From a virus: a stretch of DNA of 33,582 nucleotides. The notes under the pieces were generated by a model that worked only from the letters and a program-made list of their open reading frames with translations, ran no database searches and was not told the DNA's origin. The translations under genes and the position numbers were made by a program. Position 1 is the first letter of the stretch, and every line of letters starts with the position of its first letter. The stretch spans positions 1 through 33,582 of the IMG/VR virus record IMGVR_UViG_3300001473_000102; one strand, 5' to 3'. Positions 1 to 33,582 of the stretch are shown here, piece after piece.

Positions 1-462
1 ATGTTCGCGAAAATCGTTGAAATCAGTACCGTCGACGGCTGGGACGAGACCTATGTCGAGGTCGAGTTCTGGGACGATGAGGCCAGCTACCGGCGCGGCG
101 AGCCGCCGGTGTTGCTGAACAGTTTCATCATGCAGCTGCGCGCGGCCGGGCATGGCCCGGTGCAGCGCGCCGACGGGCGCTATGAAGCGGAAGACGGCAG
201 CTTTCACAGCAAGGCGGACCTGCAGGCGATGCAGCCCGAGGCGCGGCCGCGGCTGAAGCGCGAGACGAAGGCCATTGATGTCGGCGCGCGGATCCGCGCC
301 AACATCGAGGCCTATGCCGCCCGGGCCACGGCCAGGGGCGAACGCGGCGACAAGCGCGACCGGACGGTGAAGCGGTCGGCCCGGCGCGACCCGCATGGCG
401 TGCTGGCGCGCGACGATGTGAAGACGCTGGGCAGATCGACTTTCAGGCCGAGGACGCGCTGA
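1..462 (+). CDS. Hypothetical phage protein
   Basis: Product of 153 aa that I do not recognise. The N-terminal half reads like a compact mixed alpha/beta domain (about residues 1-80). The C-terminal half is rich in Arg, Lys and Ala and charged, and is probably helical or disordered. The ATG coincides with the first base of the window, so an upstream in-frame start cannot be excluded. Its stop overlaps the ATG of the next gene by one base (TGATG), which implies translational coupling with the virion genes that follow. Codon use is strongly GC-rich in the third position, as in its neighbours. It is probably a virion or assembly protein by position only. Confidence 0.6.
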   Translation: MFAKIVEISTVDGWDETYVEVEFWDDEASYRRGEPPVLLNSFIMQLRAAGHGPVQRADGRYEAEDGSFHSKADLQAMQPEARPRLKRETKAIDVGARIRANIEAYAARATARGERGDKRDRTVKRSARRDPHGVLARDDVKTLGRSTFRPRTR

Positions 463-1052
463 TGCCGACACTGAATCTGCAGGTGAGCTCCGGTGCGGAC
501 GACGGGGACACCGGGGAGGGCGCCTTCTCAAACTCAGATTCGGATTGCTGGGTCGGCCGCACCTGGTCGGACTGGGACAGCTTCTTTCGCTTTACCGGCG
601 TTTCCGGGTTGTCCGGTGCCACGATCAACTCGGCCGACTTTATCGTCAGAAACTTCTGGGAGGGTCCCGATCACGTGCGGGACTTCCGCATCTATGCCGA
701 CGACAGCGCCGCGCCGACGGCGCCGACCGACGCTGCTTCGCATAGCGGCAAGACGCGCACGACCGCGTACACGGACGTAACGGGGCCCGCGACGCCATTT
801 TGGGCGGAGGGCGTGAGCTACACCTTCAGCGTGACCAGCGTCATTCAGGAGCTGGCAGACAGCTACGATCCATCGGCGATCCAGATCCTGTTCGACAATG
901 ACGCCTCGGCAAACTACGGCAATGTGCGGTGGTGGGCATACGACGGCGACTCAGCTTCCGCTGCCAAACTCGACATCGACTACACGGCCGGCGGCGGCGG
1001 CACCGCCGTGCCCGTGTTCGCGCACCACTACCGCAGAATGAAGGCGGCCTAG
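462..1052 (+). CDS. Putative virion beta-rich protein
   Basis: Product of 196 aa beginning MPTLNLQVSSGADDG, with many Gly, Ser, Asp and aromatic residues and no signal peptide or membrane segment. The composition and alternating pattern suggest a beta-sandwich, similar in style to DNRLRE-like or carbohydrate-binding-like modules of phage decoration and fibre proteins; this is inference, not a family assignment. The C-terminus ends in a basic tail (HHYRRMKAA). It overlaps the previous stop by one base, and its TAG is followed directly by the ATG of the VWDE-repeat gene, so the three genes are likely one translational unit. Confidence 0.6.
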   Translation: MPTLNLQVSSGADDGDTGEGAFSNSDSDCWVGRTWSDWDSFFRFTGVSGLSGATINSADFIVRNFWEGPDHVRDFRIYADDSAAPTAPTDAASHSGKTRTTAYTDVTGPATPFWAEGVSYTFSVTSVIQELADSYDPSAIQILFDNDASANYGNVRWWAYDGDSASAAKLDIDYTAGGGGTAVPVFAHHYRRMKAA

Positions 1053-2210
1053 ATGCAGTTTTTGAAACAGAGCACGGCCAGCCAGAGCGTGCTGATCGGC
1101 CCGTTCGTCGACAGCACCGATGGCGTGACCGCGGAAACCGCCCTGACGATCGCCGCGGCGGACGTCCGGCTGTCGAAGAACGGCGGCAACATCGTCGCCA
1201 AGAATTCCGGCGGCGGCACGCACGATGAAATCGGCTACTACACCGTCACCCTGGATGCGACCGACACCAACACGGTCGGCCGGCTGCAGCTGATGGTGAA
1301 CGAGAGCGGCGCACTGCCGGTCTATCACGAGTTCACGGTGCTGGAAGAAAACGTCTATGACGCGCTGTTCGGGTCGGGCGCCGATGCCTTCGACGCCAGC
1401 GCGCGGGTCAAGGGCATCGCCGGCACGACGAACACGCTCGACGGGCTGAACGACGTCAGCGCCGCCGACGTCAACGCGCAGTGCGATGCGGCGATCGAGA
1501 CCTATGGCCTCGATCATCTGTTGTCGGCCAGCGTCACCGGCACCGACGTCGCCAACAACTCTGTGATCGCGCGGCTGGTGGCCTCCGGCGCGACGGCGGA
1601 CTGGGACACCTTCGACAACACCACCGACAGCCTGCAGGCCCTGGCCGACAGCGGCGGCGGCGGGCCGACGGCGGCGCAGATCGCCGATGCGGTGTGGGAC
1701 GAGGCGACCACGGGCCACACCACGGCGGGCACGTTCGGCGAACAGGTCAAGACCGACATCGACGCCATTCTGAGCGACACCGGCACGACGATCCCGAGCC
1801 AGATTTCGGGGCTGAACGACCCGACCGCCGCGGCCGTTGCCGATGCGGTGTGGGACGAGGCGCAGGCGGGCCATGTCGCCGCCGGCAGCTTCGGCGAGAT
1901 GGCGAGCGAGATCGCGTCGATCCTGGCCGACACCAACGAACTGCAGACCGACGACGTGCCGGGCCTGATCGCGGCGCTGAACGACCCGGCGGCCTCGGCC
2001 ATTGCCGATGCGGTGCTGGATGAAGTGGTGGAAGACAGCTACACGCTGCGCCAGCTCATGCGGCTGTTCGCCTCGGCGCTGCTGGGGCAACTGTCGGGCG
2101 CGGCGACGGCGACCAACACCTTCCGCGACCTGGCGAACAGCAAGAACCGGATCACCGCCACGGTCGACGGCGACGGCAACCGCACCGCGGTGTCGCTGGA
2201 CGGCACCTGA
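1053..2210 (+). CDS. Phage structural protein with VWDE repeats
   Basis: Product of 385 aa. Residues about 1-98 form a beta-rich domain (SVLIGPFVDSTDG to YHEFTVLEEN). The C-terminal half holds three related units: residues 208-243 (IADAVWDEATTGHTTAGTFG), 260-295 (VADAVWDEAQAGHVAAGSFG) and a diverged unit at 316-349 (IADAVLDEV). Proteins with 'IADAVWDE..tGHTtaGtFG' repeats recur beside baseplate, fibre or collar genes in many tailed phages, so a virion role is likely, but the exact position in the particle is unknown. It is coupled to both neighbours (TAG-ATG upstream, TGATG downstream). The repeats may form helical hairpins for oligomerisation. Confidence 0.75.
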   Translation: MQFLKQSTASQSVLIGPFVDSTDGVTAETALTIAAADVRLSKNGGNIVAKNSGGGTHDEIGYYTVTLDATDTNTVGRLQLMVNESGALPVYHEFTVLEENVYDALFGSGADAFDASARVKGIAGTTNTLDGLNDVSAADVNAQCDAAIETYGLDHLLSASVTGTDVANNSVIARLVASGATADWDTFDNTTDSLQALADSGGGGPTAAQIADAVWDEATTGHTTAGTFGEQVKTDIDAILSDTGTTIPSQISGLNDPTAAAVADAVWDEAQAGHVAAGSFGEMASEIASILADTNELQTDDVPGLIAALNDPAASAIADAVLDEVVEDSYTLRQLMRLFASALLGQLSGAATATNTFRDLANSKNRITATVDGDGNRTAVSLDGT

Positions 2211-2404
2211 TGTTTTCCGCCCGCTTCTTCAACGCCCGGCACTGGCTGGCCCGGTTCTGGGCGGCGACCGGGGTGACCCCGGTGGTGGCGATCGATGAAC
2301 GCTATGCGGTCACCGTGCTGCCATCCGACCGCGCCGCGCGCGCCCTGCCGACGCGGCGGGATGCGGCGGCCGTTCCGACGATCCGCGATGTGAGGGTATT
2401 CTAA
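2210..2404 (+). CDS. Small phage protein, FNAR-type
   Basis: Product of 64 aa beginning MFSARFFNARHWLARFWA. Short proteins with an aromatic and Arg-rich start of this FNAR.W..RFW type recur next to terminase and fibre genes in phage genomes; the role is unknown. The start overlaps the preceding stop (TGATG) and the stop overlaps the next ATG (TAATG), so the gene is embedded in a coupled operon. This supports it as real despite its length. Confidence 0.6.
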   Translation: MFSARFFNARHWLARFWAATGVTPVVAIDERYAVTVLPSDRAARALPTRRDAAAVPTIRDVRVF

Positions 2405-2709
2405 TGGCCGACGTGTCTCCCCGGCGCACCGACGACGTGACGCCGGGCACCATCGCTGACTTCACCTTCCGCTGGGACCGCTGGCTCGGCAGCGGGCGCA
2501 CGCTGACGTCGGCGGTCTATTCCATCCTGCCGACCGGCCCGACCATCGGCGCCACCGTGCTGTCGCAGGGCAACACCTATGCCACCGCCGAAGTCAGCGG
2601 CTGCACCAAGGGCACGCGCTATGTGCTGTCGTGCCTGGCGACGGCGAGCGACGGTAAGGCGGAAGAGGGCCGGGTGGAATTCTACTGCCGCGACGACGGC
2701 GAAACCTGA
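2404..2709 (+). CDS. Ig-like small virion protein
   Basis: Product of 101 aa beginning MADVSPRRTDDVTPG, with a pattern of short alternating hydrophobic stretches and a late block (RYVLSCLATASDGK) typical of single Ig-like or fibronectin-like beta domains in phage proteins. There is no membrane segment. By context it may decorate the virion or belong to a fibre. The stop overlaps the ATG of the small terminase gene (TGATG). The fold call is inferred from the residue pattern only. Confidence 0.6.
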   Translation: MADVSPRRTDDVTPGTIADFTFRWDRWLGSGRTLTSAVYSILPTGPTIGATVLSQGNTYATAEVSGCTKGTRYVLSCLATASDGKAEEGRVEFYCRDDGET

Positions 2710-3179
2710 TGGGCCGGCCGACGAAATACACGGCGAAGCTGGCCGACGACATCTGCACGCGGATCGCCAATGGCGAAAACCTGCGGCGGATTTGCGCCGA
2801 CGAGGGCTATCCGGCGCGCTCCAGCGTCATGTCGTGGCTGGCCTCGTCGAACAAGACCTACGCCGGTTTCCGCGAGCAGTATGCGCGGGCGATGAGCCTG
2901 CGCGCCGACTACTGGGCCGACGAGATCATCGAGATCGCCGACGACGGCACGAACGACTGGGTGCCGCGCAAGCGCGCCGGCGGGGCGAGCGATGCGGTGC
3001 TGAACCACGAGCACGTCACCCGCTCGCGGCTGCGCGTCGACACCCGCAAATGGCTGATGGCCCGGATGGAGCCGAAGAAATACGGCGACCGGGTGCAGAA
3101 CGAGCTGTCCGGCACACTCGGCGTGCAGAAGATCGAACGGACCATCGTTGACCCGCACGCTGCAGATCCGGACGGCTAG
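2709..3179 (+). CDS. terS: Terminase small subunit (Sf6-type)
   Basis: Product of 156 aa. The start MGRPTKYT, the helix-turn-helix region (about residues 10-55, with GENLRRICADEGYPARSSVM and a following SWL) and the core ADYWADEIIEIADD, then DTRKWLMARMEPKKYGDRV, match the small terminase family typified by phage Sf6. The protein binds the packaging site on phage DNA and hands concatemers to the large subunit. It lies immediately upstream of the large terminase, whose predicted TTG start at 3148 lies inside this gene, giving a 32-base overlap. The stop follows the acidic tail DPHAADPDG. Confidence 0.93.
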   Translation: MGRPTKYTAKLADDICTRIANGENLRRICADEGYPARSSVMSWLASSNKTYAGFREQYARAMSLRADYWADEIIEIADDGTNDWVPRKRAGGASDAVLNHEHVTRSRLRVDTRKWLMARMEPKKYGDRVQNELSGTLGVQKIERTIVDPHAADPDG

Positions 3180-4419
3180 GGCGTTCCTGCCGCTGCTGAC
3201 GCCGGCGCGCTACAAGGGCGCCTATGGCGGGCGCGGCTCGGGCAAGTCGCACTTCTTCGCCGAGATGGGCATCGAGCGCTGCGTGCTGATGCCGGGCACG
3301 CGCATCGTCTGCGTGCGCGAAGTGCAGAAGTCTTTGAAGGACTCGGTCAAGCTGCTGATGGAAGACAAGATCCGCGCCTTCGGCGTCGGCGACGACTTCC
3401 GCGTGCAGAACGACGTCATCGTGACGCCGGGCAAGGGCGTGGTGCTGTTCCAGGGCATGCAGGACCACACGGCGGAAAGCATCAAGTCGCTGGAAGGCTT
3501 CGACATCGCCTATGTCGAGGAGGCGCAGACGATGACGGCGCGCAGCCTGGAGCTGTTGCGTCCGACGATCCGCAAGCCGGGCTCGGAACTCTGGTTCTCC
3601 TGGAACCCGCGCAACGCCAGCGACCCGGTCGACGCGCTGCTGCGCGGGCCGAACCCGCCGAAGGATGCGGCGGTGGTCCGCGCGACCTACCGCGACAACC
3701 CGTTCTTTCCGGACGTGCTGGAACAGGAGCGGCTCTACGACCAGACCCACGTGCCCGACCGCTACGGTCATATCTGGCTCGGCGAGTACGAGCCGGTCGC
3801 GGTCGGCGCGATCTGGACGCGGCAGATCATTCAGGAAGGCCGGCGCGCCGAAGCGCCCGACATGGAGCGCATCGTGATCGCCGTCGACCCGGCGGTGTCG
3901 GCGGCAACCGGCAGCAACGAACACGGCATTATCGCCGCCGGCCTCGGCGCCGACGGCCGCGGCTACCTGCTGGACGACGCCACGCGCAGCGGTTCGCCGC
4001 AGCAGTGGGCGGAGCGGGCGGTCGCGCTCTACGACCTGTACGAGGCCGACGCGATCGTCGTGGAGGTGAACCAGGGCGGCGACATGGTGAAGCACACGCT
4101 GAAGACGGTCCGCCCGAACCTGCCGATCCGGGAAGTCCGCGCGACGCGCGGCAAGCACGTGCGGGCGGAGCCGATCGCGGCGCTGTACAGCACCGGCAGG
4201 ATTTCCCATGTCGGCAGCTTTCCCGAACTGGAGGGCCAGATGTGCCAGGTCACCGCCGCCGGTTACGAGGGCGAGGGCAGCCCCGACCGGGTCGATGCCA
4301 TGGTCTGGGCCTTCAGCGAACTGTTCCCGCGGCTGACCAAGGGCCGGCGGGATTTGTCGAAACTGTCGGCCGCCGGCGGCCGGCGCCGTAGCCGTTCAAG
4401 CGGATGGTTGGGACACTGA
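3148..4419 (+). CDS. terL: Terminase large subunit (packaging ATPase-nuclease)
   Basis: Product of 423 aa that drives ATP-powered DNA packaging and cuts the concatemer. Walker A is GGRGSGKS (residues 27-34), Walker B with catalytic Glu is FDIAYVEEA (117-125), and the coupling motif is SWNP (150-153). The C-terminal RNase H-like nuclease shows IAVDPA (about 247), DAIVVEVNQGGD (about 300) and DRVDAMVWAF (about 380), supplying the expected acidic metal ligands. This is the PBSX/Terminase_3-like arrangement. No ATG precedes Walker A, so the TTG at 3148 is the likely start and overlaps the small subunit gene. Its stop overlaps the portal ATG at 4419 (TGATG). Confidence 0.95.
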   Translation: MTRTLQIRTARAFLPLLTPARYKGAYGGRGSGKSHFFAEMGIERCVLMPGTRIVCVREVQKSLKDSVKLLMEDKIRAFGVGDDFRVQNDVIVTPGKGVVLFQGMQDHTAESIKSLEGFDIAYVEEAQTMTARSLELLRPTIRKPGSELWFSWNPRNASDPVDALLRGPNPPKDAAVVRATYRDNPFFPDVLEQERLYDQTHVPDRYGHIWLGEYEPVAVGAIWTRQIIQEGRRAEAPDMERIVIAVDPAVSAATGSNEHGIIAAGLGADGRGYLLDDATRSGSPQQWAERAVALYDLYEADAIVVEVNQGGDMVKHTLKTVRPNLPIREVRATRGKHVRAEPIAALYSTGRISHVGSFPELEGQMCQVTAAGYEGEGSPDRVDAMVWAFSELFPRLTKGRRDLSKLSAAGGRRRSRSSGWLGH

Positions 4420-6401
4420 TGGACGATATTCTTGCACATACCGATCTGCTGGACGAAGCCCGCAGCCGGTACGAAGACGGTGAGAACTACGACCGCGAGA
4501 ACCGTGAGAACGCGTTCGAGGATCTGAAGTTCCGCGCCGGCGAGCAATGGCCCGATACCATCGCGCAGGAGCGCGTGGAAGACGATCGGCCGATGCTGAC
4601 GATCAACCGGCTGCCGACGATCATCAACCAGATCACCGGCGATGCCCGGGTCAACCGGCCGTCGATCAAGGTGCGGCCGTCGGACGACAAGAGCGACCCG
4701 GCGCTGGCCGAGGTGTTCACCGGGCTGATCCGCAGCATCGAGAACGCCTCGGAGGCGTCGACCGCCTATATCCATGCGCTGGACTGCGCGGCGACCTGCG
4801 GCATCGGCCACTGGCGGGTGCTGACCAGGTTCACCGACGACGACATGTTCGAGCAGGACCTGCTGATCCGGCCGATCAGGAACCCGCTGGCCGTGGTCTG
4901 GGACCCGGGCGCGCAGCTGATGACGCGCGAGGATGCGCGCTGGTGCTTCGTCGTCGACCTGCTGACCAAGGAGCGGTTCCGCGAGCTCTACCCCGACGCG
5001 CGGTACGCCGATTTCGAGTTCGAGGACCTGCCGGACTACCTGCACGGTTGGTACCGCAACGAGCATGTCCGGGTGGCGGAATACTGGCGCAAGGTCGACG
5101 TGACCCGGACGCTGGCGCAGCTGCAGAACGGCGCGGTCGTCGACATCACCGACAAGAGCCCGGAAGTGCTGTCGACCCTGCCGATCCACCGCGAGCGCAA
5201 GGTGCAGTCGCACAAGGTCGAGCAGTATGTCGTGTCCGGCGCCGAGGTGCTGAACGGACCGAACGAGTGGGCCGGCAAGCATATTCCCATCGTGCCGGTG
5301 ATCGGCGAGGAGATCGCGGTCGGCGACCGGGTGGTGCGGCACGGCATCGTGCGCCACGCGAAAGACCCGCAGCGCATGTACAACTACTGGATCACGGCGC
5401 AGGCCGAGTTCACCGCGCTGCAGCCGAAGGCGCCGTACAAGCTGACGCCGACGCAGATCGAGGGCCACGAGGCCGACTGGCGCGAGGCCAACGTCCGCAA
5501 CTTCCCCTACCTGCTGTACAATCCGGACGAGATGGCACCGCCGCCGCAGCGCGAGCCGCCGCCGATGGCGAGCGCGGCGATGGACCGGCAGGCGATGATC
5601 GCCGCCGACGACATGAAGGCGACGACCGGCGTGTTCGACGCCGCGATGGGCGCGCGGTCGAACGAGACCAGCGGCCGGGCGATCCGCGCCCGCGAACAGC
5701 AGAGCGACACGGCGACCGCGGTCTATCCTGGCAACATGGCCCGCGCGGTCGGCCATACCGGGCGCATCCTGGTCGACCTCATTCCGAAGATCTTCGACAC
5801 CCAGCGCACGGTGCGCCTGTTGAACGAGGACGACACCGAGGGCTTCGCCCAGGTCAACACGGTGGTCACCGGGCCGGACGGCCCCGTCGTGTTCAACGAC
5901 CTGACGGTGGGCCGCTACGACGTGGTGGTGCTGACCGGGCCGAGCTTCAACACCCGGCGGATCGAGGCGGTCGAGGGCATGCTGGGCTTCATCCAGGCGT
6001 TCCCGCAGTCGGGCGCGCTGATCGCCGACCTGATCGCCAAGAACCAGGACTGGCCCGGCGCCGACAAGATCGCCGAACGGCTGCGCTTCATGCTGCCGCC
6101 GGAACTGCGCGACGACAACGACGGGCAGCCGCCGGCGCCGGAACCGCCCGATCCGGCGGTGGCGGCGAAGATGGCCGAGATGATGGCGAAGATCGAAAAG
6201 CTCAACGCCGAAACGCAGGGCAAGGAACTGGAGAACGCCGAGAAACAGCTCGGCATTGCGATGGCCGGCGGCCTGGACGCCGCGGTGCGGCAGATCGTGA
6301 TGCAGGTGATCGGCGAGGCGCTGGCCCAACCCGCCGGCCCAGCAACGGGCGGCCCGCCGCAAGGCGCGCCCCCGCTGCAACCGGCGATGCCGCTGCCGTA
6401 A
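4419..6401 (+). CDS. P22-type portal protein
   Basis: Product of 660 aa forming the dodecameric ring through which DNA enters and leaves the head. The start region (LDEARSRYEDGENYDRENRE, then FRAGEQWP), TINRLPTIINQITGDARVNRP and the later SNETSGRAIRAREQQSDTAT are characteristic of the P22-like portal family. The C-terminal 80 residues are Pro, Gly and Ala rich with a coiled-coil-like stretch (KMAEMMAKIEKLNAETQGKE), comparable to the barrel and tail of this family. I prefer the ATG at 4419, which overlaps the terL stop like most junctions here; an in-frame ATG at 4404 is an alternative. A terminator follows at 6427. Confidence 0.95.
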   Translation: MDDILAHTDLLDEARSRYEDGENYDRENRENAFEDLKFRAGEQWPDTIAQERVEDDRPMLTINRLPTIINQITGDARVNRPSIKVRPSDDKSDPALAEVFTGLIRSIENASEASTAYIHALDCAATCGIGHWRVLTRFTDDDMFEQDLLIRPIRNPLAVVWDPGAQLMTREDARWCFVVDLLTKERFRELYPDARYADFEFEDLPDYLHGWYRNEHVRVAEYWRKVDVTRTLAQLQNGAVVDITDKSPEVLSTLPIHRERKVQSHKVEQYVVSGAEVLNGPNEWAGKHIPIVPVIGEEIAVGDRVVRHGIVRHAKDPQRMYNYWITAQAEFTALQPKAPYKLTPTQIEGHEADWREANVRNFPYLLYNPDEMAPPPQREPPPMASAAMDRQAMIAADDMKATTGVFDAAMGARSNETSGRAIRAREQQSDTATAVYPGNMARAVGHTGRILVDLIPKIFDTQRTVRLLNEDDTEGFAQVNTVVTGPDGPVVFNDLTVGRYDVVVLTGPSFNTRRIEAVEGMLGFIQAFPQSGALIADLIAKNQDWPGADKIAERLRFMLPPELRDDNDGQPPAPEPPDPAVAAKMAEMMAKIEKLNAETQGKELENAEKQLGIAMAGGLDAAVRQIVMQVIGEALAQPAGPATGGPPQGAPPLQPAMPLP

Positions 6402-6426
6402 CAGGCCGGCCATCGCTGCACCGACA

Positions 6427-6450
6427 GGCTCGCCCGTGGCGGGCCTTTTT
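6427..6450 (+). terminator. Rho-independent terminator after portal gene
   Basis: Arms GGCTCGCC (6427-6434) and GGCGGGCC (6438-6445) pair over eight positions with one G-U, with a three-base loop, followed by five T. It separates the packaging genes from the scaffold gene, so scaffold and coat may have their own promoter or depend on partial read-through. Confidence 0.8.
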
Positions 6451-6505
6451 CATGCCCGAGCGGCAGGGCCGATGCCGCGACCATCCGCACCTATGAGGTA
6501 GCGCT

Positions 6506-7264
6506 ATGAGTGACGACACCCAGAACACAGACCTGGATGCCGAGGCGGTCGAGCAGGCGCGTGCGCCGTTGCCCGACGAACATGCCGAACAGGCACAACA
6601 GGTCGCGCCCGAGTGGCAGGACGATGACACGGCGGCAGCCGCCGGCGGCGACGAGGACGCCGAAATGGCTGCGGACGGTGACGACGATGCCACCGCGGAC
6701 GGCCGGCCCAGGGCAAAGCGCAAGGGCCGGGTCCAGAAGCGCATCGGCGATCTGACCAGGAGAGCGCGAGACGCCGAACGCGACGCCGACTACTGGCGTG
6801 GCGTGGCGCAGGGCCGTGTCGCCGACACGGACTACGGGGTGAGCGACGATCAGCGCATGGAAGAGGCAGCGGCCTTGGCGCAGGCGCAGGTATTCGCACA
6901 GCGCGTCGACGCCGCGCGCCACCGGTTCGACGATTTCGACGCGGTGGCGTTTGCCGAAGACCTGCCGGTGTCGGAGGTCATGGCGGCCGTCATCCAGGCG
7001 TCCGAACATGGCCCGGACATCGCCTACCACCTCGGGTCCCACCCGCACGACGCAGCGCGCATCGCCGCGCTGGACCCGCTCTCCGCGGCAAATGAACTGG
7101 GGCGGATCGAAGCCGGTCTGGCGATGCCCGCCCCGAGACGCACAACGTCCGCGCCGTACCCGGTGTCGACCGTCGGCAGCGGGGGCGAGGCCCCCATGCC
7201 GAACCTCGATAGCCTGCCGATGGAGGAATACACCGCCCTTCGGCAGTCGGGGAAGCTCCGGTAA
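6506..7264 (+). CDS. Capsid scaffolding protein
   Basis: Product of 252 aa placed directly before the coat gene. The first 75 residues are acidic and Ala-rich. They are followed by a basic coiled-coil segment (KGRVQKRIGDLTRRARDAER) and a conserved block at about residues 138-205 (FDDFDAVAFAEDLPVSEVM, then AYHLGSHPHDAARIAALDP). These are typical of scaffolding proteins paired with P22-like coat proteins, which guide procapsid assembly and then leave or are degraded. GAGG lies shortly upstream of the ATG at 6506. No protease motif was seen. Confidence 0.85.
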   Translation: MSDDTQNTDLDAEAVEQARAPLPDEHAEQAQQVAPEWQDDDTAAAAGGDEDAEMAADGDDDATADGRPRAKRKGRVQKRIGDLTRRARDAERDADYWRGVAQGRVADTDYGVSDDQRMEEAAALAQAQVFAQRVDAARHRFDDFDAVAFAEDLPVSEVMAAVIQASEHGPDIAYHLGSHPHDAARIAALDPLSAANELGRIEAGLAMPAPRRTTSAPYPVSTVGSGGEAPMPNLDSLPMEEYTALRQSGKLR

Positions 7265-7291
7265 CGCGCGGCCCGATAGGGATCTAGAGGA

Positions 7292-8512
7292 ATGGTTCAG
7301 TCACTGCTGACGCCAACCATCATCGCCAAGGAGGCGCTGATGCAGTTGGAAAACAACCTGGCGATGGGCAAATGCGTGCACCGCGACTATCGCAAGGAGT
7401 TCGTGAAGATCGGCGAGTCGGTGAGTATCCGCAAGCCGGTGAAGTTCGAGGCGTCCGACGGCGTCACCCTGGTGAACCAGGACGTCGAGGAAGCCAGCAC
7501 GTCGATCACCATCGACAAGCGCAAGCATGTCGCCTGGAAGTTCACCTCGGCGGATATGACGCTGAAGATCGACGAGTACAGCGAGCGCTACATCAAGCCG
7601 GCGATGATCACGCTGGCCAACACGGTCGACCAGGATCTGTGCGGGCTCTACGCCAACGTATGGAACTGGGTCGGCACGCCGGGCCAGACGGTGAACAGCT
7701 TCGCCGACCTGGCACAGGCGCCCGAACGGCTCGACGAGCTGGCGGTGCCGCAGGACATGCGCTACGCGGTGCTGTCGCCGAAGGACCACTGGGGCATGGT
7801 CAGCAACCTGACCGGGCTCTATATCGAGCGGGCGGCGAACGACGCCTACCGCAAGGGGTCGCTCGGCAATGTCGGCGGTCTGGACATGTATATGGATCAG
7901 AACATCCGCCGGCATACCGTGGGCGCGCACGGCGGTACGCCGCTGGTCGACGGCGCCAGCCAGAACGTCACCTACAACGCCTCGCTGACGAACTATCAGC
8001 AGACGCTGGTGACCGACGGCTGGACCGCGTCGCAGGACCTGAAGGCCGGCGACGTGTTCACCATCGACGGTGTGTTCGCCGTCAACCCGGTGAGCCGGGA
8101 GACGCTCGACTTCCTGCAGCAGTTCGTTGTGGTGGCCGACGTCACGACCAACGCCAGCGCGGCGGCCGACACCAACCTGACGATCAGCCCGCCGATCATC
8201 ACGTCGGGCCCGTATCAGACGGTGAGTGCGGCGCCGGCCAACAACGCGCCGATCAACTATCTCGGCACGGCCGGCACGGTCTATCCGCAGAACCTGGTGT
8301 TCCAGAAGAACGCGTTCGCGCTGGTGACGGTGCCGATCGAACTGCCGGACTCTGCCGGCTGGAAGTCGCGCCAGACGCACAAGGGTATCTCCATCCGTCT
8401 GGTGAAGGACTACGACATCACCAACGACGTGGAGCAGATCCGCTGCGACATCATGTATGGCGTCAAGGCGATCTATCCCGAACTGGCGGCGCGGACCAGC
8501 GGCGCGGCGTAA
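7292..8512 (+). CDS. Major capsid protein (P22 coat-like, HK97 fold)
   Basis: Product of 406 aa. The N-terminus MVQSLLTPTIIAKEALMQLE, the block VHRDYRKEFVKIGESVSIRKP, the motif HVAWKFTSADMTLKIDEYSE and MSRETLDF-like later strands are hallmarks of the P22 coat family. The length is near the 430 aa of P22 gp5. AGAGG precedes the ATG by a few bases. The gene lies between scaffold and tail-adaptor genes as in P22-like genomes and is followed by a strong terminator at 8524, in keeping with a highly expressed transcript. Confidence 0.95.
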   Translation: MVQSLLTPTIIAKEALMQLENNLAMGKCVHRDYRKEFVKIGESVSIRKPVKFEASDGVTLVNQDVEEASTSITIDKRKHVAWKFTSADMTLKIDEYSERYIKPAMITLANTVDQDLCGLYANVWNWVGTPGQTVNSFADLAQAPERLDELAVPQDMRYAVLSPKDHWGMVSNLTGLYIERAANDAYRKGSLGNVGGLDMYMDQNIRRHTVGAHGGTPLVDGASQNVTYNASLTNYQQTLVTDGWTASQDLKAGDVFTIDGVFAVNPVSRETLDFLQQFVVVADVTTNASAAADTNLTISPPIITSGPYQTVSAAPANNAPINYLGTAGTVYPQNLVFQKNAFALVTVPIELPDSAGWKSRQTHKGISIRLVKDYDITNDVEQIRCDIMYGVKAIYPELAARTSGAA

Positions 8513-8523
8513 GGGTGAGGGTG

Positions 8524-8556
8524 ACGGGGCGGTTCTTGGACCGCCCCGTTTCTTTT
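8524..8556 (+). terminator. Strong rho-independent terminator after coat gene
   Basis: Perfect ten-base-pair stem ACGGGGCGGT (8524-8533) / ACCGCCCCGT (8540-8549) with a six-base loop, followed by TTCTTTT. It lies 12 bases after the coat stop and should insulate coat transcription from the tail genes. Confidence 0.92.
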
Positions 8557-8585
8557 GCGCGTTGCGCGGCCTGCACCGCCCCGCA

Positions 8586-8684
8586 CCCCCACCCGGCCAC
8601 CCACGTGAGTATCCTTAATGGGTGGCCGGGTGGGGGAGCGGGGTGGCGCAGGCTCTTCCGACATAATTCGTGGCCGGGTGGGGG
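8586..8684. repeat. Perfect 18-bp inverted repeat plus a third half-site
   Basis: CCCCCACCCGGCCACCCA (8586-8603) and its exact reverse complement (8619-8636) flank a 15-base loop. A third copy of 15 bases in the second orientation, GTGGCCGGGTGGGGG, lies at 8670-8684. The tract sits between the coat terminator (8524-8556) and the next gene (8759). A further 6-bp hairpin (8699-8713, three-base loop) follows. There is no T-tract after the 18-bp stem, so it is not a normal terminator. Possible roles are a protein-binding operator, RNA structure or a REP-like element; none can be chosen from the sequence. Confidence 0.75.
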
Positions 8685-8758
8685 CGTCGTGCGGGTAGCA
8701 CGCCTTCGGCGTGACGGGCGGCGCAGGTCCCGCCAATCAGAAGACTCAGGAGACGGCG

Positions 8759-8932
8759 ATGCGACAGATGATCGGGCCGGTCGAGTTCGCCCGGCGGATG
8801 CAGGCGTTCGAGACGCCGACGTGGGGCTACCGGCGCGGCCGCGACGGCGAGGTCGAGCAGGACCTGTTCGACGGCAAGCCGAAGAAAGGCTGGGCCGACA
8901 GTCCGGCCGGCCTTGGCGGTGAGGGCGACTGA
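8759..8932 (+). CDS. Small hypothetical phage protein
   Basis: Product of 57 aa, MRQMIGPVEFARRMQAFETP then an acidic, Gly-rich tail. The ATG at 8759 is preceded by AGGAG at suitable spacing, so it is preferred over an in-frame GTG at 8711. The stop overlaps the ATG of the gp4-like gene (TGATG), arguing that it is translated with the tail module. Short proteins in this position occur in P22-like phages, but I cannot name a function. Confidence 0.65.
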   Translation: MRQMIGPVEFARRMQAFETPTWGYRRGRDGEVEQDLFDGKPKKGWADSPAGLGGEGD

Positions 8933-9321
8933 TGGCGACCGCCCGCGAACTGGTCACCGACGCCTATCAGGATGCCGAGGTCCTGGCGCTCGATGTCGAC
9001 CCCAGTGCCGAGGAGGCGGCCGACGGGCTGCGCCGGCTCAATCAGATGATCAGCGCGCTCGATCTCGACGGCATCCCGCTGGGGGTGGCGTCGTACGGGC
9101 TCGATGACACGATCAACGTGCCGGACAGCTTCGTCCGCCCGTTGCGCAAGATGCTGGCGGTGGAGCTGGCGGCGGCGGCCGGGCTGACGATACCGCAGAT
9201 GGCGGCGATCGACGCCGAGCGCGGCAAGCGCGCGCTCAGGGCGCAGTTCGCCCAGGTGCGCGAAAGCACGGTCGACCGCGGCCTGCAGGTGTCGCGCTAC
9301 GAATACGGCTGGAGGCGCTAG
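8932..9321 (+). CDS. P22 gp4-like tail accessory / head-completion adaptor
   Basis: Product of 129 aa. The start ARELVTDAYQDAEVLALDVD, then ADGLRRLNQMISALDLDGI, and a helical C-terminal half ending YEYGWRR match the P22 gp4 family. In P22 this protein forms a ring under the portal and creates the platform for gp10 and the tailspikes. It directly precedes the fibre array. Its 3' end (about 9170-9321) recurs as decayed copies at 11300-11418, 14032-14164 and 16141-16198, which is central to reconstructing how the array arose. The stop TAG abuts the ATG of fibre 1 at 9322. Confidence 0.88.
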   Translation: MATARELVTDAYQDAEVLALDVDPSAEEAADGLRRLNQMISALDLDGIPLGVASYGLDDTINVPDSFVRPLRKMLAVELAAAAGLTIPQMAAIDAERGKRALRAQFAQVRESTVDRGLQVSRYEYGWRR

Positions 9322-11199
9322 ATGGCGGCGACGATCCTGAACGTGCCGGGGTTGGGCTGGACCGACGCCAGCGGCAACCCGCTGAGCGGCGGCAAGATCC
9401 ATATCTATCAGGCCGGCACGGTCGACACGGTAAAGGCGAGCTATCCGACGCGCGACGACGCGGCGGCGCAAACCAACGCGAACACCAATCCGGTGGTGCT
9501 GGATTCGGCCGGGCGGCCGGCGACCGACATCTGGGTCGACGGGCGTTACAAGGCGGTGGTGACGGACGCGGCCGACCTGGTGATCGCAACGGTGGACGAC
9601 CTCGGCGGCACCGACAGCGACGATCTGATCCCGCGCGACTATGTCGGCGGGCTGGCGGTGACGGTCAGCGGCGGCGATGCCGAGCACGACTTCGTCGTCG
9701 CCGCCGGCGAAGCGCGCGATCAAGCCGATACCGACGACATCGTCCTCGTCTCGTCGCTGATCAAGCAGATCGATGCCTCCTGGGTCGCCGGCAGCAACGC
9801 CGGCGCGCTCGACACCGGCACGGTGGCGGCCGACACGGACTACTACATCTACCTGATCAAGAGTTCCGGCAGCGGGGTCGTCGATATCCTGCTGTCGGCC
9901 TCGTCCAGCGCACCGACGATGCCCTCGGGCTACGACAAGAAACAGCTCATCGCCCGGCTGGTCACCGACGCGAGCGCCAATATCGCTGCGGTCTATGGGC
10001 GGGACGAGGCGATTGCCGGGCTGTCGTTCAGCAAAGGCACCGTGGACGGCTCAGGGATCGCTGCGAGCGGCGCCAATACCGACATCACCAGCCTTGCCGG
10101 GCTGACATCGATCAACGGCCACGGCCAGTGGGGCTTCCGCAACCTGCTGCGCAACGGCGCAATGCGAGTGGCGCAAAGAGGCACGAGTATGGCTGGCTTG
10201 TCGACCGGGTATGGTCCCTGCGATGGCTGGGCAGTCGCGCGGTTGAGTGGCGGTTCATCTGCGGCAGTGTTTACCGTTAGCCAAGGAACCGAAGGACCCG
10301 CACCCTTTGACAACTTTGTGCGGTACTTGGTCACAACTGCTCAAGCTTCTATTGGCGGGGCGGATCACCTTGCGATCCAGCAGCGTATTGAAGCGCAGGA
10401 CCTGCAGCACCTGAACTACGGTGATGCCGGCGCTCAATCGGTAACGGTCAAATTCCGAGTCAGAGTTCATGCGGATGGCGCGTCGTCGCTGACGTTCCCG
10501 CTCACGCTTGGCGTGGCCCTCTACCAGCCGGACGGCTCGCGCTCTTACGTTCAGGAAGCAACCGTCAGTGCCGCGGATACCTGGGAAACCATAACCCTGA
10601 CATTCCCTGGAGATGCTTTCGGCACCATCAACAACGATAACGGTGAAGGGTTGAGGCTGGCACTAACTCTCTTTGGTGGGGCGAGCGCTCAAGCGACCGC
10701 GGGGGCATGGGCGGCTGGGGAAGACTATACGACGTCAAACCAAGATAATCTGTGCGATGCAACCAACAATTACACCGACTTAACTGGCATACAAGCCGAA
10801 GTCGGCAGCGTAGCCACCGAGTTCGAGCACGTGCCATACGTTGTCGAGCTGCAGCGCTGCCAGCGCCATTACTGGCGGTACTTCCCCGGAGAGATAAACT
10901 ACACGATTGGCGTCGCACAAGCCTACACCACTAGCGACGCGGTGCTGACGATGATGCACCCCACTCCAATGCGGGCTAAGCCGACGGTTGTCGACAGTTC
11001 GATCAGCCATTTCATGTTCACGTACAGCGGGGGAAACTCGTCAACCGTTGATGCTTTCACCTACCAGTCGAGCATTCGTGACTTCACTGGGTTCTGGAGT
11101 TCGAGCGCCACGCCATTCGCAGTAGACACTGCCGTCCGCATTCGCACCGACTCAACGAATGGCGCCTCTGCATGGATCGAAGCGACGGCGGAAATGTAG
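9322..11199 (+). CDS. Tail fibre/tailspike 1
   Basis: Product of 625 aa. Residues 1-100 resemble the P22 tailspike head-binding layout: NPLSGGKIHIYQAGT, NPVVLDSAGRP and GRYKAVVTDA correspond to the GKIYIG, INAAGK and V.IYDANG strands. Residues 110-228 form a stalk domain (DFVVAAGEARD to PSGYDKKQLIARLVTD). A linker with NGHGQWGFRNLLRNGAM leads to a jelly-roll carbohydrate-binding-like domain (IEAQDLQHLNYG, TINNDNGEGLR, LTGIQAEVGSVATEFEHVPY). The tip from about residue 515 is unique. Bases from about 10180 to 11199 are visibly more AT-rich than the 5' part, suggesting an acquired tip. GGAGG precedes the ATG. Confidence 0.88.
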   Translation: MAATILNVPGLGWTDASGNPLSGGKIHIYQAGTVDTVKASYPTRDDAAAQTNANTNPVVLDSAGRPATDIWVDGRYKAVVTDAADLVIATVDDLGGTDSDDLIPRDYVGGLAVTVSGGDAEHDFVVAAGEARDQADTDDIVLVSSLIKQIDASWVAGSNAGALDTGTVAADTDYYIYLIKSSGSGVVDILLSASSSAPTMPSGYDKKQLIARLVTDASANIAAVYGRDEAIAGLSFSKGTVDGSGIAASGANTDITSLAGLTSINGHGQWGFRNLLRNGAMRVAQRGTSMAGLSTGYGPCDGWAVARLSGGSSAAVFTVSQGTEGPAPFDNFVRYLVTTAQASIGGADHLAIQQRIEAQDLQHLNYGDAGAQSVTVKFRVRVHADGASSLTFPLTLGVALYQPDGSRSYVQEATVSAADTWETITLTFPGDAFGTINNDNGEGLRLALTLFGGASAQATAGAWAAGEDYTTSNQDNLCDATNNYTDLTGIQAEVGSVATEFEHVPYVVELQRCQRHYWRYFPGEINYTIGVAQAYTTSDAVLTMMHPTPMRAKPTVVDSSISHFMFTYSGGNSSTVDAFTYQSSIRDFTGFWSSSATPFAVDTAVRIRTDSTNGASAWIEATAEM

Positions 11200-11418
11200 A
11201 TGACGCGCTCACACTTTGTCGGCGGCAGCAACGACAACCGATCAGTTCAGGTCGATGCGCAGCGCGCGGCGAACATGGTCGCCGAACGGGCCGCGACTGC
11301 CGGGATGAGCCTGCTGCTGATCGATGCGGAGTGCAGCCAGCGAACACGTCGGGTCTACGACAACATCCTCGGCGCCGGCCGGCTGACCTCACGCGACAAG
11401 TGCGGCAGGAGGCGGTAG
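11200..11418 (+). pseudogene. Chimaeric junction ORF: gp10-like start fused to gp4-like end
   Basis: This 72-residue open frame begins like the gp10-like plug protein (VGGSNDNRSVQVDAQRAANM against LGGSNDNRSVQVDAQRSVNI at 18044) for about 30 residues. It then continues like the C-terminus of the gp4-like adaptor: AATAGMSLLLIDAE then RRR, against AAAAGLTIPQMAAIDAE then WRR. It is too short to be either protein, so it is probably a recombination scar that has stayed open. It starts immediately after the fibre 1 stop and its TAG abuts the fibre 2 ATG, so its translation could still feed ribosomes to fibre 2. The AGGAGG for fibre 2 is at 11407-11412. Confidence 0.82.
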
Positions 11419-12936
11419 ATGGCGGCGACGCTGTTGAACGTGCCTGGCCTGGGCTGGACCGATGCCAGCGGTAACCCGCTGAGTGGCGGCAAGATCTACA
11501 TCTACCAGGCCGGCACCATCGATACGGTCAAGGCGAGCTATCCGACGCGGGACGACGCGACGGCGCAGAGTAATGCCAACACCCATCCGGTGGTGCTCGA
11601 CTCCGCCGGGCGACCGGCGACCGACATCTGGGTCGACGGGCGCTACAAGGCCGTGGTGACGGACGCGGCCGATCTGGTGATTGCGACGGTCGCCGACCTC
11701 GGCGGTACCGACAGCGACGATTTGATCCCGCGCGACTATGTCGGCGGGCTGGCGGTCACGGTCAGCGGCGGGGATGCCGAGCACGACTTCGTCGTCGCTG
11801 CGGGCGAAGCGCGCGACGACGCCGACAGCGACGACATGGTGCTGGTCTCGTCGCTGACCAAGCAGGTCGATGTCGCGTGGGCGGCGGGCAGCACCGCCGG
11901 CGCTGTCGACACCGGCACGGTGGCGGCCGGTACGGACTACTACATCTACCTGATCAAGAGCAGCGGCACCGGCGCCGTCGATGTCTTGCTGTCGGCCTCG
12001 GCCAGCGCGCCGACGATGCCGTCTGGCTACGACAAGAAGCAGCTCATCGCCCGGCTGGTCACCGATGCCAGCGCCAACATCTCCGCCGTCTATGGGCGGG
12101 ACCGTACCATTTCGGGCGTGGGGCTCGCGAAGGGGGTGCTTTCGAACGCTACCATCTCCGGCGCGGCGGTGGCCGCCCCCTGGCGGCCGAGGGGACTGCG
12201 GCTGACGAACAACGGCACGGACGCGGCAAACGACATCGACATTGCCGCTGGTGCCGTGCTCGATTCGACGGCCGCTGTCGACATCGTGCTGGCAACGTCC
12301 TTGACGAAGCGGCTCGACGCGAACTGGGCGGCCGGAACCAATGCGGGCGGCCTCGATACCGGCGCCAAAGCCAACAGCACACTCTACGCCGTCTGGGCGA
12401 TCCACCCGACCGTCGTATCGGGCGCCTCGGACAGCCTGTTCTCGACGAGCTTCACAACGCCGACGATGCCCGGCGGTTACAGCTACAAGCGGCTGATCGG
12501 CGCCATCGTCACCAACGGCAGCGGCGCCATCGTTCCGTTCCTGCAGGTCGGCGACTATTTCCGCTATCTCGCTAGCCCGATTATCGACGTGAACGACGGC
12601 ACGATGGCCAACGGGGTGGTCGAGACGGCCACACTGTCCGCGCCACCGCTCGCGAAGGCGCACGTATATGGTTACCTGTCCAACAATACGAGCACGACGA
12701 CGAGTGGCAGTTTGATGATCCGTACAGTCGGGTCGTCGGAGGACGTCGGCAACAATGCTCAAAGCTGGGCATTCACCGGAAGCGCTGCGAACTTCGATGA
12801 CATCACGATCATTGGTGAAGTGCTTGTCGATGGCAACAGGCAGGTGGAGTACGCGGCGGAGGTGCTCAGCGGTTCGGCAACGGTGCAGATCAGAACGTTC
12901 GGCTTCGCGATGCTCACCAGGAGCGATCCAGTCTGA
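11419..12936 (+). CDS. Tail fibre/tailspike 2, duplicated stalk domain
   Basis: Product of 505 aa. Residues 1-228 are the shared docking and stalk module. The second half differs from the other fibres: residues about 260-375 repeat the stalk domain itself (IDIAAGAVLDSTAAVDIVLATS, read as DFVVAAGEARDDADSDDMVL in the first copy; then PTMPGGYSYKRLIGAIVTNG against PTMPSGYDKKQLIARLVTDA). The tip (about 376-505) is a beta-rich Ser/Thr domain with no sign of the carbohydrate-binding domain of fibres 1 and 4. AGGAGG lies six bases before the ATG. It is followed after 53 bases by the methyltransferase gene. Confidence 0.85.
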   Translation: MAATLLNVPGLGWTDASGNPLSGGKIYIYQAGTIDTVKASYPTRDDATAQSNANTHPVVLDSAGRPATDIWVDGRYKAVVTDAADLVIATVADLGGTDSDDLIPRDYVGGLAVTVSGGDAEHDFVVAAGEARDDADSDDMVLVSSLTKQVDVAWAAGSTAGAVDTGTVAAGTDYYIYLIKSSGTGAVDVLLSASASAPTMPSGYDKKQLIARLVTDASANISAVYGRDRTISGVGLAKGVLSNATISGAAVAAPWRPRGLRLTNNGTDAANDIDIAAGAVLDSTAAVDIVLATSLTKRLDANWAAGTNAGGLDTGAKANSTLYAVWAIHPTVVSGASDSLFSTSFTTPTMPGGYSYKRLIGAIVTNGSGAIVPFLQVGDYFRYLASPIIDVNDGTMANGVVETATLSAPPLAKAHVYGYLSNNTSTTTSGSLMIRTVGSSEDVGNNAQSWAFTGSAANFDDITIIGEVLVDGNRQVEYAAEVLSGSATVQIRTFGFAMLTRSDPV

Positions 12937-12989
12937 CAAATTGTGGATGGCCGATGCGCCGTGTATCTTCCGATGCACGGAGGGCGGTC

Positions 12990-13910
12990 ATGCAGACGAA
13001 GTACGTTCGATATCTCATTTGCCCGGATTGCCGGGCCGGCGACCTGGAAATCCGGTGCGAGACCGGGGACGCTGACAACGTCGAAGAAGGGGCACTAGTC
13101 TGCGGCTGCGGCGCGTCGTTCAGGATATCTGAAGGCATCCTTGATTTGACGCCTTCGGGGCTCTCGGCAGACGGCGGGTTCGAGGCTCAGCGCCAGCAAA
13201 GAGAGCACTTCGACTGGTACGCCGACAACGAGATCCAGAGCTATCTGGAGTATCAGCAGATGCCGTTCTGGCGGGCGTTCGATGACAAGACGCTGTCCGA
13301 CTGGGATCGGCGGATCCCCAAAGGCGGCGTTGTGTTGGACCTCGCTTGCGGCGATGGAAGATGTGCTGGACCTCTGGCAGACGGCAGAACGGTTTTGGCC
13401 TGCGATATCTCGCGTAAGCAAATCGTCAATGCATCAAGACGTTGGGCTGGGCGGGACTGCTTTTTCTTCGTTGGCGATGCGCAGAACCCGCCGATAGCGC
13501 CCGGCACAATAGATGCCATCACGTTGTACGGTGCCCTGCATCACATCCCAGACCCGGAGGCCGGGTTTCACAATGGAATGGCGTTGTTGAAACCAGGCGG
13601 CGTCCTGCTCGCGGCCGAACCGAATCTCACGGTCTTTCGGCCCTTGTTCGACTTTCTGATGCGTGTGTTGCCGATCTGGCACGAAGAAGCCAATGACGAT
13701 CCGCTGATCTCCAGGCAAATGGTGCGGAGCTGGGCGGCTGGGGCGGAAGTTGATGTGGAAACAAGCGTTTTCATTCCGCCGCACGTCTGTAACTGGCTCG
13801 GCACGGCCGCAGGGCGCGCCATGTTTCGGGCCACAGAGGCCCTCGGCAAAGCTCTGCCCTTGGTGCGTAACCAAGGCGGTATCATTTTGATCGCCGCGCA
13901 GCGCGCATAG
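12990..13910 (+). CDS. SAM-dependent methyltransferase with N-terminal zinc ribbon
   Basis: Product of 306 aa. An N-terminal Trm112-like ribbon has CPDC (Cys11, Cys14) and CGC (Cys38, Cys40), then the class I fold: motif I VVLDLACGDGR (114-124), an acidic residue after strand 2 in LACDIS (Asp139), GDAQ (163) and LHHIPDPE, followed by LLKPGGVLLAAEP. This is the Methyltransf_11 type common in small-molecule and glycan modification loci; the substrate cannot be read from sequence. I chose the ATG at 12990 because GGAGGG is five bases upstream, rather than the ATG at 12954. Its place inside a fibre array suggests glycan or fibre modification, or simple cargo carried with fibre 2. Confidence 0.85.
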   Translation: MQTKYVRYLICPDCRAGDLEIRCETGDADNVEEGALVCGCGASFRISEGILDLTPSGLSADGGFEAQRQQREHFDWYADNEIQSYLEYQQMPFWRAFDDKTLSDWDRRIPKGGVVLDLACGDGRCAGPLADGRTVLACDISRKQIVNASRRWAGRDCFFFVGDAQNPPIAPGTIDAITLYGALHHIPDPEAGFHNGMALLKPGGVLLAAEPNLTVFRPLFDFLMRVLPIWHEEANDDPLISRQMVRSWAAGAEVDVETSVFIPPHVCNWLGTAAGRAMFRATEALGKALPLVRNQGGIILIAAQRA

Positions 13911-14164
13911 GCGACTTTCAACGGGGACACGACTGCCCCGCCCGCTTCGTCGGCAACGGTGACGTCAGCCGTTTTGTTTCGGTCGATGTTCCGCTCCCAG
14001 TAAGCATTGCGACCAAGCCTCCGCAGGCGGACGAGCTGAGCATCCCGCAGATGGCGGCGACCGGCACCGAGCGCGGCAAGTAGCCGCTGCGAGCGCGGTT
14101 CGTGGAAGCACCGTCGACGGCGGCCGACCGGCCTCACACCAAAAAGCACGATAGGAGGCGGTAG
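13911..14164 (+). pseudogene. Intergenic tract with decayed gp4-like 3' end
   Basis: The first 120 bases after the methyltransferase hold nothing I recognise. From about 14032 the sequence follows the 3' part of the gp4-like gene: CCCGCAGATGGCGGCGA, then GAGCGCGGCAAG, here followed by an in-frame TAG. A piece matching AGCACGGTCGACCGCGGCC of the parent comes next (14107 on) and leads into the conserved leader and AGGAGGCGGTAG before fibre 3. No open frame remains. It marks the left border of the fibre 3 cassette. Confidence 0.75.
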
Positions 14165-16045
14165 ATGGCGGCGACGCTGTTGAACGTGCCTGGCCTGGGC
14201 TGGACCGATGCCAGCGGTAACCCGCTGAGTGGCGGCAAGATCTACATCTACCAGGCCGGCACCATCGATACGGTCAAGGCGAGCTATCCGACGCGGGACG
14301 ACGCGACGGCGCAGAGTAATGCCAACACCCATCCGGTGGTGCTCGACTCCGCCGGGCGGCCGCCGGCCGACATCTGGGTCGACGGGCGCTACAAGGCCGT
14401 GGTGACGGATGCTGCCGATCTGGTGATCGCTACGGTTGACGACCTCGGCGGCACCGACAGCGACGACCTGATCCCGCGCGATTATGTCGGCGGGCTGGCG
14501 GTCACGGTCAGCGGCGGGGATGCCGAACACGACTTCGTTGTCGCCGCGGGCGAAGCGCGCGACGATGCCGACAGCGACGACATGGTGCTGGTCTCGTCGC
14601 TGACCAAGCAGGTCGATGTCGTTTGGGCGGCGGGCAGCAACGCCGGCGCGCTCGATACCGGCACGGTGGCGGCCGGCACGGACTACTACATCTACCTGAT
14701 CAAGAGCAGCGGCACCGGCGCTGTCGACGTCTTGCTGTCGGCCTCGGCCAGCGCGCCGACGATGCCGTCCGGTTACGACAAGAAGCAGCTCATCGCCCGG
14801 CTGGTCACCGATGCCAGCGCCAACATCTCCGCCGTCTATGGGCGCGACTGGACAGTTGCTGGTATCGCGTTCTCCAAAGGCAGCTTGTCCGGTGTCCTGT
14901 CGGCCGACATTGCCGCCATCAGTGGCCTGCGCAGGATCAACGGCCTGGGCTCGTGGGGCCATCGCAACGTCGTTATCAACGGCGGCATGGAGGTTTGCCA
15001 GCGGGAGACATCCATCGCAGGGTTGGGCGGCGGCGGTCAGACATCGTTTCAGGTCGACCGTTGGGGCATTCAGGATGCCGGATCGGCCAGCGCACGCTGG
15101 ACGCTGTCGCAGGAAAGCGGCGGCGGCGTCGACGGAAAATCCATGTGGTTCAAGGCCTGGTGCCAGACTGCCGATCCGACGCCTTCGGGGGTCGAATCAC
15201 AGCGTATCGCCACGGCGATAGAGGGCCGAAATGCACGGAGTCTGGTCGACGCGTCGAACAAGCTTCAGGAATTCACCCTTTCGCTCGACATTATTCTGCA
15301 CGCGGCGGGTGCATCCGGGATCACCTTCCCGGCCACGGTACCCCTGACGGTGTTCACCGAGGACGGCACGGCGCGGAGCTATGTCAAGGACGTAACTATT
15401 GACGCGGCCGTCACATGGCAGCGGGTGTCGATCACGGTGCCGGCCGATGCGACGGCACAGATCGACAATGACAACGGACTCGCCTTGCGGCTGGGCGTGG
15501 GCCTGTATGCGGCAACCGCCGCAAGCGACGGCGTGTGGGCCAATCTCGCGAACAACTTCGCCACGGTGAACTCGGAGAACATCGGCGATGCCACGGGCAA
15601 CTATGTCGGCATCACCAACGTGCAGGCGGAACCAGGCCCCGCCGCAACCGATTTCGAGTGTGTGCCGTACGATGTCGAATTTGCGCGCTGCCGGCGATAC
15701 TTTCGCAAAATCATCGACGTTCAGGGCGGCGGCGATTACATCGCGGACGGCATGGCGATATCGGCTGGCGGTGCGTATTTCCACTTCCCGCTCGATCCGC
15801 CGATGCGCGACACGCCGTCAGGCGAGTTCATTCAGGGTGATGCGACGGCGCTGGATATGCAAAGCGAGACGGCAAATCCGATTGTCTCGGTTACCGACTT
15901 TGGCCATGTGGTCGGGGAAGGCGGTCCAAGTCTCGCGGTCCTGTACGCTGTAGCTTCATCTCTGACTGTATTTGAGGCGGTACACCTTCGCGCCGACGGG
16001 TCGACAGGAGCCGGTTTCAAATTTGGCCTTTCTGCCGAGACATAG
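14165..16045 (+). CDS. Tail fibre/tailspike 3
   Basis: Product of 626 aa. Residues 1-228 are the shared docking and stalk module, nearly identical in DNA to fibre 2. The linker diverges (DWTVAGIAFSKGSLSGVLSA) but reaches the same NGLGSWGHRNVVINGGMEV anchor seen in fibres 1 and 4. A carbohydrate-binding-like domain follows, with IDNDNGLALRLGVGLYA and GITNVQAEPGPAATDFECVPY, and then a distinct tip (from about residue 520, YFRKIIDVQGGGDY). It probably binds a surface glycan different from those of fibres 1 and 4 (inference). TAGGAGGCGGTAG directly precedes the ATG. Confidence 0.86.
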   Translation: MAATLLNVPGLGWTDASGNPLSGGKIYIYQAGTIDTVKASYPTRDDATAQSNANTHPVVLDSAGRPPADIWVDGRYKAVVTDAADLVIATVDDLGGTDSDDLIPRDYVGGLAVTVSGGDAEHDFVVAAGEARDDADSDDMVLVSSLTKQVDVVWAAGSNAGALDTGTVAAGTDYYIYLIKSSGTGAVDVLLSASASAPTMPSGYDKKQLIARLVTDASANISAVYGRDWTVAGIAFSKGSLSGVLSADIAAISGLRRINGLGSWGHRNVVINGGMEVCQRETSIAGLGGGGQTSFQVDRWGIQDAGSASARWTLSQESGGGVDGKSMWFKAWCQTADPTPSGVESQRIATAIEGRNARSLVDASNKLQEFTLSLDIILHAAGASGITFPATVPLTVFTEDGTARSYVKDVTIDAAVTWQRVSITVPADATAQIDNDNGLALRLGVGLYAATAASDGVWANLANNFATVNSENIGDATGNYVGITNVQAEPGPAATDFECVPYDVEFARCRRYFRKIIDVQGGGDYIADGMAISAGGAYFHFPLDPPMRDTPSGEFIQGDATALDMQSETANPIVSVTDFGHVVGEGGPSLAVLYAVASSLTVFEAVHLRADGSTGAGFKFGLSAET

Positions 16046-16048
16046 CTA

Positions 16049-16198
16049 ATGGCCCGCATGCGTCTCTTCCGCGTCCGTAAGGACAACCGGACTGAGCGAG
16101 CCAGCACCGTGCGCGGAATAGGGATGCTTCAGACCCATGACAGCACCGTCGACGGCGGCCGGCTGGCCTCGTGCAACAAGCAGGATAGGAGGCGGTAG
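16049..16198 (+). pseudogene. Junction remnant: gp10-like start and gp4-like end
   Basis: After fibre 3 the sequence begins ATGGCCCGCATGCGTCT and reads MARMRLFRVRKDNR, which aligns loosely with MTRARFLGGSNDNR of the gp10-like protein. From 16142 it carries AGCACCGTCGACGGCGGCC, shared with the tract before fibre 3 and matching the 3' part of the gp4-like gene. It then has the common leader ending AGGAGGCGGTAG before fibre 4. It is shorter and more decayed than the scar at 11200-11418. The gp10-like part is the weaker of the two matches. Confidence 0.65.
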
Positions 16199-18040
16199 AT
16201 GGCCGCGACGCTGCTGAATGTGCCTGGCCTGGGCTGGACCGATGCCGGCGGCAATCCGCTGAGCGGCGGACGGATCTACATCTATCAGGCCGGCACCATC
16301 GACACGGCCAAGGCGAGCTACCCGACGCGGGACGATGTGGCGGCGCAGAGCAATGCCAACACCCATCCGGTGGTGCTGAACTCGGCCGGGCGGCCGGCGG
16401 CCGACATCTGGGTCGACGGGCGCTACAAGGCCGTGGTCACGGATGCCGCCGATCTGGTGATCGCGACGGTCGACGATCTCGGCGGCACCGACAGCGACGA
16501 CCTGATCCCGCGCAACTATGTCGGCGGGCTCGCGGTGACGGTCAGCGGCGGCGATGCCGAGCACGACTTCGTCGTCGCCGCTGGCGAGGCGCGCGACGAC
16601 GCCGACAGCGACGACATGGTGCTGGTGTCCGCCCTGACGAAGTACATCGATGCGGTCTGGGCTGCTGGCACGAACGCCGGCGCGCTCGACACCGGCACGG
16701 TGGCGGCCGACATGGACTATTACATCTACCTGATCAAGAGCAGCGGCACCGGCGCCGTCGATGTCCTGCTGTCGGCCTCGGCGAGCGCGCCGACCATGCC
16801 CTCGGGCTACGACAAGAAACAGCTGATCGCCCGGCTGGTCACCGATGCCAGCGCCAATATTTCCGCCGTGTATGGCCGCGACGAGGCGATTGCCGGGCTG
16901 TCGTTCAGCAAGGGCACCGTGGACGGCACAGGGATCGCCGCGAGCGGCGCCAATACCGACATCACCAGCCTTGCCGGGCTGACATCGATCAACGGCCACG
17001 GCCAGTGGGGCTTCCGCAACCTGATTATCAATGGCGCGATGCGGATTGCCCAGCGTGGCGCGGGGAACATCACCGGCATCGGCGCGGCAAATACTTATCT
17101 GAACTGCGACCGTATTGCGTTCGGTCAACACAACACACCGCAAGCACGCTTCACAGCTACGCAATTCGCCAATGGGCCTGACGGTTTCCCGTATTGGCAA
17201 GGCATGACCGTTACGACCGCCGAAGCCGCGGTATCGGCGACCGAATACAGCGGGTACGAATACAAGATCGAGGCGCAGGACCTTCAGCATCTGCTCTACG
17301 GCACGCCGGCCGCCAAGGCGTTGGCCGTTCAGTTCCGGTTTCGGTCGCCGAAGACGGGAATTCATTGCGTAGCTCTCTATCAGGCAGACGGCGATCGCTC
17401 GTATGTCGCCGAGTTCACCGTTGCGGCGGCGAACACGTGGGAAACGCACACTGTCATTTTTCCCGGCGACACGGCCGGTACGATCAACAACGACAACGGC
17501 GAAGGGCTGCGCATCGTCTGGCCGTTCGTTGCGGGAACGAGCCGTCAACAGTCTATCGATGCGTGGGCTAGCGAGTTTGACGTCGCGAGCTCTGCCCAAC
17601 AAAACCTGGCTGACACTATTGGCAACATCATTGGCCTGACCGCGATCCAAATGGAAGTCGGCCCGGTTGCGACCGCGTTCGAGCACGTTTCCTATGACAC
17701 CGACCTGCAGCGCTGCTATCGCTACTTCCAGCGCGCCAGGGACCTTTGGAACCTGCCCGGCATCATTTATTCGACCAGCGGCTGCGTTACGCCGTGGCCG
17801 TTGTACCCGATCAGTATGATGCGCGCCGATCCTAGCGTAACGCGCAACGGTACGTTCAACATCAACCATAGCGGCGGCGCAACGGTAACAACCACGGTGT
17901 CGCTGGCGCAAAATGGCGCTAACGATACCATCTCTGGCATTCATTGGAGTGTCAGCGGCTCTCCATTGACGCAATGGCAGGCTTGCACTGTCAACTTCAG
18001 CGGCGGCAACGAATTCCTCGACCTGAGCGCGGAGCTGTAG
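16199..18040 (+). CDS. Tail fibre/tailspike 4
   Basis: Product of 613 aa. It shares residues 1-228 with the other fibres and a longer stretch with fibre 1 (EAIAGLSFSKGTVDG to NGHGQWGFRNL, about residue 275). The carbohydrate-binding-like domain (IEAQDLQHLLYGT, SPKTGIHCVALYQADGDRSY, TINNDNGEGLRIVWP, LTAIQMEVGPVATAFEHVSY) is of the type often found at the end of phage fibres. The tip from about 510 is unlike the others. The distal part contains more AT-rich codons than the 5' module. It is the copy adjacent to the intact gp10-like gene, so it occupies the ancestral right-hand position. Confidence 0.87.
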   Translation: MAATLLNVPGLGWTDAGGNPLSGGRIYIYQAGTIDTAKASYPTRDDVAAQSNANTHPVVLNSAGRPAADIWVDGRYKAVVTDAADLVIATVDDLGGTDSDDLIPRNYVGGLAVTVSGGDAEHDFVVAAGEARDDADSDDMVLVSALTKYIDAVWAAGTNAGALDTGTVAADMDYYIYLIKSSGTGAVDVLLSASASAPTMPSGYDKKQLIARLVTDASANISAVYGRDEAIAGLSFSKGTVDGTGIAASGANTDITSLAGLTSINGHGQWGFRNLIINGAMRIAQRGAGNITGIGAANTYLNCDRIAFGQHNTPQARFTATQFANGPDGFPYWQGMTVTTAEAAVSATEYSGYEYKIEAQDLQHLLYGTPAAKALAVQFRFRSPKTGIHCVALYQADGDRSYVAEFTVAAANTWETHTVIFPGDTAGTINNDNGEGLRIVWPFVAGTSRQQSIDAWASEFDVASSAQQNLADTIGNIIGLTAIQMEVGPVATAFEHVSYDTDLQRCYRYFQRARDLWNLPGIIYSTSGCVTPWPLYPISMMRADPSVTRNGTFNINHSGGATVTTTVSLAQNGANDTISGIHWSVSGSPLTQWQACTVNFSGGNEFLDLSAEL

Positions 18041-18043
18041 GCC

Positions 18044-19432
18044 ATGACACGTGCACGTTTTCTCGGTGGCAGCAACGATAACCGGTCGGTGCAGGTCGAT
18101 GCGCAGCGCTCGGTCAATATCGTCGCCGAACTGGACCCGCAGTCGAAGTACCAGATGGCCGGCTATCAGCGGCCGGGGCTGGCGACCTGGGCCAATGCGG
18201 GCGCGGCCGAGGTACGCGGCTTCGACGTGTTCAACGGCGAACTCTATACCGTCGTCGGCGCCGAGGTACGCAAGGTCCGGACCAGCGGCGCGGTGACGCC
18301 GATCGGCACCATCGGGACCGACAAGGGCCCGGTCGGCATCGCGCACAGCCCGAGCCAGGTGGTCATCGTCGACGGCGACAAGGGTTACTACACCGACGGC
18401 TCGAGCCTGACGCAGATCGGCGCGCCGGCGTTCCCCAACGGCGCCACGCACATCGGCTACATCGACGCGGTGTTCCTGGTCAACGATCCGTCCAACGCCG
18501 GTCGGTTCTACCAGTCCGACACCAACTCGGCGACCGGCTGGAACGCGCTCAACTTCGCGACCGCCGAACGCGATCCCGACCATCTCGACGCGCTGCTGAT
18601 CGATCACCGCGAGGTCTGGCTGTTCGGCCGCGAGACGACGGAGGTGTGGACCGGCGACGGTTCCACAGGCGTCGCCTTTTCGCCGGTCTCCGGCGGCTTT
18701 ACCGAGGTCGGCATCGCCGCGCCCTATTCGGCGGCGAAGGCGGGCGATGCGGTCTACTGGGTGGCGCAGGCGCGCCAGGGCGGCCCCTCGGTGTTCCGCG
18801 CCATGGGCCTGAAGGGCGAGCGGATCTCGACGCCGTCGGTCGAGGACGACATTGCCGCCGCCGGCGACCTGAGCCTGGCGGTCGGCTCGATGATCTACTT
18901 CCGCGGTCACCTGCTCTACCTGCTGAAGCTGCCCGGCGGCAAGACGCTGGTGCACGACAGCGGCACCGGCCTGTGGTCGGAATGGCGCAGCCAGGACCGC
19001 GACAACTTCCGCTGCTCGCACTTCATCTATTTCAACGGCGCGCTGTACGGTGGCGACGATCAGGACGGCAATATCTTCCGCGTCGACCCCGACGTCTATG
19101 ACGACGCCGGCGCGCCGATCGAGCAGATCCGCCGCGATCGCTACATCAACGCCGGCGACAGCCGCCGGATGCTGAAACACAAGGCACTGGAGATCGAGTT
19201 CGAGATGGGCCAGGGCGGCCCGCTGGTCGAACCGCAGGCGGCGATGCGTTTCTCCGACGACGGCGGCCACACCTGGTCGCGCGAGTGGCGCCGCGGCCTG
19301 GGCAAGCAGGGCGAATACGACAAGCGCGCCCGCTGGGGCCGGCTGGGCGCGAGCCGCGACCGGGTCTACGAGGTCTCGGTCAGCGCGGCGGCCAAGACCA
19401 CCTGGGTCAGCGGCTTTCTGGATCTGGCCTGA
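18044..19432 (+). CDS. P22 gp10-like packaged-DNA stabilisation / tail plug protein
   Basis: Product of 462 aa. The start (FLGGSNDNRSVQVDAQRSVN, then PGLATWANAG), the blocks PVGIAHSPSQVVIVDGDKG and EVWLFGRETTEVW, and the end (FSDDGGHTWSREWRRGLGK) match the P22 gp10 family. These proteins sit below the gp4 ring, help hold DNA in the filled head and contact tailspikes. The ATG is three bases after the fibre 4 stop. Two degraded copies of its 5' end lie between the fibre genes (11200 and 16049). Its stop overlaps the next ATG (TGATG). Confidence 0.9.
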   Translation: MTRARFLGGSNDNRSVQVDAQRSVNIVAELDPQSKYQMAGYQRPGLATWANAGAAEVRGFDVFNGELYTVVGAEVRKVRTSGAVTPIGTIGTDKGPVGIAHSPSQVVIVDGDKGYYTDGSSLTQIGAPAFPNGATHIGYIDAVFLVNDPSNAGRFYQSDTNSATGWNALNFATAERDPDHLDALLIDHREVWLFGRETTEVWTGDGSTGVAFSPVSGGFTEVGIAAPYSAAKAGDAVYWVAQARQGGPSVFRAMGLKGERISTPSVEDDIAAAGDLSLAVGSMIYFRGHLLYLLKLPGGKTLVHDSGTGLWSEWRSQDRDNFRCSHFIYFNGALYGGDDQDGNIFRVDPDVYDDAGAPIEQIRRDRYINAGDSRRMLKHKALEIEFEMGQGGPLVEPQAAMRFSDDGGHTWSREWRRGLGKQGEYDKRARWGRLGASRDRVYEVSVSAAAKTTWVSGFLDLA

Positions 19433-19803
19433 TGTTCACGCCGCTCGACCCGATTTCACCGGACGATGCCTGGGTCGCGCCGGACGGCCGGCTGTCGCGC
19501 GTGGCGCACCTCTGGCTCAACGTGCTGCGCCTGAACGTCCGGTCGATCGCGAACTACACGCCGAGCATCGACCCGGCCTCGGTCGCGGCCAACACGACAT
19601 CGGAGCAGACCTTCACCGTCGCCGGCGTGCAGGCCGGCGATGTGGTGCTGGCCTGCAACAAACCGACGCATACCGCCGGGCTGATCGTCGGCCACGCGCG
19701 GGTATCGGCGGACAACGAGGTCGCGCTGACCTTCGCCAACGTGACCGCAGGCGCGATCGACGCGCCGGCCGAAACCTATGCGCTGGTGACGCTGCGGCCG
19801 TGA
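19432..19803 (+). CDS. Small beta-rich phage protein
   Basis: Product of 123 aa. After a helical start (HLWLNVLRLNVRSIANYTP), residues about 50-123 form a beta domain (SEQTFTVAGVQAGDVVLAC, ARVSADNEVALTFANVTAGAI, TYALVTLRP). Similar small domains occur beside tail and fibre genes of many phages with no known function. It occupies the place after gp10 where P22 has the gp26 needle, but it has no long coiled coil and is not a needle homologue by inspection. The start overlaps the previous stop, and its own stop overlaps the GTG of the next gene. Confidence 0.7.
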   Translation: MFTPLDPISPDDAWVAPDGRLSRVAHLWLNVLRLNVRSIANYTPSIDPASVAANTTSEQTFTVAGVQAGDVVLACNKPTHTAGLIVGHARVSADNEVALTFANVTAGAIDAPAETYALVTLRP

Positions 19804-20210
19804 TCCGCGACGCCACGGTCGAGGACATTCCGCAGATGGTGACGTGGGGACGGCAGTTCGCCGACATGACGCCATGGGCCGGACCCTGTCCGTTCGATGC
19901 GGGCGACTTCGCCAACACACTTCGGGGGCTGATCGAAAACGGCATCTGCCTTGTCTCGGACAAGGGGATGGCGGCGGCGGTTTTGGCCCCCTGCTTGTTC
20001 AATCATGACGCCGTGGTGGCCCAGGACCTGTTCGTCTGGCGCGACGGCCGCCTGCTCGCCGCGTTGGAGGCCCGCGCGCGGGAGCGCGGGGCGGTCGCCT
20101 TCATGATGGCGGCGCAGATGTATGCCGGCATGCGGCCGCGGGCAATGCGGCGATGGCTGCGGATGCACGGCTATGCGCAACTTGAAACCTATTGGATGAA
20201 GGAACTCTGA
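19800..20210 (+). CDS. GNAT-like acetyltransferase fold protein
   Basis: Product of 136 aa starting at a GTG that overlaps the previous stop. The opening IRDATVEDIPQMVTWGRQFA is typical of GNAT proteins. The strand VVAQDLFVWRDGR, the helix LAALEARARERGAVAFM and the ending RRWLRMHGYAQLETYWMKEL match the later GNAT strands. The acetyl-CoA loop (Q/R-x-x-G-x-G/A) is not clear, so activity is uncertain. Related proteins are common in podovirus tail modules. About 100 bases of its 3' end are repeated at 21591-21694, before the second ejection-protein gene. Confidence 0.72.
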   Translation: MIRDATVEDIPQMVTWGRQFADMTPWAGPCPFDAGDFANTLRGLIENGICLVSDKGMAAAVLAPCLFNHDAVVAQDLFVWRDGRLLAALEARARERGAVAFMMAAQMYAGMRPRAMRRWLRMHGYAQLETYWMKEL

Positions 20211-20211
20211 A

Positions 20212-21420
20212 GTGCCGGCAGTCAGCGCGATCGCGAACGTCTTCGGTGCGTCGAAGAACGAGTCCCTGGCAATGCGCGCGGCGGATCTCCAGTCGCAAAA
20301 CGCCGAGCGGGCCCTTGCCGAGCAGCGGCGGCAGTATGATCTGGCCCGGCAGGACCTGGCGCCATTTCGGGTCGCCGGCTACAACGCCCTGGCCGACATG
20401 ATGCGCGGCTTCGGCTACGACGTGACGATGGGCGACGCTCTCAGCGGTCAGCCGCCGGCAGAGCCGGACGAGACCGCGCCGGGCGGTGCCGGCGCCAGCG
20501 GTGCCGACGAGCCCGGGCTGCTGGATCAGTTCCAGGCCGAGCTTGCGGCGCTGGAGCAGGAACAGCGCGACATCAATATGATCGGCGCCGATACCCCGCG
20601 CGAGTCGGCGCAGCGACTGTTGGATATGCGCCGTGACGAACTGCAACGCCGGATCAACGAGGCCGGCGGCGTCGTGCAGGGCGGCAAGATCTTTGCCGGT
20701 CAGGATCTGATCGACACCTCCAAGGCCAAGCCGGAAGCGCCGGAGGCCGACCCGACCTTCACGTTGACCTACAGCGGCCAGCCCGGCGAGTTCAACGCCC
20801 CGCTGGTGTTCGACCCGGGCGAGGAATTCCGCACGCCATTGGTGTTCGAGTTCGATCCCTCGCGGCTGGCTGAAGACGAAGGTTACCAGTTCCGGCTGAA
20901 CGAGGGCCTGCGGGCCCAGCGCGCCAATGCCGCCGCCAGCGGTATGATGCTGTCGGGCGACGCGCTGCGCGAGGCGCAGCGGTTTGGCGAAGGGCTGGCG
21001 TCCAGCGAACTGAACAATGCGTTCAACCGGCAGTACACCACGTTCGGCACCCGGGTCGCCGACCGCAACAACCGGCTGAACGTGCTGAAGGACATCTACA
21101 ACAGCCAGGTCGTCGACCGGGCCAACCGGTTCAACCGGCTGGCGGCGATGACCGGCATCGGCCAGACGGCCACGAACACCGGCGTTGTTGCCGGTACCAA
21201 CATGGCCAACAACATCAGCAACACGCTGATGACATCGGCGCAGAACGCCGGCCAAGCCTATCTGGCGGCCGGCAAGGGCTGGTCGGATGCCGGGGCGAAC
21301 ATCGGTAATGCGTTCACGAGCTTCTTTAAGCCAACTCAAACCAGCAATACTCAGGCCGTCACAACAGAATTCTACCCTGAAGGCGTTAGCGGCAGCAGTG
21401 GCTTCCCGTCGATCTTCTAG
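20212..21420 (+). CDS. Putative DNA-ejection internal virion protein, copy 1
   Basis: Product of 402 aa from a GTG start one base after the GNAT stop. The N-terminus (ASKNESLAMRAADLQSQNAE, then QRRQYDLARQDLAPFRVAGY) and the long helical C-terminal half (GYQFRLNEGLRAQRANAAAS, ASSELNNAFNRQYTTFG, DIYNSQVVDRANRFNRLA) are typical of phage 'DNA transfer' or ejection proteins delivered into the host envelope, comparable in role to P22 gp7/gp20. A variable insert lies at about residues 110-145. The last 45 residues (SFFKPTQTSNTQ to SIF) differ from copy 2. Confidence 0.72.
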   Translation: MPAVSAIANVFGASKNESLAMRAADLQSQNAERALAEQRRQYDLARQDLAPFRVAGYNALADMMRGFGYDVTMGDALSGQPPAEPDETAPGGAGASGADEPGLLDQFQAELAALEQEQRDINMIGADTPRESAQRLLDMRRDELQRRINEAGGVVQGGKIFAGQDLIDTSKAKPEAPEADPTFTLTYSGQPGEFNAPLVFDPGEEFRTPLVFEFDPSRLAEDEGYQFRLNEGLRAQRANAAASGMMLSGDALREAQRFGEGLASSELNNAFNRQYTTFGTRVADRNNRLNVLKDIYNSQVVDRANRFNRLAAMTGIGQTATNTGVVAGTNMANNISNTLMTSAQNAGQAYLAAGKGWSDAGANIGNAFTSFFKPTQTSNTQAVTTEFYPEGVSGSSGFPSIF

Positions 21421-21695
21421 GCGCGTGCGACGCAACTTTTGCCCCACCGTTCTCCGGCCGGCGTTCGGTAACGCCCGTAGCCAATGCCCTGCGGCCGAAC
21501 TGGATCGCACTCACCCGGCCGGGCGGCGAGGCTTATGAGGAGAAACTCCGGACGCGGTCTGGCGACGACCTCTCGGGCCCGAATGCGCTGTGGCGGCGCA
21601 GATGTATGCCGACATGCATCCGCGGGCGATGCGGCGATGGCTGCAGATGCACGGCTATGCGCAACTTGAAACCTATTGGATGAAGGAACTCTGAG
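21421..21695 (+). pseudogene. Intergenic tract with repeated 3' end of GNAT gene
   Basis: The first 170 bases contain short disrupted coding-like sequence that I cannot assign. From about 21591 to 21694 the DNA is a near copy of the end of the GNAT gene (20107-20210), including the last codons and stop: the coding text runs MYADMHPRAMRRWLQMHGYA and continues to MKEL. The upstream part of the GNAT gene is absent, so it is a truncated duplicate. The ATG of ejection-protein copy 2 follows one base after its stop, exactly as in the parent arrangement. Confidence 0.88.
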
Positions 21696-22865
21696 ATGCC
21701 GGCATTCAGCGCGATCGGAAACATCTTCGGCGCATCGAAAAACGAATCCCTGGCGATGCGCGCGGCCGATCTTCAGTCGCAAAACGCCGAGCGGGCCCTT
21801 GCCGAGCAGCGGCGGCAGTATGATCTGGCGCGGCAGGACCTGGCGCCATTTCGGGTCGCCGGTTACAACGCCCTGGCCGACATGATGCGCGGCTTCGGCT
21901 ACGACGTGACGATGGGCGACGCGCTCAGCGGCAAGCCGCCCGCAGAGCCGGACGAGACGTCGTCGGACGGTGCCGGCGCCAGCGGTGCCGATGAGCCCGG
22001 CCTGCTGGATCAGTTCCAGGCAGAACTGGCGCAGTTAGATGCGGACATCGAGCGACTGGGGAGAATGTTCAATCCGGGTGAGCCCGGTTCGCACGAACTG
22101 GACTCACGCATCCGGCAACGCGACGATCTTGTAACGAGGATCAACGAGGCCGGCGGCGTCGTGCAGGGCGGCAAGATCTTCGCCGGCCAGGATCTGATCG
22201 ACACCTCCAAGGCCAAGCCGGAGGCGCCGGAGGCCGACGCGACCTTCGCGCTGACATACAGCGGCCAGCCCGGCGAGTTCAATGCCCCGCTGGTGTTCGA
22301 CCCGGGCGAGGAATTCCGCACGCCGCTAGTATTCGAGTTCGATCCCTCGCGGCTGGCCGAAGACGAGGGCTATCAGTTCCGGCTGAACGAGGGCCTGCGG
22401 GCCCAGCGCGCCAATGCCGCCGCCAGCGGCATGATGCTGTCGGGCGATGCATTGCGCGAGGCGCAGCGGTTCGGCGAAGGGCTGGCGTCCAGCGAACTGA
22501 ACAATGCCTTCAACCGGCAGTACACCACGTTCGGCACCCGGGTCGCCGACCGCAACAACCGGCTTAATACGCTGAAGGACATCTACAACAGCCAGGTCGT
22601 CGACCGGGCCAACCGGTTCAACCGGCTGGCAGCGATGACCGGCATCGGCCAGACGGCCACGAACACCGGCGTTGTTGCCGGCACCAACATGGCCAACAGC
22701 ATCAGCAACACGCTGATGACGTCGGCGCAGAACGCCGGCCAGGCCTATCTGGCCGCCGGCGCGGGCTGGTCAAGGGCCGGGGAAAACATCGGCAAAGCGT
22801 CCACGAGCTTCTTCGGCAAGGACGGCGGCGGCTCTGGTTGGGCGCAAAAAATCTTGGGTGGCTGA
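21696..22865 (+). CDS. Putative DNA-ejection internal virion protein, copy 2
   Basis: Product of 389 aa, a tandem paralogue of the gene at 20212, with long identical stretches in protein and very similar DNA. Two segments differ. The insert at about residues 108-146 (DIERLGRMFNPGEPGSHELD) has unrelated sequence, and the C-terminal tail is shorter and Gly-rich (SFFGKDGGGSGWAQKILGG). It starts with ATG where copy 1 has GTG. Both open frames are intact, so both proteins may be packaged, possibly as a hetero-oligomer (inference). Confidence 0.72.
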   Translation: MPAFSAIGNIFGASKNESLAMRAADLQSQNAERALAEQRRQYDLARQDLAPFRVAGYNALADMMRGFGYDVTMGDALSGKPPAEPDETSSDGAGASGADEPGLLDQFQAELAQLDADIERLGRMFNPGEPGSHELDSRIRQRDDLVTRINEAGGVVQGGKIFAGQDLIDTSKAKPEAPEADATFALTYSGQPGEFNAPLVFDPGEEFRTPLVFEFDPSRLAEDEGYQFRLNEGLRAQRANAAASGMMLSGDALREAQRFGEGLASSELNNAFNRQYTTFGTRVADRNNRLNTLKDIYNSQVVDRANRFNRLAAMTGIGQTATNTGVVAGTNMANSISNTLMTSAQNAGQAYLAAGAGWSRAGENIGKASTSFFGKDGGGSGWAQKILGG

Positions 22866-23064
22866 CAGGTGAGGGCAACGACGCGCAACCGTCTGTCCGC
22901 GGTTGAAGCCGGGTGAGCCAACAAGTGCCCACTTTGCAAGCCGCCGCCGAGACCGCCGTTGCGGGGCGTCGGGCCGGCGTTGCGGGTCACGGTTGCGCCG
23001 TATTCGTTGGCGAGGATCTTTGCTTCCCGTTTGACACGGCCGCAAGAGACGCACGGTTCGGCAC

Positions 23065-23592
23065 ATGGCAGAACGGCCCGCATATCCAGGGTGGCACTGG
23101 AGTTTGATGGCGCTGTGCGTTGCCGCCGGGGCTTTGTGGGCGCATTACATGCTGCTGCTGTTGACGATCGACCGGCCGGGGCAGGCCGGCGCACTGGCCT
23201 TTGCAATGTGGTTTGCCGGCGTTGCCGGCGGGCTTGAAGCCCTGCACCAGGGCGGGCGCGCGGCGGTGTCGCTGGCACAGCGTTTATGCGCGGCGTTGCC
23301 CGGACGCACGACAACCGGCCGGCGGCGGCGTCTGTGGGCGCCGTGGCCGCCATGGCATCGGTGGGTCACCCTGCTGGCCGTGGCGGCGGGGCTGTCGATC
23401 ATGACGCCGGTCGGCTACATCGCCATCGACCACAACCCGATGGGCGTTTACAGCGAAGACCCGGGCAACCTTCTGACCTTGTGCGTTGCCTGTTTCCTGT
23501 GGGTCTTCGTGCCGGTCGAACTGTCTCACCAGGCCTGTCGCCTGTCGATCTGGTGCGTCCGCCAATGCCGCAGGTCCGGCCGGGTGGCGTGA
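23065..23592 (+). CDS. Membrane protein with two helical-hairpin repeats
   Basis: Product of 175 aa with four predicted membrane segments (about residues 15-34, 42-60, 98-119 and 133-152) and an Arg-rich loop between the pairs (TTGRRRRLW). Each pair ends with the pattern Glu-x-x-His-x-x-x-Arg: EALHQGGR after segment 2 and ELSHQACR after segment 4. The same pattern recurs three times in the protein at 28747, so the two are probably paralogues. The function is unknown; a holin-like or ejection-assisting role fits the location but has no direct support. The 199 bases before the ATG hold no gene I can support. The ATG at 23107 is an alternative start. Confidence 0.65.
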   Translation: MAERPAYPGWHWSLMALCVAAGALWAHYMLLLLTIDRPGQAGALAFAMWFAGVAGGLEALHQGGRAAVSLAQRLCAALPGRTTTGRRRRLWAPWPPWHRWVTLLAVAAGLSIMTPVGYIAIDHNPMGVYSEDPGNLLTLCVACFLWVFVPVELSHQACRLSIWCVRQCRRSGRVA

Positions 23593-23736
23593 CGCCGTAG
23601 CGGCCGAAGTGGCGGCCGGTCCTGCCGCATCCGGACGGCGACGCCAGAAGCAACACTGACGACGGGCGCGCCGTCGGCCATGCGCGTCATGTGCTCCAAC
23701 AACCGACTCAGATCCACCGCGTTCCAGGAGACCGGT

Positions 23737-24627
23737 ATGCCTTTGATCCACAATTCACCCCCTGCGCCCGGCAGAGCGCCGGTCAACGCGCTGGCGGCGT
23801 CGCGCGATGCCGCCGCGCAACGCGGGTTCGCACCGGCGGCGGACGCCCGATTGCGGCCACGCCGGGGACCGGCAGCGCCGGGCGCGCCCAACGACCCGCA
23901 CGGCGAGGCGCAGCGTCTCCGACTCCTGCAGCGCAAGATGGAGGACGCCTGGCGCGCCGCGGTGGCGGTGCAGAACGCCCCGCCGGCGCAGCGCCCGCGG
24001 GTCTGGCAGCAGGTGCGTGCCCGGCTGGTGGCGAAATGGCCGGACCTCGATCGCGCCATCCCGCGCGACTACGACGCAGGCTTCCTGAACGAGCAGATTG
24101 CCGGCGGCCAGGGCCTGTTCGACGCGCAGGGCAATTTCGATGTGCCGATGGCGACGGGCCGCGCCGAGGCCGGCCGGCGCCCCGCCCCGGCCGCGGGCGA
24201 CGCGGCCCGCGCGGAGGCGGTCGCCGAAATGAAGGCGCTCGACGCCTACCGCGTGGCGGTGGGGATTGCCGGCGTGCCGGAAGCGCAGCGCCCGGCGGCC
24301 TATGCCTACGGCCGGCGACTGTACCTGTCGCGCTACCCCGAGGACGCGGCGGGCATTCCGGAAAGCTACGACCCTGCCTTCGTCGCCAACCTGCTGGCGG
24401 CGGGCGAGGCGCTCTTCAGCGGTGGCGCTTCGGCCGCCGCGGCGGCCCCGCCCGGCACGGTGCAGAACCCGCTGCCGGCGCCGACGCGCGACAACCCGGC
24501 CGTCACCCCCGGTGCGGTCTACCGCATCATGGGCGATGACGGCGCGGAAGAGCTCTACCGCTGGGACCCGGACACCCCGGACCCGGACGACCCGACCCGC
24601 GCCGGCGCGTTCGTGCCGCTGGCGTGA
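23737..24627 (+). CDS. Putative virion protein with two YD-type repeats
   Basis: Product of 296 aa. A Pro/Ala-rich N-terminus (PGRAPVNALAASRDAA) is followed by two homologous units at residues about 61-130 and 161-229. They share A-x-R-x-AV, AQRP, IPRDYDAGFL / IPESYDPAFV and A-x-G-x-x-LF. A small C-terminal domain ends GAVYRIMGDDGAEELYRWDP. The ATG at 23737 has AGGAGA just upstream and is preferred over an in-frame ATG at 23680. No signal peptide is present. It is most likely an internal or tail-associated protein of the ejection module, judged only by position and by the repeat style of phage virion proteins. Confidence 0.6.
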   Translation: MPLIHNSPPAPGRAPVNALAASRDAAAQRGFAPAADARLRPRRGPAAPGAPNDPHGEAQRLRLLQRKMEDAWRAAVAVQNAPPAQRPRVWQQVRARLVAKWPDLDRAIPRDYDAGFLNEQIAGGQGLFDAQGNFDVPMATGRAEAGRRPAPAAGDAARAEAVAEMKALDAYRVAVGIAGVPEAQRPAAYAYGRRLYLSRYPEDAAGIPESYDPAFVANLLAAGEALFSGGASAAAAAPPGTVQNPLPAPTRDNPAVTPGAVYRIMGDDGAEELYRWDPDTPDPDDPTRAGAFVPLA

Positions 24628-24774
24628 GGCGTGGCGGCAATCCGGCAGTGCACCGCCGGTGACACCGGGCGGCAATCTCTCGAGCCACCCGCGCCCGGCA
24701 GACGACGCGGCCGGCCCGGGGCACGCGCAAGCCGCAAACCACTCTGCCCTTAACCCAAAACCGACGAGGCGTCG

Positions 24775-27246
24775 ATGTCGCGAAGAAAGTCGCCAAACGA
24801 AGTTATGGCCGGGTCCCAAGACCTGCCGCCCGTGCCGCAACAGAAGCCGATGAGGCGGGCGGTGCTGCTGCGCGAGCCGATGAGGCCGCCGCTGCCGCTG
24901 AACAAGCCGATGAGGTGGGCGGCGCCGCGAAGTAGGTCGCTAGACGAGGTCATAGCTGGGCCGTCCGACCTGCTGGGCCAGCTCGAGATGTCGGGCGACA
25001 CGCCTAGGCCGCCGCGCGCCGCGTGGTTGAGGAAGGGTTTGTACGTGCCGCTGCCGCGGAAGCGGGACGGGGACGTATTGCGGATCGAGGAAGTCGAGGG
25101 CCGGCCGGCCACTCCCCTGGGTGACGAGCCTATGCTCTTTTTTCATCCGGAAACCAACCAGCGCCTGCAGCTGTTTGGGACCAAAGAAGAGGCCATCAAA
25201 AACGCACAATCGTTCAAACTTCCGCCCGCGCGGCAGGAGCGACCCATGGATCCCAACCTGTTCGGCCCCGCCGACGATACGGCCATGGAGAAATTTGGCC
25301 AGAACGCCCTTGAAGTCTTCAAAGGCCTGGCTGAGGGCGCGGGTGTTCATTTGGGCGAAGCTGTCATGGGCTTGGGGATCAATGGGTTCAATCGCCAAAA
25401 TGCGATGAAGGACTTTATGAGCCGCTTGGCAGAAGTGCCTGAGATGCCCCAGGCAGAACGCGATCGTTTCTTCAAGCAGATCCAGTTTAATGTAACCTCC
25501 CCCAAAGAACTCGCAGAATACCACCGCCTCTTCGAAGGCGTCCTATCGGGCAGTATATCGCCTGACGACATACGCGACGTGGTCGCGGAGCGGTTTCCGC
25601 CGATGTCCGTGCAGGATTATCCGTTGTTCAAGGCAGGAAAATGGCTCAAGGAGAACGCCGACATTGCAGAGGCTGAAGAGGGATACAAGGACTCTCTCGG
25701 CCGCCTCATCGGAAAAGCGCTGGGTGCGACGGGGGCTGAATTTGTATTCGGCCCCTGGGGCGCACTCGTCGTGTCGATACTTGCCGGACAAGGGCACGCG
25801 GCAGATAGCGCGATTGACGCTGATGGGACCGAAGCGCAGGTTCTAGAGGCGGCGCGACGAGGGGCATGGCCGGGCGGGATCGGTGCGGCTCCGCTTGACC
25901 GTATTCCCCTGCCTGGCGGCAGAATTTTGCAGCTCAGCAAGGAATTCGTTAGACCGTTCTGGAGAGCAGTCGTACGCGAAGGTTTCTGGAGTGTTGTTGA
26001 AGGCATAAAGAAAGGTGGGGAGCAGTTCATTCAAAACCTCATCGCCATTGAGATCCACAGTCCGAACCAGGATCCTCACAAGGGGGTGGAAAAAGCCTTT
26101 TGGATCGGAACAATTGTCCGAGGCGGGGCAGGGGTCGTTCCGAAAACGGTCGGCTCAGGCGATGCGTCGCCGGGAACGAATGGCAGCCCGCCTTTAGCCA
26201 GGCCGCTGGCCCAGCCAACTGCAACATCAATCGCTCAGCAGCGCGGCAGCCAGCCCGCGCCATCGCCCGTGCCGTCGGCGGAAGGCCCGACGGTGCCGTC
26301 GCACGCCGCGGTGCGGCCGCCGGTTGCAGACATCCGGGACACGTCGGCGACGGGGCGGTCGTCCACGCAGAAGACGGCAGCGGACCTGGCCCTTGAAGCG
26401 GGCTTTGCGGCGGGGCCGTTGTTTGGGGCGACGGTCCTTATGAGAGACGGCAACGAACAAACGCCCGCCTCGCCAACTCCGCCGCATGGAAACATCGGCG
26501 ACAGCCGCAACCCTATCGGCGGACCAGGCTTGCCAATCCCGCCGCATGGAAATGTTGGGAACAACCGCGTTCCTATCGGCGGGCCGGGTATGCCGCTTCA
26601 AAGGAAACTCGGGATCATGCCGGTTCCGGGCGGTCCAGCCCATGAGGTTGATGGCGGCGGCGGCTCGGGCGGGATCGTGGCGAGGCCGGTCGACCCGCCG
26701 GACGGGGACAATACCGGCGCGCCGGGCGGCGTTGCGCCGCCAGCGCAGGGGGAGGGCTACTTCGGGGCCGAGGCCGCGCAGCCCGACCGCAAACATCTTG
26801 GCGACGTTGGCTCCATGGTGTTCGACGCCGATGCCGTCGCCAACCGCATAGACCTGATGGAAAGCAGCCTATACGCCGACGGTCTCGACCCGGATGCATA
26901 TCCCGGCCTGCGGATCGCCTTCAGCCACCTGAACGGATTGAAGGGTCAGGATGTCGGTATCGACAAGCTGTATGGCGCCTGGCAGGAATTCGGCAAGGCG
27001 CGCCTCAGCGACGATGAGGACGAACGGCTGGCCGCCGGCCGGATGCAGGACGTGATGGCGGATTTCATCATAACCAGCGGACCGTCGGTCCTGAAGCCAC
27101 TTAACGGTGGGGCGGTAGACCCGGATGCGGTGCACATGATGTGGGGACACCTGACCGCGCCCGCGGCCGATGGACCGTCGGCGGGCTTCGTCGATGCCGG
27201 TGTCGCGTCGATGGATGGCGCCTACGGCCCCGGCGGCTACGTCTAA
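24775..27246 (+). CDS. Large putative internal virion protein, mosaic composition
   Basis: Product of 823 aa. Residues 1-95 are Pro/Arg-rich and contain short internal repeats. About 115-450 is a mainly helical region with a Gly-rich hydrophobic stretch (ATGAEFVFGPWGALVVSILA) and a segment FWSVVEGIKKGGEQFIQNLI that resembles repeated helices of large phage internal proteins. About 455-690 is a Pro/Gly linker with two 20-residue repeats. The end (about 690-823) is a helical domain. Bases about 25120-26200 are less GC-rich than both flanks, so the middle may have been exchanged. GAGG precedes the ATG. The role in DNA delivery is inferred from position and size; no enzyme motif was found. Confidence 0.6.
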   Translation: MSRRKSPNEVMAGSQDLPPVPQQKPMRRAVLLREPMRPPLPLNKPMRWAAPRSRSLDEVIAGPSDLLGQLEMSGDTPRPPRAAWLRKGLYVPLPRKRDGDVLRIEEVEGRPATPLGDEPMLFFHPETNQRLQLFGTKEEAIKNAQSFKLPPARQERPMDPNLFGPADDTAMEKFGQNALEVFKGLAEGAGVHLGEAVMGLGINGFNRQNAMKDFMSRLAEVPEMPQAERDRFFKQIQFNVTSPKELAEYHRLFEGVLSGSISPDDIRDVVAERFPPMSVQDYPLFKAGKWLKENADIAEAEEGYKDSLGRLIGKALGATGAEFVFGPWGALVVSILAGQGHAADSAIDADGTEAQVLEAARRGAWPGGIGAAPLDRIPLPGGRILQLSKEFVRPFWRAVVREGFWSVVEGIKKGGEQFIQNLIAIEIHSPNQDPHKGVEKAFWIGTIVRGGAGVVPKTVGSGDASPGTNGSPPLARPLAQPTATSIAQQRGSQPAPSPVPSAEGPTVPSHAAVRPPVADIRDTSATGRSSTQKTAADLALEAGFAAGPLFGATVLMRDGNEQTPASPTPPHGNIGDSRNPIGGPGLPIPPHGNVGNNRVPIGGPGMPLQRKLGIMPVPGGPAHEVDGGGGSGGIVARPVDPPDGDNTGAPGGVAPPAQGEGYFGAEAAQPDRKHLGDVGSMVFDADAVANRIDLMESSLYADGLDPDAYPGLRIAFSHLNGLKGQDVGIDKLYGAWQEFGKARLSDDEDERLAAGRMQDVMADFIITSGPSVLKPLNGGAVDPDAVHMMWGHLTAPAADGPSAGFVDAGVASMDGAYGPGGYV
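24781..24972 (+). repeat. Degenerate direct repeats in the 5' end of the large virion gene
   Basis: A 45-base unit at 24781-24825 recurs at 24928-24972 with 32 of 45 positions equal, encoding KSPNEVMAGSQDL and RSLDEVIAGPSDL. Between them lie three consecutive 30-base units beginning AAGCCGATGAGG or GAGCCGATGAGG, which encode KPMRRAVLLR, EPMRPPLPLN and KPMRWAAPRS. They look like slippage or local duplication within the N-terminal linker. Confidence 0.75.
26479..26598 (+). repeat. Two tandem 60-base coding repeats
   Basis: Two adjoining 60-base units encode PPHGNIGDSRNPIGGPGLPI and PPHGNVGNNRVPIGGPGMPL in the Pro/Gly linker of the 823-residue protein. The repeat is in phase, so copy number could change without breaking the frame. 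Confidence 0.9.
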
Positions 27247-27334
27247 TCGCCGGCCAGGTGCTCTGCCTGCCGCCAAGGCGCGGCGGGCGATGCCCGGCTC
27301 TCTTCATCCTTGGTTGTCATTTAGCGAGGCGCGG

Positions 27335-28672
27335 ATGCCGCGAACGCCGACGCGGGGCTATGCCCCGGGGCCAGGGCCGCGCGGCCCGGTTCAAAACCCA
27401 ACGTCATTCATGCCCGGAAACGGCGCGCCGGCGCCCGCGCCGGTCAATGCGTTGGCCGTTGCACATGGGCAGGCCGTGCGCCCGGCCGGTGCGGCGATGG
27501 GGCCGAACGCCGGCATGCGCGGTCCTTCCGCCGTGCCGGGTCTCGACATGCTGGCCCAGTTCCACGCGCCCGGCGGCGGGGTCCCGAGGCAACTGACGGC
27601 GGGGCGCAACGCCCGTGCCGCGAGGACTGACCCGGCAGTGGGGCCGCACCGTCAACAGCGCGTTAAGCGCTATCCGATCGAGCGACTGTTCCGCGAGCCG
27701 GTCCGCTACAGGTCGGAGTATTCAAGCGAAGACGCGAAGTCGCCCATACACAAGTACCGTCACTTGTCCCCGCGGCAGATCAGGCAAAAGTGGGCCGAAG
27801 ATCCCGAATTCGCGGACCGCTGGTATGTCGACTATGCCGAGTCCGTGCTTCGCGAACGGCTGAAGCTGGGACAGGCCACCGGGCTGGATCGTGCCGCCAG
27901 CAACCTGCAGCATTTTCTCGACGGCAGCGGCCAGAAGATCACCTACACCCGTGCGGAGATACGCGAGGACTCCGACTTCGAGCAACTGGTCGGTGGGCTT
28001 GAAACGGACGCCCAGCGGACCATCGAGACCCTGATCAACACGCCTCGTCCGGACGCCCCCATTTACGAGTACATCGGCCATCTCGGCAAGCTGAGGGATG
28101 GCGAGCAAATCTCGCTGCCCAAAGTGCCGACCGACAGTCTGGCATGGCCGGTTCACCCCGACCTGGCGCTGCCCATCGACCCCGATCTGGCAATGCCGCC
28201 GGATCCGGACCTGGACCAGCCGTTTCCACATGATCTGCAGGTCCCGGCCGATTACTGGGAGGCGGCGCGCACGACAGCGGGCAATGCGGTGCGCGGCAAC
28301 ATCGACGAAGCGCTGGCCAGCGGCAGCAGCGCCATCCGCTCGGAAGCCATCCATGGCTTTACCGCAAAGCGCACGGGCGACCGCGTGCGCATGGAGGGCT
28401 TGATTCAGCACACCTGGCGTGACCGCTATGACTTCGAAGAGGGCGGTTTGGCCGCGCACTTTCCGATGGTCGTCGAAGAGGCGGGCCGGGCCAAACGGTT
28501 CCTGCAGGAATCGACCTGGCAGCAGAAGCTGGTGATCGACTGGGATGTCGAGGACGGCAAGCTGGTCAATCCCCGGTATCTCTGGATGGACATCGATCCC
28601 GAGAAAGGCGCACCGGCGAGCCCCGAGGAGATCCCGCGCGGCTCAACGTATCGGGGCCGGCCGGGCTCCTGA
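27335..28672 (+). CDS. Putative virion protein with PDL repeats
   Basis: Product of 445 aa. A Pro/Gly/Ala-rich start contains APAPAPVNALA, matching RAPVNALA of the protein at 23737. A charged helical region spans about residues 105-260. Four short Pro repeats at 272-304 read HPDLALP, DPDLAMP, DPDLDQP and PHDLQVP. A C-terminal domain (about 312-425) contains GFTAKRTGDRVRMEGLIQHT and WRDRYDFEEGG, then STWQQK and YLWMDIDPEKG, and looks like a beta-rich Trp domain I cannot name. ATG 27335 has GAGG upstream; in-frame Met codons at 27170 and 27290 lack this and the first overlaps the previous gene. A virion role is inferred from location. Confidence 0.58.
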   Translation: MPRTPTRGYAPGPGPRGPVQNPTSFMPGNGAPAPAPVNALAVAHGQAVRPAGAAMGPNAGMRGPSAVPGLDMLAQFHAPGGGVPRQLTAGRNARAARTDPAVGPHRQQRVKRYPIERLFREPVRYRSEYSSEDAKSPIHKYRHLSPRQIRQKWAEDPEFADRWYVDYAESVLRERLKLGQATGLDRAASNLQHFLDGSGQKITYTRAEIREDSDFEQLVGGLETDAQRTIETLINTPRPDAPIYEYIGHLGKLRDGEQISLPKVPTDSLAWPVHPDLALPIDPDLAMPPDPDLDQPFPHDLQVPADYWEAARTTAGNAVRGNIDEALASGSSAIRSEAIHGFTAKRTGDRVRMEGLIQHTWRDRYDFEEGGLAAHFPMVVEEAGRAKRFLQESTWQQKLVIDWDVEDGKLVNPRYLWMDIDPEKGAPASPEEIPRGSTYRGRPGS

Positions 28673-28746
28673 TGTAAAGGCGGCCAAATCTTGGCGGGTG
28701 CGAGCGCGATCATAGTCGCGCCATAGTGGCGTGTTGTGCTGGGCAC

Positions 28747-29682
28747 ATGACGACGTTGAAACCGGCCCAACCGGCCCAACCCGCCCACATGGCGCCATCG
28801 CGGCGGCGGATGACGCTGCCGCCGGAGTTTCGCCGGATGTACTGGTGCACCTCGCTGGTGTGCCTGTCGGCCGGCGCGGCGTGGGGTTACATCGCGCTAC
28901 GGATCGAGGCGCGGGCGGCCTGGGAGAACGACTTCATCGTCCTGCTCGAGACCTGGCCGCAGGCCCTGGAGCCGGTCCTGGCCAGCCTGGCGGTCGGCGC
29001 CGGTGTCGCGCTCGGCCTGGAGCTGGCGCATCGCATCGCGCGCTACCTCGTGTGCCGGGCGGTTGCGTGGCGTCGTCGCCGGCGGCACGACACCGGCGTG
29101 CCGTTCCCGGCCCGCAACATCAGGCTCACCGCCTATTGCGTCGGCGCCGCCCTGGTCGCCGTCATGCCGAAGGCGCTGATCCTGTCGCTGTCGCTGGCGC
29201 TGTCTCCGACGCGGGATGCCGTGCTTCTGGACAGCCTGCTTTTGTTGCTGGGCACATTCGCCGTCGTCATGCTGCCGCTCGACGCCGGCCATCTCGCCTT
29301 GCGCGCCATCGTGTGGCTGTGCCGCCGGCGGGCGGCGCGCCTGGGCAAGCCATGGCAGGACGGACCGGTTGCCTTTCGGCGCCGGCCGGCGCGCCGCCGT
29401 GCGCCCGATCCGCCGTATCCGCCGCGCGATGCCGCGCTGACCGTCGCGACAGCGGTGGCGGCCATCGCCGCGGGCACCGTCGCGGCGCTGGGGGTGCCGG
29501 ACGGACAGCGGTGGGACTATCACCCGGCCGAGATGCTGGGCGACGCCGTGGCCCCGTTCGTCATGCATTTCCTGACGACCGTCGCCATCTGCGAACTGCC
29601 GCATCAGTTGATCCGCTACGTCACCTGGCCGGAGAATTTCCAACCCCGGCATCCGCCGCCCGTCCGCCGCCATCGCCCGTAA
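28747..29682 (+). CDS. Membrane protein with three helical-hairpin repeats
   Basis: Product of 311 aa with six predicted membrane segments in three pairs separated by very basic loops (WRRRRRHD, CRRRAARLGK, RRRPARRRAPD). By the positive-inside rule these loops would be cytoplasmic. Each pair closes with Glu/Asp-x-x-His-x-x-x-Arg: ELAHRIAR, DAGHLALR and ELPHQLIR. It is a likely paralogue of the two-hairpin protein at 23065 with one more unit. I do not recognise the family. An in-frame GTG at 28726 could also serve as the start. No ribosome-binding site of good strength is visible at either. Confidence 0.65.
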   Translation: MTTLKPAQPAQPAHMAPSRRRMTLPPEFRRMYWCTSLVCLSAGAAWGYIALRIEARAAWENDFIVLLETWPQALEPVLASLAVGAGVALGLELAHRIARYLVCRAVAWRRRRRHDTGVPFPARNIRLTAYCVGAALVAVMPKALILSLSLALSPTRDAVLLDSLLLLLGTFAVVMLPLDAGHLALRAIVWLCRRRAARLGKPWQDGPVAFRRRPARRRAPDPPYPPRDAALTVATAVAAIAAGTVAALGVPDGQRWDYHPAEMLGDAVAPFVMHFLTTVAICELPHQLIRYVTWPENFQPRHPPPVRRHRP

Positions 29683-29782
29683 CCCGGTTGCGCCAGCGCC
29701 ACCGGTAGGCCGACCGCCGGGGGAGACGGAGGCAAGTGCTTACGCGGCGGCGAGCGCCTGACGTTGCCGCCGTCGTATCGGT

Positions 29783-29801
29783 GCCGACCTAATCGGTCGG
29801 C
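29783..29801. terminator. Possible hairpin between convergent genes
   Basis: GCCGACC (29783-29789) and GGTCGGC (29795-29801) can form a seven-base-pair stem with a five-base loop that covers the stop of the minus-strand lipoprotein gene, where it meets the plus-strand operon. There is no T-tract on either side, so termination is only a possibility. The 100 bases to its left contain no gene. Confidence 0.3.
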
Positions 29802-30247
29802 TGGCGCTTCGGCATCAGCCAACTGCAGGAGCTGCCCTGCCAACTGACCTCGGTGACGCGGTTGTTTCGCAGCGTGAAGTGGACGTCGCATTGATGCGTT
29901 ACTAGCTTGGTTGGCTCCGTCACCACCTGCTCGCCATGCACGGTGACCAGTTTCCCGCCGCGGACTTCGGTGCTGGTCGTCTGCACCCTGCGCGTGTCGC
30001 CGCCACTGGTGCTGGTTTCACTGAAGTCATAGGTGAGGACACGGGCGCCGGTGGACGTCGTGTAGACCCCATGCGGCGCACCGTAGCGCGACACCAGTTG
30101 GTCGTCGGACGCGCCGACCCAGGCGTCCATCTTCTGCTGGGTCTTCTCCCGCAGGCCCATACAGCCACCGAGCGCGACGACCAGCAAGAGGGCCGGCAGC
30201 ACACGGGCCGGAACAAAAACCGGCGGTTTCGACATGGCCTTGCGCAT
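29789..30247 (-). CDS. Putative outer-membrane lipoprotein, paralogue B
   Basis: Product of 152 aa with a lipoprotein signal peptide: basic start MRKAMSKPP, hydrophobic core, then LLLVVALGGC with Cys29 as the lipidation site. The mature part holds MDAWVGASDDQLVSRYGAPH, VYTTSTGARVLTYDF and a later VTVHGEQVVTEP and TEVSWQGSSC. The WVG...L...G.P....Y..G...LTY pattern belongs to small lipoproteins found in bacteria and prophages, with an unknown role. I use the ATG at 30247 (GGGAG upstream) because the longer frame upstream overlaps the neighbour. It is transcribed against the late operon, with its paralogue 41 bases upstream. Confidence 0.75.
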   Translation of the reverse strand: MRKAMSKPPVFVPARVLPALLLVVALGGCMGLREKTQQKMDAWVGASDDQLVSRYGAPHGVYTTSTGARVLTYDFSETSTSGGDTRRVQTTSTEVRGGKLVTVHGEQVVTEPTKLVTHQCDVHFTLRNNRVTEVSWQGSSCSWLMPKRQPTD

Positions 30248-30288
30248 GGCGGTACTCCCGGTCCGCGTTCTCTGAACGGTATGGCGCC

Positions 30289-30750
30289 TCACCACAGGAT
30301 CGGCAGCTTGGCGTGCGCACCGCAATTGTTGCCCCGCCAGGAAACGTCGGTGATGTAGCCGTCGCTGACCGTAAAAGACGCTTCGCACGTCAGACTGAAG
30401 GACTGGACCGGTTCGACCACAACCTGTTGGCCGTGCACGGTGTATGACGAGTCAACGGTGCGATAGCCGGAGGAACCGACGAAGCTGTGCCTGCCGGTGG
30501 CCGTCGTCGTGGTCGGCACCGTTCTCGTACCGCCGCCGGTTTGGATCTTCTGATCATAGCTGTAGGTGAGAACGCGGTCGCCCGATGACATGGTGTAGAC
30601 GGACGATGGCGGGCCTTTCTGCGAAATCAGCTTTTGCTCGGCGACGCCGACCCAGGCGTACATTCTCTCGCGGACCTGCTCCGCGGTGACGATGCACCCG
30701 CTGAGAACGGACGCGATCAAAAGGGCGGGAACAAACAGCATCTTCCGCAT
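30289..30750 (-). CDS. Putative outer-membrane lipoprotein, paralogue A
   Basis: Product of 153 aa with signal MRKMLFVPALLIASVLSGC (lipidated Cys19). The mature part (MYAWVGVAEQKLISQKGPPS, VYTMSSGDRVLTYSY, VHGQQVVVEP, ITDVSWRGNNC) aligns throughout with the gene at 29789, so they arose by tandem duplication. The bases just upstream of both ATGs are also alike (ACTGGGAGTACCGCC against ACCGGGAGTACCGCC on the coding strand). The first gene of a minus-strand pair, it diverges from 30858. A GATAAT box lies on its strand at 30794-30799, but no good -35 was found. Envelope lipoproteins of this kind in prophages may affect host surface or superinfection (inference). Confidence 0.75.
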   Translation of the reverse strand: MRKMLFVPALLIASVLSGCIVTAEQVRERMYAWVGVAEQKLISQKGPPSSVYTMSSGDRVLTYSYDQKIQTGGGTRTVPTTTTATGRHSFVGSSGYRTVDSSYTVHGQQVVVEPVQSFSLTCEASFTVSDGYITDVSWRGNNCGAHAKLPILW

Positions 30751-30857
30751 GGCGGTACTCCCAGTTCGCGGCCCTCGGGCCGAACATATTCTCATTATCG
30801 TAGCGCCGCACCCCTGAAAGAGGGTTAACGGTGGCTTTTTGCAATTAGGGGTTGGAT

Positions 30858-31202
30858 ATGGCGGTGAAACCGGGTGACAGCGGGGCCGCCGGGCCTGGCG
30901 CGCGGCGGCTGGCGCTGGGTGTGGCGGCGCTGCTGGCCGGGCTGCTGGCGGGGCCGGCGGGTGCTGCGGCGCAGGGTTATTGCGGCGAGCGCGCGGCGCT
31001 GCTGCGCCAGCTCGAGGCAAGCCACCGCGAAGCGCCCGCGGCCAGGGGCCTGACCGGCCGCGGCCGGGTGGTCGAACTCTTGACCAGCGACAGCGGCAGC
31101 TGGACGATCATCGTCACCGCGGCGGACGGCACGTCCTGTCTGGTCGCCGCCGGCGAGGCCTGGGAAGCGCTCGCGCCGCCGCCGCCGGGGCAGGGCTCAT
31201 GA
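30858..31202 (+). CDS. Small secreted/periplasmic protein
   Basis: Product of 114 aa with a signal peptide (RRLALGVAALLAGLLAGPAG, cleavage probably after AGAAA). The mature part contains YCGERAALLRQLEASHREAP, GRVVELLTSDSGSWTIIVTA and TSCLVAAGEAWE, a pattern common in small exported alphaproteobacterial proteins of unknown role. Two Cys could form a disulfide. AGGGG lies six bases before the ATG; a TTG two codons earlier is possible. The stop overlaps the next ATG (ATGA), so it is coupled to the coiled-coil membrane protein at 31199. Confidence 0.7.
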   Translation: MAVKPGDSGAAGPGARRLALGVAALLAGLLAGPAGAAAQGYCGERAALLRQLEASHREAPAARGLTGRGRVVELLTSDSGSWTIIVTAADGTSCLVAAGEAWEALAPPPPGQGS

Positions 31203-31579
31203 CCGCCTCGCTGAACGAACGGGTGCGCATGGCCGACCGGGTCCTGCAATGGCACCCGGTCGCGCGCATGCTGCTGACCGCGCTGGTCACCACCGTGTGC
31301 CTGACCGGCAGCGGCATGGCGTTCTATTTCCGCATGGAACACCGGGTCGACAACAACAGCGCCGGGCTGGTCGACGTGAAGGCGACGCAGGGCGAGGTAC
31401 GCGACGACATCGACGCGGTGCGCCGCTCGGTCGGCCAGATCCAGACCGACCAGCGGGTGCTGACCCAGCGCTTCGAGGACAAGCTGACCAGCGACGAGAA
31501 ATTCCAGCAACGCACCGACCGCGCGCTGGAACGCATCCAGCGCCTGCTCGACCGGCAGAATTACAATGACGGCAGGTAG
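31199..31579 (+). CDS. Single-pass membrane coiled-coil protein
   Basis: Product of 126 aa. One membrane segment (about residues 22-44, VARMLLTALVTTVCLTGSGM) follows a short N-terminus. The remaining 80 residues form a charged heptad-like helix (EVRDDIDAVRRSVGQIQTDQ, RALERIQRLLDRQ). An N-in anchor with a long periplasmic coiled coil is the layout of inner-membrane spanins and some phage lysis accessory proteins, and the coupled upstream gene encodes an exported protein. No endolysin is visible nearby, so the lysis role is only a suggestion. Confidence 0.65.
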   Translation: MTASLNERVRMADRVLQWHPVARMLLTALVTTVCLTGSGMAFYFRMEHRVDNNSAGLVDVKATQGEVRDDIDAVRRSVGQIQTDQRVLTQRFEDKLTSDEKFQQRTDRALERIQRLLDRQNYNDGR

Positions 31580-31986
31580 GTGGCGATGTTGATTGAGGCG
31601 GCGATGCATCAGGCCCCAGACCCATTCATCCGACAGCGCGACACGGCGTCGTTGTGCGCGGTCCAGACATCGCCACTGTACCGACGCAAGGCAGGAGTGT
31701 AGCTAAAATCAGAAGACGGAACTGCAAACTACCAACCAACAACGATTGCAAGCAGCCACCAGCAAGCTGGCATCCAGCAGTCGCCCGATCACTCCGCCGC
31801 TTACGGCACGTAGGCGCCGTTCTCCCGCCTACTCGCACTTCAAGGATTGAGGCCCAATTCGCCCATTTCGGATGAGGTTCAAGGTTGTACTTCGGTGGTG
31901 GCAGCTAGTATTTGGCAGGAATAGTTGTTCCGCTCCGGCATTCTCTCCGCGATGTACAGGTGTCGGTGGCTCCCCTTTCGAGAATC
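31580..31986. other. Intergenic tract at the phage / AT-rich boundary
   Basis: No gene can be supported in these 407 bases. A 38-codon frame starts at 31586 on the plus strand. On the minus strand a frame reads FAVPSSDFSYTPAL, then DVWTAHNDAVSRCRMNGSGA, between stop codons with no clear start; either may be a decayed small gene. GC content falls from left to right across the tract. It is the most likely place for a junction or attachment site, but no tRNA, integrase site or duplicated core was seen. Confidence 0.5.
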
Positions 31987-33582
31987 CTAGTGGATCTTTC
32001 CTCTTAAGGTGGCCTGTTTGCCTGCAACAATCGCCGCCCATTCCGCATCCCTTGGTTCCACGCTATCTAAGATCCTCAATGCCTCTGAGTAATTGCCACT
32101 CGCTCCGCCAAAATCCCCGATCATCTCCAATATGATGGCGAGATGAAGGTGAGCGTCGAACCATCGGCGAGGCGTGTCTTTCTTTGTGTACAACAAGATG
32201 GCTGCTTCAGCGTGCTCCTTGGCCATGTATGCTAGCTCCAAGTTGCGCTCTTTCTCCGCCATCTGGCCATATGCGGTTGCGAGATTGAAGTTATAAAGCG
32301 CGAACTCACCTCTCGACTTTGAGGTTGATAGCAGTATCCGCCAAAGCTCAATTGCTCGGTTCTGCGCGTCCTTGTCACTAAGTGCGAAACCGGCCTTCCA
32401 TATTGCCGATGCCGCCATTGACCTTGTGTGTTTCTGAATATCCTGAGGAACATCAAGTGCGAGTATCTTCTCAGCTTCAATTATCACTTTGCGCCATCCA
32501 GTGTTCTTTTCCAGAAGTTCCGCATGTGTGGCAATGGCACTAATTAGATTACCTCGGACTCCAGCTGCTTCAGAGGCGCTTTCTAGTGATTCTCGAAGAG
32601 CATTTACGCCGCGCTGTGCTAGTGCAGGGTCTTCATTCAGCTCCGCTAGAAATTGATATGAAAGCCCAAGCAAGTTCAGCGGCATGGACAAGTCTAGATC
32701 TTCTGGTCGATTTGAATCGCTAATAAACTCCTCAATATAGTAAATTGATCTCTCTAGCCACTCACTGGTCCCGAGGCTTTCACTCAAGAAAAGACTGCTC
32801 TTGGCGTAGCCCCATAAGAGCGCAACCTTCGTATCCCAGCTAAACTTTCCAAATCCTTCCCAACGGATGAGAGCCTCGGTTTTTGCCGCTAAATCTTGTA
32901 TTCTTTCGGTCGGCACGTTTGCTGGCAGACCTGCCGCTAGAGGTCTGAATAGAGATAGAATTACCGCCTCTCTGACTACGTTTTCGGAGAACGTCTTGGA
33001 AATTTTGGCGTCCTGAATATTGTAATTCTCTATGTAAACGACAGGAATCCAATTATTGATAAAACCGATACGAAGACTGGAGTCTTTTTGAACAACATCT
33101 CCCCAAATCAAGAAATCAGCTTTTCTTTCGGACAATATCGCATTGGCCTCGCTTGTCACCGCCGCTTTTATCTCAGTTTGCGCCCCAACAGAGCCAAAAG
33201 CGAGGACTCGGCAAGAATGCACAACCTCAACACCTTCAAAGGATTGAAGTGCTGATCTTAAATAATCGGTTTGTCTACCGTGAGGATCATTTCTTAATCT
33301 TAATAGAACGATTACAAATTTGTCTTCTGGTAATATTGGGCTGATTACATTCCATCTATACCATTCATTTAAAGAGCATGAAATTTGTTGTGGTGTTGGA
33401 AGAATAAAATTAAGTATACCAGTTGAATAAGCTACAAAAAAAGCAGATATAATGCCTAAAAAATATAAAAGAGTGTGTTTTATTAATAGCTTCGATGTAT
33501 AATTACTTTTTTTATGTTTGTATTTACTCGGTTGCCGTGGTGCCCGTCGACGTAAGTACTTATTTCTTTGGTATTTGGCCAT
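31987..33582 (-). CDS. AT-rich membrane-anchored protein with TPR-like repeats
   Basis: Product of at least 531 aa; the first ATG coincides with the window edge, so the true start may lie beyond. A very basic N-terminus (YLRRRAPRQPSKYKHKK) precedes one membrane segment (about residues 35-60). An alpha/beta domain follows (KFVIVLLRLRNDPHGRQTDY, CRVLAFGSVGAQTEI, ADFLIWGDVV; about 85-190), then about 300 residues of helical pairs resembling TPRs (ALYNFNLATAYGQMAEKERN, AHLHLAIILEMIGDFGG). Related 'ligand-sensing domain plus TPR' layouts occur in bacterial signalling proteins. It is clearly AT-rich and opposed to the phage operon, so it is of separate origin: host gene or cargo. Confidence 0.7.
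   Translation of the reverse strand: MAKYQRNKYLRRRAPRQPSKYKHKKSNYTSKLLIKHTLLYFLGIISAFFVAYSTGILNFILPTPQQISCSLNEWYRWNVISPILPEDKFVIVLLRLRNDPHGRQTDYLRSALQSFEGVEVVHSCRVLAFGSVGAQTEIKAAVTSEANAILSERKADFLIWGDVVQKDSSLRIGFINNWIPVVYIENYNIQDAKISKTFSENVVREAVILSLFRPLAAGLPANVPTERIQDLAAKTEALIRWEGFGKFSWDTKVALLWGYAKSSLFLSESLGTSEWLERSIYYIEEFISDSNRPEDLDLSMPLNLLGLSYQFLAELNEDPALAQRGVNALRESLESASEAAGVRGNLISAIATHAELLEKNTGWRKVIIEAEKILALDVPQDIQKHTRSMAASAIWKAGFALSDKDAQNRAIELWRILLSTSKSRGEFALYNFNLATAYGQMAEKERNLELAYMAKEHAEAAILLYTKKDTPRRWFDAHLHLAIILEMIGDFGGASGNYSEALRILDSVEPRDAEWAAIVAGKQATLRGKIH

Follow-up and report, generated by a model that had tools for sequence, protein, structure and literature searches.

The broad host range of podoviruses is usually ascribed to the swapping of one fiber tip. 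In P22, six tailspike trimers dock on the tail (PMC3741392). P22 gp9, the cyanophage tailspikes 7eeq and 9vyg, and PBR31 all have a head-binding domain, gp4 and gp10 as partners, and P22-type coat, portal and scaffold proteins. Sinorhizobium phage phiM5 and Sulfitobacter phage PhiGT1 belong to a LUZ24-like lineage. In phiM5, tail fiber genes are reported to be interspersed between tubeA (gp4) and tubeB (gp10), and an excess of fiber genes was noted in PhiGT1 (PMC10386132). The Ackermannviridae, including CBA120 and S117, carry four adjacent tailspike genes whose 5′ sequences are conserved and whose 3′ sequences vary, and for which an origin by duplication was proposed; when one more tailspike gene, the fifth, was added with the common 5′ sequence, recombination or deletion occurred among the tailspike genes (PMC11414711). 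These myoviruses build a branched complex held together by T4 gp10-like and XD domains, which vary from one tailspike to another.

Here we analyze a P22-like locus with four fiber genes. It shares the head-binding domain and the virion proteins listed above with the P22-like phages of single tailspike or fiber, but those phages have one fiber gene, located elsewhere, whereas this locus has four in the gp4-gp10 interval. It resembles phiM5 in having fiber genes near gp4 and gp10 and PhiGT1 in its fiber excess, although the lineage differs. Like the Ackermannviridae cluster, it consists of neighboring receptor-binding genes that are conserved in their 5′ and variable in their 3′ portions; unlike in that cluster, no XD or T4 gp10-like branching domain was found in the four fibers with Pfam and PHROGs.

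Results

Genome context and layout of the array

The window, i.e. the whole stretch of 33,582 nucleotides analyzed here, is one uncultured genome from a metagenome-derived IMG/VR virus record. It encodes a terminase, a P22-type portal (P22_portal, E 2e-189), a scaffold (phrog_8865, E 3e-35), a P22 coat (P22_CoatProtein, E 2e-68), a gp4-like adaptor and a gp10-like stabilization protein, and is thus a P22-like podovirus. As the preliminary description had reported, four complete fiber ORFs (F1 to F4) are present between the gp4-like and gp10-like genes (Table 1). The array spans ∼26% of the window, in agreement with the quarter estimated earlier. The four genes do form an adjacent cluster, but they are not strictly “in a row”: a gp10 stump (within 11200-11418) and a methyltransferase interrupt them.

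Table 1. Coordinates of the fiber array and neighboring features in the window.
Feature	Position	Strand	Remarks
Terminator-like hairpin, coat/gp4 interval	8523..8550	+	consensus scan only
gp4-like tail accessory/head-tail adaptor (fiber docking ring)	8932..9321	+	phrog_637 E 6e-10
F1 fiber, 625 aa	9322..11199	+	head-binding domain 1-∼100, mtd_2nd-like 159-206, CBM-like tip ∼270-500
Scar 1	11200..11418	+	truncated gp10 5′ end 11200-11295, then gp4 3′-end remnant
Exact repeat, 206 nt, F2 vs F3	11407..11612, other copy 14153-14358	+	probable gene-conversion tract
F2 fiber, 505 aa	11419..12936	+	common docking module, second mtd_2nd-like repeat, short different tip
Class I SAM methyltransferase	12954..13910 (start probably 12990)	+	Methyltransf_25 E 5e-16
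Scar 2	13911..14164	+	weak gp10 5′ remnant; gp4 3′-end remnant 14026-14164
F3 fiber, 626 aa	14165..16045	+	docking module; tip related to F1/F4
Scar 3	16046..16198	+	gp4 3′-end remnant of 60 nt; no significant gp10 remnant
F4 fiber, 613 aa	16199..18040	+	tip 46% identical to F1
gp10-like packaged-DNA stabilization/head closure protein, intact	18044..19432	+	phrog_578 E 1e-99; PF11134 E 1e-8

Every fiber copy has the good ribosome-binding site (RBS) that had been attributed to it. The Shine-Dalgarno sequence is AGGAGG, 6 nt upstream of the ATG, in F2, F3 and F4, and GGAGG in F1. That of F1 sits within the intact gp4 gene, and those of F2-F4 sit within a copied gp4 3′ end; the RBS region of the fiber genes thus probably derives from the last 60 nt of the gp4-like gene. 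Within the array, a consensus scan found neither promoter-like nor terminator-like signals in excess, which suggests that the fibers are co-transcribed with gp4 and gp10.

The gene between F2 and F3, METHYLTRANSFERASE, is a SAM methyltransferase of foreign composition (GC3 0.70) with an N-terminal Trm112-like zinc-ribbon stretch. No relatives were found in phages or in the IMG/VR scan. It may be a passenger; possibly it alters the host surface.

Several other features of the window were observed. In the coat/gp4 interval, just past the hairpin, lies a long inverted repeat (8569-8653) with 35-nt arms that are 91% complementary. A DNA-ejection gene (phrog_598) is tandemly duplicated (20107-21326 and 21591-22813; 89% DNA identity, dN 0.09, dS 0.32); with it, a second virion gene of this module is duplicated. 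Two neighboring minus-strand ORFs at 29789-31020 each match phrog_3716 and are 38% identical to each other. The region 31501-33000 has a GC content of 52%, compared with 65% for the window, and holds a large minus-strand ORF with no family match. The ORF at 1053-2210 contains an imperfect internal repeat of ∼200 nt (1665-2023; 70% identity).

A common docking module

The preliminary description stated that the fibers share about 228 N-terminal residues. Over residues 1-228, all pairs of F1-F4 are 88–97% identical. Because these modules are in-frame 684-nt copies with roughly 83–94% DNA identity (the copies differ by 6–17%), their likeness is not due to chance. The head-binding layout of P22-tailspike type that had been noted at the N-terminus was borne out by both profile and fold. 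A profile built from 17 sequences of the window and of IMG/VR matched PDB 7eeq_A, “Tailspike head-binding domain” (E 3e-18). The AlphaFold model of F1 matched the P22 head-binding domain (2vky/2vnl) with a Foldseek probability of 1.00, at an E of only 0.02, and the Pan3 cyanopodophage tail complex (9vyg), also with a probability of 1.00; the E-values of the fold matches were 0.003–0.02 overall. The matched domain comprises the N-terminal ∼100 residues.

Residues 159-206 match the second domain of Mtd (PF21916) in all four fibers. In the F1 model, residues 99-243, which include this stretch, are of low confidence as a monomer. An Mtd/diversity-generating retroelement system was considered and rejected, since the shared domain is the second-domain stretch PF21916 only. 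No reverse transcriptase match was found among the ORFs scanned, a subset of the window ORFs. Judging from the common module, all four fibers should be able to trimerize and dock on the same gp4/gp10 tail sites.

By the Nei-Gojobori method, the module has a dN/dS of 0.08–0.16 in all six pairs and a dS of 0.15–0.45. All four frames are open, with neither frameshift nor stop in any copy. The docking module thus shows apparent purifying selection, although the low dN/dS could reflect selection before capture, not selection within the present genome. There are also signs of gene conversion or other sequence exchange among the copies, as the 5′ ends of F2 and F3 are exactly identical over 206 nt (permutation p 0.0001). 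F1 and F4 have an exact 84-nt block in common, downstream of the module, in a stretch that diverges in F2 and F3. The likeness of the modules would then be maintained by purifying selection together with gene conversion.

Three related tips and one different tip

The four tips had been taken to be unrelated. This does not hold for three of them: homology links the tips of F1, F3 and F4 (E <= 1e-43), with identities of 46% for F1-F4, 36% for F1-F3 and 32% for F3-F4. The set thus comprises one tip family with three diverged members and, in F2, a tip of another kind. The second mtd_2nd-like repeat of F2 (12193-12528) is 47% identical to module residues 110-220. The structure model of F2 was poor (mean pLDDT 42) and was left out of the fold search.

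The F1/F3/F4 tip belongs to phrog_4492, “tail fiber protein”. Tips of this type have relatives in cyanophages, HMO-2011 and Pelagibacter phages. In the F1 model, residues 270-520 have a pLDDT mostly above 90. The best PDB matches of the tip core were the carbohydrate-binding modules CBM4 and CBM61, and the best matches in the viral library were phage tail fibers; this predicted likeness suggests that the F1/F3/F4 tip binds glycans. GC3 is 0.88–0.90 in the modules, as in the core genes, versus 0.66–0.81 in the tips. This lower GC3 points to tips that are foreign or have been exchanged, and that look exchangeable.

Remnants of gp4 and gp10 in the spacers

We compared the spacers with gp4 and gp10 by local alignment against 500 dinucleotide shuffles. 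The gp10 5′ stump in scar 1 is 80% identical over 96 nt to the intact gp10 (18044-18139), and both scores of this scar (116 and 71) exceeded every one of the 500 shuffles, whose maxima were 47 and 63. The gp4 remnants of scar 2 (score 117, shuffle maximum 55) and scar 3 (52, maximum 44) were likewise above the shuffles, so that the gp4 3′-end remnants upstream of F2, F3 and F4 each beat all 500. The gp10 remnant of scar 2 is weak (score 42, reached in 5 of 500 shuffles), and that of scar 3 is not significant (score 24, reached in 207 of 500).

Given the gp4 3′ remnants upstream of each of F2, F3 and F4, and the gp10 5′ stump behind F1, the simplest reading is that the array probably arose by repetition of a gp4′-fiber-gp10′ unit, composed of a gp4 3′ end, a fiber and a gp10 5′ end. 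The unit may have been repeated by unequal crossover or by recombination with related phages, after which the redundant gp4 and gp10 ends would have decayed into the scars. An intermediate with two or three copies at the gp4/gp10 locus was not found among the related genomes.

Fiber copy number in related phages

The preliminary description had called this number of fibers with one docking module unusually high, and the census agrees. Among loci that were collected by similarity to window proteins, many of them fragmentary and not a random sample, the model of the head-binding domain found one copy in 132 of the 133 loci having any; the exception was the window, with four. Exactly one head-binding domain was present in 34 of 35 whole related contigs, and none had more. 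In named phages, one query found 36 places in 35 records. The search of IMG/VR for the fiber module found only one near-identical contig and one distant contig, and none was found in the bacterial genomes searched.

The record with two places is Podoviridae sp. ctkAd229 (MW202691.1), a P22-like phage with two adjacent spikes that are 58% identical over the N-terminal 153 residues and differ distally. In contrast to the window, it has two copies, which lie downstream of gp10 and several further genes, and one distal part is of pectate-lyase type. Another P22-like phage, from Manatee Spring (MW202573.1), has a fiber with a head-binding domain and an mtd_2nd-like region that resembles F2. In this record a methyltransferase is annotated in the coat/tail adaptor interval, and another gene lies between the tail adaptor and the stabilization protein. 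Unlike the window, it has only one fiber, after the ejection genes.

In the relatives fetched, the head-binding domain is encoded downstream of gp10, downstream of the ejection genes, or in the portal/scaffold interval. A fiber between gp4 and gp10 was not seen among the P22-like ones, so the location is unusual for that group, as had been proposed; it is not unique, as phiM5 is reported to have it (PMC10386132). A different arrangement was seen in many P22-like IMG/VR phages (L040, L045, L051, L054, L055, L092, L093 and others), where a short anchor, a single head-binding-domain protein of 296 aa, is followed by two or three ∼190-aa paralogues. The latter are perhaps small exchangeable tips that use the one anchor.

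Discussion

We consider it fairly probable that the locus is a multi-specificity receptor-binding array, whose fibers have common docking and differing tips, are co-expressed and form mixed particles, and which grew by unit repetition. The fibers, gp4 and gp10 would share one operon, with every fiber translated from its own gp4-derived RBS. Since the P22-type docking domain is common to all four and a branching domain is absent, they would compete for one type of site, and given the six tailspike sites of P22, four fiber types could share six sites. The likeliest outcome is production of all four fibers, whose competition for common docking sites would yield mixed particles. With three CBM4-like tips and one other tip, the particle population could bind several surface glycans. 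By analogy, the array appears closest in action to the Ackermannviridae cluster; it would work like that cluster and is not a member of it. A more specific version, in which each particle carries a random fiber mixture, the gp4′-fiber-gp10′ unit is repeatable and the methyltransferase alters the recognized host glycan, seems to us quite unlikely.

The locus could instead be a recombination reservoir, where one copy at a time dominates the virion, the others store tips, and homologous exchange among the repeated 5′ modules removes or replaces copies across the population. The long direct repeats, the F2/F3 conversion tract and the F1/F4 mosaic block fit this reading, as does the fate of the fifth Ackermannviridae tailspike with its shared 5′ end (PMC11414711). 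We regard it as unlikely: the genes examined included neither an invertase nor a reverse transcriptase, and a crossover between two direct repeats removes genes and does not switch them reversibly. Moreover, each of the four fiber genes is of full length and possesses its own RBS and start, features that silent gene stores usually lack. It is also conceivable, but improbable in our judgment, that fiber units accreted recently, that most copies have no lasting function and that the locus is heading to collapse. Relatives do hold one copy, the scars record repeated insertion and decay, and the ejection gene is tandemly duplicated as well (89% identity). However, with a dS of 0.15–0.45, a dN/dS of 0.08–0.16 and intact frames, the fibers have diverged too far to be very recent duplicates of a single gene. 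This divergence argument fails if the copies came from other phages.

A chimeric contig that joins the fiber loci of co-occurring strains is, in our estimate, highly improbable. The metagenomic origin of the record allows for it, and a second contig, L006, which matches the window exactly along 5682 nt, ends within the F1 module at 9784, the kind of break expected at a repeat; it covers the array up to that first module. The exact F2/F3 repeat could also permit a wrong join of the downstream parts and so affect the pairing of modules with tips. Against this, the copies differ by 6–17% in DNA, the intervening scars are unique, and every internal junction has its own decayed gp4 end; in a mixture of strains, complete gp4/gp10 copies or abrupt breaks would be expected. 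A simple assembly artefact was rejected on these distinct copies and distinct scars. That the locus holds a single fiber and would collapse on re-assembly is likewise unlikely, because the copies, their tips and the scars between them all differ.

What is new here are the gp4 3′-end remnants before F2, F3 and F4 and the gp10 5′ stump after F1. A multi-receptor array is already known from myoviruses (Ackermannviridae), and the surprise is therefore moderate. With four fibers that have a common docking end, a podovirus tail of mixed fibers becomes testable, and the scars would provide a readable record of how fiber arrays grow.
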